Positions 1 to 64,000 of a stretch of 64,000 nt of DNA are shown piece by piece. The notes under the pieces were generated by a model. That model saw nothing but the letters and a program-made list of their open reading frames with translations. It ran no database searches and was not told the DNA's origin. The stretch comes from Pirellulales bacterium. GTDB lineage: Bacteria; Planctomycetota; Planctomycetia; Pirellulales; JAEUIK01. The DNA is taken from NCBI GenBank assembly GCA_019745975.1, contig JAIESQ010000011.1:1-64000 (forward strand). The letters run 5' to 3'. Each line of letters starts with the position of its first letter. Within the stretch, counting starts at the first letter, position 1. Position numbers and translations under genes: made by a program.

Positions 1-53
1 GTCGGAAGTTGTCTTTCATTAACAACTTCAACCCCGCAGGAGGCCTTCTTGTT

Positions 54-3000
54 TCACATGCCATGAATAATCCGGGCCAGCGCGATCGCCAGAATGCCCG
101 GCCAGGCCAGCGGTACTTCTCGGAAAGCATAGAAGTGCCAAGCTTCCTGCCCCAGCACGGCGAGCACCGTGGTCAATAGCGCGACGACCGCCAGCGGCAT
201 GAAGCGCCGCGCCGCTTGCGGCCAGTCGCCCACGCGCCAGGGAAGTTTGGCGAACAACAATCCGTAGAGGATGTTCGTCGCCACCAGTGCCACGCAGGTG
301 GCCACGCTGCGGGCCAGCACACCGTGCTGCGTGGTTGGCTCAACCCACGACCACGCGACCGCGACGAGCCCCAGCGTGCCCGTCAGGAGCGCCGCCTGTT
401 GCAGCGCGGCGCTGAGCGGCATCTGGCGAAGCGCTAGCAAATCAGGCGACTCTGATGAATCGACATTCGCACTGCCAAGCTGCCGGCTGCCACGCGCCAG
501 CATCCCTAACGCAAAGGCCTGCACCACGGCGGCCTGCGCGGCCGACGTGCGCAGCGCCGCTTCGGGACAGACGAGCTCGACCCAGTACACCAGCACGATG
601 TCGATCGCGGCCAGCAGCGACGTGACGACGACAATCCAGGGCGTGGAGGTCGCCGCGTCGCTGGCGAGCCACTCGCGATCGGCGAGATGATCGGGCAGCG
701 GGATACCCGACCGTTTGGCCAGGGCCGCCACGCCTGCGCGGCGGCTCCACAGGTAACTCGCGGCCAGCGTGTAAGCGCCCAAGAGGACTGCGCCAGTCCA
801 AAGCAGGCGGTCGCCCGCCAGATCGAGCGAGTCGACGAGCTGCCCGGCGATCACCAGCCCAAGCGTATAGAGGAAGAAGCCGGCTTCGCGCGCGCGGCGA
901 TCCCACAACAGGGCGGCGCTGCCGATCAAGGTCGCGGCCAACGCCGCGCGGCCGAGCGGTGTGATTGACGGCATCGGCTCACCGAAGTAGTCGCCGACCA
1001 AGGCGATCAACGTCAGCAAGGCTTCGGCCAATAGTGCCAACCAGACGGCTGGGCGATGCGCTCCCAGCCCCCAATCGCTTCCGATCACTTCCCAGGCAGG
1101 CCGCACGCGCTTCAGTTCAATAACGAGCCAAGCGACTACCGGCAGGGCAATTGCCAGCAAGTTCGCGTGGATGAACGCCAGCAACTGGCTACTCCCTGGC
1201 AATGTGTTCCAGTACGCAGTGCGTGGAAACCAGATGCTGGTCATCAGCAGCAACAGGGCCGACGCGGCATACAGATACCAGCGCCGGCACGACCAGGTCG
1301 CTAGGGCGACGGCCACGAGCGCGGCGCTGCCAACACCGGCAGTCGACCACCACGGCTCTTGCGGATCGTTTACAAGAACCGAACGCAGGGCGACGACCAG
1401 CGCGGGCAACAGCGATAGGGTCGCCCACAGCGTGACCGCGCGGCGCCGCGGATCAAGCAGAGTTAGCTGCGAGAGAGAAGCTGTTTCAAAACCCAAGCTG
1501 GGTGCCACTGCTGGCTTGCCCAGCAGTGGAGGGACGGACACGGCACTGCTAGACGAGCTAGCAGTGGCACCCGACGTCGGATCGATGTCGGTTTTGAAAC
1601 TGCTTCTCGTGAAGTACTGCCATGCGGCGGCGATCAAGAGCCACGGCGCGACGCCGCGCGCGGCCAGCAGCACGTGCAAGGCCAAGGCGTCTCCCTGATC
1701 CCAGCGGACCGCCAGCAGGCTGGCCAGCGATCCGCCACACCACAGCGCGACGGCTACCAGCGCGATCGCAATCCGCGCGTCGCGTCCCAGCGCGGCCAGT
1801 GCCAACACCAGCGATGCGGCAACTGCCGCCAGGGCCAGAGGGCTGGCGGCGCTGGGGAGCCAGGTCGCGGGAGAGCGCGGGTCCCAGAAGAGCACTGCCG
1901 TCGCGAATCCTAGCGCACACAGGCACGGCACGAGCGCCACTGCCGCCTGTACGGCCTGCAAGGGGTGAGTTTTGAGCGGTCCGGCGGGCACGGTCGCCAG
2001 ATTCGCAAGCAGCTTCGCCGCATAGTTGCGGAACGTCGCCGAGACCGCGCCGAGCCAGGCCAGTCCATAGACCGCGGCGACCAACGCGTTGAGCTGCGCC
2101 AACTCGGTCCAGAGCGCGGGATCGCGGGCGGCCAGCGCCCCGCCCACGGTGAACGAGTAGGCGATCGTGGCGCTGGTGTTCGTGGCCAGGCCCGCCGCGA
2201 AGGCAAACGCCGCAGAGCGCTCGCGAACCGCGTAGCCGACCAGGACGAGCGAGACGAGCACCGCGGGCAGGCTGAAGTCGAGAGCCCCGCCCATCTGCCG
2301 GAAGACGGCGCTTGGGTCGGGACCAATGATCGGATTCTGCGACAACGCCGTGGCAATGATGTAGATCGAGACCGCGACCAAGGGGGCAGCCCCCAGCACC
2401 AGCGCCAGCGCCGCGACGGGATTGGTCCACGCGGCGAGAGAGCGCTCGTTACCGTTCGAATTGCCGCGAGCGCCGCGGCCCTCCAGAATCAGCCCGGTGG
2501 CGATTACCAAGGCGACGGCAAAAACGATCGCCAGCATGCCGGTCCAATCGACGAGGCCCTGGTCGAGCGGCGTCTGGTGCAAGGCCGCCATCGCGACCTG
2601 GGCGCCCATGGCGACCAGCGGCGTGGCGCAGAGGAACATGAGCGCGGCCGTGACGAGCGACGCGCTCTGATCGGGCGTGAGCTTTTTCAGGAATTGCTGC
2701 AGCCCGGTATTGCTGGCGGCCGGCGTGTCATCGATCGGCCAGCGGAGTCGTTGCCCCAGGCGGGCGATCGTGGCGCGCGACCAGATGCCGATCGATCCGA
2801 CGAGGAAGTACGCGGCCGCCGACCAGCGCAACGCCGAGGCGGCGGCGACTTGAGGCTCCCACCAGGCACCGATGAGCGGCATTAGCGCCGCGCCGGTCGT
2901 TAGCAGACCGAGGATGCGCCAGGAGTTCACGCGCTCCCACAGTCCGGCGATCAGCACGGCGCCGACTGCGATCAGTAGAATCCAAGTGCCGACGCCTTGG

Positions 3001-6000
3001 GCCGGCGCATGCGGGACATCGTTCAATTCAAAGAACGTGACCCGCGGCACGACGCGGCCGTGCGGCAGTTGCTCGACGAATTGCGGCGCACTTTGGGCGA
3101 GCTGTTGCACACCTCGCTCGAGTGCCAACTCTTGAGCAACGCCGGGGAGCGCCGCATAGGCTGCCAGCGCCAGCAGCACTGCGACGATCACACCACAGGC
3201 CAAGTGATCAACGGCCGGCAGTGGCGGATTCAGCAGCCTTGCCGCCGCACTCGCGGCCGACGTGCGTGCAATCGCTGGCACGCGCGAGACAGCCAGGCGC
3301 GCGGCGAGCCAGGCGAAGCACAAGGCGCCCCACGCCAACGCCCAATGTTGCACCATGCGTGGATCGAATAACACAGAAGGGGTTACGTCAAACCAGGCTT
3401 GCTGCGAGGCGACGAGGACAGCGGTGTAAGCCGCGGCGGCAAACAGCGTCGCCTGCCCCGCGGCGAACAGCACCGACGAGCGTCGCAGCGCGGCGGCGGT
3501 CAGCCATACCAGCGCCAGCGCCAGGGCGTGGCAAGCGCGGTGCCCGAACGACGCGGCCGGCGTGAACCAGCCAAACGTTTCGCAGACCAACAAGGCGAGC
3601 GCCGCCTGCGCGGCGAGGAGCGCGGCCGATTCGATCGCCTGGATCACGGCCGCCAGCGGCGCTGGCGAAGCGTCGCCTTCCGAGCCAGCGGCACCAGCCT
3701 TGCGATCGACGACGCGCAGTCCGGCGGCCACCGCGAGCATCGCGATCGCGTGCGCAAGCGCCGCCGCCGTCCAGCCGGTCGCCAGCCCGATGCTGACATC
3801 AGGTAGGTAGACCAACCCTTGCACAATCGCCAAGGCGGCCAAGATCGCCCCGGCCGAGGCGACAACAACCGGCAAACTTTTTGGCAGCAGTTTCAAACCT
3901 GGCGATGAACCGGCGCCGGGCGGCACTGCTAGCTCGTCTAGCAGTGCCGTATCGAACTTTGCACTGCTGGGCAAGCCAGCAGTGGCACCCAAACCAGGGT
4001 TTGAAACTGCTTCTTGTGACGCCGGCAAGCGCGCGAGCGACCGGGCCAGCGCCACGGCCCCGGCGATCGCCCCGATCGAGTAGATCGCGTAGACGTACGT
4101 GGCTCCGTAGGTGTCTCCCACGACGCGGAAACCGAACGCGGTCACCAACAGCAAGCTCGCCGCGGCCAGTGCGGCGGCGATGGCCACGAAGTAGCCGGCC
4201 AGCTCGTGGCGCCGCCGCCAACTGCAGAGCGCGGCCAATCCGCCGTAGAGGACCGCCGGCACGGCCAGCGCGTTGCCGGTCACGGCCGACGCGAGCGCTC
4301 GTAGCGCCGCGTTCTGCGAAGGAGTCAACCAGTCGAGATCTCCGCGAACGACGTGGACACCAAACAGGTAGCCGATGGTCAACGCGACCGCGGCCGGCAC
4401 ATGCGCGGCCGGCATCGCATACACCTGCGCCACGAACGAGAGCACGACAAAGATGATCGCGGCCACGACGATCAGCATCGCCGGTTGCGGCCAGGCGAGC
4501 GCCGCGCCGCCGAGCATGACCCCCATGCCGACCAGCGCGATCGAGGTGCCGGCGGTTCGCAGTCCGGTGAATTCCGATTGGGCCAGCCGTCGCCAGAGGA
4601 ACAGCCCGCTAGCTAGCGCCGGCACCCCGGCCAACGTCACCAGCGGCGCGAGTCGTTCGAGCGTGTCGGCGGCCGAACCGGAGAGCGCCAACAGCAGGCC
4701 ACACGGCGCTGCCGCCGCAAAGGCGGTGATGCCCAGGATGCGAAGCAGCGCATTAATGTCCGCTTCGCTAAGCTCGGTCAGCTTGCGCATTCGGCCCAAC
4801 AGCCAGGCGACCGCGCCGCCGTGGCACGCCAGCGCCGCACCGGCCACCGCGTACAGCGGCAGGCCGGTCGACTCGGGAGTCACGAAGCGTTTGACGAACA
4901 ACTGCAAGATCGAAGGGCCAAGCACTCCGGCGACGAGCGCCGCCGCCGATCCGGCGACCAGCAGCCGGCCCGCGAAGAAGACCAGCGTGCTGAAGAGCGC
5001 CACCGATACCACTTCACCGGCGATCACCTCGGGCGAAGTTGTCGCGCTCTGGCGGGTGACCGCCGCGACGGAGAGGAAATTGAGCGGCACCAGCAGGGTG
5101 GCGATCACCAACACGCCGCGGCTGGTAGTGGGGAGTTTCCACTTTCGCGACGTGTAATAACCCAAGCCAAACAGCGCGGCCACGATGCCATTGAACAGGC
5201 CGAAACGGAGTAAGTCGCGCTCGGCGATTTGCGACCAGAAGCTGATCACCAGGGCAATTGAGCAGCCGACAATCAACAGACCGCCGACAAGCTCGCCCCA
5301 GCGGACGTTCTTTTCTTCCATGAACGCTGCCAAGAGATCGCCGAGACGGGCGCGCGGCGTGGGCGGGGCGGGAGCGGGCTGGGCGTCTGGCTGGAGACCG
5401 GTGGGCGCGATGGCGACTTCCGATTCCGCGCTGGGCACGCGAGCGCTTGTGCCGGTCAGCGCGGCCGCGGCCTGCTCGAATGGCGACGACGGGGCCGACT
5501 CTGGGCGTGCTGTGGGGAGTCGCGGCGGTACGCGTCGCGCCGGCGGCGCGCCGGGGCGCGGCGCGGCTGGTTCGACCGTGGGCCGTAGTGGTGTCGACTG
5601 CGTGCCGCGCGCCTGTGTCCGCTCGGCGACAAATTCCGTCAGCGGACTTGGCTCCGCGGCCGGATCGACAGCGCCCAGGCCGGCCAACTCGGTCTGCAGA
5701 CTGGCCAGCAGCCGGCCACTGATTTCCGGCGCTAGTTGGCCGGCGCGCTGGAGCGCTTCGATTTGGCTAACCAGTGATTGCAATGCGCGGCGCTGGTCTC
5801 CTCCTTGAATCGCATGCGGCGCGCACACCAGGCAGGTGCCGCCGACAAGTTGGGAGCCGCACCGCGGGCAGAACGTCGCTTGCTGAACGTACCTCGCTCG
5901 CGGCAGTTCGCGCTGGAGCTGGCGCTGCTTGAGGCGATCGAAAATGACGACCGCCACGAGCGCCACGAGAAACAACGGGCAGAGCAGCGCGAAGTACTCC

Positions 6001-6002
6001 AT
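54..6002 (-). CDS. Giant zinc-ribbon polytopic membrane protein, function unknown
   Basis: About 1982 residues. An N-terminal membrane segment (residues 4-22) is followed by a four-cysteine zinc ribbon (C45, C48, C57, C60), a Pro/Ala-rich linker (about 110-215), and then an almost continuous hydrophobic region from about 225 to the end with several dozen predicted membrane spans. No catalytic motif is recognisable; the layout resembles very large uncharacterised planctomycete membrane proteins. Two copies of a 130-bp repeat are translated within it, at about residues 664-707 and 1466-1509, in opposite orientations, and neither breaks the frame. Both inserted peptides are Ala/Ser/Leu-rich with Pro and Gly and probably form loops between spans. 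The start is ATG at 6000-6002; no strong ribosome binding site is visible. It stands alone, with the acyl-CoA ligase upstream on the same strand. The frame is certain; function is unknown. Confidence 0.85.
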   Translation of the reverse strand: MEYFALLCPLFLVALVAVVIFDRLKQRQLQRELPRARYVQQATFCPRCGSQLVGGTCLVCAPHAIQGGDQRRALQSLVSQIEALQRAGQLAPEISGRLLASLQTELAGLGAVDPAAEPSPLTEFVAERTQARGTQSTPLRPTVEPAAPRPGAPPARRVPPRLPTARPESAPSSPFEQAAAALTGTSARVPSAESEVAIAPTGLQPDAQPAPAPPTPRARLGDLLAAFMEEKNVRWGELVGGLLIVGCSIALVISFWSQIAERDLLRFGLFNGIVAALFGLGYYTSRKWKLPTTSRGVLVIATLLVPLNFLSVAAVTRQSATTSPEVIAGEVVSVALFSTLVFFAGRLLVAGSAAALVAGVLGPSILQLFVKRFVTPESTGLPLYAVAGAALACHGGAVAWLLGRMRKLTELSEADINALLRILGITAFAAAAPCGLLLALSGSAADTLERLAPLVTLAGVPALASGLFLWRRLAQSEFTGLRTAGTSIALVGMGVMLGGAALAWPQPAMLIVVAAIIFVVLSFVAQVYAMPAAHVPAAVALTIGYLFGVHVVRGDLDWLTPSQNAALRALASAVTGNALAVPAVLYGGLAALCSWRRRHELAGYFVAIAAALAAASLLLVTAFGFRVVGDTYGATYVYAIYSIGAIAGAVALARSLARLPASQEAVSNPGLGATAGLPSSAKFDTALLDELAVPPGAGSSPGLKLLPKSLPVVVASAGAILAALAIVQGLVYLPDVSIGLATGWTAAALAHAIAMLAVAAGLRVVDRKAGAAGSEGDASPAPLAAVIQAIESAALLAAQAALALLVCETFGWFTPAASFGHRACHALALALVWLTAAALRRSSVLFAAGQATLFAAAAYTAVLVASQQAWFDVTPSVLFDPRMVQHWALAWGALCFAWLAARLAVSRVPAIARTSAASAAARLLNPPLPAVDHLACGVIVAVLLALAAYAALPGVAQELALERGVQQLAQSAPQFVEQLPHGRVVPRVTFFELNDVPHAPAQGVGTWILLIAVGAVLIAGLWERVNSWRILGLLTTGAALMPLIGAWWEPQVAAASALRWSAAAYFLVGSIGIWSRATIARLGQRLRWPIDDTPAASNTGLQQFLKKLTPDQSASLVTAALMFLCATPLVAMGAQVAMAALHQTPLDQGLVDWTGMLAIVFAVALVIATGLILEGRGARGNSNGNERSLAAWTNPVAALALVLGAAPLVAVSIYIIATALSQNPIIGPDPSAVFRQMGGALDFSLPAVLVSLVLVGYAVRERSAAFAFAAGLATNTSATIAYSFTVGGALAARDPALWTELAQLNALVAAVYGLAWLGAVSATFRNYAAKLLANLATVPAGPLKTHPLQAVQAAVALVPCLCALGFATAVLFWDPRSPATWLPSAASPLALAAVAASLVLALAALGRDARIAIALVAVALWCGGSLASLLAVRWDQGDALALHVLLAARGVAPWLLIAAAWQYFTRSSFKTDIDPTSGATASSSSSAVSVPPLLGKPAVAPSLGFETASLSQLTLLDPRRRAVTLWATLSLLPALVVALRSVLVNDPQEPWWSTAGVGSAALVAVALATWSCRRWYLYAASALLLLMTSIWFPRTAYWNTLPGSSQLLAFIHANLLAIALPVVAWLVIELKRVRPAWEVIGSDWGLGAHRPAVWLALLAEALLTLIALVGDYFGEPMPSITPLGRAALAATLIGSAALLWDRRAREAGFFLYTLGLVIAGQLVDSLDLAGDRLLWTGAVLLGAYTLAASYLWSRRAGVAALAKRSGIPLPDHLADREWLASDAATSTPWIVVVTSLLAAIDIVLVYWVELVCPEAALRTSAAQAAVVQAFALGMLARGSRQLGSANVDSSESPDLLALRQMPLSAALQQAALLTGTLGLVAVAWSWVEPTTQHGVLARSVATCVALVATNILYGLLFAKLPWRVGDWPQAARRFMPLAVVALLTTVLAVLGQEAWHFYAFREVPLAWPGILAIALARIIHGM
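1477..1606. repeat. 130-bp structured repeat, copy A (inside coding sequence)
   Basis: The ends are a 17-bp inverted repeat with one mismatch (GAAGCTGTTTCAAAACC against GGTTTTGAAACTGCTTC). Inside are two hairpins with 9-bp stems: CACTGCTGG-cttgc-CCAGCAGTG and CACTGCTAG-acgag-CTAGCAGTG. GGGTGCC/GGCACCC can enclose both, giving a cloverleaf-like fold. It aligns without gaps to copies B and C, which have exactly the same length. It lies within the giant membrane protein gene and is read there in antisense relative to copy B. Confidence 0.9.
3884..4013. repeat. 130-bp structured repeat, copy B (inside coding sequence)
   Basis: This is the reverse complement of the copy A orientation, the same length, with both internal hairpins intact. 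The outer arms pair through GCAGTTTCAAACC/GGTTTGAAACTGC and extend into CCTGG/CCAGG. It is translated in the giant membrane protein in the sense orientation, adding peptides such as GATAGLPSSAKFDTALLDEL. By hand count it is about 85% identical to copy C (111 of 130 positions). Confidence 0.9.
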
Positions 6003-6324
6003 GGCAGCTCAAGCCCATCCAGTACGCCAAGGGGACGTTTGCCTTGTCGAGCACAACGGGCGAGATGCCATCACCGTGCGCAGCCGCGCAAGGGACAGGC
6101 TTTTCGGCCGTTATTACCAACTCGACAAACATACCGCGACCAGGTGCTGGCCGCGCCAACCGTTGCGTACCGGTAGCGGATTGCCGGTCTGTTACTACCT
6201 GGACCGACGCCGCTAGATGGCATTCGCCGCGGTGAGCTCGATCTTGGGAGAGGCGTGCTGGAGAGGCATGCCGGCAGTAGCGATTCTCCGGCCTATTGGG
6301 CAGCGCCGGCGACCCGCGCCGCAA
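6003..6324. other. Intergenic region between membrane protein and acyl-CoA ligase
   Basis: This stretch of about 320 bases separates the stop of the acyl-CoA ligase gene from the start of the giant membrane protein gene, both on the minus strand. It must hold the promoter of the latter. I see no convincing promoter boxes, terminator hairpin or repeat in it. Confidence 0.5.
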
Positions 6325-7887
6325 TTAGTTGATATTTCGCTCGCGACCTTCCCAGAACGGTTTGCGCAGCTCGCGCTTGAGGATTTTGCCGACCGGGCTC
6401 TTGGGCAGCTCGGCGCTTGAGAAACTGATGCTCTTAGGGCACTTGTAGTTGGCGACCAAGGCGTGGCAATGATGCATGAGCTCTTCGTCGGTGGTTTGCT
6501 TGCCAGGCTTGAGGAACACCACGGCGTGGACCGCTTCGCCCCACTGGTCGTCGGGCACGCCGATCACGGCCGCCTCGAAAACGGCGGGGTGCTCGTGCAG
6601 GGCCGCTTCGACCTCGACCGAATAAACGTTCTCGCCGCCGGTGACGATCATGTCCTTGGTGCGATCGACCAGATAGAGGTAGCCGTCGGTGTCGATGTAG
6701 CCAGCGTCACCGGTGTGCATCCAGCCCCCGCGCAGCGCTTGGGCAGTCGCTTCGGGCTGTTTCCAATAACCCTTCATGACCATCGGTCCGCGGGCGCAGA
6801 TTTCGCCGACCTCGCCCGGCGGCAGCGGCTTGTCGTCTTCGTCGACGACGCGCACTTCGGCTGTGTAGATCGGGATGCCGGCTGAGCGCAACCGCTTGAG
6901 CTCCTCGGGCGTGCCGTCGAGCTTGTGATCCTCGGGGGGGAGCATCGAGCACAGCGGCGAGAGCTCGGTCATGCCGTAGCCTTGAATGAACTCGCACTTG
7001 AGCTCAGCCAGTGCCTGGCGCAACAGCGCCAACGGGATCGGCGCCGCGCCGTACGACACCTTGCGCACGCTGGAGAGGTCGCGCTTTTTGAAGTCAGGAT
7101 GGTTCAACAGCATGTTGATCATCGTGGGGATCGCCAACAGCAGGCTGACGCGATACCTCTCCACGGCCTCGAGCACTTTGCCTGGCTCGAAGTAGGGAAT
7201 GAACGCGTGCTTGGCGCCGATCATCGTCAGGCCGAAGGTGCCCGAGCAGTCGGCCAGGTGAAACATCGGCGCGCAGTGCAGGTAGACGTCGCGCGGCGAG
7301 CCGTGGTCGGCCATGATCGTGTTCTGGGCGTTGGCCATGATGTTGTCGTGGGTGAGCATGACCCCCTTGGCGCGGCCGGTGGTGCCGCCGGTGTAGAAGA
7401 TGCCGGCCACGTCATCGCCGCCGCGGCCGGCGTCGTCGATCCCGTCCGCATCGGCCAACACTTGCTCGTAACCCAACAAGCGCTCGGGCGGGTTGCCCGG
7501 CCCCGCGAAAACCACGTGCCGCACCGTGTGCAGCTTGCCCTCGAAGGCCGGGAGCATCAGCGAGAAGGTGTCGTCGACGACGAGGACTTTGGCCTCGGAT
7601 TCGTTGAGCTGAAAGATGAGCTCGGGGGGCGCCAGGCGGATGTTGAGCGGCACGGCCACACCGCCGGCCCAAAACGTGGCGTAAAACAGCTCCAAATAAC
7701 GATGACCGTTGAGCATCAGGATGGCGACCTTGTCATCGTCGCCAATGCCCAGGTTGCGCAACACGCCAGCCAGCCGCATGACGCGGTCGCCGAATTGGCG
7801 ATAGGTCATCTGCAGCGGATCGTCCAACACGGCGATCTGGTCGCTATAGAGCGTCAGTGCGCGGCGCAAGGTCTGGGTTACTTGCAT
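6325..7887 (-). CDS. Acyl-CoA ligase (AMP-forming), FadD-like
   Basis: 520 residues, normal for the ANL adenylating superfamily, which activates a carboxylic acid as acyl-AMP and transfers it to CoA. Visible motifs are the phosphate-binding loop YTGGTTGRAKG (about residue 163), GYGMTE (A5), HTGDAGYIDTDGYLYLVDR with the ATP-ribose aspartate and the hinge DR (A7/A8), and PKSPVGKILKREL with the catalytic C-terminal lysine (A10). The start is ATG at 7885-7887, preceded by a GGGGGGAAG ribosome binding site; a longer reading from 7920 lacks one. It is divergent from nth. The substrate is most likely a medium- or long-chain fatty acid, but aryl acids cannot be excluded. It is cytosolic or peripheral to the membrane. 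Confidence 0.93.
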   Translation of the reverse strand: MQVTQTLRRALTLYSDQIAVLDDPLQMTYRQFGDRVMRLAGVLRNLGIGDDDKVAILMLNGHRYLELFYATFWAGGVAVPLNIRLAPPELIFQLNESEAKVLVVDDTFSLMLPAFEGKLHTVRHVVFAGPGNPPERLLGYEQVLADADGIDDAGRGGDDVAGIFYTGGTTGRAKGVMLTHDNIMANAQNTIMADHGSPRDVYLHCAPMFHLADCSGTFGLTMIGAKHAFIPYFEPGKVLEAVERYRVSLLLAIPTMINMLLNHPDFKKRDLSSVRKVSYGAAPIPLALLRQALAELKCEFIQGYGMTELSPLCSMLPPEDHKLDGTPEELKRLRSAGIPIYTAEVRVVDEDDKPLPPGEVGEICARGPMVMKGYWKQPEATAQALRGGWMHTGDAGYIDTDGYLYLVDRTKDMIVTGGENVYSVEVEAALHEHPAVFEAAVIGVPDDQWGEAVHAVVFLKPGKQTTDEELMHHCHALVANYKCPKSISFSSAELPKSPVGKILKRELRKPFWEGRERNIN

Positions 7888-8034
7888 CACACTTCCCCCC
7901 CGCATCGATTGGGCCGGCAAAGCTACAACCTCGCGCGCCGGACGACTGAGTAGCGTCGCGCACTGCCGACAAGTGGCCGTGATTGTCGCACACTAGAGCG
8001 CGGAATCAAGCAAGGTCCGTCGCACACACCCAGA

Positions 8035-8149
8035 AGTACTGCAAAGTCAAAATGCGAGGGGGACAGGTACATATTTTCGGTCGACGCGAGTTGACAAGGA
8101 ATGACTTTGGCGAGCCGAAAAATGTACCAGTCCCCGACTTTGCAGTACT
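8035..8149. repeat. GGGGACAGGTAC near-palindrome, copy R1
   Basis: This 115-bp near-palindrome has perfect 14-bp arms AGTACTGCAAAGTC/GACTTTGCAGTACT and inner arms GGGGGACAGGTACAT.TTTTCGG / CCGAAAAATGTACCAGTCCCC. It lies in the 380-bp gap between the divergent acyl-CoA ligase and nth genes. The rest of that gap shows no clear signal. Copies R2 (17582-17889) and R3 (48837-48914) also sit between divergent genes. The structure resembles REP/BIME elements, which are mobilised in trans by REP-associated tyrosine transposases; none is present here. Confidence 0.88.
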
Positions 8150-8269
8150 CTCGGGCGCGGGCTGCGCTGCCTTGACACTGGCCCCCCGCACCGTTGACAA
8201 TCGACCGGCGACGTCGCACGTCTGCGCGTCGGCCTTGCTTCCCCCTCACTCGGTTCTTCAAGGCTGCGG

Positions 8270-9121
8270 ATGACCCGCGCTGTCGACGCCCAACGCCACG
8301 CCAGCCGCGTCGCCGAGTTGCTGCGCAAGGCCTATCCCGAGGCGCAGTGCGCGCTGGTGCACCGCTCGCCGCTCGAGCTGTTGGTGGCCACGATCTTGTC
8401 GGCCCAGTGCACCGACCAGCGCGTGAACCTGGTCACGCCGGCGCTATTCAAGAAGTATCGCAGCGCCGCCGCGTTTGCCGCGTCGCCGCCGGGCGTGCTG
8501 GAGAAAGAGATTCAGAGCACCGGCTTTTTCAACGCCAAGGCCAAGAGTATTCGCGCATGCTGCCGGCAGCTCGCCGAAGATCATGGCGGGCAGGTTCCCC
8601 GGGAACTCGACACGCTCGTCAAACTCCCCGGTGTAGGGCGCAAGACGGCCAACGTGGTGCTCGGCACGGCCTATGGCATCGCGTCGGGAGTGGTCGTCGA
8701 CACGCACGTGGCCCGTTTGAGCTACCGCCTGGGGCTGACGAAGCACAAAGACCCCGTCAAGATCGAGCAAGACTTGATGGCGCTGTTGCCGGCAACGGAG
8801 TGGGTCGACTTCAGCCACCGCCTGATTCATCACGGCCGACAGATTTGCATCGCGCGCAAGCCAAAGTGCGAAGTGTGCCCGCTGCTGGCCGAATGCCCGC
8901 AGCACGGCGTCGTTTTGACCGCTGGCGGAAACAAGCCGGGGCGCGCGAAGGGATCGCAGGCTGCCACGCGATCCAAGGCCGCAGCAACGAAGCCCCGCTC
9001 CGCCGCCGCGAAAGGTGCACTCGCCGCAGCCCGCAACGGCGCGCCCAAGAAATCCGCCCAGTCGTCGGCAGCGAAAGCCAAAGTCAAGCCGAAACCCCAG
9101 ACGAGGTCCGCGCGACCATGA
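8270..9121 (+). CDS. nth: Endonuclease III, with a basic C-terminal tail
   Basis: A DNA glycosylase/AP lyase for oxidised pyrimidines in base excision repair. The helix-hairpin-helix LPGVGRKTANVVL carries the catalytic lysine, and VDTHVAR carries the catalytic aspartate. The 4Fe-4S loop is intact as C-x6-C-x2-C-x5-C (CIARKPKCEVCPLLAEC). The fold ends near residue 212, the usual length for Nth. A further roughly 70 residues made almost only of Ala, Lys, Ser, Pro and Arg follow, resembling histone H1-type tails that bind DNA without sequence preference. The stop overlaps the dcd start (ATGA), so the two genes are probably co-transcribed and translationally coupled. Confidence 0.95.
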   Translation: MTRAVDAQRHASRVAELLRKAYPEAQCALVHRSPLELLVATILSAQCTDQRVNLVTPALFKKYRSAAAFAASPPGVLEKEIQSTGFFNAKAKSIRACCRQLAEDHGGQVPRELDTLVKLPGVGRKTANVVLGTAYGIASGVVVDTHVARLSYRLGLTKHKDPVKIEQDLMALLPATEWVDFSHRLIHHGRQICIARKPKCEVCPLLAECPQHGVVLTAGGNKPGRAKGSQAATRSKAAATKPRSAAAKGALAAARNGAPKKSAQSSAAKAKVKPKPQTRSARP

Positions 9122-9690
9122 TCCTCTCCGGCCACGAGATTCGCCGTCATCTCGGCACGAAGATCAAGATCGAGCCGTTCGACGAGGCGAACCTCAACCC
9201 CAACAGCTACAACCTCACGCTGCACAACGAGCTGATGACCTACGAAGAGGTCGTGCTCGACATGCGCAAGGCCAACCGCGTGCGCCGGCTGGTGATCCCC
9301 GACGAGGGATTGGTCCTCAGCCCCAATCAGCTTTATCTTGCCCGCACGGTCGAGCGGACGGAGACGCATGGGTTCGTGCCGATGATCGAGGGGCGCTCGT
9401 CGATCGGGCGGCTCGGGCTGTTCGTGCACATCACGGCCGGCTTCGGCGACGTCGGCTTTTGCGGCTTCTGGACTCTGGAAATGTTCGCCGTGCAGCCGAT
9501 CCGCATCTATCCCGGCGTGCCGATCTGCCAGGTGATCTACCACGAGATCTCGGGCGAAGTGACCGAGTACGCGAGCAAGTACCAGGACAACCGCGACATT
9601 CAGCCGAGCCTGTTGTTCCAGGAGCTCAACCCCGACGGCGAGAAGGACCCGCAACTGTCGCTGTTCGGCTTCGAGCGCTCGCATCGGTAG
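9118..9690 (+). CDS. dcd: dCTP deaminase
   Basis: 190 residues, the standard size for Dcd. The enzyme deaminates dCTP to dUTP (some members also hydrolyse it to dUMP), feeding thymidylate synthesis. The family signature GRSSIGRLGLFVH and the downstream WTLEM, carrying the catalytic glutamate, are present, as is the C-terminal YQDN segment. The ATG at 9118 overlaps the nth stop by ATGA. The frame is open far upstream (to 8194), but that part runs antisense-like across nth in another frame and has no start signal, so the start at 9118 is preferred. Confidence 0.93.
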   Translation: MILSGHEIRRHLGTKIKIEPFDEANLNPNSYNLTLHNELMTYEEVVLDMRKANRVRRLVIPDEGLVLSPNQLYLARTVERTETHGFVPMIEGRSSIGRLGLFVHITAGFGDVGFCGFWTLEMFAVQPIRIYPGVPICQVIYHEISGEVTEYASKYQDNRDIQPSLLFQELNPDGEKDPQLSLFGFERSHR

Positions 9691-9708
9691 CGAACGGGCA
9701 GTCCTCTG

Positions 9709-9734
9709 TTAGCCGCGGAGCTTGCTCCGCGCTA
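9709..9734. repeat. TTAGCCGCGG palindrome after dcd
   Basis: TTAGCCGCGGAGCTTGCTCC followed by GCGCTAC: a GC-rich perfect hairpin (CGCGGAGCttGCTCCGCG) just after the dcd stop, without a T-run. It belongs to the same family as the palindromes at 50391, 56029 and 57032. Confidence 0.75.
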
Positions 9735-9805
9735 CCAGGATCGATGCAGTGTCGCAACACGGCAGACCGAGGGGGATAGTCCCGCGTGCGAATCGGACGC
9801 AGATT

Positions 9806-9981
9806 GTGTGCCACTGCTTGCCGGTTGAACGCAGCGCGAAGCTCGCGCGACACGGCGCCGGCAAGCAGTGCTGCGCTGTCGCGAGGCCGCACCGTCGCGT
9901 GAATCGACACTGCTTGTTCGTCGTCGGACACCGAGCGCTCAACACTACGCGAAATCAGCCGACTTCCAAGCAGTGGCACAC
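9806..9981. repeat. CACTGCTTG double-hairpin element, long form
   Basis: The outer arms are GTGTGCCAC (9806-9814) and GTGGCACAC (9973-9981). Inside are two stem pairs: CACTGCTTGCCGG (9812-9824) with CCGGCAAGCAGTG (9858-9870), and CACTGCTTG (9908-9916) with CAAGCAGTG (9967-9975). The architecture and the CACTGCT/AGCAGTG core are shared with the 130-bp elements and with the compact copy at 20977. It fills most of the 330-bp gap between the convergent ends of dcd and the TatD hydrolase gene. Confidence 0.75.
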
Positions 9982-10017
9982 GGACGAGATGCCGCGGCTA
10001 ACTAGCGGTTGCGTGAG

Positions 10018-10851
10018 TTACTTGTCGGCTTCAGCCGGCACCTCGGGCGGGCGAAACTCGAAGTTCCGGCTCTGGCTGAAGAATTCCAGCGGGTTCTCAT
10101 AGACCACGCGGCGAATCTCCGCCTCGCTGTGCCCGCGGCGCCGCATCGCCAGGATAAAGTCGGGCACGGCAGTCGGCTTCGAAGGGCCCCAATCCCCCGC
10201 CGAGTTGACGAGCAGCCGCTCGGGGCCGTAGTGCTCGACCATGTCGACGGCCCGCTCGGGTGTGCATTTGGACACCGGGTACAACGTCATGCCGGCCCAG
10301 TAGCCGCGCTCGAGCACGTGGCGCACGGTGTGTTCTTCGACGTGATCGACCAGCACCCGACCGTGGTCCAAGTCGGCGAAGTCGTCGAGCATGTCAAGGA
10401 TCATCCGCGTGCCCATGTACTTGTCTTCGAGGTGGGGCGTATGGATGAGGATTTGCTCGTCGAGGCGATCGGCCAGCTCGACCTGTTCCATGAAGATCGT
10501 CGACTCGTTGGGGGTGTTCTTGTTCAACCCAATTTCGCCGATGCCCAGCACGCCCGGCTTGTCGAGGAACTCGGGGATGAGTTTGATGACCTCGCGCGAG
10601 AGGGAGACGTTTTCGGCTTCCTTGGCATTGATGCAGATCCAGGTGAAGTGCTGCAGGTGGTACCAGGCGGCGCGCTTCGGCTCGAACTCGGTGAGCTGGC
10701 GGAAGTAGTCGCGGAAGCCTTCGGGGCTGCCGCGGTCGAAGCCAGCCCAGAAGGCGGGCTCGCTCATGCCGACGCAGCCCATCTTGGCCAGGGTCTCGTA
10801 GTCGTCGGTCACCCGCGAGACCATGTGAATGTGCGGATCGAAGTAGTACAT
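10018..10851 (-). CDS. TatD-family metal-dependent hydrolase, EboB-like
   Basis: 277 residues with an amidohydrolase/TatD barrel. DPHIHM near the N terminus supplies the first metal histidines, GIGEIGL a glutamate, ILIHTPH and LVDHVEEHT further histidines, and SAGDWG the late aspartate. The sequence pattern is closer to EboB, the TatD-like member of the ebo/edb cluster for export of cyanobacterial and algal metabolites, than to DNase TatD. The other ebo genes (a UbiA-like prenyltransferase and others) are not nearby, so the substrate is unknown. The start is ATG at 10849-10851. It probably forms a unit with the 83-residue protein 84 bp upstream. The EboB assignment is from memory of the family pattern. 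Confidence 0.85.
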   Translation of the reverse strand: MYYFDPHIHMVSRVTDDYETLAKMGCVGMSEPAFWAGFDRGSPEGFRDYFRQLTEFEPKRAAWYHLQHFTWICINAKEAENVSLSREVIKLIPEFLDKPGVLGIGEIGLNKNTPNESTIFMEQVELADRLDEQILIHTPHLEDKYMGTRMILDMLDDFADLDHGRVLVDHVEEHTVRHVLERGYWAGMTLYPVSKCTPERAVDMVEHYGPERLLVNSAGDWGPSKPTAVPDFILAMRRRGHSEAEIRRVVYENPLEFFSQSRNFEFRPPEVPAEADK

Positions 10852-10935
10852 AACAGGCCAGAGACTAGAGGTGACAGGCTAGAGGGCTCAATTGGGACGC
10901 GAAGTGGCCAGAGATCGCCACGACTTCGGTCGCGA

Positions 10936-11187
10936 TCATGCGAGATTGTTCTTCCAGTTGGGATCGTAAGGGCGCGAGAAGACCAGTTGCACGCGTTCAG
11001 CGCGGTCGCTGTCGTGGCTGGTGAGGACCGCGAAAGCTTCGCGAATCTGTTCGACGCGGGGGTCGCCAGCCAGCGAGCCCGGCGAACGATCGAGCCGGTC
11101 GAGCGTGGCGGCGATTTCCAGGATCTTGGCGCGGAGCGCCAGAAACTCGCGGTCGAACAGCTCAGGGCGCGTGGCCAGCGTGGGCAT
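10936..11187 (-). CDS. Small uncharacterised protein (83 aa)
   Basis: A short, soluble, charged, probably helical protein without a signal peptide or cysteines. It has an excellent ribosome binding site (GAGGAG six bases before ATG at 11185-11187) and lies just upstream of the TatD-like hydrolase on the same strand, so it is likely expressed with it. I do not recognise the family. Coding is supported by the ribosome binding site and by spacing that fits between its neighbours. Confidence 0.65.
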   Translation of the reverse strand: MPTLATRPELFDREFLALRAKILEIAATLDRLDRSPGSLAGDPRVEQIREAFAVLTSHDSDRAERVQLVFSRPYDPNWKNNLA

Positions 11188-11298
11188 AAGAGTCTCCTCG
11201 CGGCGGCACGGGGAACGGCTATTGGGCGTGCGGCGCCGGCAGTTTCAGTCTCGACCGCACGGCAGCAGAAATCAAGGCGGTGCCCTTGGTCGGCCGAT

Positions 11299-12192
11299 TC
11301 AGGGGACCATCGTCAGACCCATCACGGCGAACACCAGGCCCATGACGAGAAAGCCGACGTTCAAAACGAAACAGCCGCCCCCCAGCAGTATGCCGAGAAA
11401 GGCTTGCGTTTCGCCGGAGCGGTGCGGGTGCAGTTTGGCGGCGGCCAACGCGCGGCGGCCAACAACCACGGCGGCGGGGCCCAGGCCGATCGCCAGGCAG
11501 GGGATCAGCGAGCCGATGCCCAGGTAGAGCGCTGTCGAAGCGGCTTCGTCAGCCGGCGGCGCGAGCGGAGAACCTGCGCCGCGCGGCGTTTCCCAAGCCA
11601 CCGGGGCGTCGAAGGGATTGTCGGAAGGAGCCGCCGCGGGGAGCGCGGCTTGCACCGCCAGGGCTTGCGCGCCAAGGTCACCGTAGTCGATTGTCGGCGG
11701 CGCTTCGCCGCGAAAGGCGGCGATCACGTGCGGCCTGGTCATGTAGTACCACATCAAGGCCGGGTAGGAGAACCAGACCAACGTGGCGAAGACGACCGTC
11801 GCCAGGAATGCAACGCCGAAAATGCGCTTGAACTCGGCGTCGGGCATCGTCGCCGTGAACTGTTCCATGAATTCGCCCCGGTACAAGAGCATCATGACGA
11901 TGTTGAGGACCGAGGCGAGCATCATGTAGACGGCAAATCCCAGCGCCAGCTTGCGCCCCCACTGCTTGAGCAGCAGCAAGCCGACGCCTGAGCCGATCTG
12001 GGCAAAAACCGCGGCGACGCCGATCGGCGTCATGATCGTCTGATACCAGCCATAGACGCCGTCGAACTCGGGCTGCATTTGGTTGGCAAAGCCCAGTACC
12101 ACAACCAACTGGATGGCCACGCCCAACAACGAGAACGCACCGAACACGAGATTCAAGGCGCCAAAGATGATCACCGATACGGGGCGCGGCAT
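11299..12192 (-). CDS. Membrane protein with DUF4190-like C-terminal part
   Basis: 297 residues. Four predicted membrane spans in residues 1-160 are followed by a soluble Pro/Ala-rich linker (about 165-215). A C-terminal pair of spans with a Gly-rich turn and a short basic stretch (GRRALAAAKLHPHRSGETQ) follows the pattern of DUF4190-type small membrane modules. No enzymatic residues are evident. The start is ATG at 12190-12192 with a weak upstream ribosome binding site. It reads toward the small protein and hydrolase genes but is separated from them by about 110 bases. Confidence 0.75.
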   Translation of the reverse strand: MPRPVSVIIFGALNLVFGAFSLLGVAIQLVVVLGFANQMQPEFDGVYGWYQTIMTPIGVAAVFAQIGSGVGLLLLKQWGRKLALGFAVYMMLASVLNIVMMLLYRGEFMEQFTATMPDAEFKRIFGVAFLATVVFATLVWFSYPALMWYYMTRPHVIAAFRGEAPPTIDYGDLGAQALAVQAALPAAAPSDNPFDAPVAWETPRGAGSPLAPPADEAASTALYLGIGSLIPCLAIGLGPAAVVVGRRALAAAKLHPHRSGETQAFLGILLGGGCFVLNVGFLVMGLVFAVMGLTMVP

Positions 12193-12399
12193 GGATGACT
12201 CGCGGCAAGTGCTGGCAGTTCATCTACGGCGCTGTGCGAGGTCGGGATTGACCGGGTTCGCCGATCCGCCCAGCGTTAGCGCGACGAGCGTAGTTTGTAC
12301 CTGACGGCTCGTGCTGCGTCACGCCCAAGGCAACGGGTTGCGCGTAGCGATCAAACCACACGAGTTGGCCGCGGGGACGAGCGATCTGCGTGGCCGTCG

Positions 12400-12456
12400 A
12401 GCCTTGCACTGCTGGGCAAGCCAGCAGTGGCACCCAGGCAGGTTCTAAAGCTGCAG
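12400..12456. repeat. Half copy (D) of the 130-bp repeat next to a stop codon
   Basis: Read on the minus strand, this corresponds to about the first 57 positions of the 130-bp element: a degenerate left arm, GGGTGCC, and the intact hairpin CACTGCTGGcttgcCCAGCAGTG. The second hairpin and right arm are missing. It begins directly after the TAG of the DUF1598-like gene, so the hairpin would form in that mRNA's 3' end. There is no T-run, so terminator function is uncertain. Confidence 0.7.
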
Positions 12457-14466
12457 CTAATCCCACCACCAGCGATCGCGATCGAGCGCGGCAGGCGCGG
12501 CTTGCTGGCGCGCGTTGTCGAGCCTTGCGCCGCCATCGGCCAGCGCGTCCTCGCTCAAGTGCGGCCAAGGATCGGCATGAATGCCGCCGCTGACGCCGGC
12601 CACGTAACGACGCGCGCCGGCCCGCTGGCTGGCGGCCACGGTTTCGACCGCGCGCGGCACCTCGGCCGATTCGGGGAGATAGCCGCCATCGATCCCGAAC
12701 CAGGCGCGGTGCCAGCCGGCGCGCTCATCGAGCCGCTGCGAAGTCACCAGCGCTCCGACGAGTTCCAGCGCGAAGAGGTTCTCGAGCTCGGCATACACCG
12801 GATACCTGGCCGCCAACTCGGCGTAGTGCTCGTTGAAGTTGGCCGCGAAGCGCTGGTTCAATTCATCGGCGGCGCCGGTCGGCACGCGGCGCCCCGTGGC
12901 GTTGAGAAACTCGTTTTCGCCTTGCAATCGCACGGCGATGCCGCGCAAGGCGAACGCTTCGCGGGCGCCATCGCTTTCGACCGCTTCGCAGGCGAGCGTG
13001 AACCACCAGCGCAGCACATCGAGGGCTGGCACGGCGGATGCATCCTCGCGGGCGACAATCTCCAGGTAGCTCGGCACGCCGGCCACGCCCTGCTCGATTC
13101 CCATGCCGATCAGCTTCATGTGATAGTCGGCGGCGACGAGCGTGCGGGCCGCGGTCGTGCGGCCATCGATGCCGAAGACCTCGATCGTCTGCAGGCCGAC
13201 CTTGCGGCGCAACTGTTCGAGCTGCTGCTTGCGCCCCGCCGGCTTGCCTTGGCCTGCGGCGCCGTCGAGATACGCCTTGGCGGCGGCTAGCCCTTCAGCG
13301 GATGGATTGATCGTGCAGCCGAGGATGTCGCGCGAGCGCTCCTGATTGTGACGCCAGAGGACGACGAGATCGTCGAGCCGCAGACAGGGTCGGCCGGTCG
13401 TTTCGCTCACGGCGCGACCTTCGGCGTCCGTGGTCCACCCGGCGGCTGGGCCGGCAATCACCAGATCGCGCGAATCCGGATAGAGGAGCACGTAGTCGAT
13501 GCGCTCCAGCCCGGCCAGCGCGCGCTGGGTATCGCTCGCGCCGCGCCCCAGCGCGTGCCCCAGTTGCAGCGCGCGTTCGAGACGCGGCAGCGACACCTTG
13601 CGCAGCTTCGACGCGCGACGAACGTCTTGCGGCCCCGCGACCACGGCCGCGTCGCGCCGCAGGGCGACGAGATCGGCGCGGGCAGGCGACTTAGTTGCCC
13701 GACGCAGCACTCCCTCGGCGTCGACGAACACGCCATTGCGATACGATTCGATGGCGCCTTGCCCGCCGACTTCTTCCCAGGTGGTCGGGGCGATGGTCGA
13801 CGTAATTAGATCAATTAGGCTGGTGAAGTCGGCTTGCACGCCGCCCCCTTGCGCGCCGGGAGGCGCGGCGGGCGCCGCGCCTGGGGCCGCGAGTCCACCA
13901 GGAACACCGACCGGCGCGCCGAACGGCACTCGGGCGTTCTGGCCTGGGAAGGCGCCGATTTGCGCCAAAACCGTCGAGCGATCGAGGTCGTCGTCGAGCA
14001 GAGCGACCGTTTCGATTGCCGCATTGCGCGCGCCGGCGTGGGCTTGCGCGGCGGCCAATTGCGCGAAGCGGGCGTTGCGGTCCGCGGCTGGAGACTTTTC
14101 GATGAGCTGCCGCGCCAGGCCGAATTCGCCGGAAGCGAGGTACTCAGCGAACTTGTCGCCTGGCGCATCGGCCCGCGGCGTGTCATCGCCGGCAAGCGCC
14201 ACCGCAGGCAACGCGAGCGCAAACAGAACGAGAAGCAGTTGCAAAATCTGGATTGGGTGCCACTGCTGGCTTGCCCAGCAGTGCAGCGCTCGATACAGCA
14301 CTGCTAGACGAGCTAGCAGTGGCATACGACGCCGGTTCATCGCCGGTTCTGAAACGGCCTCAAGCAATTGCGAGATCGCGATGCACCAGCGGCCCGATTG
14401 CGGCCGCGAGTTGGTCACCCGATTCGATCGCTGCGCGCAGCCGGCATCCGCTCGAGAGCGTGCCAT
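12457..14466 (-). CDS. Secreted protein, DUF1598-like, with repeat-derived N terminus
   Basis: 669 residues from the ATG at 14464-14466, which has GAGGAG seven bases upstream. The body contains a Gly/Pro/Ala-rich stretch and then the block FTSLIDLITSTIAPTTWEEV followed by a long mixed region, a layout I associate with the planctomycete-specific DUF1598 family of unknown function. A clear signal-peptide core and cleavage site (LVLFALALPAVALAGDD) begins about 80 residues in. It is preceded by about 43 residues translated from the 130-bp repeat (copy C). The ATG codons inside the repeat at 14338-14340 (M-N-R-R-R) and 14323-14325 would each give a conventional basic n-region, so translation may start within the element. 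Export to the periplasm is likely; no enzymatic motif is seen. Confidence 0.8.
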   Translation of the reverse strand: MARSRADAGCAQRSNRVTNSRPQSGRWCIAISQLLEAVSEPAMNRRRMPLLARLAVLYRALHCWASQQWHPIQILQLLLVLFALALPAVALAGDDTPRADAPGDKFAEYLASGEFGLARQLIEKSPAADRNARFAQLAAAQAHAGARNAAIETVALLDDDLDRSTVLAQIGAFPGQNARVPFGAPVGVPGGLAAPGAAPAAPPGAQGGGVQADFTSLIDLITSTIAPTTWEEVGGQGAIESYRNGVFVDAEGVLRRATKSPARADLVALRRDAAVVAGPQDVRRASKLRKVSLPRLERALQLGHALGRGASDTQRALAGLERIDYVLLYPDSRDLVIAGPAAGWTTDAEGRAVSETTGRPCLRLDDLVVLWRHNQERSRDILGCTINPSAEGLAAAKAYLDGAAGQGKPAGRKQQLEQLRRKVGLQTIEVFGIDGRTTAARTLVAADYHMKLIGMGIEQGVAGVPSYLEIVAREDASAVPALDVLRWWFTLACEAVESDGAREAFALRGIAVRLQGENEFLNATGRRVPTGAADELNQRFAANFNEHYAELAARYPVYAELENLFALELVGALVTSQRLDERAGWHRAWFGIDGGYLPESAEVPRAVETVAASQRAGARRYVAGVSGGIHADPWPHLSEDALADGGARLDNARQQAAPAALDRDRWWWD
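14232..14361. repeat. 130-bp structured repeat, copy C (in a signal-peptide region)
   Basis: Same length as A and B, aligned without gaps, in the same genomic orientation as copy A. Both 9-bp hairpins are intact, and the outer arms are partly degenerate. The host gene reads it in antisense in a frame different from copy A (PLLARLAVLYRALHCWASQQ), placing it directly before the hydrophobic core of the signal peptide. Confidence 0.88.
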
Positions 14467-14662
14467 GGGAGATCTCCTCGTTCCGGTGTTCCCTGGGCGC
14501 GGCTTATCAAAGTCAGCGATTCGGTCCGGCATCGCGGAGGCCCGCTTCCGCGATGCCGGCACAGCAACCGACCTAAGGCCAACGCGCCCGTCGCTAATCG
14601 TCGCACTAGCGGCTAGGATGCGTCAAGCAAATTGCCGGAAATCCGCCCGACGAGCGACCGTG

Positions 14663-15130
14663 ATGAGCCAGCCCCAACGCCGCTTTGACAAGGAATCGCT
14701 GTTACAATTCGCCAACGACCTGGCTTTTTTCAAGCTGATCGGGCTGCGGGTGGTCGACCTGGGGCCGGGGTACTCGAAGTGCGAGATCGACTTCCGCGCG
14801 GACCTTTGCCAGCCGGCGGGCATCCTGCACGGCGGGATTACCGCCACGCTGATCGACACCGGCATCGCCCATTCGCTGCTGATGACCGAGGCGTTCGAGC
14901 GCATCGGGGCCGAAGGGGGCTCGATGGTGTCGGTCGATCTGCGGATCAAGTTCTTCCGCCCCGTTTCCGAGGGGCATCTGATCTGCGAATCGACGATCCC
15001 GCGGCTCGGCCGGCAGATCGTGCACGGCGAGAGCGTGGTGACCAACGCGGCGGGCAAGGAAATCGCCCGCGGCGACTCGATCTACATGTTCGTGCCGCGG
15101 CAGCAGCTCGCGCGGTCGGCGGAGAAGTAA
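14663..15130 (+). CDS. PaaI-like hotdog-fold thioesterase
   Basis: 155 residues, typical for a single hotdog acyl-CoA thioesterase. The PaaI-type signature is visible as AGILHGGITATLIDTGIA, with the conserved HGG segment and the catalytic Asp/Glu position on the long helix, followed by a central VDLRIKFFRPV strand. Such enzymes release CoA from aryl- or fatty-acyl-CoA. It starts at ATG 14663; GTG at 14660 is directly upstream. It is divergent from the DUF1598-like gene and convergent with the exporter gene, with 13 bases between stops. The substrate cannot be told from sequence. Confidence 0.9.
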   Translation: MSQPQRRFDKESLLQFANDLAFFKLIGLRVVDLGPGYSKCEIDFRADLCQPAGILHGGITATLIDTGIAHSLLMTEAFERIGAEGGSMVSVDLRIKFFRPVSEGHLICESTIPRLGRQIVHGESVVTNAAGKEIARGDSIYMFVPRQQLARSAEK

Positions 15131-15143
15131 TCGGCGTTTGCTG

Positions 15144-17444
15144 CTACGCCGGTTCCATGGCGGGCTCGGCGGCGGGCACATCGGCCGCCGCGGCTGGTTG
15201 CGTCACTTTCGGCGGCTTCACGAAGCAGACGATCAGCGCCGGCAGCATCACCAGGTCGCCGGCGATCGCCATCGTATAGGCCGCGCACGACAGCCCGGCG
15301 AACAACCTGCTCGACGGCATGGCGCTGGTGAGCACGCTGCCGAATCCGACCAAGAGCACCAAGGTGGTGGTGAACACTGCCGAGCCAACTGCCAAAAAGC
15401 TGCGGCGGATGGCTGCCCGCACGTCGCCGTCGATCACCAGCTCGCGGCGAAAGCGATTCAGAAAATGGATTGTGTCGTCGACAGCGATCCCCAGGCAGAT
15501 GCTGAACACCATCACGCTGGTCATCTGCAGCGAGCGGCCAGTGACGACCAACAGCGTCGAAATGCCCACCAGCGGAAAGATGTTCGGCGGCACGCTGATC
15601 GCGGCCAGTCGCAGCGAACGAAAGCCCAGCGCGATCGAGCCGAAGATCGCCAGCGAAGCGCCGAGCAAGCTCGAATTGAGCGACTCGATCATTTGATAGA
15701 CGTTGCGCGAACCGACGACCGCCGTGCCGGTGAGTGTGAATTTAAGGTCAGGGTAGCGCTTGCCAAGCGCGGCGAGCTGAGTTTCGATGCGGGCAAAGAC
15801 GGGGCGATTCGTAGCGATGCCCGAGTCGGGGAGCCGGGCCACGACCAGGGCGCGGCGGATGTCTTCGCGGACGTAGCGATTGCGGACGTCGGCCGGCGCC
15901 AGTTGCAGCAGCGGCACCCGGAGGGCCAGGTCGCCTTCGGGGCCGGGGAGTGCCGCCAGTAGCCCCAATACCGAGAGCGGGTGGTGCACGCCCGGCTCGC
16001 TGCGCATGACATCCTCGGCAGCGCCCAGCGCACCGAGCACCACGGGGCTGCCGAGCGTGAGTCGCTCGGGCCACTCGACGAGGACGAACGCTGAGAGAGT
16101 GCCGCCGAACGCCGTGTCGCAGCGGCGCAGCGCCACGTACGATTCGTCGTTGCGCGGGATCATTTCGAGCAGTCGGTTGTCGGGCTCGAGCCAGAACATC
16201 GAGGTCGCCAGCAACGCGGTGACCGCGATGCCACCGATCGTCACCGGCCAGGCGTGATCGACGATCCAGTCGATGTAGCGCTGGAAGTAGGCGAAGTTGC
16301 GCGTGAAGAAGTCCTGCCCGTGCGCCGCGCGCACGTGCTCGCCGAGCCAGGTGCTCGCCAACAGCGGAATCAGCGAGAGCACGGCGATCATGCTGAGCAT
16401 CGAGCCGCCGGCGCAGGCCAGCCCGAAGCGGCGAATGATGTCGACTTCGGCCAGGGCCAACGAGCCGAAGCCGATCGCCGTGGTGCTCGACGTGAGCAAG
16501 AGCGCGATGGTCAAGTGCCGCACGGCCGCGCGGCTGGCATCTTGGCACGACATCCCTTCGGCCAGCCCGAGCCGGATGTCCATCATCAAGTGCATCGAAT
16601 CGGCGAAGCCAACTACCATCACCAGCGTGGGGAGCATCGTGTTAATGACGTTGAGCTTTTCGCCGACGAGCCCCAGCGCTCCCATCGTCCAGAAGGCGCC
16701 GAGGATTGGCGCCGAGGCGACGATCAGCGCCGACCAGACCTGGCGAAAGAGAAAATAGGCCATCAACAGCGCCAGTACAGCGCCAACAATAATGAACTTG
16801 CCCGTCTCGCGCGGCACCTGATTGAAGATCTGCACGCGAATGCCCGGCACGCCCGTCAACTCGACGCGCAAACCCGAGTCGCGGGCGACTTGCCGGGCGA
16901 CGTCGTGCAGGCTGTCGACGACGGGTTCGATATCGTGGATGGCCTCCAGGTCGCCATCGAGCCGCACGATCACCAGCGCCGTGCGCGCGTCGGGTGAAAG
17001 CACCTGGCCGCGCACCAAGGGGTGTGCCAGCGCGCGCTGGCGCGCCGTTGCGAAGCGCTCCGGCGGTGCGTCGGCCGGCGGCAGCAGCGACTCGGCGCCC
17101 CCTGGGCCGAAGGAGACGACGTCGCCCAAGCTGCGCACGCTGGAAACGCCAGGGATTTGTTTGGCGCCATCGACAAGCTGGCGGATAGCCCCTGCGCCGC
17201 GCGGGGTAAACAAATCGCCACCGTCAATCACCAGCAAGCAATCGTTGTCGTCCGACTCGAAGTCGTCGAGAAACTCGAGCAGTTGGGCGTAGTCGGCGTT
17301 GTCGGTCTTGAAGACGGAGCGCGGCACGTCGTCGAGCTCGAGCCGGAAGACGCCCACGATCGACAGCGCCGTGAGCACGACGACGAGCGCTGCCACCCAG
17401 CGGCGATGCGTGATGTACCAATTGGCGAAGGCCGCGGGGTGCAA
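15144..17444 (-). CDS. RND superfamily exporter (MMPL/HAE3-like)
   Basis: About 766 residues with two matching halves. Each has one membrane span, a large periplasmic domain and a bundle of five spans, as in MMPL and hopanoid/lipid exporters of the RND superfamily. The proton-relay style motifs GFADSMHLMMD (first half) and GIAVDDTIHFLNRF (second half) are seen in transmembrane helix 4/10 positions. Members move lipids or other hydrophobic compounds using the proton gradient in the inner membrane. The start is TTG at 17442-17444, for want of an in-frame ATG. The neighbours do not indicate the cargo. Confidence 0.88.
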   Translation of the reverse strand: MHPAAFANWYITHRRWVAALVVVLTALSIVGVFRLELDDVPRSVFKTDNADYAQLLEFLDDFESDDNDCLLVIDGGDLFTPRGAGAIRQLVDGAKQIPGVSSVRSLGDVVSFGPGGAESLLPPADAPPERFATARQRALAHPLVRGQVLSPDARTALVIVRLDGDLEAIHDIEPVVDSLHDVARQVARDSGLRVELTGVPGIRVQIFNQVPRETGKFIIVGAVLALLMAYFLFRQVWSALIVASAPILGAFWTMGALGLVGEKLNVINTMLPTLVMVVGFADSMHLMMDIRLGLAEGMSCQDASRAAVRHLTIALLLTSSTTAIGFGSLALAEVDIIRRFGLACAGGSMLSMIAVLSLIPLLASTWLGEHVRAAHGQDFFTRNFAYFQRYIDWIVDHAWPVTIGGIAVTALLATSMFWLEPDNRLLEMIPRNDESYVALRRCDTAFGGTLSAFVLVEWPERLTLGSPVVLGALGAAEDVMRSEPGVHHPLSVLGLLAALPGPEGDLALRVPLLQLAPADVRNRYVREDIRRALVVARLPDSGIATNRPVFARIETQLAALGKRYPDLKFTLTGTAVVGSRNVYQMIESLNSSLLGASLAIFGSIALGFRSLRLAAISVPPNIFPLVGISTLLVVTGRSLQMTSVMVFSICLGIAVDDTIHFLNRFRRELVIDGDVRAAIRRSFLAVGSAVFTTTLVLLVGFGSVLTSAMPSSRLFAGLSCAAYTMAIAGDLVMLPALIVCFVKPPKVTQPAAAADVPAAEPAMEPA

Positions 17445-17581
17445 GGTTTGAAGTCTCGCTGGCAGGTAGCGCGGGTTTTCGGGCGGAGCAAAGGCGGGAA
17501 GGCGTGGCGCGCCTGGCGGGGCAGGTTCTGGCAGCCCTCGATTCTATCGATTTGCAAGTTTTCGACCACAGCGGCAGACCT

Positions 17582-17889
17582 GCAAAGTCTAAACACGAGG
17601 GGGACAGGTACGAATGGCATCAAGTTAGTACTAAGTCGATTCGCCACAGGGCTGAAGCAGTGCTGTAGCAGCACGCTTGCATCAGACCGCTGTCGCGATG
17701 ATTCTCGGGTTTCGCGCGCGGACATGGTTCGACGAATCTGCTATCGCAGCAATGCTTAACGAAACTGTGCACAGTATTTGCGCTTAACTTGATGCCATTC
17801 GGGACAGGTACATGTTTTCGGCCGACGTGAGTTGGCAAGGAATGACTTTGGCGAGCCGAAAAATGTACCAGTCCCCGACTTTGCAGTTC
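17582..17889. repeat. GGGGACAGGTAC near-palindrome, copy R2, split by an insertion
   Basis: The left end (GCAAAGTC, then GAGGGGGACAGGTAC) is separated from the rest (GGGACAGGTACATGTTTTCGG to CCGAAAAATGTACCAGTCCCC and GACTTTGCAG) by the inserted segment at 17612-17800. It occupies most of the 570-bp gap between the divergent RND exporter and PqaA-like genes. A 15-bp direct repeat, GTTTTCGACCACAGC, lies on both sides of the whole structure (17558-17572 and 17891-17905). Confidence 0.85.
17612..17800. mobile_element. 189-bp MITE-like segment with 16-bp terminal inverted repeats
   Basis: The ends are perfect inverted repeats GAATGGCATCAAGTTA (17612-17627) and TAACTTGATGCCATTC (17785-17800). An 11-bp direct repeat GGGACAGGTAC flanks it (17601-17611 and 17801-17811), consistent with insertion into R2 with target duplication or with recombination between two R-type elements. 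The interior encodes nothing convincing. Confidence 0.65.
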
Positions 17890-18018
17890 TGTTTTCGACC
17901 ACAGCCCAGTAGTAGCCGCTTGCGGCCGTGGATGTCACAATAGCCAGACCCGCACAAGCTGCCGGTGGTTTTGTCAGCCACAGCTTGCATTGAACCCACC
18001 AATCGGAGCTCGACCGCC

Positions 18019-19431
18019 GTGAGACTTCTTTCGCCTGCTTGCCAGAATCTGATCGCGTCTTGGTTGGTTGCTGCACTCGCGTTGCTCGTTGTCAGTCGCC
18101 CGGCGCTGGCTGCTCGGCCCGCGACCGTCGCGCCGGCCGACGCGCTAGCAGCCTACGTCGCCAAGGCCGACGACAGCTATCGCTGGGAGAAGCGGCAGGA
18201 GCGCGAACTGTCGGGGGTGAAGTTCGTCGAGCTGCGCCTCGTGTCGCAAACGTGGAAGGACATCGTCTGGAAGCATCAGCTTTGGATCGCGCGGCCCGCC
18301 GAAGTGGCCGATGCCTCGCAAGGGGTGCTGGTGATCTCGGGGGGCGGCTGGAACGACGAGCTCGACAAGCCGGTCGATCCAGCCAAGGCGTCTGAAGCCA
18401 AGTTGCCGGGCGAAGCGGCACTGTTAGCCCAAGTGGTGCGGCAGGTGAAGGCCCCGGTGGCACTGTTGTCGCACGTGCCCTTTCAGCCAGTGTTCGATGG
18501 GATGACCGAGGACGAAATCATCGCGTACACCTTCGAGCAGTATTTGAAAACGCGCGACCCTGAATGGCCGCTGTTGTTGCCGATGGTCAAAGCGGCGGTG
18601 CGGGCGATGGACGCCACGCAGGAATTCACCAAGAAGGAATGGCAGCTCGATGTCAAAAACTTCACGGTCACCGGCGCGTCAAAGCGCGGCTGGACCACCT
18701 GGTTGACCGGCGCGGTCGATCCGCGGGCGACTGCCATCGCGCCGATTGTGATCGACATGCTCAATGGCCCGGCGCAAATGAAGAACCAGATCGCCAGTTG
18801 GGGCAAGTATTCGGAGCAGATCGAGGACTACACGCGCCGCGGCATTCAGCAACAGATGGACACGCCAGCGGGCCACGAGCTGAGCGCGATGGTCGATCCC
18901 TACAGCTATCGCCACAAGCTAGTGCAGCCGAAGCTGCTGGTGATGGGGACGAACGATCCGTACTGGTGCCTCGACGCCTGCAATTTCTATTGGGGCGATC
19001 TGAAAGGTGAGAAGCACCTGCTCTATGTACCGAACAAAGGGCACGGGGTCGACGATTTTGGGCGGCTGCTGGGGACGATTGGCGCCTTCCATCGTCAGGC
19101 CGCCGGCCAGTTCAAGCTTCCCGATTTGAAGTGGGACTACGATTCGAGCGACGAGAAGACCACGCTCACGATGACGTCGGACGTTTCGCCGCAGAAGGTC
19201 CAAGTTTGGCTGGCCACGGCGCCGACCAAAGACTTCCGCGAATCGAAGTGGGTGTCGCAGGATGTGGCGGCCGCCGATGGCCGGTTCGTGCACGAGCTGA
19301 CGGTCCCCAGCGTCGGCTATGCGGCGATCATTGGCGAGGCGGTTTATCGCGTCGATGGCCCGCCGTTCTACCTGTCGACGAACGTGCGGATCGTCGGCGG
19401 ACCGAAATCGGACGAGGCGGGCGGGAAGTAG
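18019..19431 (+). CDS. PhoPQ-activated pathogenicity-related protein (PqaA-like), exported
   Basis: 470 residues from a GTG at 18019 that gives a good signal peptide (core WLVAALALLVVS, cleavage after PALAA). The remainder matches the PqaA/AprA-type alpha/beta-hydrolase family, common in planctomycetes and found in Dictyostelium and Salmonella. The nucleophile-elbow region reads TGASKRGWTTW, and a late PNKGHG supplies the putative catalytic histidine. The reaction is unknown. A longer reading from GTG 17965 would bury the signal peptide, so 18019 is preferred. The DUF104/PIN module follows on the same strand after 56 bases. Confidence 0.87.
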   Translation: MRLLSPACQNLIASWLVAALALLVVSRPALAARPATVAPADALAAYVAKADDSYRWEKRQERELSGVKFVELRLVSQTWKDIVWKHQLWIARPAEVADASQGVLVISGGGWNDELDKPVDPAKASEAKLPGEAALLAQVVRQVKAPVALLSHVPFQPVFDGMTEDEIIAYTFEQYLKTRDPEWPLLLPMVKAAVRAMDATQEFTKKEWQLDVKNFTVTGASKRGWTTWLTGAVDPRATAIAPIVIDMLNGPAQMKNQIASWGKYSEQIEDYTRRGIQQQMDTPAGHELSAMVDPYSYRHKLVQPKLLVMGTNDPYWCLDACNFYWGDLKGEKHLLYVPNKGHGVDDFGRLLGTIGAFHRQAAGQFKLPDLKWDYDSSDEKTTLTMTSDVSPQKVQVWLATAPTKDFRESKWVSQDVAAADGRFVHELTVPSVGYAAIIGEAVYRVDGPPFYLSTNVRIVGGPKSDEAGGK

Positions 19432-19487
19432 ACTGGAATTGGACACGGCTTGTGCCAAGCGATCGATCATTCGCACCTGGAAACAAT

Positions 19488-19763
19488 ATGATCCAACGCG
19501 TTGACGCCATCTTTGAGAACGGGGTCTTTCGACCCGAGCAGCCCGTGCACGTGCCCGACGGCCAGCGCGTGTCGTTAAGCATCGAGACGCCGGTTGACAG
19601 CGCGGACGATCTAAGCGACATCACCGATTTGCTGGATCACGACTTCATGGAGTTCTGCAAAACGCATGTCGCGCCGCCCGGCCTGAGCGAGGCGCGCGCG
19701 ATTCTGAGCAAGTTCAAGGGCTCGCTTGCGGATTTCATTTCCGAGGAGCGCAGCGAGCGATAA
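19488..19763 (+). CDS. DUF104-type antitoxin
   Basis: 91 residues. The first 35 form the small beta-sheet motif of the DUF104/AF2212-like antitoxins (IFENGVFRPEQPVHVPDGQR). The remaining acidic and helical part would wrap the toxin. The PIN toxin gene starts one base after its stop, the usual layout of a VapBC-type pair. A small inverted repeat GCTTG-TGC-CAAGC lies at 19448-19460, about 28 bases before the start, and could be the autoregulatory operator. Confidence 0.8.
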   Translation: MIQRVDAIFENGVFRPEQPVHVPDGQRVSLSIETPVDSADDLSDITDLLDHDFMEFCKTHVAPPGLSEARAILSKFKGSLADFISEERSER

Positions 19764-19764
19764 G

Positions 19765-20220
19765 ATGGCTCGTTACTTTCTGGACTCTAGCGCGCTGGTC
19801 AAGCAATATCACGACGAGAGTGGTTCCAGAAAAGTGGCGCAGCTTTTCGCCGACCAGGGCAACCGGTTTCTTGTTTCGCGGTTGGCGCTAGTGGAAGTTC
19901 GTTCGAGTTTCGCGCGACTCGTTCGCGTGGGTGTTTTGACAACTGCAGATTTCGCGCGGCTTGCTGCTCAGTTGGAGAGTGATGTGTCTGCAAAGATCTT
20001 GGTTGTCGCGGCGCTAAGCAGCCAACGGCTTCGCGATGCGTCGGAGCTGCTCGGCACCCATGGTCTTACAAAGAGTTTACGCACGCTCGACGCCATCCAT
20101 CTGGCCACTGCGCAATCGTTGCATCAACGGACTCGTCTGGCCGCTTTCGTTGCAGCAGACAAGAAGCTACTTGCGGTCGCGGGCGATGCATGTGGCCTTG
20201 CAATCGTCGACGTGAGTTGA
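19765..20220 (+). CDS. PIN-domain toxin (VapC-like ribonuclease)
   Basis: 151 residues. The Mg-binding acidic residues of PIN nucleases are visible: D6 in YFLDSSALVK, the glutamate in ALVEVRSSF, and the aspartate of LDAIHLATA; AADKKLL near the end supplies the fourth. VapC proteins cut tRNA or rRNA when the antitoxin is degraded. The gene starts one base after the DUF104 antitoxin stop, so translation is coupled. Confidence 0.88.
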   Translation: MARYFLDSSALVKQYHDESGSRKVAQLFADQGNRFLVSRLALVEVRSSFARLVRVGVLTTADFARLAAQLESDVSAKILVVAALSSQRLRDASELLGTHGLTKSLRTLDAIHLATAQSLHQRTRLAAFVAADKKLLAVAGDACGLAIVDVS

Positions 20221-20238
20221 GCGGAACGGAGAACTGAC

Positions 20239-20952
20239 ATGGCGCACTGGCAAAACCGCAGCGAGCCCGCCTGGGAGGGCTTCGAGTTCAAGCAGCCTTA
20301 TGCGAAGGGGCTCAAGCGGCTGCGCGAGGAAGTGCTCGCCAAGACCGATTTCGATCCGGCCACGCTCTGGCAATGGGGGACCATGCAAGCGATGGCGGTG
20401 ATCGGCATCTTGAAGCGCTGTGAGCGCGAGTTCGGACAGCGTGGACAAGAGGTCGTGGCCCAATCGCTCTACGACGTCGGCCACGACGTGGGGCAACAAA
20501 TACTCGCCGGCACCAGCAAGCCCGAAGGAATGACGGCGACCGAGTTCGTCAGCTTCTACGCGACGGTGATCAACCGCATCGCCTACGCGTCGCTCGAAGC
20601 GCCGCGGATCGACGGCCCCGACCAGGCCAGCTTCGACATCCTTTGGTGCCCTCACCAGGATCACTATCAGGCGTTCGATTGCCGGGTGCAGCGGTATTTT
20701 GTCGAAGGGATGATCGCCGCGGCCCAGGAATACGCGGCCGAGGCGGGCTTCGATGTGCGGTTCGACAGCACGATCCCGGCCGGCGCGCCGACGTGCCACT
20801 TCACGATGTGGCTGCGCCAGGAGCAGGAGGGCGCCGCCGACAAGTCCGGCACTGCGGATGAACGCACCGCCTGGCGGCAGATGACCGCGGCGATCGACGC
20901 CAAAGCGCTGGAGATCGCGGCCCGGGAGAAGCGCTCGGCACATTCGCTGTAG
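20239..20952 (+). CDS. ATC-hydrolase-like (PF14196-type) protein
   Basis: 237 residues, soluble, no signal peptide. The long helical first half and the C-terminal block with GAPTCHFTMWLR resemble the family named after L-2-amino-thiazoline-4-carboxylic acid hydrolase, which is widespread and mostly uncharacterised. The conserved CHF could bind a metal or substrate. It follows the PIN toxin by 18 bases but is probably not part of that module. The assignment is by remembered pattern only. Confidence 0.6.
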   Translation: MAHWQNRSEPAWEGFEFKQPYAKGLKRLREEVLAKTDFDPATLWQWGTMQAMAVIGILKRCEREFGQRGQEVVAQSLYDVGHDVGQQILAGTSKPEGMTATEFVSFYATVINRIAYASLEAPRIDGPDQASFDILWCPHQDHYQAFDCRVQRYFVEGMIAAAQEYAAEAGFDVRFDSTIPAGAPTCHFTMWLRQEQEGAADKSGTADERTAWRQMTAAIDAKALEIAAREKRSAHSL

Positions 20953-20976
20953 ACCAAAGTTTTCCTGCGCCTGATT

Positions 20977-21071
20977 ATGTGACCGTCGGTGTGCCACTGC
21001 TTCGCAGAAGCAGTGCAATCATGCCGCACGAGCACTGCTTGCCGCGAGGGCAAGCAGTGGCACACGGACAT
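20977..21071. repeat. CACTGCTT double-hairpin element, compact form
   Basis: The outer arms are GTGTGCCAC/GTGGCACAC, with ATGT...CCG/CGGACAT beyond them. Inside are two clean hairpins, CACTGCTTC-gca-GAAGCAGTG and CACTGCTTGCC-gcgag-GGCAAGCAGTG. It sits in the gap between the convergent ends of the ATC-hydrolase-like and DUF1559 genes, like its relative at 9806-9981. Confidence 0.8.
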
Positions 21072-21097
21072 ACACCACCCGGGCAGGGTGCCGCGCG

Positions 21098-21964
21098 CTA
21101 CGGCACGACCACCGCTTCGCCACCATCGACGGTCATGAGAGCGTCGACCCGCTGCGAGCTGGTGATGTCCGGTATCGTTTGCACGCTGGCATCCCCCATC
21201 AGCGCGTGCCAGCCGCTAGGGTGATTGCTGAAGGGGGGGCTGTTGGCGGCTCCCGAACCGGCAGTAGGTTCGTCGCGCGGCTCAAGCCAGTTGATTTGCG
21301 AGCCGGAGTATTCCATCACGGCGATGGTGTTCGACAGGCCATCGGTGACTTCGGGAAGCCTGCGCGCGTTGGCGCCAGGGAACATGCGGTCGGGGCCGAC
21401 CGCCGCGACGTAGCTCGTGTGGTTGGTGAACTGGTCGGCATCGGTCGGGCAGGTGTACTCTTGCGGCATCTGGTCGGCGAGCGCCATGTTCGCGGGGCTA
21501 TCCCACGGCTCGTCGAAGTCGTACTGATCGTAGACGTGCTGATAGCCGAGTTGCGGCAGAATGAGGACCCGCCAACTGTGCATCGGCTGGCCGTCTTCGT
21601 CGGGAATGTACGCCGGGGGAAAGCAATCATGCTGTGCTTGATAGGAATGCAAGGCCACGCCGATCTGTCTGAGGTTGTTCTGGCACTGCGCCTTGCGGCC
21701 GGCCTCGCGGGCTGCGTTGACAGCCGGCAATAGCAGCATCGCTAACGCGCCCATGCAGATGAGCAGGATCACAATAACTCCGCCCAGGATGAGGGCGATC
21801 ATCAGGGCGCTGGACTTTGACGGGGCAGCGGCGACTGCCGCGCTGTGCGCGCCATGGACGGTGATCGGCTGCCCGCAACTGGCACACGCTCCGGTGCGCC
21901 CGATGAACTGGTCGGCGACGAGCGTCTGCGCACCGCAATGCGGACAGATGAAATTGACCGGCAT
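21098..21964 (-). CDS. DUF1559-family protein with N-terminal zinc ribbon
   Basis: 288 residues from ATG 21962-21964, with GAGGGG six bases upstream. The N terminus has a zinc ribbon (CPHCG...CASCG, about residues 7-29), then a membrane span (about 53-77), then the DUF1559 hallmark LLPAVNAAREAGRKAQCQNN with NLRQIGVALHSYQ. DUF1559 proteins are hugely expanded in planctomycetes and usually begin with a type IV pilin-like N-methylation site. Here the ribbon replaces it, so processing by a prepilin peptidase is unlikely. It is divergent from the giant dehydrogenase gene. Role unknown. Confidence 0.88.
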   Translation of the reverse strand: MPVNFICPHCGAQTLVADQFIGRTGACASCGQPITVHGAHSAAVAAAPSKSSALMIALILGGVIVILLICMGALAMLLLPAVNAAREAGRKAQCQNNLRQIGVALHSYQAQHDCFPPAYIPDEDGQPMHSWRVLILPQLGYQHVYDQYDFDEPWDSPANMALADQMPQEYTCPTDADQFTNHTSYVAAVGPDRMFPGANARRLPEVTDGLSNTIAVMEYSGSQINWLEPRDEPTAGSGAANSPPFSNHPSGWHALMGDASVQTIPDITSSQRVDALMTVDGGEAVVVP

Positions 21965-22195
21965 GCTGCACCCCTCAGTGAAGAATGGTTGACCGCACCA
22001 GCGCCAAGCGCCGCCTCCGACGGCACGGTGGCCGCATCTTAGCGGATTGCCGGCGATTTGCGACTGGCTGGCGGATTCTCGCAATTGCCAGTCGCGAGCC
22101 ATAGAAGCATGGCGTTTCGCGGCAACTTGACCATAATTTAGCGAGGGCCGCCGGGCCGCGAATCCGCTCCTGCTCGCACAAGGAAGGAACGATCC

Positions 22196-25100
22196 TTGAG
22201 GATTACCCGATCTACGTTGCCGCTCTTGATGTTCTGCTTCGTTGCGCCGCTCAGGGTGCTGGCCGGCGCGCCCGGGCAGCTTGAGCTCAAGCCCGGCGAT
22301 CACGTGGCGATCATCGGCAACACGCTGGCCGAGCGATTGCAGCACGATGGCTGGTTCGAGGCGCGTTTGCACGCCCGCTATCCGCAGCACCAGCTTTCGA
22401 TCCGTAACCTGGGCTTCTCGGGGGACGAATTGAAGCTGCGGTTGCGCTCGCAGGATTTCGGCAGCCCCGACGACTGGCTCACGCGCGTGGCCGCCGATGT
22501 CGTGCTGGCGATGTTCGGCCATGGCGAGTCGTATGCTGGCGAGGCAGGCCTGGCGGCGTTCAAGGCCGATCTGGCCGAGTTCATTACCCATACGCTGGGT
22601 CAGAAGTACAACGGACGTACCGCGCCGCGGCTAGCGATCATTGGCCCGCTGGCGTTCGAAAAGTTAGGCGACATCAACCTGCCCGACGGCGCGGCCGACA
22701 ACGAGCGTCGGATTCTGTACACGGCCGCGATGGCCGAGGTGTGCCAGGCGCACAACGTTCCCTTTGTCGACTTATTTGCGCTCAGCCGCGCGGCGTACGA
22801 AGCTGAGCTGCGGCCGCTGACGATCAACGGCGTACATCTGACCGAGTACGGCAACCAGGTCATCTCGCGGGCGATCGCTAAGGAATTGTTTGGCGATCCC
22901 GAGGGCGCGGCGGCGGACGACGCCAAGCTTGAGCCGCTGCGGCAGGCAGTCGCCGACAAGAGCTTCGTCTGGTTCGAGCGCTACCGCACGGTCGACGGCT
23001 ATTCGATCTATGGCGGTCGGGCCGACCTGAAGTTTGTCGCGGGGCAAACGAACCGCGTCGTTATGCAGCGTGAAATGGAAGTGCTCGACGCAATGACCGC
23101 CAATCGCGACGCGCGGATCTGGGCACTGGCGCGCGGCGAGAACCCGCCGCCAGTCGACGATTCGAACACGCCCGAGTTTATTCCCGTGGTCACGAACAAA
23201 CCGGGCCGGCTCCCGGGGGGTAAGCACGAATTCCTCGATGGCGACGCGGCGATCGAGAAGATGACCGTGGCCGATGGGATGAAGGTCAACTTGTTCGCCT
23301 CGGAAAAGCAGTTCCCCGAATTGGTCAATCCCGTGCAGATGTCGTGGGACACCGCGGGCCGACTGTGGGTGGCCGTGTGGCCCACCTATCCGCACTGGAA
23401 GCCCAAGGAAGCGATGTGCGACAAGCTGCTGGTGCTGGAAGACAGCGACGGCGACGGCCGCGCCGATCGCTGCACGCACTTTGCCGACGATCTGAACTGC
23501 CCCACCGGATTCGAGTTCTACAACGGTGGCGTGTTGGTGGCCCAAGCGCCCTATCTAATGTTCTTGAAGGACACCGATGGCGACGGGCGGGCCGACTACC
23601 GCCAGCGGCTCGTGAGCAGCCTCGACTCGGCCGATACGCACCACGCGGCCAACAGCTTCGTGCTCGATCCCGGCGGCGCAGTCTACTTTCAGGAAGGGAC
23701 GTTCCACCACACGCAGGTGGAAACTCCTTGGGGCCCGAATGTGCGGCTGGCCAACGCCGGCGTGTTCCGCTATGAGCCACGCGCGCAGAAGTTCGAGGTC
23801 TACGTCACCCACGGTTTCGCCAATCCTCACGGGCACGTCTTCGATCGTTGGGGGCAGGACATCGTGGTCGACGGCACAGGCTCGAACCCGTATCACGCGG
23901 CGCTCTTCTCGGGCCGGCTCGCATTTCCCGAAAAGCATCCTTCGCCGCCGCAGGTCTATCAACAGCGCACACGCCCTTGCCCCGGCATGGAGTACCTGAG
24001 CAGTCGGCACTTCCCCGACGCGATGCAAGGGCGATTGCTGGTCGGCAACGTGATCGGCTTCCAGGGGATATTGCAGTACGAAGTGTTCGACGAGGGCGCC
24101 AGCTTTGGGGCCAAGGAAGTCGAGCCGCTGTTGTCGTCGAGCGATCAGAACTTTCGTCCGTCGGATATCAAGATCGGGCCCGACGGCGCGATCTACTTTC
24201 TCGACTGGCACAACCCGATCATCGGCCACATGCAGCACAACTTGCGCGATCCCAGTCGCGATCGCGAGCATGGCCGCGTCTATCGAGTCACCTGCGAGGG
24301 GCGACCGCTGTCGCCGCCGACGATAATCGCCGGCGAGCCGATCCCCGCGCTGCTCGAATTGCTCAAATCGCGCGAGGAGCGCGTGCGCTACCGGGCCCGC
24401 ATCGAGCTGGCATCGCGCGAGATCGGTCCCGTGCTGGCGGATGCCAACGCGTGGATTGCCGGGCTCGACCAGAGCGCTCCCGAACGCGAGCACCACCTGC
24501 TCGACGCACTGTGGCTGATGCAGTCGTTTAACGTGGTGAATGTCGATCTGTTGAAGCGCGTACTGGCATCGCCTGACTTTCGCGCGCGGGCTGCGGCCAC
24601 GCGCGTGCTCTGCTACCAGCGCGATCGCGTCTCCGACGCCTTGGAGATGCTTAAATCGCTGGCGGCCGACGCGCATCCCCGCGTGCGGCTCGAAGCGGTG
24701 CGCGCGGCCAGCTTCTTCCCGCTGGCCGAGGCGATCGAAGTGCCGCTCGTGGCATCGGAGCATCCCAGCGATCGCTTTCTGGCGTACGTGTCGGGCGAAA
24801 CGATGAAGGCGTTGGCGCCGCACGTGCGCGACGCCATCGCGGCCCGGCGACCGATTCGTTTTACAACGCCGGCCGGGGCACGCTACTTCCTGAAAAACGT
24901 CAGCAACGACGACCTGGTGAAGCTCGATCCCACGCCGCAGGTATGGCGCGAAATGCTCTCGCGCGCGGGGATCCGCGACGAGGAGCGCCGCCGCGCCTTG
25001 CAGTCGCTGGCCGACGACCGGAAGGTAGCGCCATCCGCGCTGCTACTGGAGATCATCGCTGATCTCGACGCCGCGCAGTCGCTGGCGGACGAAAGCGTGC

Positions 25101-27163
25101 TGTTCGACCTGGTGCGGCTCTTGACCGACCTGCCGGCCGGCGACCTGTCCGTGGCGCGCGATCGCATCGAGCAACTCACTACCGAGGGGAAGCGACCAGT
25201 CACGCGGCAACTGGCCTTCGTCGCGCTGGTGGCGGCCGATGGCGGCGCCGATCGCGTTTGGGAGAGCGCCTCGACCAAGGCGTCGGCCCTAACCGATCTG
25301 GTGAGTGCCGTCCCACTCATTCGCGATCCCAGTGGGCGAGCGGCGCTCTATCAGCGCCTGGAGTCGCTAGTAGCCGGTTTGCCACCGCAACTGGCCCCCA
25401 GTGCGACGACCGATCAGGAAATGCTCGGGCGATTCGTGCGCGTGGACCTCCTCGGCCGGCAGCGCACCCTGACGCTCGCCGAGGTCGAAGTCTACAGCGA
25501 GGGGCGCAACGTCGCGCTCGATGGCCGCGCGTCGCAGAGCGACACCGCTCACGGTGGCGATGCAGCCCGCGGGATCGATGGCAATAGGTCAGGCGAGTAT
25601 TCCGCAGGCGGGCAAACCCACACCAGCGAGAACGCTCACAATCCCTGGTGGGAGGTCGATCTGGGGAGCGCACTGCCGATCGACAAGGTGGTGGTTTTCA
25701 ATCGCACCGATGACAGTTTGGGCACGCGGCTCGAAGGTTTCGTGCTCAAGGTTCTCGACGCCGATCGCAAGACGATTTTCGAGAGCGGCAAGCTGTCGGC
25801 GCCGACGCCGCAGACTGAGATCGCCGTCGGCGGCACGTCGGTCGAGCGCACGATTCGCCGCGGCGCGATGTTGGCGCTGGCCAGCATTCGCGGTCAGGAA
25901 GGGCCGGCTTTCCGGGCGATCGCTCCACGTTTGACCGACGAGCGCGATCGTCCGGCGGCGCTGGCGGCGCTGCTGCGCATTCCGCCGCAGCATTGGCCGA
26001 AGGATGACGCGCCCGCCCTGGCCGATCAGGTTTTGGCGTATCTCGGCAGCTTGCCGGTCGAAGCCCGCACGAGCCCGGCGGCACTCGACGCCGTGCAGGT
26101 CGGCGACCAGTTGGCGGCACTGTTGCCTACGGATCAGGCTGCGTCGCTGCGGCGCAAGCTGGGTGAGCTCGGCGTGCGGGTGCTGCGGTTGGGTACGGTC
26201 ACCGATCAGATGCGCTACGATCAGGAGCAGCTCGTGGTCGCCGCCGGCCGGCCGATCGAGATTCTGCTGGAAAACACCGACCTGATGCCGCACAACCTGG
26301 TGATCGCGCAGCCCGGCTCGATGGAAGAGATCGGCAATCTGGCCGAGGCAGCGGCGACCGATCCTGGCGCGGTGGCCCGCAATTACGTGCCGTCCTCGGA
26401 CAAGATCCTGCTGGCGAGCCGGCTGCTGCGCCCGCGCGAGTCGCAGCGGCTGCGCTGGACCGCGCCGACCGAGCCGGGCGTTTATCCCTATGTTTGCACC
26501 TATCCCGGGCATTGGCGGCGGATGTTCGGCAGCCTGTACGTGGTTGAGAATCTCGACGACTACCTGGCGGCCCCGGAGAAATACGTAGCCGAACATCGGT
26601 TGGCGCCGCGCGACGAACTGCTGAAGTTCAACCGCCCGCGCACTGTGTGGACCGTCGACGATCTTTCGGAGTCGATCGCGCACCTGGCCGAGCGCTCGTT
26701 CGCGGGGGGCAAACGGATGTTCGAGGTCGCCAGTTGCGTGGCTTGCCACAAGCTCAATGGCAGCGGGCAGGAATTTGGCCCCGATCTGGCGAAGCTCGAT
26801 GCCAAGTTGACGCCAGCCGATATTCTCCGCGCCGTGATCGAACCATCGCACAAGATCGACGACAAGTACACGATGTACACGTTTGAGCTCGACTCGGGCC
26901 AAACGCTCACCGCCATGATCGTAAAAGAAACCGCCGGCACGCTCGAGGTGATCGAGAATCCGCTGGCCAAAGTGCAACCAGTGGTCTTGAACAAGCAAGA
27001 AATCGTTGCCCGCGAGAAGTCGGCCGCCTCGATCATGCCCAAGGGATTGCTCGACAAACTGACGCACGAAGAGATTCTCGACTTGTTGAGCTACGTGATC
27101 GCGCGCGGCGCTGCCGAACATACGGTGTTCCAGGGTGGCGGGCACGACCACGGCGGACACTAG
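22196..27163 (+). CDS. Giant exported fusion: SGNH-like / PVC dehydrogenase / F5-8C / cupredoxin / cytochrome c
   Basis: 1655 residues. The TTG at 22196 is preceded by AAGGAAGG and gives a signal peptide. In order: an SGNH-hydrolase-like region (about 30-240; the Asp of the last block is Asn in NGVHLTEYG); a PVC-type membrane-bound dehydrogenase beta-propeller (about 345-700) with Asp-rich repeats such as DSDGDGRAD; HEAT-like repeats (about 720-900); an F5/8 type C-like sugar-binding module (about 1080-1190); a cupredoxin with ligands H1366, C1434, H1439 and M1443; and a c-type cytochrome with CVACH at 1514-1518. It probably acts in the periplasm, passing electrons from a substrate dehydrogenation through copper to haem. 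The DUF1549 gene follows after 21 bases, suggesting an operon for polysaccharide or organic substrate oxidation. Confidence 0.9.
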   Translation: MRITRSTLPLLMFCFVAPLRVLAGAPGQLELKPGDHVAIIGNTLAERLQHDGWFEARLHARYPQHQLSIRNLGFSGDELKLRLRSQDFGSPDDWLTRVAADVVLAMFGHGESYAGEAGLAAFKADLAEFITHTLGQKYNGRTAPRLAIIGPLAFEKLGDINLPDGAADNERRILYTAAMAEVCQAHNVPFVDLFALSRAAYEAELRPLTINGVHLTEYGNQVISRAIAKELFGDPEGAAADDAKLEPLRQAVADKSFVWFERYRTVDGYSIYGGRADLKFVAGQTNRVVMQREMEVLDAMTANRDARIWALARGENPPPVDDSNTPEFIPVVTNKPGRLPGGKHEFLDGDAAIEKMTVADGMKVNLFASEKQFPELVNPVQMSWDTAGRLWVAVWPTYPHWKPKEAMCDKLLVLEDSDGDGRADRCTHFADDLNCPTGFEFYNGGVLVAQAPYLMFLKDTDGDGRADYRQRLVSSLDSADTHHAANSFVLDPGGAVYFQEGTFHHTQVETPWGPNVRLANAGVFRYEPRAQKFEVYVTHGFANPHGHVFDRWGQDIVVDGTGSNPYHAALFSGRLAFPEKHPSPPQVYQQRTRPCPGMEYLSSRHFPDAMQGRLLVGNVIGFQGILQYEVFDEGASFGAKEVEPLLSSSDQNFRPSDIKIGPDGAIYFLDWHNPIIGHMQHNLRDPSRDREHGRVYRVTCEGRPLSPPTIIAGEPIPALLELLKSREERVRYRARIELASREIGPVLADANAWIAGLDQSAPEREHHLLDALWLMQSFNVVNVDLLKRVLASPDFRARAAATRVLCYQRDRVSDALEMLKSLAADAHPRVRLEAVRAASFFPLAEAIEVPLVASEHPSDRFLAYVSGETMKALAPHVRDAIAARRPIRFTTPAGARYFLKNVSNDDLVKLDPTPQVWREMLSRAGIRDEERRRALQSLADDRKVAPSALLLEIIADLDAAQSLADESVLFDLVRLLTDLPAGDLSVARDRIEQLTTEGKRPVTRQLAFVALVAADGGADRVWESASTKASALTDLVSAVPLIRDPSGRAALYQRLESLVAGLPPQLAPSATTDQEMLGRFVRVDLLGRQRTLTLAEVEVYSEGRNVALDGRASQSDTAHGGDAARGIDGNRSGEYSAGGQTHTSENAHNPWWEVDLGSALPIDKVVVFNRTDDSLGTRLEGFVLKVLDADRKTIFESGKLSAPTPQTEIAVGGTSVERTIRRGAMLALASIRGQEGPAFRAIAPRLTDERDRPAALAALLRIPPQHWPKDDAPALADQVLAYLGSLPVEARTSPAALDAVQVGDQLAALLPTDQAASLRRKLGELGVRVLRLGTVTDQMRYDQEQLVVAAGRPIEILLENTDLMPHNLVIAQPGSMEEIGNLAEAAATDPGAVARNYVPSSDKILLASRLLRPRESQRLRWTAPTEPGVYPYVCTYPGHWRRMFGSLYVVENLDDYLAAPEKYVAEHRLAPRDELLKFNRPRTVWTVDDLSESIAHLAERSFAGGKRMFEVASCVACHKLNGSGQEFGPDLAKLDAKLTPADILRAVIEPSHKIDDKYTMYTFELDSGQTLTAMIVKETAGTLEVIENPLAKVQPVVLNKQEIVAREKSAASIMPKGLLDKLTHEEILDLLSYVIARGAAEHTVFQGGGHDHGGH

Positions 27164-27184
27164 TCCCCCGCGCGAGGAACATGG

Positions 27185-30100
27185 ATGCGACTGCCAGCTC
27201 AACGCCATTGGCTTTTGATGCTGTGCGCGGTTGGGCTACCGGTCCTGAGATCGGCGATCGCCGTTGCCGATGAACCGCGACCGCCTGCGTTTTCGGCGGC
27301 CGATCTGGAGTTCTTCGAGACCAAGGTGCGTCCGCTCTTGGTCGCGCGCTGCCACGAATGCCACTCTGGCGACAAGCCGAAGGGAGGGCTGCGGCTCGAC
27401 GCGCGCGCGGCGGTGTTGGCCGGCGGCGATACCGGCCCGGCCGCGATTGCTGGCAAACCCGACGAGAGTCTGCTGGTCGACGCCGTGCGTTACGGCGACA
27501 CCTACCAGATGCCCCCCAAAAGTCAGTTGCCGGCCGAGGAGGTTGCGGTGCTGGCCGATTGGGTGGCGCGCGGGGTGCCTTGGCCCGACGAAGCGGCGCC
27601 GCCGGCAGCCGCGAAGCCGTCGAGCGACTTCAACCTCGCCGAGCGCGCCAAGCACTGGTCGTTCCAGCGGCTGACTGATCCAGAGCCGCCAGCAGTGCGC
27701 GACGCATCGTGGCCGCGTGGGGCCATCGATCGGTTTATTCTAGCGCGGCTGGAAGCGGCCGGACTTGCGCCTGCGCCGCAGGCCGATCGCGCGGCGCTCT
27801 TGCGACGCGTGACGTTTGATCTCGTGGGGTTGCCGCCCACGCCCGAGGAACTGGTCGCGTTTCTCGCGGATACTTCGCCTGACGCGTACGAGCGCGCGGT
27901 CGATCGTTTGCTGGCCGCTCCGCAATACGGCGAGCGTTGGGCGCGCCATTGGCTCGACCTGATGCGCTATGCCGAAACACACGGCCACGAGTTCGATTTC
28001 GATATTCCAAACGCTTGGCGCTATCGCGACTATGTGATTCGCGCCTGCAACGACGATCTGCCCTTCGACCAATTCGTCGTGGAACACATCGCTGGCGACT
28101 TACTCGAGCAGCCGCGCGCCAATGCCGCCGACCGGACGAACGAGTCGATCCTGGCCACGGCCTGGTGGTTCTTGGGCGAGGCGGTGCATTCGCCGGTCGA
28201 CGTGCGGCAGGACGAGGCCGACCGCATGGCCAATCAGATCGACGTGCTCGGCAAAGCGTTCGTCGGCCTGACGATCGCCTGCGCGCGGTGCCACGATCAC
28301 AAGTTCGACCCCATTAGCAGCCGCGACTATTACGCATTGGCCGGCTACCTGCAAAGCTCGCGGTATCAGCAGGCGTATATTGATTTGGCGGATGCGGCGG
28401 TGCCTTTGGTGGAGTTCGACTCACTCAGCCGCGCGAACAAGATCGTCGAGCAGCTTTTGGCCGCCGGCGTACCACCAGCGCCGGCCGGCGCCGACGTCGT
28501 CGCGCCCGAGCCATCGCAATCGGCTACTCGCGACGGAGACGTGCTCGTGGCCGAGTTCGCCGACGGGGATTACGGCGGCTGGTCGGTTACTGGCCCAGCG
28601 TTCGGCACGCGCGCCTTGCGCCCGGCCGACGTGTCGCCCGGCGAGGAGACCGATCCGCGCAAGTTGCGCAAGGTTGGCTCGAGCCTGGCTCACAGCGGCG
28701 CGCTAGCAGGCAAGCTACGCGGCGCGCTCCGCTCGCCGACGTTCGAGATTACGCGCAGCAAGCTTCTCTATCGCGTGGCCGGCACTTCGGGCAAGGTACG
28801 GCTCGTGCTCGACGGATTGCAGCTCATTCGGGCGCCGATCTACGGTGGTCTGGAGTTTGCGCCGGGAGGCCCCGAGCTCCAGTGGCACGTACAGGATGTC
28901 AGCAAATGGATCGGGCATCGGGCCTACATCGAATTGGTCGACGATGGAGATGGCTGGTTGGCGCTCGATCGCGTGGTGCTCAGCGATCACGACGCACCTG
29001 GTGACCCAGGCGGAGCGCACTACCTGGCGACGGACCTGGCGGCTTGCCGCGCTGCCGAGCGTGACAACGCGTTGCTTGCACAATTCACGTCCGCCCCCGG
29101 CGATGCCGTCGCGACACAAGGCTCGGCGCCGATTGAATTGATTGAGCGTTTGACGGCCGAATTGACTGCGCTGGTCGACGCGCGGCGACAACTTGAAGCG
29201 GCGATCGGTGCGCCCCGTTTGGCGCCGGCGATCCTCGACGGCACCGCCGAGAACGAGCGGCTGATGATCCGCGGCAGCCCAAGGACCCTCGGTCCCGAAG
29301 TGCCGCGTCGCTGGCTTGAAGCGCTCGGCGGCCGCGATACTCCACCTGAGCAAATCGGCAGCGGTCGGCTCGAACTCGCGCGGCAGATCGTCGACACGAG
29401 CCGCAACCCACTCTTGCCGCGCGTACTGGTCAATCGGCTCTGGCATCATCATTTTGGCGCGGGGCTGGTGCGCACGCCCGACGATTTTGGTGTAATGGGG
29501 CAAGCGCCGACCCATCCGGAGTTGCTCGATTACTTGGCACGCCGCTTTGTCGATTCGGGTTGGAGCATCAAGGCCATGCAGCGCGAGATCGTGCTGTCGA
29601 GCACCTATCGCATGGCCAGCGATCCTCGCCCCGAAGCCGACACCGCCGATCCCGAGAACCGACTGTGGCATCGCCGGGCGATCCGCCGGCTCGAAGCCGA
29701 GTGTGTGCGCGACGCGATGTTGGCGATTTCCGGGCGGCTTGATCCCACGCTCTACGGACCGAGCGTGGCGCCGCATTTGACTGAGTTTATGATTGGCCGC
29801 GGCCGGCCGAGCGAATCAGGTCCGCTCGATGGCGCTGGGCGGCGCAGCATTTACCTCAATGTGCGACGCAATTTTCTTTCGCCGCTGTTGATGGCGTTCG
29901 ATTACCCCACGCCATTCACGACCATCGGCCGGCGGAGCGTGTCGAACGTGCCAGCGCAGGCCTTGGCGATGATAAACAATCCGCTGGTCGCGGGCGAGGC
30001 GGCCCGTTGGGCCGAGCTTGTGCTCGCGCTACCCGATGTCTCGGACGAGGAGCGTGTCGAGCGCATGTTCGCGGCGGCATTTTGTCGCCCGCCGAATGCA

Positions 30101-30253
30101 ACGGAACTCGCGACCGCGCGGCAGTTCTTGGAGTCGCAGCGGAGCGGCGCCCGCGAATCGAGTGAAGGTAAGCCGGCGCAGCCCGAGTTGGCCGCCTGGA
30201 CGGGGCTAGCGCACGCGCTCTGGAACGTGAAGGAGTTCGTGTTCGTGCCGTGA
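27185..30253 (+). CDS. Planctomycete cytochrome protein (PSCyt1-DUF1549-DUF1553)
   Basis: 1022 residues with a signal peptide. A c-type haem motif CHECH lies at residues 56-60 in the planctomycete cytochrome domain. DUF1549 follows (about 180-390), then a beta-rich insertion of about 200 residues beginning FADGDYGGWSV, like a carbohydrate-binding or LamG module. DUF1553 is the C-terminal part (about 690-1000), with LPRVLVNRLWHHHFG. These proteins are normally encoded next to a DUF1501 protein and are thought to act together in the periplasm, although the reaction is unproven. Here the DUF1501 gene is pushed about 600 bases downstream by a toxin-antitoxin module. The ATG at 27185 has GAGGAAC upstream. 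Confidence 0.92.
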   Translation: MRLPAQRHWLLMLCAVGLPVLRSAIAVADEPRPPAFSAADLEFFETKVRPLLVARCHECHSGDKPKGGLRLDARAAVLAGGDTGPAAIAGKPDESLLVDAVRYGDTYQMPPKSQLPAEEVAVLADWVARGVPWPDEAAPPAAAKPSSDFNLAERAKHWSFQRLTDPEPPAVRDASWPRGAIDRFILARLEAAGLAPAPQADRAALLRRVTFDLVGLPPTPEELVAFLADTSPDAYERAVDRLLAAPQYGERWARHWLDLMRYAETHGHEFDFDIPNAWRYRDYVIRACNDDLPFDQFVVEHIAGDLLEQPRANAADRTNESILATAWWFLGEAVHSPVDVRQDEADRMANQIDVLGKAFVGLTIACARCHDHKFDPISSRDYYALAGYLQSSRYQQAYIDLADAAVPLVEFDSLSRANKIVEQLLAAGVPPAPAGADVVAPEPSQSATRDGDVLVAEFADGDYGGWSVTGPAFGTRALRPADVSPGEETDPRKLRKVGSSLAHSGALAGKLRGALRSPTFEITRSKLLYRVAGTSGKVRLVLDGLQLIRAPIYGGLEFAPGGPELQWHVQDVSKWIGHRAYIELVDDGDGWLALDRVVLSDHDAPGDPGGAHYLATDLAACRAAERDNALLAQFTSAPGDAVATQGSAPIELIERLTAELTALVDARRQLEAAIGAPRLAPAILDGTAENERLMIRGSPRTLGPEVPRRWLEALGGRDTPPEQIGSGRLELARQIVDTSRNPLLPRVLVNRLWHHHFGAGLVRTPDDFGVMGQAPTHPELLDYLARRFVDSGWSIKAMQREIVLSSTYRMASDPRPEADTADPENRLWHRRAIRRLEAECVRDAMLAISGRLDPTLYGPSVAPHLTEFMIGRGRPSESGPLDGAGRRSIYLNVRRNFLSPLLMAFDYPTPFTTIGRRSVSNVPAQALAMINNPLVAGEAARWAELVLALPDVSDEERVERMFAAAFCRPPNATELATARQFLESQRSGARESSEGKPAQPELAAWTGLAHALWNVKEFVFVP

Positions 30254-30271
30254 GGTGAAACTGTATATGCA

Positions 30272-30296
30272 CTGGAGCCTTCTCCAGGCGTAGAAT
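30272..30296 (+). promoter_or_regulatory. Putative promoter/operator of the RelB/ParE-type module
   Basis: A perfect inverted repeat CTGGAG-cctt-CTCCAG (30272-30287) directly precedes a -10-like TAGAAT (30291-30296), 24 bases before the antitoxin ATG. Toxin-antitoxin operons are usually repressed by their own complex at such palindromes. The -35 box is not evident. Confidence 0.4.
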
Positions 30297-30319
30297 ATCC
30301 TCTTTCGAGGGTCGACACG

Positions 30320-30565
30320 ATGAACACAGATTTCGAACAACTGTTTCAGGCGGCCATGCATTTGCCTGAAGTACAGCGAGTGGAACTTGCCGATTTGTTG
30401 TACGAGAGCCTGGATGTCGCTGCGGACCCCGATGTTGCTGAAGCGTGGCGGCGAGAAGTTATACGACGCCTCGCGGCATTCGACGACACTCGGGATGGTA
30501 CTACGCGATGGGAAGAGATTGAGGAGAGGCTGACGAGGCGACTTCATGGTCCGCATGCCGATTGA
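30320..30565 (+). CDS. Addiction-module antitoxin (TIGR02574-like, RelB-type)
   Basis: 81 residues, acidic and helical, with the family's N-terminal pattern (LPEVQRVELADLLYESL) and the WRREVIRRLAAFD segment typical of the short addiction-module component proteins partnered with ParE/RelE toxins. A GAGGG ribosome binding site lies at about 30307-30311. The gene overlaps the toxin start by 20 bases (or 11 if the second ATG is used). Confidence 0.85.
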   Translation: MNTDFEQLFQAAMHLPEVQRVELADLLYESLDVAADPDVAEAWRREVIRRLAAFDDTRDGTTRWEEIEERLTRRLHGPHAD

Positions 30566-30845
30566 GTTCATCGCGGATGCCGAACACGATGTCGACGACG
30601 CATTCAACTGGTATTTCGCGCGTAGCACTGAGGCAGCCTCCAGGTTTCTGGTCGCGCTCAGGAATTCCATCGAACTCATCGCCGCTGGGCCTGAACACTG
30701 GCCGCTCTACGCCGAAACGACGAGGAGCTGTCCTCTTCGCAAGTTTCCCTATCGAGTGGTCTTTGTTGTCATGTCGGATCGAGTACGCGTAGTCGCGGTA
30801 ACGCACGAGCGTCGCAAGCCGGGATATTGGAACAAAAGGTCGTAA
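30546..30845 (+). CDS. RelE/ParE-family toxin
   Basis: 99 residues with the ParE fold pattern: an N-terminal strand and helix (FIADAEHDVDDAFNWYF), a central basic strand CPLRKFPYRVVFVV, and a C-terminal strand VVAVTHERRKPGYW. This C-terminal HxRRxPxYW ending is characteristic of ParE-type toxins paired with the upstream antitoxin family. ATG 30546 and ATG 30555 are both possible. The stop lies 6 bases before the DUF1501 start, so the module sits tightly inside the planctomycete operon. Confidence 0.88.
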   Translation: MVRMPIEFIADAEHDVDDAFNWYFARSTEAASRFLVALRNSIELIAAGPEHWPLYAETTRSCPLRKFPYRVVFVVMSDRVRVVAVTHERRKPGYWNKRS

Positions 30846-30851
30846 TCGTCG

Positions 30852-32300
30852 ATGCACTGTGGCCGCTTCCAAAACCCGCCGCTGACTCGCCGCGACGTGC
30901 TGCGTCAGGCCGCCAATGGCTTTGGCGCGACGGCGCTGGCGGCACTATTGGCCGACGATCGGGCGTTCGGTGCAACCGACGCGGCGCGCCAGGTGAGCCA
31001 GTCGGTTCGCGGCGGTCCGTATGAGCCGCGCCCGCCGCACTATCGGCCGCGCGCCACCAGCGTGATCTTTCTGTTCATGGATGGCGGTCCGTCGCAGGTC
31101 GACACGTTCGACCCCAAGCCGCGGCTGGCCCGCGAGCACGGCCAGCCGATTCAGGCCAAGGTGCAGCCGACGCAGTTCGACAATGTCGGTACGGTGTTGG
31201 CTTGCCCTTGGGAGTTTCGCCAGTACGGCGCCAGCGGCATCCCCGTGAGCGACTTGTTTCCGCACACCGCTCGGCACGTCGACGACATGGCGGTCATCCG
31301 CTCGATGGTGTCGAACTTCTCCGAGCACACGTTCGCCAATTACTTCTTGCACACGGGCTCCGGTCAGCAAGGCCGCCCCAGTATGGGTTCGTGGGCGACG
31401 TATGGGTTGGGAAGCGAGTGCCGCGACTTGCCGGGCTTTGTCGTGTTGACCAGCGGGATGATTCCGCCGGGGGGGCTCGATTGTTTCGGCAGCGGGTTTT
31501 TGCCGGTGGCGTTTCAGGGGTCGCTCTTTCAGCGGGGGCCGACACCCGTGGCCGATCTGGCGCCCGGTGAACAAGCGCCGGCGAACGAGGCGGCCCAGCG
31601 CGACCTGGTGCGGGCCTTCGATCGGCAGCTCGCCGAGCGCCGCGGAGCCGACGACCCCTTGGAAGCGGCGATCGCCAACTTTGAGCTGGCGTGCCGGATG
31701 CAGACCGCCGTTCCGGAGCTCGCCGACCTGTCGAGCGAAACTTCGGCGACGCACCAGCTTTACGGGATCGACGAGCCGGCGACCGAGGTCTTCGGCCGAC
31801 AATGCTTGCTGGCGCGCCGACTCGTGGAACGAGGCGTACGGTTCATCGAGCTGTTGCCGCAGAACCTGGGCTTCGACCGCTGGGATCAGCACAGCAACCT
31901 GCGCGAAGGTCACGCCAAGAACGCGCTGGCAACCGACAGGCCGATCGCCGGGCTCTTGGCCGATCTCAAGCAGCGGGGGTTGCTCGAGAGCACGCTCGTG
32001 GTGTGGGGCGGAGAATTCGGCCGCACTCCCATGGCGCAAGGTGTCGATGGGCGGGACCACAACCCTTATGGCTTCAGCATGTGGTTAGCCGGCGGGGGTA
32101 TCCGCGGCGGCACGATTCACGGCGCCACCGATGACTACGGGTATCACGTGGTCGAAAACAAAGTCGAGATTCACGACCTGCACGCCACGATGCTGCACCT
32201 CTTGGGGCTCGACCACAAGCGACTGACCGTGCGCTTTGGCGGCCGCGATATGCGCCTGACCGACGTGCACGGCGAAGTGCTCAAACGGTTAGTGGCCTAG
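30852..32300 (+). CDS. DUF1501 protein, Tat-exported
   Basis: 482 residues. The N terminus carries a twin-arginine signal (TRRDVLRQAANGFGATALAALL). The DUF1501 body belongs to the alkaline-phosphatase/sulfatase-like fold, with FLFMDGGPSQVDTFDPK near the start, LLPQNLGFDRWDQHSN and WGGEFGRTP in the middle, and GRDHNPYGFS as the His-rich metal site. It is the usual partner of DUF1549/DUF1553 proteins such as the one encoded at 27185-30253. Expected in the periplasm; substrate unknown. Confidence 0.92.
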   Translation: MHCGRFQNPPLTRRDVLRQAANGFGATALAALLADDRAFGATDAARQVSQSVRGGPYEPRPPHYRPRATSVIFLFMDGGPSQVDTFDPKPRLAREHGQPIQAKVQPTQFDNVGTVLACPWEFRQYGASGIPVSDLFPHTARHVDDMAVIRSMVSNFSEHTFANYFLHTGSGQQGRPSMGSWATYGLGSECRDLPGFVVLTSGMIPPGGLDCFGSGFLPVAFQGSLFQRGPTPVADLAPGEQAPANEAAQRDLVRAFDRQLAERRGADDPLEAAIANFELACRMQTAVPELADLSSETSATHQLYGIDEPATEVFGRQCLLARRLVERGVRFIELLPQNLGFDRWDQHSNLREGHAKNALATDRPIAGLLADLKQRGLLESTLVVWGGEFGRTPMAQGVDGRDHNPYGFSMWLAGGGIRGGTIHGATDDYGYHVVENKVEIHDLHATMLHLLGLDHKRLTVRFGGRDMRLTDVHGEVLKRLVA

Positions 32301-32372
32301 CGCCGGGGCCGGCGATGACACTCCGCATGCCCGCGGCAAGCGTTAGCATGGCATCCAGGCGCCTGCCTGATG

Positions 32373-33989
32373 TCAAACGGATACGGGCTGTGCCGGCGCC
32401 AGTTGTGCCTTCTGAGTGAACTTGATGGGCTCTGGGCGGCGGAGGATGGCTCCCAAGCGCTGTTCGAGCACGGTATCGCTCTCGTTGGCGATGAGATTCT
32501 TGAGGAGTTTCACCAAGCGCCACGGTCGTACGAGGTACGACAGACCGAAGAACGACGCCATGCCGACGACGCGCCACCATCTGAGCTCGCGGCCGCTCAT
32601 GTTGCGGCAATAGTCGGTCGCGGAAAACATGTCCATGAACGCGACCAGCGAGCGGAAGTACTTGTCGTCCAGCTCGCCGATCCGCCCCTCGGCTCGGAGC
32701 TGATCGAATAGCGAACTGCCTGGGTACGGCGAGAATAGGAAGAACGCCGCATCGTGCACCCCGAGGAATGCCAACTTCCAGGCGAACAGCACGCTCTTGA
32801 CCATGTCGCGGCGCGTATCGTCGGGGAAGCCGACAACCATGTTCACTTTCACGCGCACTCCGGCTGCCAGCGCTGAGCGGATCGACTTGGTTAGGCGTCC
32901 CAAGTCGACCTGCTTCTTAATGCGCTTGAGAGTTTCGGGCGATCCACTCTCGGGAGCATAAGTGATGTTGCGGCAGCCGGTGCGATAGAGCGCCCGACTG
33001 ACTTCGTCGTCGATTACTTCGCTCCGCGTGCCGGTGGGCAACTGCCAAGTGAAGTTCAATCCGCGGCGCTCAATCTCGCTACAGAATTCCAGAATCCAGC
33101 TCTTCTTGAGAATGAACGTCAGATCGTAGAAATCGATGTTCCGCGCCCCGTACTTCGCCATGTACAGCTCAATCTCATCCAGCACGTCGGACGGCGAGCG
33201 TGCCATCCACAGGTTGCCGTACATCACCGGGTTCGAGCAGAACGTGCACTTGTAGGGGCAGCCACGCGTCGCCAGGATGCCCATGCTGCGACCGCGAAAC
33301 ACGCCGTGAGCATTGCGGGTGGAAAGATAGACCTCCATGTTGAAGTAGTGCCAGGCCGGGAAGGGCAAGTCGTCGACGGCCCGAATGCGCTTCCGAGAGC
33401 AGGTCTGGACGATGCGACCGCGCTCGAGAAACGCCAGACCGGCGACTTGCCGTAGTCGGTCTGGGTCGTCGAGGCTATTGACTAATTCGAGCAGCGTCTC
33501 CTCGCCTTCGCCGAGCACGCAGTAATCGAGTTCCGGGCAATCGCGCAGGCAAAACTCGGGCAGGGCCGTGACGTGCTCGCCACCAACAACGATCACCGTT
33601 CGGGGAAACCGCGCGCGAATGGCGCGCATCAGGGTCCGCAGCCAAGGCCAGTCCTGCGTGAACATGCAGGAGACACCGATGAGGTCGGTGTGGCGGTCAA
33701 TCTGGTCAACAGTCTCTTCGATCGTCAGCCCGTGAAACAGGTAGCCGTCTTCTTCAATGTGCTGGTCAACCCCTTCGGCGATCGCATCGATCACCTGCAC
33801 TTTGGTGCCATTCTCCTCGAGGACGGCCGCCAAATAGGCCAGCCCCAGCGGGGGGGTAAGTGCCTCGGTCCACGAATTGGTGGAACTTACTTGCGCCGGC
33901 CGAATTAACGTCACGAGCTTGACGCTTGCGCTACGTGGCGCTGGCAGATCAACTATCGACAGTACCTCGGAGTGTTCCACCAGCGACAT
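32373..33989 (-). CDS. B12-binding radical SAM protein
   Basis: 538 residues. The N-terminal cobalamin-binding Rossmann region (about 22-160, with PPLGLAYLAAVLEENG and VVGGEHVT) is followed by a radical SAM barrel with the cluster motif CPYKCTFC (C-x3-C-x2-C) and the GGE-like/SAM patterns downstream (YAPESGSPETLKRIKK). A C-terminal tail has a hydrophobic patch. This is the BchE/HpnR class, whose members methylate unactivated carbons or rearrange rings. The reaction cannot be deduced. It is monocistronic and convergent with the DUF1501 gene. Confidence 0.9.
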   Translation of the reverse strand: MSLVEHSEVLSIVDLPAPRSASVKLVTLIRPAQVSSTNSWTEALTPPLGLAYLAAVLEENGTKVQVIDAIAEGVDQHIEEDGYLFHGLTIEETVDQIDRHTDLIGVSCMFTQDWPWLRTLMRAIRARFPRTVIVVGGEHVTALPEFCLRDCPELDYCVLGEGEETLLELVNSLDDPDRLRQVAGLAFLERGRIVQTCSRKRIRAVDDLPFPAWHYFNMEVYLSTRNAHGVFRGRSMGILATRGCPYKCTFCSNPVMYGNLWMARSPSDVLDEIELYMAKYGARNIDFYDLTFILKKSWILEFCSEIERRGLNFTWQLPTGTRSEVIDDEVSRALYRTGCRNITYAPESGSPETLKRIKKQVDLGRLTKSIRSALAAGVRVKVNMVVGFPDDTRRDMVKSVLFAWKLAFLGVHDAAFFLFSPYPGSSLFDQLRAEGRIGELDDKYFRSLVAFMDMFSATDYCRNMSGRELRWWRVVGMASFFGLSYLVRPWRLVKLLKNLIANESDTVLEQRLGAILRRPEPIKFTQKAQLAPAQPVSV

Positions 33990-34280
33990 CGGGCATTTCC
34001 GGGCGGATCAGGAAGTAGGCTGCGCTGCCAGGCAGTGAACGAATGCCGTTGCCCTGAACCAGGAGGCGCGCAGTGTAACCACGTTATCCAGCTTTTCCGC
34101 AGTCTATCCAGTCAAAAAAAGCGGTGTCAAGGAATTTCCGCCACCCGTCCATCTTTTTACCAGAAAACAACTTAACGCGCGGCGAACGCTTGCTCTAGCC
34201 GTCAAAGTCGCAAGCTCCAGGATCGGTAAGCGTGCCCTTCGAACCGGGTGAATGGGCCCCCTTAGGGCCTGCACCGGGCA

Positions 34281-34289
34281 TGGTATATT
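34281..34289 (+). promoter_or_regulatory. Extended -10 promoter element before the ABC exporter
   Basis: TGGTATATT fits an extended -10 box (TG-N-TATATT, with TATATT at 34284-34289). Transcription from it would start near 34295, giving a leader of about 30 bases to the GTG at 34325. This argues against the longer reading frames that begin at 34232 or 34280. Confidence 0.4.
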
Positions 34290-34324
34290 CGAGGTTTCCC
34301 AAACATCGACGGGGGGAGACGGGC

Positions 34325-35110
34325 GTGCCGGCCGCACCTGTCATCGACGTAACCGACCTGACCAAACGCTTTGGCGACTTGCTGGCCGTCGACCGGGTAT
34401 CGTTCGCGCTGGCGCCGGGCGAAATTCTTGGGCTGTTGGGGGCCAACGGAGCGGGCAAGACGACGACGCTGCAGCTTGTTCTGGGGCTAACCGCTCCGAC
34501 CAGCGGGCGCATCCGCGTGCTGGGGATGGATATCGAGAAAAAGCGCCGCGCGGTGCTGCAGCGCGTGAATTTCTCCAGCGCCTATATTTCGCTCCCCACA
34601 AACCTCACAGCCTGGGAAAACCTGCTGGTTTTTTCGCGGCTCTATGGCCTGCGAAGGGCGCGTGCCAAGATCTTGGGGTTATTGGAGCGATTTGAGATCC
34701 CGCACGTGCTCAATCGGGTGGTCGGCAGCCTGTCTTCGGGACAAATCACGCGGCTCAATCTGTGCAAGGCACTTCTGAACGACCCCGAGGTGCTGTTTCT
34801 CGACGAGCCAACGGCGAGCCTCGACCCGGATATCGCCGAGAAAGTCCGCTGCACGCTGCTCGATATCCAGCACGAGCGGCATCTGAGCATCATCTGGACG
34901 TCGCACAACATGCAGGAAATCACCAATCTTTGCGACCGCGTGATCTTTCTGGCGCGCGGACGCGTGGTGCTCGAAGGGGGTCCCCAGGAGATTCTCGATC
35001 GCACGCGGGCCGACTCGCTCGACGAAGTGTTCATCAGCGTGGCCCGCAGCGGCAACCTGCACTTGCCGGCAGTCGAGGCCACGGCCCCGGCGTCGGCCGG
35101 CATCCCCTGA
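34325..35110 (+). CDS. ABC transporter ATP-binding protein (ABC-2 exporter)
   Basis: 261 residues from GTG 34325, preceded by GGGGGAG. It has Walker A GANGAGKTT, an unusual signature LSSGQITRL in place of LSGGQ, Walker B VLFLDEP and the switch histidine in IIWTSHNMQE. The profile is that of exporters for polysaccharides, antibiotics or gliding/adhesion components (DrrA/NodI-type). It is followed after 21 bases by its permease, forming a two-gene operon. Confidence 0.92.
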   Translation: MPAAPVIDVTDLTKRFGDLLAVDRVSFALAPGEILGLLGANGAGKTTTLQLVLGLTAPTSGRIRVLGMDIEKKRRAVLQRVNFSSAYISLPTNLTAWENLLVFSRLYGLRRARAKILGLLERFEIPHVLNRVVGSLSSGQITRLNLCKALLNDPEVLFLDEPTASLDPDIAEKVRCTLLDIQHERHLSIIWTSHNMQEITNLCDRVIFLARGRVVLEGGPQEILDRTRADSLDEVFISVARSGNLHLPAVEATAPASAGIP

Positions 35111-35131
35111 CGTCACGCGAGAGTTACTCCC

Positions 35132-35917
35132 ATGTGGCTGCGAGTTTCGGCACTGGTGCTTCGGTATCTATTCTTGTATCGCCGGAGCTTGGCGCGGGCC
35201 GGCGAGATTGTTTTCTGGCCGGTGATGGAGCTCCTGGTGTGGGGGTTTCTAACGACCTATCTCGACGAGCTCTCCCCGAAAAAGCCTATGGTTTATCTGC
35301 TCGGCGGGTTGATTTTCTGGGATGTGCTTTATCGCTCGCAGCAAGCTATCACGCTGGCGGTGACCGAGGAGATCTGGGTCAAGAATCTGCTCAATATCTT
35401 TTTGGCGCCGGTCAGCATCTTTGAACTGATGCTCGCCACGTGCATCATGGGGATCATCAAGTCCCTGCTGACCGGCGTGCTGTTGAGTGTGTTGGCCCTG
35501 CTGTTTTACACCTTCAATATCCTCGACGTTGGGCTGGCGCTGGTCCCCTTCCTGATTTGCCTGCTCCTATTCGGGTGGGCGATGGGGATGTGCACGATGG
35601 CGCTCGTGCTGCGGTTCGGCCAGGCGGCCGAGGCGCTGGTGTGGGGTGTCCCCTTCTTGATTCAGCCGATTTCGGCGGTGTTTTACCCCGTGGCTGTACT
35701 GCCCCCGTGGCTGCAGGTGATCGCGAAGCTGCTCCCCTCGACTTATGTATTCGAGGGCATGCGGACCGCACTCGATACCGGCGAGGTGAGCCTGTCGCTG
35801 CTGGGGTTGGCACTCTTGTTGAACTTGATCTATCTCGTGGGCGCGGCAGCCTACTTCGGTTGGATGTTTGCCCGCGTCCGCGAAAAGGGCGGGCTGACGC
35901 GGCTGGGAATGGAGTAA
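35132..35917 (+). CDS. ABC-2 type permease
   Basis: 261 residues with six predicted membrane spans and the ABC-2 pattern near the C terminus (PISAVFYPVAVLPPWLQVI, then LPSTYVFEGMR). It partners the ATPase just upstream. The cargo is unknown; NodJ/DrrB-like permeases export glycolipids or drugs. Expected in the inner membrane. Confidence 0.9.
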   Translation: MWLRVSALVLRYLFLYRRSLARAGEIVFWPVMELLVWGFLTTYLDELSPKKPMVYLLGGLIFWDVLYRSQQAITLAVTEEIWVKNLLNIFLAPVSIFELMLATCIMGIIKSLLTGVLLSVLALLFYTFNILDVGLALVPFLICLLLFGWAMGMCTMALVLRFGQAAEALVWGVPFLIQPISAVFYPVAVLPPWLQVIAKLLPSTYVFEGMRTALDTGEVSLSLLGLALLLNLIYLVGAAAYFGWMFARVREKGGLTRLGME

Positions 35918-36005
35918 GCTGGGCCGAAGCACGTGGTCCCGCAGCGGAGTCTTCGCGAACGGACAACCGGTTCGGGGGATTGGGCCCGATGGGTAGCGCG
36001 CCGCT

Positions 36006-37328
36006 CTAAGCCGAGGGCGGAATCTCTCGCCCGTGCGGGTCGCGCCCGGGTTCGGCAAGTTCTTCGGCAAGCTGCTCTTGCAGCCTCGGCCCCAGATAGT
36101 GCTCCAGTCGTTCGGCCGGCTCGTGAAGGTGATCCAAGGGGAGCGCGAAGTGCTCTCCTAGGTACGATTCCCAAAGGCGATGCCCGCGCACCAGCATTTG
36201 CGCAAGACGGCGGCCGCGCTCGGTGAGCGTCAGCCCAGTATCGCCGCGGAATGCGACGTCGCCGCGCCACCACAACTGGGCGAGAGCCAACCGGCCGGCG
36301 ATGGGGCCGCCAGCCAGGCGAGCCAGGTGCCCGGCGCGAGCGGGCGCGGTTAATGCCGTGGTGCGTGGTGCCGACCGCGCGAGTTCTTCGGCGCGAAACA
36401 AGCGGGCGACAACGTCTTCGCCGACAATTCGCAGGCCCAGTTGCCAGGTGTGCCAAAGCTTGCTTAACAATCCGTACCGCGGAGCGAAGCAAACCGCGAC
36501 CGCAAACTGTCCGCCTGCCACGACAGCCATCATCCCGGCGGCGCTGGTGTTCCAGCGCACGGCGCCCCAGCATCCGACGATGGCCGAAATCGCGCCGACG
36601 CAGGCCGCCGCAACCACCATCCTGAGTAGCCGATCGGTCAGCAATTGGGCCGTGGCGGCGGGCACAATCAACATCGCGATCACCAGAATGGAGCCCACCG
36701 CCTCGAACGAAGCAACGGTCACGGTCGCCACCATGCCCATGAACAAATAATGGACCATCCTTGGGCGAAAGCCGAGCGCCGCGGCCAGAGCCGGGTCGAA
36801 GCTCGTCAGCTTAAGCTCCTTCCAGAAGACCGCCAGAAAGACGAGCGTCGCAAGGAGCACCGGAGCCAGCGTCAACAACACCCGCGGCACGTACCAGCGG
36901 GCGACGGCAACGACATCGAGCGCCGCGGTATCGATCAAACCGTACAGCACGCAATCGGCATCGATGTGGACGTTGCGGGCATAGCGAGAAACGAGCACAA
37001 CCCCCAAGGCAAACAGCGATGTGAAGACGACCCCCATGCTGGCGTCTTCAGGCACGTTGCCGTAGCGCGTCAGACTATCGGTTAACAGCGACGTGAGAAT
37101 CGCGGCGGCCCAGGCGCCAGCCAGCATCGTGAGCACCCCGAGCGAACCCGAGAGCAGATAGCCAACCACGATTCCAGGCAGGACGGCGTGGCTAATGGCA
37201 TCGCCCAATAGACTCAGGCGGCGCAGCACCAAGTGACAGCCGAGGACCGCGCAGGCCACGTTCGTGACAATGCCAACGGCCATCGACCAGAGCGTTGCTT
37301 CGGAGAGATGGACGCCGAGTACGTTCAT
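36006..37328 (-). CDS. Mn/Zn/Fe ABC permease fused to a DtxR/MntR-like sensor domain
   Basis: 440 residues. Residues 1 to about 285 are an ABC-3 permease with eight or nine spans (LGDAISHAVLPGIVVGYLL, then PAATAQLLTDRL). The last about 140 residues match the metal-dependent repressor MntR/DtxR: a degenerate winged-helix part ending LTLTERGRRLAQ, then the dimerisation/metal-binding helices VRGHRLWESYL and LHEPAERLEHYL with the conserved His-Glu-Glu-His ligands, ending in PHGREIP. The domain probably senses cytosolic metal and gates or limits uptake rather than binding DNA. This is the last gene of the uptake operon and overlaps the preceding permease by ATGA. Confidence 0.9.
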   Translation of the reverse strand: MNVLGVHLSEATLWSMAVGIVTNVACAVLGCHLVLRRLSLLGDAISHAVLPGIVVGYLLSGSLGVLTMLAGAWAAAILTSLLTDSLTRYGNVPEDASMGVVFTSLFALGVVLVSRYARNVHIDADCVLYGLIDTAALDVVAVARWYVPRVLLTLAPVLLATLVFLAVFWKELKLTSFDPALAAALGFRPRMVHYLFMGMVATVTVASFEAVGSILVIAMLIVPAATAQLLTDRLLRMVVAAACVGAISAIVGCWGAVRWNTSAAGMMAVVAGGQFAVAVCFAPRYGLLSKLWHTWQLGLRIVGEDVVARLFRAEELARSAPRTTALTAPARAGHLARLAGGPIAGRLALAQLWWRGDVAFRGDTGLTLTERGRRLAQMLVRGHRLWESYLGEHFALPLDHLHEPAERLEHYLGPRLQEQLAEELAEPGRDPHGREIPPSA

Positions 37329-38620
37329 GGCGATGTTCCCGCAGTCATGCCAGAGCGCGGGTTATCGGGCCAGGCTCCCTCGCGGCGCAGCTTGAGTTCG
37401 ATCGTTTCCAAGAGCTCTCGCGGGAGGTCGGCCACGGCGGCCGAATAATCGAGATCAAAGCGCGATACCATCAATTCGGGGTAATCGCGCAGTGCCTGAC
37501 GGCAGATTCGCTGGGCACGGACCGCGGCGAGCGCTTGGCTCGCGCCGCGCTCGGTCCAAGCGCCGGCACGATCGAGTAAGCCTGCCCGCTGCCCGGCGCG
37601 TACGTCGCGCCGGGCCTTGGCAATCGGCATCGCCTCACTAACAGCTAGAGCGCCGGCGGTGATGACTTGGGCGCCTGGCAGGAGCCCTTGGGTTTTGGCG
37701 AGATCGGACGCCTCGTACAGCGCGATCAACAGGCGCTGTTTGGCGAGTTGCCGCCGTTGCAGCGTTAGCGCGATCCAGCGCGCGACGGCTCCGCGACGCG
37801 GCCCCGCGAGCGCCGAGATCAAGAACAGCGCGGCCCCGACGAGCACGATGAGCGGGCCGGCCGGAAGCCCCGCCACCTGCGCACTAATCAGCGTGCCGAT
37901 GGCGCCGGTCAGCAGGCCGAACAGCATGGCCACCACCAGCAGCCGGTCGAGCCGCGACGTCCAGAATCTCGCGGCTGCCCCCGGCAGGATCAATAGCGCG
38001 GCCGTGAGCACGACGCCCACCGCCGGCAAGCTGATCACCACGCTCACGGCGATGAGCCCCAGCAACAACAGGTCGAGGCTCAGCGTGGGCCAGCCTTGCA
38101 CGTGTGCGAAGGCCGAGTCGAAGGCCACGAGCTTGAGTTCTTTGAACAGGATCAGCACGGCGGCGGCGCAGAGCGCGGCCACGGCCGCGATGAAGACGAC
38201 ATCGGCGGCGATCATGCCGGCCGTCTTGCCGAACAAATAGGCATCGAGGCCCGCCTTGCTCCCCTCGGTCGTCTCGTTTTGGATGTACCGCAACAACACG
38301 ACGCCCGCGCCGAAGGCGACGCTCAGCACGATGCCAATCGCCGCATCTTCCTTGACGCGCGTAGCGCGGCGCAATAACGCGATGACGATGACCCCGAGCA
38401 CGCCAGTGGCGAGAGCGCCGGCTTGCATCGCGGGCAAACTGCGCCGGCCGACCAGCAGAAAGGCCAGACACAAGCCTGGCAAGGCGGCATGCGCCAAGGC
38501 GTCTCCCAACAACGAACGCCGTCGCAATACGGCGAAACTACCCACCAGACCGCCAGCCATGCCGAGCAGGCTCGCGCCTGCCAAGACCACGAGCGTGTTG
38601 TAGGCGGGCCAGGCGAACAT
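37325..38620 (-). CDS. Mn/Zn/Fe ABC transporter permease
   Basis: 431 residues. ABC-3 permease core (residues 1 to about 280) with LGDALAHAALPGLCLAFLL and PGAAARFWTSRL. A cytosolic tail of about 150 residues follows. It is helical and basic in its first part, ends in RFDLDYSAAVADLP, and is placed like the repressor domain of its sibling but without recognisable metal ligands. The start is 2 bases after the ATPase stop; the end overlaps the next gene by ATGA. Confidence 0.9.
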   Translation of the reverse strand: MFAWPAYNTLVVLAGASLLGMAGGLVGSFAVLRRRSLLGDALAHAALPGLCLAFLLVGRRSLPAMQAGALATGVLGVIVIALLRRATRVKEDAAIGIVLSVAFGAGVVLLRYIQNETTEGSKAGLDAYLFGKTAGMIAADVVFIAAVAALCAAAVLILFKELKLVAFDSAFAHVQGWPTLSLDLLLLGLIAVSVVISLPAVGVVLTAALLILPGAAARFWTSRLDRLLVVAMLFGLLTGAIGTLISAQVAGLPAGPLIVLVGAALFLISALAGPRRGAVARWIALTLQRRQLAKQRLLIALYEASDLAKTQGLLPGAQVITAGALAVSEAMPIAKARRDVRAGQRAGLLDRAGAWTERGASQALAAVRAQRICRQALRDYPELMVSRFDLDYSAAVADLPRELLETIELKLRREGAWPDNPRSGMTAGTSP

Positions 38621-38622
38621 CG

Positions 38623-39459
38623 TCAGCGGCTCCGCTGCTGTTTTTGCAACGCCTCGGCCGCATCGTCAAGTACCGACAAGCGGCCGCCGTAGGTTTGCTG
38701 CAAGTTCTTCGTGGTAAAGACGTCGGCCGTGGGGCCGGCGGCCACCACTCCCATGTTCAAGAGCACGACGTAATCAAAGTACTTCGGCACGGTGCGCAGA
38801 TCGTGATGCACGACGAGCACCGCTTTGTGCTGGCGGCGCAGCTCAGCCAACAGGTCGAAGACCACGCGTTCGGTCGCGGCGTCGACTCCCGCCATGGGCT
38901 CGTCCATGAAGTAGATGTCGGCCTGCTGGGCCAGCGCGCGGGCGAGAAAGACGCGCTGTTGTTGCCCGCCGGAAAGCTGGCCGATTTGCCGCGACGCATA
39001 GTCGGCCATGCCGACGTGTGCCAGGCATTCACGGGCCGTGTCGCGCTCCCGGCGACCTGGGCGGCGCAGCCAACCCAAGCGGCCGTAGGTGCCCATCAGC
39101 ACGACATCGAGCACCGTGACGGGAAAATCCCAATCGACGCTTTCACGCTGCGGTACATAGCCGATGCGGCGGCGCACCGCGGCAACCTCCTGGCCAAAGA
39201 TCTGCACGCGACCGCTCGCCAACGGCACCAGCCCCAGAATGGCCTTGATGAGCGTGCTCTTGCCGGCGCCGTTGGGACCAACAATGCCGACGAGGCGCGG
39301 CTCGTCAAGCACCAGGTCGACGTCCCACAACACCGGCCGGCGATGATAGGCCACGGTGACATCATGGACGTCGACGACGGGCGGCGCCGCGCGCGCGGTG
39401 GTCGCTTCGGCCGGCGCGGTTTCATCAGCGTTTCGGTCATGCTCGGGTTGCCGCAGCAT
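38623..39459 (-). CDS. Mn/Zn/Fe ABC transporter ATP-binding protein
   Basis: 278 residues with Walker [10 protein letters not shown], signature LSGGQQQRV, Walker [11 protein letters not shown] and switch VHHDL. The order and sequence fit MntB/ZnuC/TroB. The first 25 residues are a poorly conserved, Ala/Thr-rich extension before the domain proper. It lies between the binding-protein gene (85 bases upstream) and the first permease (2 bases downstream). Confidence 0.93.
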
Positions 39460-39544
39460 AATTCACTCTGGCGGCAGCGCGCCGCGCTAGGGGCAAACGC
39501 CAGATCGACAAGCCCGCCCGTTCGCATCAGCGCCGGGCACGGCC

Positions 39545-40507
39545 CTACTTGAGTGCGTTGACGATGGTGTCGACGTTGTGCCGCACCATTCCAAGGTAGC
39601 TCGCGGCATCGGTGCCGGCCGCGCCGGGCGCGTCTGAAAACAATTCGCCGCCGATCCGCACCGCCTGACCGCGGGCGTCCGCCCCTTCGACCAGCGCGCG
39701 CACGTTTCGCTCATTGACGCTGGCCTCGACAAACACGGCTTTTACTTTTCTCGCCACCAGAAAGTCGACGAGTTGATTGATCTCGCGGACACCCGCCTCG
39801 CTCTCGGTGCTGATGCCTTGAATCGCCCGCACCTCGAGGCCGTAGGCCCGGCCAAAGTAATGAAACGCATCGTGCGCCGTGACGAGGATACGCGCGTTGG
39901 GGGGCAAGGTCTCGACGCGAGATCGGCACCAGGCATCGAGCGCGTCGAATTGGGCTGCATAGGCCGTCGCCCTTTGGCGGTAGTCTTCAGCGTGCGGAGG
40001 GTCGAAACGAGCGAGCGCCTCGGCCAGTGGCATTACCGTTTCGCGCCACAACGCCACGTCGAACCAGACGTGTGGATCGACGGCGCCGCCGCTTGCCCGC
40101 AGCAGGCGATCGGGCGCAATGACCTCCGCCACGCCAATCGTGGGTTTGCGGCATGCCATCCGCTCAAAGAGGTCAGCCAGCTTGCCTTCCAGATGCAAGC
40201 CGGAAAAGACGACCATATCGGCATTGGTTAGCGCGTCGACATCACCGGGCGATGCCTTGTACAAGTGCGGGTCGATGCCAGGACCCATCAGTTGCACAAC
40301 TTTGACGTGAGCGCCGCCGACCGCACGGACTAGGTCCGCCACCATGCCCGTGGTGCAGACCACGCGAATCGGCCCGCGACCAGAATAAACTGCGGTTGGC
40401 CCCTGAAGCGCTGGTGTCTGAGAGCCGACATCGCAACCCGACACTGTCGCCAGGGCCAGGGCGAGTGGGAAAAACCAACACCAAGGGTGAGCTTTACGAC
40501 AGTCCAC
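39545..40507 (-). CDS. Metal ABC transporter substrate-binding lipoprotein
   Basis: ZnuA/MntA/TroA family (cluster A-I). A lipobox ending in SGC follows a hydrophobic segment. The four metal ligands are recognisable: His in DPHLYK, His in DPHVWFD, Glu in FVEASV and Asp in FSDAPG. The His-rich loop typical of zinc-specific ZnuA is missing, which favours manganese or iron, an inference supported by the MntR-like domain downstream. I chose the GTG at 40505-40507 because it gives a compact lipoprotein signal; a TTG at 40571-40573 is the alternative. It is the first gene of the four-gene uptake operon. Confidence 0.88.
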   Translation of the reverse strand: MDCRKAHPWCWFFPLALALATVSGCDVGSQTPALQGPTAVYSGRGPIRVVCTTGMVADLVRAVGGAHVKVVQLMGPGIDPHLYKASPGDVDALTNADMVVFSGLHLEGKLADLFERMACRKPTIGVAEVIAPDRLLRASGGAVDPHVWFDVALWRETVMPLAEALARFDPPHAEDYRQRATAYAAQFDALDAWCRSRVETLPPNARILVTAHDAFHYFGRAYGLEVRAIQGISTESEAGVREINQLVDFLVARKVKAVFVEASVNERNVRALVEGADARGQAVRIGGELFSDAPGAAGTDAASYLGMVRHNVDTIVNALK

Positions 40508-41135
40508 GCGAATGTTTGAAGGTCCGGAAGCAGGGTTTTGATTGCTCAAAATTCTACGTCGATTCCCAAGCAATCGTCAATGGCGGGCCGATTGGTCGGC
40601 GTAGACCAGCGAACCGTGGCGGCCAGACGATTGGCAGCGCGCCACGACGCATGCCCAAGCCGCTGCGCCACGACCGGCCGTCGCGCGGCGAACGTCTCAT
40701 GATCCTTCGATCGCTGCGAACGCCAGGCGCGCGCCGGGCGCAGGTAGCTGGCGGTGATCCCGTTCTGCAGTGGTTACCCGAGCCGTGGCCGATTCCAAGC
40801 AAGAACATCGCGAATAGCCCAAGCGTAGGCTCACGCCGGCCGTCGAACTGGGGTTTCGCCGACTCTCGACACTACACCCCTCGCCAGCGGGGGTTTTCTG
40901 TCTTTACTGTGAATATTTTCTTTACAGCGGTCGGGGCTTCATTTATCGTTGCAGCCGACGAGACCACCCCAGACGCCAATTGGCCGTTTGGGTTCGTTGC
41001 AGGTGCCGGCTTCCGGTGCTTGCGCTTACGCCTTTCGCGAGCGACTGGCAACGCGGCGAGAGTACAGTGGGCATGGGGGAGCTGTAGTCAAAACCGCTTT
41101 CCGCCTGTTGATCGGCAACAAAGGAGTCGCTCGTG
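40508..41135. other. Divergent intergenic region, metal uptake operon / PEP-CTERM gene
   Basis: About 630 bases carrying the promoters of the metal operon (leftward) and the PEP-CTERM gene (rightward). An AT-rich patch lies at about 40900-40930 in otherwise GC-rich sequence. The imperfect hairpin CCCCTCGCCAGCGGGGG followed by TTTT at about 40877-40898 has no gene upstream on its strand. I see no clear metal-regulator operator and no gene. Confidence 0.5.
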
Positions 41136-42251
41136 ATGTTCAAACCAGTTCGTGTTCTACTACTGACGCGTTTCTATGCGCGCGTCGTGGCCGCCTGCCT
41201 GGCAGGCGCGGTCGCACTTTCGACCAGCCAGGTTGGCGCGGTCGGGCTTACTTTCACGCTCAACCAAAGTCAGAGCAACCTCTCGCTCGACATCAAGAAT
41301 GCACAGTTGTTCGGGCTCAATTTGAGCCTGTCGGAGCAAGCGACCGGCAGCTTGAAATCGAGCTACACCGGCACGATCGCTACCGATATCAACGGCAGCA
41401 GCATCGATTTTCCGGGGGGTAGCGCGGCTGACGCGAGCATCTTGACGAGTGGTATTTTCAAGCTGCCCGTCAACATGCTGCCGGGTGTCGGCGGCACAGG
41501 TGCTGCGGCCCCGGCCGATTACGGGTTCAAGCTCTCGGCTCCGATCGGCACGAGTATTCCGCCGATCGACTTGACGTTTCTGAACATTCCGGGAGTGACG
41601 ACACTCAACCTCGGCACGTTTAACTCAATTGACCTGAATACGTCGTTGCGAAATGTAATTCTCGACGTCACCTCGAACACGCCGATTCCCCGCACCGGGG
41701 TGCCATCGCTAACCACCTTCGACGCCTCGCAGACGTCGATTGTCATGTCGGGCAATGCCGACGTGAGCCTGGCAGCCGTGCTGACCGCCGGAGACTTTCT
41801 GTCGTACTCCGTCAATGGGCTCGCCCTGTCGAGCTTGGCGAGCTTGATCAACGCCCAGGTTCCTGGATTGCTCAGCGTCAATTACAACCCGTTGGCGATC
41901 TTTGGACCCTACAACATCAGCGTTGGGCTGGGTACGAGCGTTCCCATCAGCGGGCTGGCGGTGCCTAACGAGGACGTCACCAAGCTGGGCTCGCTACAAG
42001 TGGTGGGCACACAATACCGCTTGACTATGCCGATCAGTTTCAATGCGATCCCCGATTTCAGCTCGCTGGGGGCAGCTTCTGCGGCGCTAAGCTTCTTGCT
42101 CCCCTTGCACCTTGGCTTTAGCGGTCAGCTTGTGGGCGTGGCGCCGAAGATCGCCGTGCCCGAGCCGGGGAGCGTCGTGCTACTGGTGATTGGCCTGGTG
42201 AGCTTGGCGCTGGTGGGTATCAATCGCCGCCGCGCCGGGCGTGCCACGTAA
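41136..42251 (+). CDS. PEP-CTERM surface/exported protein
   Basis: 371 residues. A signal peptide ends near AVALSTSQVGA, followed by a Ser/Thr/Asn/Gly-rich beta-type body with no cysteines. The C terminus is a textbook PEP-CTERM sorting signal: VPEPGS, a hydrophobic helix, then NRRRAGR. Exosortase would cleave at this site and link the protein to an envelope glycan. AAAGGAG at 41120-41126 serves either the GTG at 41133 or the ATG at 41136. No exosortase is in the window. The function is unknown, probably structural. Confidence 0.88.
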   Translation: MFKPVRVLLLTRFYARVVAACLAGAVALSTSQVGAVGLTFTLNQSQSNLSLDIKNAQLFGLNLSLSEQATGSLKSSYTGTIATDINGSSIDFPGGSAADASILTSGIFKLPVNMLPGVGGTGAAAPADYGFKLSAPIGTSIPPIDLTFLNIPGVTTLNLGTFNSIDLNTSLRNVILDVTSNTPIPRTGVPSLTTFDASQTSIVMSGNADVSLAAVLTAGDFLSYSVNGLALSSLASLINAQVPGLLSVNYNPLAIFGPYNISVGLGTSVPISGLAVPNEDVTKLGSLQVVGTQYRLTMPISFNAIPDFSSLGAASAALSFLLPLHLGFSGQLVGVAPKIAVPEPGSVVLLVIGLVSLALVGINRRRAGRAT

Positions 42252-42286
42252 GCCTGCGTCGTACGGCGAAACGAACCTTGTATTTC

Positions 42287-42321
42287 GGGCCGTCGGATCA
42301 TTCGATCCGGCGGCCCATTTT
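42287..42321 (+). terminator. Intrinsic terminator of the PEP-CTERM gene
   Basis: GGGCCG-t-CGGATC-attc-GATCCG-g-CGGCCC (12 paired bases with one mismatch), then ATTTT. It lies 36 bases after the stop. Confidence 0.8.
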
Positions 42322-42353
42322 CGTTGAGAATCATGGTTCGCGAGCCAGCCGCC

Positions 42354-43652
42354 TCAAATCACGCGGCAGATGAAGCACTTCAGGTATTCGGTCTCCAGGC
42401 AGGTGACCGCCACGGGATGGTCGGGCGCGGCGCCGCGCTGCTCGAGGATCTGCAGATCGCGCCCGGTCTGCTGAGCCACGCCCACGAGCATGTACATAAA
42501 ATCCTCGCGCGACACGGCGCCCGAACAACTGCAGGTCAGCAAGATGCCGCCCGGTTCCAGCAGATTGACCGCCTGACGATTGAGCCGATGGTAGGCGCGC
42601 AGGGCGTCGTCGAGCGTGGCGCGATTGCGGGCAAATTTGGGGGGATCGAGCACGATCGCGCCAAATTTCTCGCGGGCAATCACCAGTTCGTCGAGGGCCT
42701 CGAAGCCGTCGCGCTCGACGAAGCGAATTCCTGGCTCGGCGTTGAGCTGCGCGTTGGCGCGGGCCAAGGCGATCGCGCGAGGACTAGCGTCGATGGCCAA
42801 CACCTCTGAGGCACCACCCCAGCGACGCGCGTTCAGGCTAAAACCCCCGCTATAACAAAACAGGTCGAGCACGCGGGCGCCCGCCGTATAGGCGGCCAGG
42901 GCGCGGCGGTTCTCGCGCTGATCGAGATAGAAGCCGGTCTTCTGCCCGACCGCCAGATCGACCCCGTAACGGAGCCCGTGCTCGGTGATGAAGACCGGCC
43001 CACCGGGGTCATTCCCCCAGGCCAGGCCGTCGATCAACTCGAGGCCCTCGGCCTGGCTGACTCCTTTCTCGGTGCGAAGAAAAATCCCGCGCGATTGCAG
43101 CAACTCGACCAGTAGCGGCACCAGGTTCGGCAGCCGCGCCCGCATTGCCAGGCTGGTGACCTGAATGGAGAGATAATCGGCGTAGCGATCGACAATCAAG
43201 CCGCTGAGGCCGTCGGCCTCGCTAAAGACGAGCCGTGCGCCGCCGGCAGGGTCGTCGAAACCTAGCGTTCGTCGCAGGGCGATGGCGTTTTCCAGACGAC
43301 TTCGCCAAAACTGGTCATCGAGAGGCTCCGGCCGCCAACTGTACAGGCGCACGCGAATGCGGCTGCGCGAGTTATAAACCCCACGCGCGATGAATTTGCC
43401 GGTATCGGAGAGCAGATCGACGACGTCGCCATCGAGGGGTTGCCCCTCGACAGCAGCGATCGCTGTTTCGAGCACCCACGGGTGGCGGCCAAAAAAAGGG
43501 CGTGACTTCCTTGGCTTGAGCCGCACCAGGCCGGCCGACTGATCCGTGACCGTACGATCCCAGGCGATCGTTGCCTGGCGTGAAGCGGGTTCGGAGACGG
43601 CCGTAGCCGCTGGTAATCGCTCATCGACGTCGCCGTCGCGCGGATTTGTCAT
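42354..43652 (-). CDS. RlmI-like 23S rRNA m5C methyltransferase
   Basis: 432 residues: an N-terminal PUA-like domain (about 40-120; FFGRHPWVLETAI) and a class I SAM methyltransferase with VLDLFCYSGGFSLNA (motif I), IVLDPPKFARN (motif IV) and LLTCSCSGAVS with the catalytic cysteine region. This is the YccW/RlmI arrangement, which methylates a cytosine in 23S rRNA. The ATG is at 43650-43652. It is monocistronic, and its 3' end faces the PEP-CTERM terminator. Confidence 0.92.
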   Translation of the reverse strand: MTNPRDGDVDERLPAATAVSEPASRQATIAWDRTVTDQSAGLVRLKPRKSRPFFGRHPWVLETAIAAVEGQPLDGDVVDLLSDTGKFIARGVYNSRSRIRVRLYSWRPEPLDDQFWRSRLENAIALRRTLGFDDPAGGARLVFSEADGLSGLIVDRYADYLSIQVTSLAMRARLPNLVPLLVELLQSRGIFLRTEKGVSQAEGLELIDGLAWGNDPGGPVFITEHGLRYGVDLAVGQKTGFYLDQRENRRALAAYTAGARVLDLFCYSGGFSLNARRWGGASEVLAIDASPRAIALARANAQLNAEPGIRFVERDGFEALDELVIAREKFGAIVLDPPKFARNRATLDDALRAYHRLNRQAVNLLEPGGILLTCSCSGAVSREDFMYMLVGVAQQTGRDLQILEQRGAAPDHPVAVTCLETEYLKCFICRVI

Positions 43653-43758
43653 AATCCTGTTGATAGTTCATCACACGACGACTGAAAAGGGTGTCGTGGT
43701 CGCCGTGAGTCACAATCACAGCGCGAATTCTCAAAGTCGCAAAGCTGGGAATCCGCCT

Positions 43759-44778
43759 TTACCGCGCGGCTGATTCGCCGGCGGCCGCCCGCCGCAACCG
43801 ATCGTGGACCGCCTGCCAGGCGGGCAGGTCGGGGGGGGCATCGGCGACGATGCTGGTCGCGCCGGCCTCTTCCAGGTCGTGCAAAGTGGCATACAAAAGC
43901 GAGGCATACTCGACCGGATCATCCGGCATCATAATCGTCCGCACGTTTGGCCTGTTGATGCTGGCAGCGGACCCCAAGGCAAGCCAGCCCACGAGCGGCT
44001 CAGTCTCGCATTTTCGTTCGACGAACTCGTGCGACTGTCCTTGGCAGAGCGTCAGTGGCACGCTGGGGGCGTAGTGGCGCTGGTGTTGTCCTGGCGACCG
44101 CGCGACCTCGCCATCGCGGAGCCGCGGGCCGAGCAGTACCGGCTCGCCTAAGAGCGCCTCGATTTCGCAAAGTGGTACTAACCCGGGCCGCAACAGCATC
44201 GGGCTTTCTTGCGACAGATCAAGCACGGTCGATTCGAGGCCACCGGTGGTTGGTCCCGCGTCGAGCACCATTTCGATGCGACCGGCAAGCTGTTTGAGCA
44301 CGTGCTGGGCCGTCGTCGGCGAAAGCCGCTGAGAGCGATTCGCGCTGGGGGCCGCAATTGGGGCCCGCACCGCGCGCACGAGCGCTAAGGCCACCTCATG
44401 ACTCGGCACGCGTACCGCGACCGTTGATCCGCCCGCGGTAACCGCGTCGGGAACGACATCGCGGCGCGGCAGAACGAGTGTCAGCGGGCCTGGCCAGAAG
44501 CGCTGGGCGAGCTGTTGCGCGGCTGCCGGCCATTCGGCCACGAGCTCGCGCGCCATGGCGATATCGGCGACGTGCACGATGATGGGGTTGGTCGCCGGCC
44601 GCCCCTTCGCGGCAAAAATACGCGCGACGGCCCCGCGATCCAGGGCCAAGCCACCGAGTCCATAGACCGTCTCGGTCGCAAAGGCGACGAGGCCCCCACG
44701 GCGGAGCACGGCGGCTGCCCTTGTGATTGCTGCTTCGTCGGGGGCGTCAGGGCCCACGCTGACCAACTCAGTGTGCAT
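43759..44778 (-). CDS. L-threonylcarbamoyladenylate synthase (Sua5 type)
   Basis: 339 residues: a YrdC domain (residues 1-205, with KGRPATNPIIVHV and APSANRS) followed by the C-terminal Sua5 domain (about 230-339, preceded by GQHQRHYAPSVPL). The enzyme makes threonylcarbamoyl-AMP for tRNA t6A37, and a longer Sua5 form such as this one replaces TsaC. The start is ATG 44776-44778; the frame is open far upstream, but without coding character. Confidence 0.93.
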   Translation of the reverse strand: MHTELVSVGPDAPDEAAITRAAAVLRRGGLVAFATETVYGLGGLALDRGAVARIFAAKGRPATNPIIVHVADIAMARELVAEWPAAAQQLAQRFWPGPLTLVLPRRDVVPDAVTAGGSTVAVRVPSHEVALALVRAVRAPIAAPSANRSQRLSPTTAQHVLKQLAGRIEMVLDAGPTTGGLESTVLDLSQESPMLLRPGLVPLCEIEALLGEPVLLGPRLRDGEVARSPGQHQRHYAPSVPLTLCQGQSHEFVERKCETEPLVGWLALGSAASINRPNVRTIMMPDDPVEYASLLYATLHDLEEAGATSIVADAPPDLPAWQAVHDRLRRAAAGESAAR

Positions 44779-45154
44779 GGTGCGACTTTGTGAGCGTCGG
44801 TTCAGCCCGATTTGAAGGTCCAAGGATGGCGTCCGCAGCGGCAGGGCGACCAGGCAGGCAAAACAAAAAACGGAGATTGCACGTCGCGACGAACCCTCTG
44901 CCCGAATCCACAGCGACGACTGCCTAACAACCTTGCAAGCAATGCCGTTGGGACCATATGAAGGCCGCTGAAGTGAAAGCTCTAAGTCATTAAAGATTTG
45001 ATAGTTAGGCGACCGGCGAGTAGCCCGGTTTCCGGGCCAGGCCGGCAGGCGGTCGATCGGGGCATGGAAGTTGCCAAAGTCACCCGGCGACGGGTTCAAC
45101 GCCGACCGAGGAGCGGTCGAGTTGCACCCACCAAAACCACCGAGTGACAACGCG
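44779..45154. other. Divergent intergenic region, Sua5 / peptidase-like gene
   Basis: About 375 bases between divergent genes. No repeat, hairpin or additional gene is convincing. An open frame extends through it from the Sua5 gene, but I see no coding signature. Confidence 0.5.
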
Positions 45155-46084
45155 ATGGCCATCAGATCGATCGTGACCCGTTGCGGCGTAATCGCCGGCA
45201 TCTCATTGGTGTTGTTCGTCGCGGCTAAGTCAAGTGTCGGCCAGTCGGTCCCTCGGGCCGCGTCGGCGAGAGTGTCGGCGACCAAGGCACGTGGCGCAAC
45301 GTGGCAGATCCGCGAGACCGTGAATTTCCGCGTTTGCTCCGCCGGTGACCGCGAGTCAGCCGAACGGCTGGCTGCCCGCTGCGAGGAGCTGCGGGAGCAT
45401 CTTTCCGGCGTCTGGCTCAACAAGCGGCCGGTCGCGGCCTGGAAGGTGCGATGCCAGATTGTCGTCCATGCTACGGACCGCCAGTACGAACGTGCCGTGG
45501 GCCGCGGAGCGGAGTCGACCGTCGGATCGGCACTGATCGAAACCGAAGCCAGCAAGATCGTCACGCGCAAGATCGACCTGCGGCCGGATCGCGGCACCGA
45601 GACGCAGACGGCGCTGGCCCACGAGCTGACGCATATCATCATCGCCGATCGGATCGATCGCAGCCAACTGCCTCCCTGGGCCGACGAAGGGATCGCCGTG
45701 TTGGCCGATTGCCCGGCCAAACAAGCAGCTCACTTCGACGACCTGCGCCGCGGACTTGACGGCGACGCCGCATTTCGCATCGGCGAGCTGTTCACCTTGA
45801 GCCACTATCCGGCGCCTGAGCGGATGGGGGTTTTCTACGGACAAAGCGCCTCGCTGGCCAGTTTTCTGGTAGCGCGAGGAACGCCCTGCGAATTCGTGCG
45901 GTTTCTTGAGCTCGCCGCCGTCGAAGGTTATGACTCCGCGCTGAGCAGCGTCTATAGCATCGGCGACGTCGGTCAACTCGAGCGGCTTTGGAGGAAGAGC
46001 CTTAAAGGTCGCGATGCCAACTTTGCGAGGCAGTTGCCGGGCAAGCTCTGGGAGTTGGCCTTGGCCGATCAGGCCGCAAACTGA
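45155..46084 (+). CDS. Exported gluzincin-like metallopeptidase (peptidase MA-like)
   Basis: 309 residues with a signal peptide (core GVIAGISLVLFVAA). The zinc motif HELTH is present at mid-length in the frame ALAHELTHIII. About 20 residues later comes PPWADEGIAVLAD, supplying the third ligand glutamate (WxxEG), as in peptidase_MA-like and DUF1570-type proteins. Preferred start is ATG 45155; an upstream TTG would delay the signal peptide. Substrate unknown; probably periplasmic. Confidence 0.82.
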   Translation: MAIRSIVTRCGVIAGISLVLFVAAKSSVGQSVPRAASARVSATKARGATWQIRETVNFRVCSAGDRESAERLAARCEELREHLSGVWLNKRPVAAWKVRCQIVVHATDRQYERAVGRGAESTVGSALIETEASKIVTRKIDLRPDRGTETQTALAHELTHIIIADRIDRSQLPPWADEGIAVLADCPAKQAAHFDDLRRGLDGDAAFRIGELFTLSHYPAPERMGVFYGQSASLASFLVARGTPCEFVRFLELAAVEGYDSALSSVYSIGDVGQLERLWRKSLKGRDANFARQLPGKLWELALADQAAN

Positions 46085-46111
46085 GCAACTACAGGATCCT
46101 CGGCTGAGCCA

Positions 46112-46161
46112 GAAAAAAAGCATCGGGCCGAGCGCTTCCGCACTGCGAAGCACCCGGCCCG
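46112..46161 (-). terminator. Intrinsic terminator of the basic surface-protein gene
   Basis: On the minus strand the hairpin at 46124-46161 (outer stem CGGGCCG/CGGCCCG, inner stem GCTTC/GAAGC) is followed by seven T (46113-46119). Confidence 0.85.
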
Positions 46162-46227
46162 ACGAGACGGTGTTTACGCGAGCTCGTGGTCGGTCGCGAG
46201 CCATCTCGCGCTTACCGAGCGGCGAAG

Positions 46228-46734
46228 TTATTCGCCCATGCCGCGAATCTTGCGACCCGCCTGAAACGAGAACCGCTCCCGCGCCATGCCGCGGCTGCTG
46301 CTGCGGTAGCCGCCGCTGTAGGCACTACCGCCTTCGTAGGAGTAGCTGCGGTAGCTGCGCCGCGGCGCCGCGGCGACGCCTCCTTCGGTCGTACTGGGCG
46401 TCGGCTTCTTTGTCGGCTTCTTGGCGGTTTGCGGCTTCTTGGCCGATTTGGGCTTCTTCGCGACTTCGGGCTTCGTGGTGGTGGTGCCGGCGTCGGCCGT
46501 GGCGGCCTCGCACGGCGTGGTTGTCGTCACGGTTTGCTCGGCGACGACGACCGGCGCGACAGCGCGCGGAGCGTACGAATAGCTGCGGTACGAGCGGCGT
46601 CCGCCATACAGGTCGAAACCGCCGCGAACCTTGGACGCGGCGTCGCGCATCTGCGCTTGCGCGCAATCCGCGGCCAACGTCGAAACGACGGCCATCATGG
46701 CCACGAACAGGGATGACTTGATTGCAAGTCGCAT
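46228..46734 (-). CDS. Small exported basic, repetitive protein
   Basis: 168 residues from ATG 46732-46734 with GGCGGAG upstream. A signal peptide is followed by Tyr/Ser/Arg motifs (RRSYRSYSY) that occur once near each end. The linker is built of Lys/Pro/Ala/Thr (EVAKKPKSAKKPQTAKKPTKK). Such low-complexity basic proteins are frequent in planctomycete envelopes. I do not recognise a family. It has its own terminator and promoter region. Confidence 0.78.
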   Translation of the reverse strand: MRLAIKSSLFVAMMAVVSTLAADCAQAQMRDAASKVRGGFDLYGGRRSYRSYSYAPRAVAPVVVAEQTVTTTTPCEAATADAGTTTTKPEVAKKPKSAKKPQTAKKPTKKPTPSTTEGGVAAAPRRSYRSYSYEGGSAYSGGYRSSSRGMARERFSFQAGRKIRGMGE

Positions 46735-47208
46735 GGTATGTCTCCGCCTAACGAGTTGGAGAATTTGAATTACGGTCCCTCGTTCTGATCGGAACCATCT
46801 GTAACTTAGGACGCGAGTTAGGTGGTCTCTCGAACGAACGGCGCGCGCGACCGACCGACGCGCTCGGCACGGCCGAGCCCAAAAACTGAAACCTAGCTTC
46901 GGTACGATCGGCGTCGAGGGCAGCCCAGGCAGCATCGAATCGCGCGATTGTAGCGCGTGCACCTCCCAAAAAGCGCGATCAGGATGTGGTGCGAAGTGGC
47001 TGGCGCGCCCTGCGGCTACCAGCGAGCTCACAAGCTGCGGATCGGTTTCGCCCCCCGGCGCGATCCACCTGAATTATAGGAGTGGCGACAGGTACTTGGC
47101 GACGAAATCTCGATTAAAACTCAGTAAGCAAGCCGCGGCCGCGAGAGCAAGCGGCGTGCCGATTGCCGGTGGTCCGAAGTGTGGCCGCCCGCGAAGCTGC
47201 CGCGTGCG
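46735..47208. other. Intergenic region with an R-type repeat fragment
   Basis: About 470 bases between the surface protein start and the second DUF1501 stop (both minus strand). At 47071-47093 the string GGAGTGGCGACAGGTACTTG recalls the GGGGACAGGTAC repeat but lacks the second half. Otherwise I see nothing definite; a promoter for the surface protein must lie at the left side. Confidence 0.45.
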
Positions 47209-48717
47209 TCAAGCCAGCAGCTCGTGTCGCACGCGCCCTTCGCCACCGATCGCGACCGGGCGCCCCAAGCGGTCGGCGATCGTGGCCTCGGGGTCGATCC
47301 CCAGCAAGTGGTACATCGTCGCCAGCAAGTCCTTGGGCGAAAGGGGGGTATCGACGACCGAGCCGGCGATGCGATCGGTTCGCCCCACGACTTTGCCGCG
47401 CGCGATGCCGGCGCCCGCGGCGATCGACGAATAGGCCTGGGCCCAGTGGCCGCGGCCTCCACCGGCGGCGTCGCGTTCGAGCTTGGGGGTGCGGCCATGT
47501 TCGGTCGTGCAGACGATGAGCGTATCGTCGAGCATGCCGCGATCTTCCAGGTCCAAGATGAGCGAACTGAACGCCCGGTCGAACCCGGGGCACAGTTGCT
47601 CGCGCATCAGTTCGTAGTGGTAGTAATGCGTGTCCCAGGCACTGTTGACCAGTTGGAATTCGTCCCACAACACGGTGACAAATTGCGCGCCGGCCTCGAG
47701 CAACCGCCGGGCCACAAGCGTCGACTGCCCGAAGAGCGTGTGGCCATACTTGGCCCGCAGTGGTTCCGGTTCGCGCTCGATGTCGAGCGCGTCGCGCAAG
47801 GTGCTGGTCGTCAGGTAAGAATAGGCCTGCGTGCGGAAATGATCGAAGGAGCGCGAGGCTTTCTTGTCGTCGAGCGCGCGGCGCGCGGCGTCGAATTGTT
47901 CGACCAGGGCCCGGCGGCGATTCAAACGGTCGAGCGTTAGTCCACCAGGCAGGCTGGCATCGGCGGCCAAGGTGAAGCGATAGCCGGGCGCCAGCGGGCC
48001 ATAAGGATCGCGGCAGGTGATCGTGTCGGGGCCGAACGTGTACGTCGAAGTGCGGGTGCCTTCGCCGCGGAAGTCGGTCCAGAGCGGGTCATAGGCCGTG
48101 CCCAGCCAGGCGCCGTACGGCCCCGCGTTGTCGCCCGCCGCATAAGCGCGGCGCGAGCTGAGCCGCCAGGGGAGCGCTACATTACGGGCAATCGGCGCGG
48201 CGGGCTCGCCTCGTTGATCGGCCAGGTAGTCGACGACCGAACCAATGAAGGGCCAATGTCGTGGATCGCGCGGGCTCATCTGCAACGGCACGTCGATTGT
48301 GGGGATCGACGTCAGCGTGAAAGCCGACGCGTGCAGCGGATACGGATGGGTCATCGATCGCACGATGGTGGTGCGATCGATCACCTGGGCCGTGAGCGGG
48401 AGCAACTCGCCGATCTGCACGCCCGGCACGTTGGTCGGGATCGCTCCCAGTTCGCCACGCACCTCGGCCGGCGCGTCGGGCTTGGGATCGAACGTTTCGA
48501 GTTGGCTGGCGGCGCCGTAGAGATACAGGAAGATGCAGCGCTTGGCTTTGCCAAAGGTGCCGGCGCCTGTTGCGGGTGCGGCAGCCGCCGCCGCGGGGAG
48601 CGCCGAGGCCAGCGCGCCAGCGCCCAGGCCCAACAACCCGAGACTGCCCGCCTGGAGCACGTCGCGGCGCGTGAGCCCGTCGCAGAGCCGGCGGCGATTG
48701 CCCAAAATGCGCAGCAT
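47209..48717 (-). CDS. Second DUF1501 protein, Tat-exported
   Basis: 502 residues from ATG 48715-48717 with GAGGG upstream. The twin-arginine signal is LTRRDVLQAGSLGLLGLGAG. The DUF1501 fold has the early FLYLYGAASQLETFDPK, LWDEFQLVNSAWDTH and TTEHGRTPK segments; compared with the copy at 30852, the late GRDHN site is replaced by GRGHWAQ. Unlike that copy, it has no DUF1549/DUF1553 partner beside it. Confidence 0.9.
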   Translation of the reverse strand: MLRILGNRRRLCDGLTRRDVLQAGSLGLLGLGAGALASALPAAAAAAPATGAGTFGKAKRCIFLYLYGAASQLETFDPKPDAPAEVRGELGAIPTNVPGVQIGELLPLTAQVIDRTTIVRSMTHPYPLHASAFTLTSIPTIDVPLQMSPRDPRHWPFIGSVVDYLADQRGEPAAPIARNVALPWRLSSRRAYAAGDNAGPYGAWLGTAYDPLWTDFRGEGTRTSTYTFGPDTITCRDPYGPLAPGYRFTLAADASLPGGLTLDRLNRRRALVEQFDAARRALDDKKASRSFDHFRTQAYSYLTTSTLRDALDIEREPEPLRAKYGHTLFGQSTLVARRLLEAGAQFVTVLWDEFQLVNSAWDTHYYHYELMREQLCPGFDRAFSSLILDLEDRGMLDDTLIVCTTEHGRTPKLERDAAGGGRGHWAQAYSSIAAGAGIARGKVVGRTDRIAGSVVDTPLSPKDLLATMYHLLGIDPEATIADRLGRPVAIGGEGRVRHELLA

Positions 48718-48836
48718 GGAGCCCTCGCGGAGCGGGTGCACTTACCGGCATTAGCGTACCAACCTCGCCGCCGGCGAGGCAAGAAATCCCGCGGCAGGCG
48801 CGGCAGGCTCAGGAGAACCGCGAAGTAAGAGTACCA

Positions 48837-48914
48837 GGGGGACAGGTACATGTTTTCGGCCGACGTGAGTTGGCAAGGTCTGACCTGGGTGAGCCGAAAA
48901 ATGTACCAGTCCCC
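48837..48914. repeat. GGGGACAGGTAC near-palindrome, copy R3
   Basis: Inner part of the R element (GGGGGACAGGTACATGTTTTCGG to CCGAAAAATGTACCAGTCCCC) without the outer GCAAAGTC arms of R1. The spacer reads GACCTGGGTGA where R1 and R2 have GACTTTGGCGA. It lies between the divergent DUF1501 and YiiX-like genes. Confidence 0.85.
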
Positions 48915-49004
48915 GACGATGCATCGGGCGAATGAGCCGTTCGCCCGCTAGACTGAACTGAGCAGGTAGCTTGCTTCAGGGTACTTCCACGCGGGGCTAC
49001 AGCG

Positions 49005-50378
49005 TTGACGCCCGACGACATCAACACGGGCGCTCGCACGGTCGCCCATCTGGCGGCCTACTTCGCTGAGCGCAAAGAGATCGCTCGCGAGATGCTGGCC
49101 ACATTGCGGGCCAGTGAGCGGGGTTTTTTCACCCCGAGCGAAGATGAAGCAGTGCGACGGCTGCTGGTCAGCTACACGCTGGCGCGCAACGCGCTCTTGG
49201 ATCTGGTGCTTTCGCTGCGCACCGCGACCGACGTGCCGGCCGAGCTGCGGCCGGGGGCGTTCCTGGTTGGCTATGCGGCGGCGGTGCTGCTGGTCGACGG
49301 GGCGCGATTCTTGCGAGATGCCGTGCATCGCCGGCCAATCGTGCGCCGTAAATTGAACGAAGCGGAGCCGCACTTCGGCATTCCCGCCGGCACGTACGAA
49401 GCCGTGCAGAAATCGCTCACCAGCCCCAAGCATGCCTGGCATCTGTATCACGCTCGGCAGTTCTTCACCGACTATGAAGCGGACTTGCGCACGGCCGCGG
49501 CCGGCGACCCCGCGCTAACCGCCTGCCTGCAGGTGATCGAGTCCCAGCAACAAACGCTTGACGTGGCGCCGATGCGCTATGCCCGAGCGCGGCTGCGCGT
49601 GCGCGTGGGGCGCGGCGTGCGGCGGCTGCGCGACGATCTGCTGGGTCAGGCTATTTATGGCGTGCAGAAGCTGGCGTCGTGCCTGGTGTCCGATGTGTCG
49701 ACGCGTCCGGGGCATCGGCCCGGTTTGCCCACCGCCGTGGCAGCCCAACTGCGCGATCTGGCCCGGCCGGGCGACGTGTTCGTCACCCGCAAGGAGCACG
49801 CGGCCACGAACTACTTTCTGCCTGGCTTCTGGCCGCATGCGGCGCTCTACCTGGGCGACGCGCCGGCGCTGGCGGGCTTGGGAATAGACGCCCACGAACA
49901 TGTGGTGCCGCGCTGGTCGCAACTCCTCGCGCCACCGGGCGCCGAACCAAGTCGCGTGCTCGAGGCGTTGAAGGACGGTGTGCGGATTCGTTCGGTTGAG
50001 TCACCGCTGGGCTCCGACGCGGTGACGTTGCTGCGCCCGCGATTGGAGCGCGAGGCCATCGCGGCGGCACTGGCCCGCGGGCTGTTCCACGAGGGAAAGC
50101 CGTACGACTTCGACTTCGATTTCAGCCGCAGCGACCGGCTGGTGTGTACCGAAGTGGTCTATCGCTCGTACGAAGGGATCGGCGACGTGCGGTTCGAGCT
50201 GACGCGCCGCGCGGGGCGCTGGACGCTGTCGGCCGAAGACCTGCTGGCCATGGCCCTGGAGCGGCGGCACTTCGAGCCGGTGGCGGTCTATGCGCCGCGG
50301 CATGCGGATGAGCTGGCGACGGGCCCCGCGGCGGACGACGCATTACGGGCAACGTGCGCGAGCCGCGAGGGAAGTTGA
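49005..50378 (+). CDS. YiiX-like permuted papain-fold protein
   Basis: 457 residues. The long helical N-terminal half (to about 240) is followed by a YiiX/YebB-type circularly permuted NlpC/P60 domain: RPGDVFVTRKEHAATNYFLP, then FWPHAALYLG with the catalytic histidine, and later DRLVCTEVVYRSY with the catalytic cysteine. Such domains cleave peptides or acyl groups, often on lipids. The start is TTG 49005, as no ATG is near; no signal peptide is seen. A GC-rich palindrome (50391-50420) follows its stop. Confidence 0.82.
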   Translation: MTPDDINTGARTVAHLAAYFAERKEIAREMLATLRASERGFFTPSEDEAVRRLLVSYTLARNALLDLVLSLRTATDVPAELRPGAFLVGYAAAVLLVDGARFLRDAVHRRPIVRRKLNEAEPHFGIPAGTYEAVQKSLTSPKHAWHLYHARQFFTDYEADLRTAAAGDPALTACLQVIESQQQTLDVAPMRYARARLRVRVGRGVRRLRDDLLGQAIYGVQKLASCLVSDVSTRPGHRPGLPTAVAAQLRDLARPGDVFVTRKEHAATNYFLPGFWPHAALYLGDAPALAGLGIDAHEHVVPRWSQLLAPPGAEPSRVLEALKDGVRIRSVESPLGSDAVTLLRPRLEREAIAAALARGLFHEGKPYDFDFDFSRSDRLVCTEVVYRSYEGIGDVRFELTRRAGRWTLSAEDLLAMALERRHFEPVAVYAPRHADELATGPAADDALRATCASREGS

Positions 50379-50390
50379 TCGCCGCGCAAG

Positions 50391-50420
50391 GTAGCGCGCG
50401 GGATAAATCCCGCGGCTAAC
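50391..50420. repeat. TTAGCCGCGG palindrome family, GGGATAAATCCC variant
   Basis: 30 bases with the stem CGCGGGAT-aa-ATCCCGCG. Relative to the copies at 56029 and 57032 (stem CGCGGAGC/GCTCCGCG) the inner three pairs have changed on both sides, preserving pairing. It lies just after the YiiX-like gene and 30 bases before the glgC stop. Confidence 0.75.
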
Positions 50421-50452
50421 AGGGCGTATCCGCCGTTTGTGAGTTCAAGCCC

Positions 50453-51730
50453 TCAGCCGCCGTTGCGCTGCGCGGCGGCGAGCTGTTCGCCTTCGAGAAA
50501 ATGCTCGACGCCGTCGGCCTTGGCGATCACGGTCACGCCCCCCTCGCTGATCGTGAAGCCGCGGGCGCGGTCGAGGTCGGGGTCGTAGCCGATTTCGATC
50601 CCCGGCGGAATGTGCACTCCCTTGTCGATGATCGCCCGGCGAATCTTGGCGTGCCGGCCGATGTCGACACTGTCGAACAGGATCGACTCCTCGACGCGGG
50701 CGTAGCTGTTGATCCGCGCATTGGCGCCGACGATCGAGCGGTTCACGCGCCCGCCCGAGACGATCGAACCCTGGCAAACGATGCTATCGAGTGCCTGACC
50801 GCGACGGCCATTGGACCCCTCCTCGGCGAAGACGAACTTCGGCGGCGGGTAATTGGGGTGATAGGTCCGCAGCGGCCAGCGTTCGTCGTAGATGTTCAGT
50901 TGCGGATCGACCTGCACCAGGTCGAGGTTGGCCTCGTAGTAGGCGTCGAGCGTGCCGACGTCGCGCCAATAAGCATCGGCCTTGCGGTTTTCGTCGCGGA
51001 AGGGGAACGCGTAAACGCGGTGCGTGTCGATGATCGAGGGGACGATGTCGCGGCCGAAATCGTGCGAGCTGTTGGCACGCGTGGCGTCGAGGCACAACTG
51101 CTCGAACAAGAACCGCGCCGTCACCACGTAAATGCCCATCGAGGCCAGACAGAAATCGGGCTCTCCAGGAATCTCCTTGGGCTTGGCGGGCTTTTCTTCA
51201 AAGCCCTGCAGCCGGAAGTTGCGATCGACTTCCATCACGCCGAACTGGAAGGCGGCCTCGTCGGTTTTGACGCGCAGCGCGCCGACCGTCATGTCGGCAC
51301 CCGCTTCCTTGTGCCATTTGACCATGTCGCCGTAGTTCATCTTGTAGATATGGTCGCCGGCGAGGATCACCAGGTATTCGGCGCGTTCCTTTTCGATGGT
51401 GTAGATGTTCTGGTACACGGCGTCGGCCGTGCCGCGGTACCAATGCTCGTCGATGCGCTGCTGGGGCGGCACGACGTCGATAAACTCCCCCAGCTCGCGG
51501 CAAAACAGGTTGCGCCAGCCAAGGTTGATGTGCCGGTCAAGGCTCATCGCCTTGTACTGCGTCAGACAGAGAATCTTGCGGATGCCGCTGTTGATGCAGT
51601 TTGAGAGGGCAAAGTCGACGATGCGGTAGGCGCCGCCAAAGGGAACCGCCGGCTTGGCACGATCGCGCGTCAGTGGCTCCAACCGCGATCCCTTGCCTCC
51701 GGCCAACACCACCGCCAACGAATCTTGCAT
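50453..51730 (-). CDS. glgC: Glucose-1-phosphate adenylyltransferase
   Basis: 425 residues. The enzyme makes ADP-glucose for glycogen. AGGKGSRLEPLT near the N terminus binds nucleotide, FALSNCINSGI and ILAGDHIYKMNY are family signatures, and GFEEKP carries the glucose-1-phosphate lysine. The C-terminal left-handed beta-helix has the hexapeptide-like repeats (GSIVSGGRV, then RRAIIDKGVHIPPG). The ATG at 51728-51730 has GGAG upstream. asnB lies 94 bases upstream on the same strand. Confidence 0.95.
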   Translation of the reverse strand: MQDSLAVVLAGGKGSRLEPLTRDRAKPAVPFGGAYRIVDFALSNCINSGIRKILCLTQYKAMSLDRHINLGWRNLFCRELGEFIDVVPPQQRIDEHWYRGTADAVYQNIYTIEKERAEYLVILAGDHIYKMNYGDMVKWHKEAGADMTVGALRVKTDEAAFQFGVMEVDRNFRLQGFEEKPAKPKEIPGEPDFCLASMGIYVVTARFLFEQLCLDATRANSSHDFGRDIVPSIIDTHRVYAFPFRDENRKADAYWRDVGTLDAYYEANLDLVQVDPQLNIYDERWPLRTYHPNYPPPKFVFAEEGSNGRRGQALDSIVCQGSIVSGGRVNRSIVGANARINSYARVEESILFDSVDIGRHAKIRRAIIDKGVHIPPGIEIGYDPDLDRARGFTISEGGVTVIAKADGVEHFLEGEQLAAAQRNGG

Positions 51731-51824
51731 CGAACGATCTCCGAGTTGCTGCGACCAGCATGCCCTCAGTGAAAGAAGAGCGCATTTTACCCGTCTTTCG
51801 CCAAATGCGCAACGGGAACTAAAG

Positions 51825-53777
51825 CTAAGCGTCGCAGCGCTGGAGGCCGGCGGCACTGGCCGGAGCCTGATCAAGCCAGCGTCGCTGCCAGGCCTCGAAC
51901 ATCACGAGCGCCCACAGTCGATGGCTGTGTTCGGCCAAGCCCGACTGATGTTCGTCCCAAATCTTGCGGACGATCTCGGGGCGGAAATAACCCCGAGCGG
52001 CCGCCGTGGCACCCAATAAGAAATCGGCTGCCAAGTCGCGCAACTCGTGCCGAAACCAGTGGTCCAAGGGGACTCCGAATCCCATTTTCGGGCGGCTAAG
52101 CACTGCGGGAGGAAGCAGATGGCCGAATGTCTCCCGCAAGACCCGTTTTCTGCGGAAAAACCGATATTTAAGTGCGATTGGCATGCTGGCCGCCAGCTCG
52201 ACGACGCGATAGTCGAGGATTGGCGCGCGGCACTCCAGCCCATGCGCCATCGACGCCAAATCGACCTTGGTCATCAAGTCGCAGGGGAGGTACGTGACCA
52301 GGTCGGTCAGGCTGGCGGCGGTTACCGCGTCGCGCGCGGCCAGCGTGCGCCAGGTGTCGCGGATGAAGTCGCCAGGATCGTCGTCGGGCAATGTAGTCAG
52401 AAACTCGTCGGTGTAGAGTTCCGCGCGCAGCGGCTCGGGGAAGATGCCGACCCAGTCGATGAAGCGATCGGCGGGCGGGCGGGCGAGGCCGGCGGTGAAC
52501 CTCCGCAGACGCCGCGATAACGACCGCTGCCGACCATCGGCCGGTAAGCGCTGCCACAAACGGTTCGTGGCCACGGCCCGCAGCGGCGGGATGCGGTCGA
52601 AGGTGTCGGACAACGCCACGGCATCGTAGCGGTTGTAGCCGGCGAACAGCTCGTCGCCGCCGTCGCCGGTGAGCGCCACGGTGACGTGTTCGCGCGAGAG
52701 CTTCGACACGTACCAGGTGGGAATCGCCGACGCATCGGCAAACGGCTCGTCGTACAGCCAGGCGAGCTGGTCAAGGATGGCGACCGCGTCGGGCTCGACG
52801 CGGAATTCGTGATGCTCGGTCCCCAGGTGTGCGGCGACCTGGCGGGCGAACGAGGTTTCGTCGTACGCCGCGACGGGAAAGCCGATCGAGAAGGTTTTGA
52901 CCGGCTCGTGCCCTAGTTTCTTCATCAAAGCGACGACGATCGACGAATCGATTCCACCCGAGAGGAACGCTCCCAAGGGGACGTCGGACTGCAAACGCAG
53001 CTCGACTGCCGAGGTGAGCAGTTCGGCGAGTTGGCGGCGATACTCACTGGCGGGGCGCGGTTGTTCGACGGCGAACTGGGGTCGCCAGTAGCGCTCGACC
53101 TGCAATCTTCCGTCGCGCCAAATAGCAAAATGCCCCGGCGGCAGCTTGTGGATGCCGCGGTAAATCGTGTGCGGATGCGGCACGTACTGATAGGCCAGGT
53201 AGCTATCGAGCGCATGCGGGTTCAGTTCGCGTGGCACGCCCGGCACGGCCAGCAGGCTTTTGAGCTCGCTGGCAAAGAGCAACCGCTGGTGCTCGGCGCG
53301 ATAGACGAGCGGCTTCTTGCCTAGTCGATCACGGGCCAAGAGCAAGGTGCCCTGGCGCGCGTCCCAGATGGCCAATGCGAACATGCCGTTAAGGTGACCG
53401 AGGAACTCGGGGCCCTCGTCCTCGTAGAGGTGCACGAGCACTTCGGTGTCGCTGTGCGTGCGAAAGGTGTGGCCGGCTGCTTCGAGCCGCTGCCGCAGTG
53501 CGCGGAAGTTGTAGATCTCTCCGTTGAAGGTGACCCAGACCGTGTCGTCTTCGTTCGACAGTGGCTGCTGGCCGCTGGCCACGTCGATAATCGACAGCCG
53601 GCGATGCCCTAGCGCGACGTGCACTCCATGGGCAGCAACCGGCCGGGCGACGTGCGAACTATAGAATCCGCGGCCGTCGGGCCCACGATGGGCCAAGAGA
53701 TCGGTCATCTGTTCGAGCGTCGCTTGCTCAATGGGCGGAGCGTCCGCGGTCCAGATTGCGCCGGCGATTCCGCACAT
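51825..53777 (-). CDS. asnB: Asparagine synthase (glutamine-hydrolysing)
   Basis: 650 residues. The start is fixed by chemistry: the ATG at 53775-53777 gives MCGIAGA, placing the nucleophilic cysteine at position 2 for the N-terminal glutaminase domain (to about 190). The synthase domain follows, with the ATP pyrophosphatase loop SGGIDSS (about residue 275) and ALTGDGGDELFAGYNRY. The family includes both asparagine makers and amidotransferases of envelope-polysaccharide clusters; the neighbours here (glgC) do not decide. Transcription enters from the repeat-rich 500-bp region to the right. Confidence 0.93.
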   Translation of the reverse strand: MCGIAGAIWTADAPPIEQATLEQMTDLLAHRGPDGRGFYSSHVARPVAAHGVHVALGHRRLSIIDVASGQQPLSNEDDTVWVTFNGEIYNFRALRQRLEAAGHTFRTHSDTEVLVHLYEDEGPEFLGHLNGMFALAIWDARQGTLLLARDRLGKKPLVYRAEHQRLLFASELKSLLAVPGVPRELNPHALDSYLAYQYVPHPHTIYRGIHKLPPGHFAIWRDGRLQVERYWRPQFAVEQPRPASEYRRQLAELLTSAVELRLQSDVPLGAFLSGGIDSSIVVALMKKLGHEPVKTFSIGFPVAAYDETSFARQVAAHLGTEHHEFRVEPDAVAILDQLAWLYDEPFADASAIPTWYVSKLSREHVTVALTGDGGDELFAGYNRYDAVALSDTFDRIPPLRAVATNRLWQRLPADGRQRSLSRRLRRFTAGLARPPADRFIDWVGIFPEPLRAELYTDEFLTTLPDDDPGDFIRDTWRTLAARDAVTAASLTDLVTYLPCDLMTKVDLASMAHGLECRAPILDYRVVELAASMPIALKYRFFRRKRVLRETFGHLLPPAVLSRPKMGFGVPLDHWFRHELRDLAADFLLGATAAARGYFRPEIVRKIWDEHQSGLAEHSHRLWALVMFEAWQRRWLDQAPASAAGLQRCDA

Positions 53778-53905
53778 CGATCTTGCCGCTCGAAGTTGGT
53801 GAAACAGGACTGGTGGCCAAGGCCAGACGCGCTTTACGCATCGCAACCAACTGGGTCACTCTGCTCGGGTCTTCGAATCGATCGGAGTATTGGTGGCAGG
53901 TATTG

Positions 53906-53993
53906 GCCGCGCAGCGGCCGCTGCGTTTAGCCGTGGGTGCTAACCCACGGACTCGTTGCGTTCGATACCAACCAAGCCGCGCAGCGGCGACAT
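53906..53993. repeat. 87-bp GCCGCGCAGCGGC repeat, left copy
   Basis: Begins GCCGCGCAGCGGC, then TTAG with the hairpin CCGTGGGT-gcta-ACCCACGG, a less conserved 30-base stretch, and ends with GCCGCGCAGCGGCGACAT. Its reverse complement partner is at 54102-54187. Confidence 0.8.
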
Positions 53994-54101
53994 CGTCGTC
54001 GTCCTGCTCCACGGAACAGTGCCATCACTCCAGTGTCGTCACGTCTGCACGTGCCTGATGCAACGTGTGAATGCGTTCATAAGACCGTGCTCCCCAATTG
54101 T

Positions 54102-54187
54102 ATGTCGCCGCTGCGCGGCTACCGATCTTTTTGATACGTTTCCCGTGGGCTGGCGCCCACGGCTAAGCGCCGCCGCCGCTGCGCGGC
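54102..54187. repeat. 87-bp GCCGCGCAGCGGC repeat, right copy (inverted)
   Basis: Inverted relative to the left copy, about 110 bases away. Its hairpin is CCGTGGGC-tggc-GCCCACGG (read on the minus strand): the closing T-A pair of the left copy is C-G here. The remaining roughly 500 bases between asnB and the phosphatase gene (53778-54277) show no gene. At 54230-54260 there is a CCCTCTC/GAGAGGG hairpin of a common dispersed type, downstream of the phosphatase gene. Confidence 0.78.
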
Positions 54188-54277
54188 GAAGTCGAGAGGC
54201 ACTTGCGGCAGCCGCGGGCTCAAATACTTCCCTCTCCCCTTGTGGCTTGTGCGAGAGGGGTCGGGGGTGAGGGTTAC

Positions 54278-55144
54278 TTACGGCAGCCGCGGGGCCCTGC
54301 GGGTGATCGCGATCACGTCATCGAGCAAATGGCCGTTGGTGGCCACCCCTTCGCGGCCATGGATCGTCGGCTCGCCCAGCCAGTTGGTGAAGGTGCCGCC
54401 GGCTTCCTCGAGGATCGGCTGCAAGGCGGCGGCGTCCCAGACGTTCATCGCCGGGTCGACCATGACTTCGGCACGGCCCGTTGCCACGAGCAGGTAGCCG
54501 TAGCAATCGCCCCAAGTACGCGAAATGCGAGTGGCGGCGTCGAGCGCTTCGTATGCTTCGCCGCGGCCGAACTTGTCGAAATCCTTAACGGCGGTCGTCA
54601 AGAACAAGGCCTGGCTCATCTGCCGGCAATCGGACACGTGGGCCCGCTTTGGCGACTCCTGCCCACGCACGGCCCAGGCCCCTTGCCCTCGGACAGCGTA
54701 GACATGTTCATCGAGCCCCGGCAGCAGCACGACGCCGATGACGCTGCGGCCTGCGTGCTCGACGCCGATCATCGTGCCATAGAACGGCACTCCATGCACA
54801 AACGACTTGGTGCCGTCGATCGGGTCCAATATCCAGCGGAAGCCCGAGGTGCCGTCGACCGAGTCGAATTCCTCGCCGAGGACGGCGTCGTCGGGAAAGC
54901 TGGCGGCGATGCGGCGGCGCAAGTGCTGCTCGGCCTCGCGGTCGGCCACGGTGACCGGGGAAGCGTCGGCCTTCAGCTCGACCTGGTAGTTGTCTTGCCG
55001 GAAGTAACGCAGGGTGATGGCGGCGGCTTCCTGGCCGGCCGATAAGACGAGGTCGAGTCGCTGGGCCAGATCGGCGGCTGAGGGCTCGCTTGAAGTAGTT
55101 GCCGCGGGCGTGGCGGATGCCGATGTACTGGGTGGTTTGGTCAT
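54278..55144 (-). CDS. Inositol-monophosphatase-family phosphatase (HisN-like)
   Basis: 288 residues with the metal motifs in order: GEE, WILDPIDGTKSF and VWDAAAL. The family spans inositol monophosphatase, histidinol-phosphatase (HisN) and 3'-phosphoadenosine-phosphate phosphatase; the spacing looks HisN-like, but specificity is not certain. The first 25 residues are a Ser/Thr/Ala-rich extension. The start is ATG 55142-55144. The TrmH gene lies 40 bases upstream on the same strand. Confidence 0.88.
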   Translation of the reverse strand: MTKPPSTSASATPAATTSSEPSAADLAQRLDLVLSAGQEAAAITLRYFRQDNYQVELKADASPVTVADREAEQHLRRRIAASFPDDAVLGEEFDSVDGTSGFRWILDPIDGTKSFVHGVPFYGTMIGVEHAGRSVIGVVLLPGLDEHVYAVRGQGAWAVRGQESPKRAHVSDCRQMSQALFLTTAVKDFDKFGRGEAYEALDAATRISRTWGDCYGYLLVATGRAEVMVDPAMNVWDAAALQPILEEAGGTFTNWLGEPTIHGREGVATNGHLLDDVIAITRRAPRLP

Positions 55145-55184
55145 GCGTTGCAAGGTAGCGGGCGGAGCGGGAATTTCCAAGGAG

Positions 55185-56006
55185 CTACGTGCGCTTCGGA
55201 AGGCGCGTATCCCGCATGCGCCTTGCCTCGTAGAACAGCACCGCCGCGGTGGCTGACACATTCAAGCTGTCTGCCGCGCCGTGCATTGGCAGCCGGATCG
55301 CCTGCACGTCGGGCGCGAGCCAATCGGCCGTCAGACCGGTCGCTTCGCTCCCCAGCACAATCGCCGTGGGGCGCATAAAATCGGCCTGGTGATACAGCAA
55401 CTCGGCGTCGGGACGCGCGCCGTAGATCGTCAAGCCCTGCGCGCGCAGCCAGGCGAGCGTTTCGGCGCCCGTGGCCGCGGCGATCGGCACGGTAAACAGC
55501 GTACCCAGGCTGGTGCGGATGGTGTTGGGGTTGAACAGATCGGTTCCGCCGTTGGCGACAATCACCGCCGAGACTCCCGCGCCGTCGGCGCTACGCAACA
55601 CGGCGCCGACGTTGCCGGGTTTCTCAATGCCGACGAGCACCGCCACGAGCGGATCGGCCGGCAATTTCAAAGCGCTCAGCGGCTGCTCGCGCATACGGGC
55701 GATGGCGACGATGCCTTCGTGCCGGGCGCCGAACGCGACCTTGGCGAAGATGTCGCGATCGACCTGCCAGAGGGGCACATCGGCGGCTTCGAGCCGGGCG
55801 GACAGCGCCCGCGCTAAGTCGTCGGCCAGCAGTTCTTCGCAGACGAAGGCTTCGAGAAACTCGGCGCCGCCGGCAAGCGCACGGCTGATCTCGCGGACAC
55901 CATCGATCGTGTAGCGGCCTTGCTCAGCTCGGTCGCGCGCATGGTGCAGCCGGACGGCTTGCTTGACGCGCTCGTTCTGCCGGCTGGTGATGCGACGATC
56001 GGGCAT
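55185..56006 (-). CDS. TrmH/SpoU-family RNA 2'-O-methyltransferase
   Basis: 273 residues from ATG 56004-56006. An N-terminal substrate-binding domain is followed by the SPOUT knot with VAVLVGIEKPGNVGAVLRSA (motif 1), IVLGSEATGL (motif 2) and SLNVSATAAVLFYEA (motif 3). It methylates the 2'-OH of a tRNA or rRNA ribose; the target cannot be told. It is probably co-transcribed with the phosphatase gene. Confidence 0.92.
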   Translation of the reverse strand: MPDRRITSRQNERVKQAVRLHHARDRAEQGRYTIDGVREISRALAGGAEFLEAFVCEELLADDLARALSARLEAADVPLWQVDRDIFAKVAFGARHEGIVAIARMREQPLSALKLPADPLVAVLVGIEKPGNVGAVLRSADGAGVSAVIVANGGTDLFNPNTIRTSLGTLFTVPIAAATGAETLAWLRAQGLTIYGARPDAELLYHQADFMRPTAIVLGSEATGLTADWLAPDVQAIRLPMHGAADSLNVSATAAVLFYEARRMRDTRLPKRT

Positions 56007-56028
56007 GGGTACTTGGAAAACACAATTG

Positions 56029-56058
56029 TTAGCCGCGGAGCTTGCTCCGCGCGCTAGC
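56029..56058. repeat. TTAGCCGCGG palindrome, left copy of an inverted pair
   Basis: 30 bases, TTAGCCGCGGAGCTTGCTCC then GCGCGCTAGC. The same 30 bases, inverted and with one difference, lie at 57032-57061, so the two copies bracket the methyltransferase gene. Confidence 0.85.
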
Positions 56059-56068
56059 GAGTGCGGCG

Positions 56069-57010
56069 CTACTTCCCCGTCCAGCGCACGCAGACGCCGC
56101 TGGGGAGCGTCTCGCCGGTCGCGGCCTTGATCTCCATGTCGATGGTCTGCGTCGGCCGCCAGCCCGTGGCTTGCTCGAACCACGCAGCGAGTTGTTCGCA
56201 GGTTACGCCCGTCGTGTGACAAGTTAGTAGCATGAACGCCCGCTCGGGGTCGAGCAACTGCCGGCAGGCGGCCAGCAATTCTGGCAGGTCGCGCTGGAAT
56301 CGCCAATCGTTTAATACACTACGGGGCCCTTTGATGCCGTGCCCGTAGCTCGGTGGATCGAGCACGATGCCCTCGTAGCGACGCCTGCGGCGCAGCTCGC
56401 GCCGCACGAACGTCCGGGCGTCGTCGACGAGCCAGCGGATCGGTGCTGACGACAAACCGGAGAGCTCGGAATTGCGCCGCGCCCATTGGACAACGGGCCG
56501 CGCGGCGTCGACTTGCGCGACTTCGGCGCCTGCCGCGGCGGCAGACAAGGTACTGGCCCCCGAGTAAGCGAAGAGATTGAGCACGCGCGGCGGATCGAGG
56601 TTTCTCGTGTAGTGATCGGCGGCAAGTCGCGCGACCTGCTGGTCAATCCACTGCCAGTTGTCGGCCTGCTCGGGAAACAGACCCACCTGCCCCGAGTCGG
56701 TCAGGCGCAGTTCAAACGTCAACTGGCCGATAGTGACGTTCCAGGTTACCGGTCCGGCGACTGGCGAACCGTCGCCGCGCACCCAACGGCCAGACGACGA
56801 CTCCGACTGGCGCTGATAGACAAAGTCGGCACGACTCGACAAGCCAGCAGTGGCGCCGGTTGAATGCGTCGCTCGCCCCCGAGGATCGGTGAACATCGCC
56901 GGCCGGTCGACGACGTACTTGCCGAAGCGTTCCCGCTTGCGACCGCCGCCGACGTCGACAAGCTCATAATCACCAGGCAACTCGGCGATGGCGGCAGTTC
57001 CAATTCGCAA
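56069..57010 (-). CDS. RlmI-like class I SAM methyltransferase, no PUA domain
   Basis: About 313 residues. The first 110 lack the PUA domain of RlmI but carry YELVDVGGGRKRERFG and a short beta domain. The methyltransferase follows, with VLNLFAYSGAS (SAM motif I), an acidic ribose-binding loop, IVLDPPSYGHG (motif IV) and LTCHTTG, which lacks the PCS-type cysteine cluster of RlmI. The target is probably rRNA but not established. No ATG is available; I used the TTG at 57008-57010. The N-terminal part contains a short remnant of the 130-bp repeat (HSTGATAGLSSRA). The gene is bracketed by inverted 30-bp palindromes. Confidence 0.85.
   Translation of the reverse strand: MRIGTAAIAELPGDYELVDVGGGRKRERFGKYVVDRPAMFTDPRGRATHSTGATAGLSSRADFVYQRQSESSSGRWVRGDGSPVAGPVTWNVTIGQLTFELRLTDSGQVGLFPEQADNWQWIDQQVARLAADHYTRNLDPPRVLNLFAYSGASTLSAAAAGAEVAQVDAARPVVQWARRNSELSGLSSAPIRWLVDDARTFVRRELRRRRRYEGIVLDPPSYGHGIKGPRSVLNDWRFQRDLPELLAACRQLLDPERAFMLLTCHTTGVTCEQLAAWFEQATGWRPTQTIDMEIKAATGETLPSGVCVRWTGK
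56837..56853. repeat. Remnant of the 130-bp repeat in coding sequence
   Basis: Read on the minus strand: GCCACTGCTGGCTTG, identical to the first hairpin's left half and loop of the 130-bp element, translated in the frame that gives GATAGL in copy B. The rest of the element is not recognisable. It may be an eroded insertion or chance. Confidence 0.45.
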
Positions 57011-57031
57011 AGTGTGTACAACGTCGAGCGA

Positions 57032-57061
57032 GCTAGCGCGCGGAGCAAGCTCCGCGGCTTA
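57032..57061. repeat. TTAGCCGCGG palindrome, right copy of an inverted pair
   Basis: Reverse complement of 56029-56058 with a single difference (29 of 30). It lies between the TPR-protein stop and the TTG start of the RlmI-like gene. Confidence 0.85.
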
Positions 57062-57075
57062 CGATGCCAAGTTCG

Positions 57076-57879
57076 TCACGACTTCGCAGGCTCTTTCGAC
57101 CGCAGCGCCACGTGCACCCGTGCCACGGCGTGCATGTAGCCGGGCAGGGCGTAGTCGACTGCCGCCCGCCGGATATGTGCGAGCGACTCCTTGGCGCGGC
57201 CAGCCGCTTCGTGCCAGAGCCCCAGATACAACTGGGCGTAGAAGAGCCGCTTGCGCAGCTCGCTATCGGTGGGGTTGCCAGCCCGGGCGGACGCGAGCAC
57301 TTTGTCGGGCGTGGCGCGGCCCGCGAATAACTCGTAGACCTCGTGCATGGGGATGCGCGGATCGGCGCCGACCTCGAGCAGCGTTTCGCGTGCTTTTTCA
57401 ACGCCATCTTGCCGGGCGACGCAGAGATAGCGCCAGGTGACGTTCTCGACGTCGGCCGAATCGACGGTTTGGTACGCTTCGAACTGCTTCGCGCCGGCAT
57501 CGAACTGGCCGGCGTAATAGCAAGCGATGCCGCGCTGCCAATGCCCTGGCCCGCGGCGCGGCTCGAGCTTGATCGCTTCGTCGAAATCAGCGAGCGCCTC
57601 GGCGATGTGCCCCAACTGCAGGTGGGCGTTGCCGCGGCGATCGAGGGCGGCGGCCCGGGCGGCGCTGTTGTCGTTCACGGCAGGCATCGCCAGCCGCGCA
57701 TCGCACTCGGCAACTTCGGCTTCGAGCTCGGCGGTCTCGGCTTTGTCGGCCGCCGCGACCACTTCGGGCGCGAGCTTCGCGCTGGCGTCATCGGCGTGGG
57801 CGTGATTGGCGATCACTGCAACGCCGGTCAACAACAGGCCAATCGTCAGCGGAGTTTTCCGTCGAATTGGGGAAAGCAT
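57076..57879 (-). CDS. Exported TPR protein
   Basis: 267 residues: signal peptide (core TIGLLLTGVAVIA, cleavage after NHAHA), a short acidic coiled region (residues 35-60), and tetratricopeptide repeats. The clearest are AAALDRRGNAHLQLGHIAEA with LADFDEAIKLEP, and GIACYYAGQFDAGAKQFE. A C-terminal helical part resembles the GlpD-like tail of similar planctomycete proteins. Likely a periplasmic scaffold; partners unknown. The ATG is at 57877-57879. Confidence 0.88.
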   Translation of the reverse strand: MLSPIRRKTPLTIGLLLTGVAVIANHAHADDASAKLAPEVVAAADKAETAELEAEVAECDARLAMPAVNDNSAARAAALDRRGNAHLQLGHIAEALADFDEAIKLEPRRGPGHWQRGIACYYAGQFDAGAKQFEAYQTVDSADVENVTWRYLCVARQDGVEKARETLLEVGADPRIPMHEVYELFAGRATPDKVLASARAGNPTDSELRKRLFYAQLYLGLWHEAAGRAKESLAHIRRAAVDYALPGYMHAVARVHVALRSKEPAKS

Positions 57880-58181
57880 GGGAACCGCGATTTCTTTTGA
57901 ACCTCAAGAACAATCCGCGCGCCAGTGACCGTCACGATACTCGCACGCCGAGACCCACGGAAGGTCGCGGCGGAGCGGAGCTTGGCGGCGTCACTGCTCG
58001 CGACTTTCCGGTGGGCTTGGAAAATGTCGCGTTGCTTGTGTCGCGCCGCGCGAGGGTCTATTCTCGCAGACGCAAATCCTGATCCCCAACCCCTGACCCC
58101 TGTGATTCCTGGCTTGGACCTGCAAGCAGTCCAAGCAGACCCGCAAGGGGGGAGGGGAACCAGAACTCCGGAGCCCCTGCC
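57880..58181. other. Divergent intergenic region, TPR protein / oxidoreductase
   Basis: About 300 bases between divergent genes. It must hold two promoters. I see no clear boxes and no member of the repeat families. Confidence 0.45.
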
Positions 58182-59201
58182 ATGTCCGATCACAGTTGTT
58201 CGACGCTGTGGATTTTCGCCCTCGTTGGATTGGCTCTCGGGGGGCCGCTGGCCGCGGCACTACGGGCCGAGGATCCGCCCAAGCCGATCCGGGTCGGCAT
58301 GATCGGGCTCGACACCTCGCACGTGATCGCCTTCACCAAGACGTTGAACCGCGACAACGCCGGAACCGACATGGCGGGCATCACCGTGGTGGCGGCCTAC
58401 CCCGGTGGCAGCCCCGACGTGGCGTCGAGCCGCGACCGCGTCGAGGGCTTCACCAAGGAGATGCGCGAGATGGGGGTCGAGATCGTCGATTCGATCGAAG
58501 CCCTGCTGCCGAAGGTCGACGCCGTGATGCTCGAGAGCGTGGACGGCCGCCCGCACTTGAAGCAGGCCGAGCCGGTGCTGCGCGCCGGCAAGCCGCTGTT
58601 CATCGACAAGCCCTTGGCCGGCTCGCTGGCTGACGCGATCGAAATCTTCCGCCTGGCCGAGCAGTACAAGTGCCCGGCCTTTTCGTCGAGCTCGTTGCGG
58701 TTCAGCCCTGGCATTATCAGCATGAAGGACGACGAGCGCTTGGGAGGCGTCGTCGGCTGCATGGTCTACAGCCCTTGTTCGCTCGAGGAGCATCATCCTG
58801 ACTTGTTCTGGTACGGCGTACACGGCGTGGAGATGCTGTACACGATCATGGGGACCGGCTGCCGCGAGGTGACGCGCGTCCACACCGACGGCTGCGACGT
58901 GGCGACGGGCGTGTGGAGCGACGGCCGCGTGGCGACGTACCGCGGCATTCGCGATGGCAAGACGGAGTACGGCGCGGTGGTGTTCGGCAAGAAGGGGATC
59001 GCGCCGAGCGGGTCGTATGCCGGCTACGAGCCGCTGGTGGTCGAAGTCGCGCGGTTCTTCCGCACTTTGAAGCCGCCGGTGAGCGCGGCCGAAACGATCG
59101 AGATGTTCGCCTTCATGGAAGCGGCCGACGAGAGCAAGCGCCAAGGTGGCAAGCCGGTGACGATCGAGAGCGTGATGGCGAAGGCAAAGGGGGGGAAGTA
59201 G
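58182..59201 (+). CDS. Gfo/Idh/MocA-family oxidoreductase, exported
   Basis: 339 residues with a signal peptide (ALVGLALGGPLAAALRAED). The nucleotide-binding site is degraded: IRVGMIGLDTSHV has only part of the GxGxxG pattern. The family's substrate region EKP is replaced by FIDKPLAGSLADA, which retains the conserved Lys-Pro. Exported members of this family with preserved Lys are frequent in planctomycetes and usually near sugar or sulfatase genes; a sulfatase-fold gene follows here. NAD(P) use is uncertain. Confidence 0.87.
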   Translation: MSDHSCSTLWIFALVGLALGGPLAAALRAEDPPKPIRVGMIGLDTSHVIAFTKTLNRDNAGTDMAGITVVAAYPGGSPDVASSRDRVEGFTKEMREMGVEIVDSIEALLPKVDAVMLESVDGRPHLKQAEPVLRAGKPLFIDKPLAGSLADAIEIFRLAEQYKCPAFSSSSLRFSPGIISMKDDERLGGVVGCMVYSPCSLEEHHPDLFWYGVHGVEMLYTIMGTGCREVTRVHTDGCDVATGVWSDGRVATYRGIRDGKTEYGAVVFGKKGIAPSGSYAGYEPLVVEVARFFRTLKPPVSAAETIEMFAFMEAADESKRQGGKPVTIESVMAKAKGGK

Positions 59202-59395
59202 GGTTTTCTCAGGCGCGAGCGCGCTACGCATTTCGAGCCATACACCGCAATACACAGCGGCTCGGGTCGACTCAGCGTAAGAAGTCGCCTTGGTCCGATT
59301 GCCCTGATCGGTCGGCAGTTTAAGATACGTAATGGGCGCAATCGGCCGACGCTACTTGCTCGCGGGCACCCCCTGTCACGCATTGGTTCGATACG

Positions 59396-61540
59396 TTGGT
59401 AGACCAGTTGTCTGCAGCTCGACGATGGACCGATAGCCGCTGGCTTGCGAAAGTCGCCGCGGCCTTGGCAACCGTGCTGGTCGTCGGGGTTCTGGCTGTG
59501 GTTTATGGCCTGCTCCGAGGCTTTTCTCCCCTGGACGTTCTCGTCTGGAATCCTTCGTCCGGTCGAGACATGGTCATCGTGATGACGGTCATCCTGTCGG
59601 CGCCGTTGTGGTTTTTTGCTCCGGGCGAAGGACGAAAGTCGTGTTCCATCGGGAATACGCTCCGCTGGATTTTGGTTTTGGCCGCGGTCAATTCGACTGC
59701 GCTGATTGCGATCCGCCTCGTCAAGCAACCGCTCGTAAATCCGTTCATTACCGCTAGTCGAGATACGCTGGTAGTCTCGGACTGGATGTGGTGGATCGTG
59801 CCCGCGAGTCAGGTTTGCGGTTTGCTGCTGCTGGCGCTCTACACGCTGGGAGTCGGCCGAATCTTCACGGGGATCGCGGTTGGACGCGCGCTGTTATTTA
59901 TCGTTCTGCTGGCGACGTGCTTCGACGTCGTTCCCTTGATCGCGAACGGCAAGCTCGAGGGGGTTGCCGAATTGTTGCTGATATTCGGCTTGGTTGCTGC
60001 CGGCTTGCGTAGCCGGTGGTTGCTGTCGCGTTTCGAAACTCGGCCGAAGCCATGGCTGGTGGCGATCGCACTGGCGATCTTGATCGGTTTGCCAGCCGGC
60101 TACTGGGCGGTTCAGGTGCTTGGTCGTACGACACCCTCGCCAGTTGCTGCACGTCCGAACATCCTGCTGATCACGCTCGATACGGTTCGCAAGCAGAACC
60201 TGAGCTTGTATGGGTATTCGAGGCAAACCACGCCGCAGCTCGAGCGGTTCGCCAAGCGCGGAGTTGTCTACACGAATGCCATCGCGCCATCGTCGTGGAC
60301 CTTGCCGACGCATGCGAGCATCTTTACCAGCTTGTTGCCGCTGGAGCACGGCGCCGAACAGGTCGGGCTGGGACTGCAACCGCATGCGCGGACGCTGGCC
60401 GAATCGCTGCGGGAGAGCGGTTACGCGACTGCGGGATTTGTCGCTAACGACATGTGCGGCAAGCACACCGGTCTTGCGCAAGGATTCCAATACTATGATG
60501 AACTGAAGCCGTGGTGGTGCGGCTCCATCGTCACGGCTGCAACGGCGCAGTTCCTCGGAGGGGTGCCACGCCGAACGGCCGCGGACATCAATCGCTCGTT
60601 CCTGAAATGGCTTGACCGCCAACGAGGCCAACCGTTCTTTGCGTTTCTCAACTATTACGATGCGCACGGCATATACGAGGTTCCCGATCCCAGCTTTGAC
60701 CGGTTTTCGACGGCAACACGCCGTGAGCGCCGCAAGCTAAAAACGAAATGGTCGATCGCGGACGTGCCGTTCCGACCGGACGATCCCAGCGAGCGGCAAT
60801 ACGCCATCGACAGCTACGACGGCGCCATCGCGTATCTCGATGACCAGCTAGGTCGATTGTTCGACGCCCTGCAGCGCCAAGGCCTGTTGGACAACACGAT
60901 CGTTGTCGTTACCAACGATCACGGCGAACACTTCGGCGAAAATGGGAAATGGGAACACAGCGACAGCTTGTATCGACAATTGATTGACGCGCCGCTAATT
61001 ATCGTTTATCCGCCGAAGATCGCGGCAGACGCGGTAGTCGAGCAGCCCGTCACGCTGACGCAGATTCCGGCGACGCTCGTTGAGCTGGTGGGCCTGGAAA
61101 AAGAGACCGCCTTTCGCGGTGCATCGCTCCCGACGGCAGCGCCGCTTGCCGGCGGCGCGGTGGCAACCGTCCAACTCGACTTGATCTTTTCGGAGACCTG
61201 CCCGAACCAGGAGGACCGATCTGAAGACCGGCTGTGTTCCATTGTCGCCAATGGCTGGCATTACATTCGTCGCTGCAGCGATGGCGACGAAGAGCTCTAC
61301 GACTATCGAGCAGATCCTCTCGAGTCGCACAACCTGGCCGACGAGCCAAGGTTTCAAGACAACCTGACGTCGCTGCGCGGACTGCTGCTGCAAAACTATC
61401 CGGGGCGAGGGTCCGACCCGACGACCTCCGCGCAGGTGGTGGCGCCACGACAACACGTACCTGCATGGGTTGCTTGCCGCTGTGGGTGCTGCCGGCCACC
61501 AGGGGCGCTGGGGCTGTTTCTCTATCGGCTCGGCCCGTAG
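59396..61540 (+). CDS. Membrane sulfatase-fold hydrolase/transferase (LtaS-like active site)
   Basis: 714 residues. The N-terminal third has about six membrane spans; the C-terminal part is an alkaline-phosphatase/sulfatase fold with ARPNILLITLDTVRKQN (metal aspartate) and, at the nucleophile, SSWTLPTHASIFTSLLP. True sulfatases have Cys or Ser at C/S-x-P-x-R for formylglycine; here the aligned residue is Thr, as in LtaS and phosphoethanolamine transferases. The late metal site VTNDHGEHFGENGKWEH is intact. It may therefore be a phosphotransferase or phosphatase acting on envelope lipids or glycans, not a sulfatase. The start is TTG 59396. Confidence 0.85.
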   Translation: MVDQLSAARRWTDSRWLAKVAAALATVLVVGVLAVVYGLLRGFSPLDVLVWNPSSGRDMVIVMTVILSAPLWFFAPGEGRKSCSIGNTLRWILVLAAVNSTALIAIRLVKQPLVNPFITASRDTLVVSDWMWWIVPASQVCGLLLLALYTLGVGRIFTGIAVGRALLFIVLLATCFDVVPLIANGKLEGVAELLLIFGLVAAGLRSRWLLSRFETRPKPWLVAIALAILIGLPAGYWAVQVLGRTTPSPVAARPNILLITLDTVRKQNLSLYGYSRQTTPQLERFAKRGVVYTNAIAPSSWTLPTHASIFTSLLPLEHGAEQVGLGLQPHARTLAESLRESGYATAGFVANDMCGKHTGLAQGFQYYDELKPWWCGSIVTAATAQFLGGVPRRTAADINRSFLKWLDRQRGQPFFAFLNYYDAHGIYEVPDPSFDRFSTATRRERRKLKTKWSIADVPFRPDDPSERQYAIDSYDGAIAYLDDQLGRLFDALQRQGLLDNTIVVVTNDHGEHFGENGKWEHSDSLYRQLIDAPLIIVYPPKIAADAVVEQPVTLTQIPATLVELVGLEKETAFRGASLPTAAPLAGGAVATVQLDLIFSETCPNQEDRSEDRLCSIVANGWHYIRRCSDGDEELYDYRADPLESHNLADEPRFQDNLTSLRGLLLQNYPGRGSDPTTSAQVVAPRQHVPAWVACRCGCCRPPGALGLFLYRLGP

Positions 61541-61557
61541 CTGGAAGGAGCAATTAC

Positions 61558-61797
61558 ATGACGTATCCGTTTCCACCGGACGTGCAGCAACTCGTGCGCG
61601 AGCAAATGGCGCTGGGGAGTTTCTCGTCCGAAGACGAGTTGTTGCGCGCGGCGCTCCACGCTTTGGAAGAGCAGCGTCAAGCGATCGTGTACGACGATCC
61701 GGAGACGTTGGCAGGCATTCGTCGTGGTCTGGAAGAAATGAAAGCGGGGCTGGGTCGACCGTTCGAGGAATTCGACGCCGAGTTCCACGCCAAGTGA
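61558..61797 (+). CDS. ParD-like antitoxin, orphan
   Basis: 79 residues. A ParD-type N-terminal ribbon-helix-helix (VQQLVREQMALGSFSSEDEL, then LLRAALHALEEQ) and an acidic C-terminal part that would bind a ParE toxin. AAGGAG seven bases before the ATG at 61558 supports the start. No toxin gene follows; the expected toxin start overlaps its stop and is closed after six codons (see 61796-61863). Confidence 0.85.
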   Translation: MTYPFPPDVQQLVREQMALGSFSSEDELLRAALHALEEQRQAIVYDDPETLAGIRRGLEEMKAGLGRPFEEFDAEFHAK

Positions 61798-61863
61798 TTC
61801 ATCGCGCGAGCTAGCGCGCGAAGCAAATTCGACTCGACTGAGCTCGCCGAAGTCCACGGCTAA
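61796..61863 (+). pseudogene. Possible truncated toxin start joined to a TTAGCCGCGG-type palindrome
   Basis: GTG at the antitoxin stop begins GTG-ATT-CAT-CGC-GCG-AGC and then TAG, reading VIHRAS. This is where a ParE toxin overlapping the antitoxin would start. The sequence from GCTAGCGCGCG to GGCTAAC (61813-61863) resembles the palindrome family of 57032-57061, with extra bases in its loop. I infer a toxin gene cut off by a repeat, but a chance match cannot be excluded. Nothing else recognisable lies in the gap to 61939. Confidence 0.35.
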
Positions 61864-61939
61864 CAAGAGTATTTCTCGCGCTCAGCCAGCTACTTCGCAA
61901 TCTTTGCGTTCTTCGCGTGCTCTGCGGTGAATCCTCTTT

Positions 61940-63370
61940 CTACAGCCGGTAGTACACGTCCATCACCTGCTTGAGCATGTCGTGGACGATCGAGCGGTCG
62001 GGGATCGCGGCCGCCATGCCGTAGATCGGGGCCATGCCCCCTTCGATGTTCGGCGTGTCGCGCACGAAGGCCACTGCTTCGCCCAGGTCTTGGACAAATC
62101 GCTCGGCCACGCCCGGCTGAGTTTGCCGCAACGTGGGGCTGACGTGGATGCCGGCCGGATGCTGCAAGCCGGTCAGGGCCCAGCCGCGGGCCGACATCTG
62201 ATCGAGCACCTGGTACATGTCGAGCGACGCCGAACCGATCGCGAAGGGCCCCAGCGAGTTGCCCAAGAGGTGCAGCTCGGGGATGCCGGCGATGCCTTGC
62301 TTCATCGCGTCGACGGCCGCCAGAATGCGGCGCGTCGCTTCGAGGTAGCCTTGCTCGCCGATCGAGACCAGGGCCGCCCAGCAGGCCGCGCTCAAGCCGC
62401 CAGGGCGGCTGCCGGAGAAGGTCGGCGAATAGTACAAGCCGCCAGGCCAGTCCGACGTGGTGAAGTACTGGAAGTGCCGCAGCTCCTGGCCGCGGTACAG
62501 CACGACTGAGGTGCCCTTGGGGGCGTAACCGTACTTGTGGGTGTCGCAAGACATCGAAGTGACACCCGGCACGCGGAAGTCGAACGGCGGCACGTCGCGC
62601 CCCAGCTTTTCGGCCCAGGGCAAGAAGTACCCACCCAGGCAGCCGTCGATGTGCAGCAAGAGCCCGTGCTGTTGGGCCAATTCGCCGAGCTGGTCGATGG
62701 GGTCGATCGTGCCGTAGGGGAAGTTCACGGCCGAACCGACCAGCGCGATTGTGTTGGGGCCGATCGCGTCGGCCACGGCATTCACATCGACGCGCAGCGC
62801 GTCGTCGAGCGGCACGATCTTGAGTCCCATGCGGAAGTACTGCGCCGCTTTGTGGAACGCCGCGTGCGCCGAGATGGGTACCACGATCTCACCATCGCGG
62901 ATGCCACGCTTGGCCTCGGCCCAGTCGCGGGCCGTCTTCATCGCCAACAAAATGCTCTCTGACCCGCCCGAGGTGACCGAGCCACAGATGCCCTCGGGCG
63001 TGCCGAAGGGCGCGGTGGTGCGATCGGCCCCCAGCATGTTGGCCGTCATGGCGACGATCTCGGCCTCGAACTTAGCGGCGCTGGGCCAAAGATCGGAGTG
63101 CAACTGATTGGCCTGCGATTGCAGGGCGTAGGCTTCGGTGACGAACTTCACGTGTTCGTCATCGCCGTGATAGACCGAGCCGGAGGCGTAACCCTGCTTC
63201 CAGCGTCCCTCTTCGATGGCGCGCAGCTCGGCCAGCTCGGCGAGCACTTCGGCGCGCGGGCGACCGGCCGCGGGCAGCTTGCGATTGGCCGGGAAGCGCT
63301 CGCGGTACGGGTGCATCATCTGATCGATGGGGGCCAACAGGCCCAGCTCTTCTTCAACTTCGTGCGACAC
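61940..63370 (-). CDS. PLP-dependent decarboxylase, sphingosine-1-phosphate-lyase-like
   Basis: 476 residues of the group II decarboxylase fold. The lysine binding pyridoxal phosphate is in CDTHKYGYAPKG (residue pattern of S1P lyase rather than glutamate decarboxylase). It has SGSVYHGDDEHVKF early, SVTSGGSESILLA at the cofactor phosphate, and LLLHIDGCLGGYF with the aspartate that pairs with the pyridine nitrogen. Bacterial members may cleave phosphorylated long-chain bases or decarboxylate amino acids. The start is GTG 63368-63370 with GAGGAA six bases upstream. The sugar kinase fragment lies 46 bases upstream on the same strand. Confidence 0.88.
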   Translation of the reverse strand: MSHEVEEELGLLAPIDQMMHPYRERFPANRKLPAAGRPRAEVLAELAELRAIEEGRWKQGYASGSVYHGDDEHVKFVTEAYALQSQANQLHSDLWPSAAKFEAEIVAMTANMLGADRTTAPFGTPEGICGSVTSGGSESILLAMKTARDWAEAKRGIRDGEIVVPISAHAAFHKAAQYFRMGLKIVPLDDALRVDVNAVADAIGPNTIALVGSAVNFPYGTIDPIDQLGELAQQHGLLLHIDGCLGGYFLPWAEKLGRDVPPFDFRVPGVTSMSCDTHKYGYAPKGTSVVLYRGQELRHFQYFTTSDWPGGLYYSPTFSGSRPGGLSAACWAALVSIGEQGYLEATRRILAAVDAMKQGIAGIPELHLLGNSLGPFAIGSASLDMYQVLDQMSARGWALTGLQHPAGIHVSPTLRQTQPGVAERFVQDLGEAVAFVRDTPNIEGGMAPIYGMAAAIPDRSIVHDMLKQVMDVYYRL

Positions 63371-63416
63371 GTGAGGTTCCTCGTCGTGGTCTGGATGCGA
63401 TGTATTTGGTGGAATT

Positions 63417-64000
63417 CTAGCGATGGCCGTCGACTGGCCTGTTGTTCATCTGACGGAACAGTTTGCGGTTGGCGCGGTAGGCCGCCAGAAAGTTCCGGTA
63501 GGACTGCTCGTAAATTGCGCGATTCGTGGCACTTGGCAGGTAGGTGTTGGCAAACTCCACGCGGCGCGGGATCTCTTCGACCGGCAGTTTCTCGAGTGCC
63601 ACCAGGGCCGCCAGCGCCGCGCCGCGGGCGATGGCGACCTGCGGATCGGCTACTTGGCGGATCGGGCAGTCGAATACGTCGGCCAGTATCTGGCACCACA
63701 CCGGGCTGCGCGCGCCACCACCGATGAAGTTCAGCGAGGCGAACCGTCGGCCGCAAAACGCTTGCACGCTATCGCGCAACCAACGCAGATTGTAGGCCAC
63801 GCCTTCGAAGATCGCACGCGCAGCCTGGGCGCGCCCCGTGGGAAGCGACTGATTCAGAAATCCGCCGCGCAGGGCGCTGTCGCCTGAAGGGGGTCCGCCA
63901 CCGTTCAGCCAAGGAAGGAACAACAGCCCTTCGCTGCCGGCGGGCACCGTGGCGGCCAGGCGCTCGAGCCGCTCGAAGGCGTCGGCCGGCCGCTGGCCGA
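63417..64000 (-). CDS. FGGY-family sugar kinase, C-terminal part (window edge)
   Basis: About 194 residues visible; the gene continues beyond the right edge of the window. The C-terminal domain of the FGGY kinases (xylulokinase, glycerol kinase and relatives) is recognisable by FLPWLNGGGPPSGDSALRG and by the ATP-adenosine loop FIGGGARSPVWCQILADVF, followed by RGAALAALVAL. The substrate cannot be told from this part. It is upstream of the S1P-lyase-like gene and probably in the same transcript. Confidence 0.85.
   Translation of the reverse strand, partial: GQRPADAFERLERLAATVPAGSEGLLFLPWLNGGGPPSGDSALRGGFLNQSLPTGRAQAARAIFEGVAYNLRWLRDSVQAFCGRRFASLNFIGGGARSPVWCQILADVFDCPIRQVADPQVAIARGAALAALVALEKLPVEEIPRRVEFANTYLPSATNRAIYEQSYRNFLAAYRANRKLFRQMNNRPVDGHR

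Follow-up and report, generated by a model that had tools for sequence, protein, structure and literature searches.

CcPDH of Coprinopsis carries a CBM1 carbohydrate-binding module, and a carbohydrate-binding module is also one of its likenesses to the planctomycete protein described here. This PQQ pyranose dehydrogenase (AA8-AA12) likewise unites a sugar-oxidising propeller fold and a redox domain in one chain, although in the accessible part of its report the AA8 domain holds b-haem, copper is absent, and the Arg430 described there has no counterpart in our propeller (PMC6881789). The PVC-type heme-binding CxxCH proteins (TIGR02604 + TIGR02603) share the propeller, the HEAT repeats and, at the C-terminus, the TIGR02603 haem domain. 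Only one member of the family turned up in print as a purified protein, Lac161_ORF7 (TIGR02604 + HEAT_2 + TIGR02603); it is reported as a beta-galactosidase and, as far as the available text describes it, consists of three domains, none of them a copper or lectin domain (PMC5342196), whereas the protein analyzed here adds SGNH-like, lectin-like and cupredoxin domains. Giant PVC-type haem proteins are numerous in planctomycetes and uncharacterized. We found no description of a copper-haem-propeller fusion among the openly licensed papers listed by our searches; an azurin survey, in the part available, puts its single planctomycete hit down to contamination or misannotation (PMC8779525), and the accessible part of PMC5673643 deals with DUF1080 and has no bearing on the fusion.

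The gene lies in the window, by which we mean the whole 64,000-nucleotide stretch of DNA that was analyzed, and on the forward strand it stays open for 1655 codons, in agreement with the 1655 residues of the initial annotation. Its TTG start is immediately preceded by a AGGAAGGA-like ribosome site. The protein had been called exported, and its N-terminus looks Sec-like; a Sec-type signal, read by eye, is plausible. The order given earlier for the domains (SGNH, propeller, HEAT, F5/8C, cupredoxin, haem) is recovered by Pfam and NCBIfam matches above their cut-offs, and the complete order is found again in relatives. The features of the protein are as follows:

22196..27163, forward strand (+), open reading frame of 1655 aa with a TTG start (ORF listing)
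22196..22264, +, putative Sec signal peptide, residues 1-23 (hydrophobic N-terminus, read by eye)
22283..22900, +, SGNH-like domain, residues 30-235 (Pfam Lipase_GDSL_2, 46.2 bits; T43, N211)
23228..24310, +, TIGR02604/DUF7133 propeller, residues 345-705 (Pfam, NCBIfam, AF2, fold matches to PQQ sugar dehydrogenases)
24329..25375, +, HEAT-repeat region, residues 712-1060 (HEAT_2 match at 785-849; extent from our own alignment blocks)
25415..25831, +, circularly permuted F-type-lectin-like domain, residues 1074-1212 (F5_F8_type_C_2, F-type lectin chains, strand order)
26168..26551, +, auracyanin-like cupredoxin, residues 1325-1452, with ligands H1366, C1434, H1439 and M1443 (Copper-bind, fold match)
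26687..27121, +, TIGR02603 c-type haem domain, residues 1498-1642, with CVACH at 1514-1518 and distal M1614 (NCBIfam, Kustd1711 alignment)

Since every score exceeds its curated cut-off, each domain is far beyond chance. The Pfam scores are 221 bits for DUF7133, 46.2 for Lipase_GDSL_2, 39.6 for F5_F8_type_C_2, 31.1 for HEAT_2, 29.0 for Cytochrom_C and 27.2 for Copper-bind; the NCBIfam models score 219.2 bits (TIGR02604, cut-off 122.2) and 91.5 bits (TIGR02603, cut-off 68.15). The matches themselves cover residues 51-222 (SGNH-like), 351-699 (DUF7133/TIGR02604), 785-849 (HEAT_2), 1127-1211 (F5/8 type C-like), 1336-1449 (Copper-bind), 1504-1547 (Cytochrom_C) and 1505-1634 (TIGR02603).

By sequence comparison the protein is not unique but is a member of a large, uncharacterized planctomycete family. 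A whole-protein search of 57 genomes, its own included, gave matches in 56, and 13 other genomes have an ORF whose alignment exceeds 1500 residues, with 49-66% identity for 12 of these 13 relatives. Scanning genome contigs with an alignment of the C-terminal region recovered at least 585 relatives, of which the best 80, found with the patterns CT[YF]PGHWR and RM[YFH]G[AS][LM]YVV, were kept as loci. Wherever a title among the 80 gives a group, the group is planctomycetes, and two titles read simply "bacterium." At 67 of these best 80 loci a single frame holds the SGNH, propeller, cupredoxin and haem domains; 11 of the remaining 13 are at a contig edge, one (L073) is without the SGNH domain and one (L100) has only the copper and haem domains. 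These 67 loci and the window protein make up the 68 full-length rows of the alignment used below. The search for similar fusions that had been suggested earlier was productive in the phylum at large, where 80 of the 393 genomes sampled have a match that extends across both the cupredoxin and the haem domain (105 places), 31 of the 80 belonging to the close family at more than 480 bits. The same genome as the window encodes a second protein, of another type, that combines DUF6797, a DUF7133-like propeller and Copper-bind (L001/L026, contig C111, about 17466-19091).

An SGNH hydrolase has a Ser in block I and an Asp and a His in block V, and the window protein lacks this set. The apparent loss of the catalytic Asp, remarked on in the initial annotation, is real (N211), and the nucleophile Ser is missing as well, the GDSL motif reading GNTL. 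Across the family the nucleophile position is Ser in none of the 67 rows that have a residue at this point (T 53, G 10, A 3, V 1) and block V position 211 is N in 56 rows and D in 12, while His214 is kept in 67 of 68. The domain is conserved, yet these substitutions make an ordinary esterase role very unlikely; it is probably non-hydrolytic, with a binding or structural role.

The module assigned earlier to F5/8C and to sugar binding can be placed more precisely. Its lectin-like character stands, the best PDB sequence matches of residues 1058-1204 being FBP32 and other F-type (fucose) lectins, and its topology has to be corrected to a circular permutation, because the AEVEV strand is placed first in the window domain. 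The strand pair RFVRV..LTLAEVEV, which comes last in F-type lectins, leads the core in all 49 readable rows of the 68, and no second copy of the pair was found behind the core in those rows. The fucose-site His, Arg, Asp/Glu and Arg and the cation motif IDGN are all present. THT, NRxD and Arg are placed as in fucose binders, with spacings of 27 and then 5 rather than 24 and 4, the F-type motif being given as HX24RXDX4(R/K) in the accessible part of PMC5712786. The His-Arg spacing of 27 recurs in 46 of 47 motif-bearing rows. Fucose binding by this domain is possible. L-fucose is also the most active, though weak, substrate of the Trichoderma AA12 enzyme in the available part of PMC6881810, which we regard as a curious parallel only.

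The propeller (residues 345-705, 68 rows) is modeled by AF2 with a pLDDT of 89.9 and a pTM of 0.90, and the top 16 of the 50 listed fold matches to the model are PQQ sugar dehydrogenases or apo forms (Z 24.6-28.2). The best is AA12 of Trichoderma (6h7t; Z 28.2, 2.9 A, 292 residues aligned), and the set includes 3a9g (27.4), CcPDH (6jt5, 27.2), sGDH (26.2) and 3das (24.6). SMP30, HHIP and DFPase come next at about 23, with lactonases and others at or below 23.3. When profiles were compared, the propeller matched a set of 13 GSDH proteins, among them E. coli YliI, with a probability of 95.3 (E 2.4e-8); in this match H483 falls on the catalytic His of sGDH, N543 on its Asn229 and R654 on its Arg406. 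Because sequence searching of solved structures with the propeller gave no PQQ enzyme, and a second search only short blade-level matches, the link to PQQ is one of fold and profile; the Pfam GSDH model scores 12.7 bits, short of its cut-off of 25.

The cofactor pocket is only partly that of a PQQ enzyme. With sGDH residue numbers assigned by motif and from the accessible parts of PMC6881789 and PMC6881810, the catalytic His144 corresponds to H483 in 68 of 68 rows. Of the Arg-Asx pair found beside the PQQ ketones only Asn543 is kept, the Arg228 site being Ala in 56 rows and Pro in 12. The Lys377 site is Ile, and the Arg408 site is S, A, T or V in the alignment of the family. AA12 is also without Lys377 and Arg408, yet retains the Arg-Asx pair, according to the same partial sources. 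The genome of the window has 25 TIGR02604 match rows; GFRNP is kept by two distant paralogues, and other readable motifs include GTSNPWG, GQVNPFG and GTTNPWG, so the loss of the Arg extends beyond the subfamily of the window protein. Given the missing Arg and other ligands, we state only that the propeller may work like a sugar dehydrogenase, as its modeled fold suggests, and do not call it a PQQ enzyme. PqqE and PqqC matches over cut-off were found in 0 of 54 genomes of relatives, and the control genomes likewise gave no match over cut-off. PQQ can be imported.

In the propeller some 30 residues with polar or aromatic side chains, among them H482, H483, N543, H545, R593 and R654, are invariant in the 68 rows. 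This bears on the alternative that the propeller is non-catalytic and that the protein serves as a glycan-binding electron conduit or scaffold at the cell surface, in the manner of HHIP, a ligand-binding protein with the sGDH fold. The presence of HHIP among the fold matches, the catalytic residues lost from the SGNH domain and the incomplete PQQ pocket all agree with such a role, but the invariant residues are more than a scaffold would need, and we consider it improbable.

A different activity is suggested by Lac161_ORF7, which after purification freed glucose from lactose with a Km of 1.8 mM in the accessible part of its report (PMC5342196). By analogy, the propeller here could be a glycosidase or an oxidation-elimination enzyme, with copper and haem used for a transient oxidation or for something separate, and the incomplete set of PQQ ligands would be in keeping with this. 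The top fold matches, however, are oxidoreductases rather than glycosidases, and the invariant redox ligands would still need explaining. In addition, Lac161_ORF7 was made in E. coli and assayed by glucose release, and the available part of the report contains no host LacZ control that we could see. Its Table 3 gives a kcat of 13.2 per s, from which kcat/Km is about 7.3e3, a tenth of the printed 7.3e4, and the activity therefore deserves repetition (PMC5342196). Until it is repeated, the lactose hydrolysis stands, on this partial source, as the strongest counter-evidence to an oxidoreductase, and we keep the hydrolytic reading as a less likely one.

The type 1 copper ligands, numbered correctly in the initial annotation as H1366, C1434, H1439 and M1443, are invariant in 68 of 68 rows, as are both Cys and the His of the CVACH haem site reported there and, in addition, the distal M1614. 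C1434, H1439 and M1443 lay inside the patterns used to find the loci, and H1366, CxxCH and M1614 lay outside them; in the set from the whole-protein search, which used no patterns, the copper ligands and CxxCH are present in 14 of 14 rows and M1614 in 13 of 13, one row being short. The His, Cys, His, Met set sits in a cupredoxin fold, as in type 1 copper proteins. The nearest folds are auracyanins, with Z 18.4 and 1.7 A over 119 residues for 6kol and Z 18.2, 1.3 A and 32% identity over 119 residues for 2aan, followed by azurins at Z of about 16; the Azurin equivalog TIGR02695 scores 28.6 bits, below its cut-off of 105.1. Auracyanins A and B were solved as single-domain chains, unlike the cupredoxin here, which is fused between propeller and haem domain. 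The haem domain aligns with the second (C-terminal) haem domain of Kustd1711 (7zs0) continuously from CxxCH through the intervening stretch to the Met of SIMP. Kustd1711 is a diheme cytochrome with haem potentials near +350 mV, raised by calcium, and, in the part of its description available, differs in having a pair of haem domains plus a beta-domain insertion, without copper or propeller (PMC11791136). The AF2 model of residues 1310-1655 (pLDDT 89.9, pTM 0.69) contains two well-defined domains whose mutual placement is not firm.

Both the tether and the relay module are exchanged in place among relatives. By our own profile the lectin is missing from 7 of the 67 one-frame loci, and PA14 occupies its position in all five full-size lectin-less proteins; the other two, L058 and L118, are shorter, with propeller-to-end stretches of 1166 and 1158 residues. 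Four of the five PA14 proteins match Pfam Copper-bind, and the fifth (L112) has a weak Cupredoxin_1 match and the full ligand set. Two further loci, L053 (1456-6141) and L056 (1438-6084), encode SGNH-propeller-HEAT-PA14-cytochrome c-TIGR02603 proteins with two c-type haem sites, and a CATCH site (at 1349 and 1338, respectively) occupies the position of the copper domain. This PA14-cytochrome form occurs in 5 of 60 genomes of the L053/L056 family, as found by a match to the last 472 residues. L048 and L050 are fused forms that lack copper. At seven other loci without a cupredoxin the SGNH-propeller-HEAT protein (one lacking its start) stops after the first HEAT block, and at four of them (L044, L052, L054 and L055), with flanks examined up to about 1.5 kb, the next same-strand ORF encodes a HEAT-like region and a TIGR02603 haem domain without a copper motif, overlapping the propeller gene or starting about 40 bases on.

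When 46 propeller rows are placed in a tree, the PA14-cytochrome rows share a supported group with L118, L134, L122 and L049, all of them copper rows (supports 100/100 and 100/99; inner forks of 94/91 and 93/76 are just below the bar). Because of this nested position, the sequences are most simply read as a replacement of copper by haem in the slot. Thirteen forks of the tree are open, and the copper label has to change seven times overall, from which it follows that fusion and loss occurred repeatedly. The in-place exchange of copper and haem is a new argument that supports the copper domain as an electron relay, since a cytochrome c occupies the cupredoxin slot. It also weighs, together with the complete type 1 ligand set and the auracyanin fold, against a cupredoxin that stores, delivers or senses copper outside any electron path; the model predicts no firm copper-haem contact, as such a role would allow, and we give it very little credence.

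We favor, with a degree of confidence a little better than even, a one-chain extracytoplasmic carbohydrate oxidoreductase with a copper-haem relay. The lectin-like module (PA14 in relatives) would hold the glycan, and the sGDH/AA12-type propeller would oxidize a sugar unit, with His483 as the base and an organic cofactor that we leave unnamed. Single electrons would then travel by way of the type 1 copper to the haem at the C-terminus, and from there we infer a transfer to a soluble or PSCyt-type cytochrome as the partner and on to an oxidase. The fold and profile matches of the propeller, the invariant copper and haem ligands, the auracyanin-like cupredoxin, the alignment with a Kustd1711 haem domain, the slot swaps and the separate TIGR02603 cytochrome gene behind the SGNH-propeller-HEAT gene at 4 of 7 loci count for this oxidoreductase; the missing Arg, Lys377 and Arg408 equivalents, the 0 of 54 result for PqqE and PqqC (a search without a positive control), the Lac161_ORF7 hydrolysis, the pTM of 0.69 and the want of a conserved operon partner count against it. 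The substrate-to-haem path proposed in the initial annotation is partly supported; it gains support in its relay half, from the conserved copper and haem sites and the relay swap, and is weakened in its first step, the oxidation by the propeller, by the incomplete PQQ pocket and the reported hydrolysis.

A broader and rather doubtful proposal is that the family forms a modular respiratory platform, with blue copper or c-haem in its one relay slot, PA14 or a permuted F-type lectin in its one tether slot, and a non-PQQ cofactor in the propeller. If so, electrons from extracellular or periplasmic glycans would enter respiration directly, without import of sugar into the cytoplasm, and the electron feed would be tuned by metal availability. 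The natural series of copper or haem in one slot, with cytochromes fused or split, offers a direct test of the electron-wire role and of the substrate, and a one-chain propeller-copper-cytochrome relay would be a model for biosensors or bioelectrodes.

Two genes follow on the same strand:

27185..30253, +, PSCyt1-PSCyt2-PSD1 (DUF1549/DUF1553) protein, 21 bases past the stop of the window ORF (ORF listing, Pfam)
30852..32300, +, DUF1501 protein, the following gene on the strand (Pfam)

PSD1 or DUF1501 genes are the commonest neighbors, near 19 of the 80 loci in flanks of variable length up to 10 kb, and the next-commonest families are found at no more than 6 of the 80; no constant operon partner was found across the 80 loci. 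Neighbors in the representatives scanned include a PQQ_2 propeller, DUF480, DUF1559, VWA, a histidine kinase and URO-D. Elsewhere in the window, an ORF of 1982 aa at 54-6002 (-) has no Pfam match at E 1e-4, and 32373-33989 (-) encodes a B12-binding radical SAM protein with none of its 25 listed NCBIfam matches over cut-off. A sulfatase is encoded at 59396-61540 (+), about 32 kb from the 22196..27163 ORF, and would fit the use of sulfated glycans.
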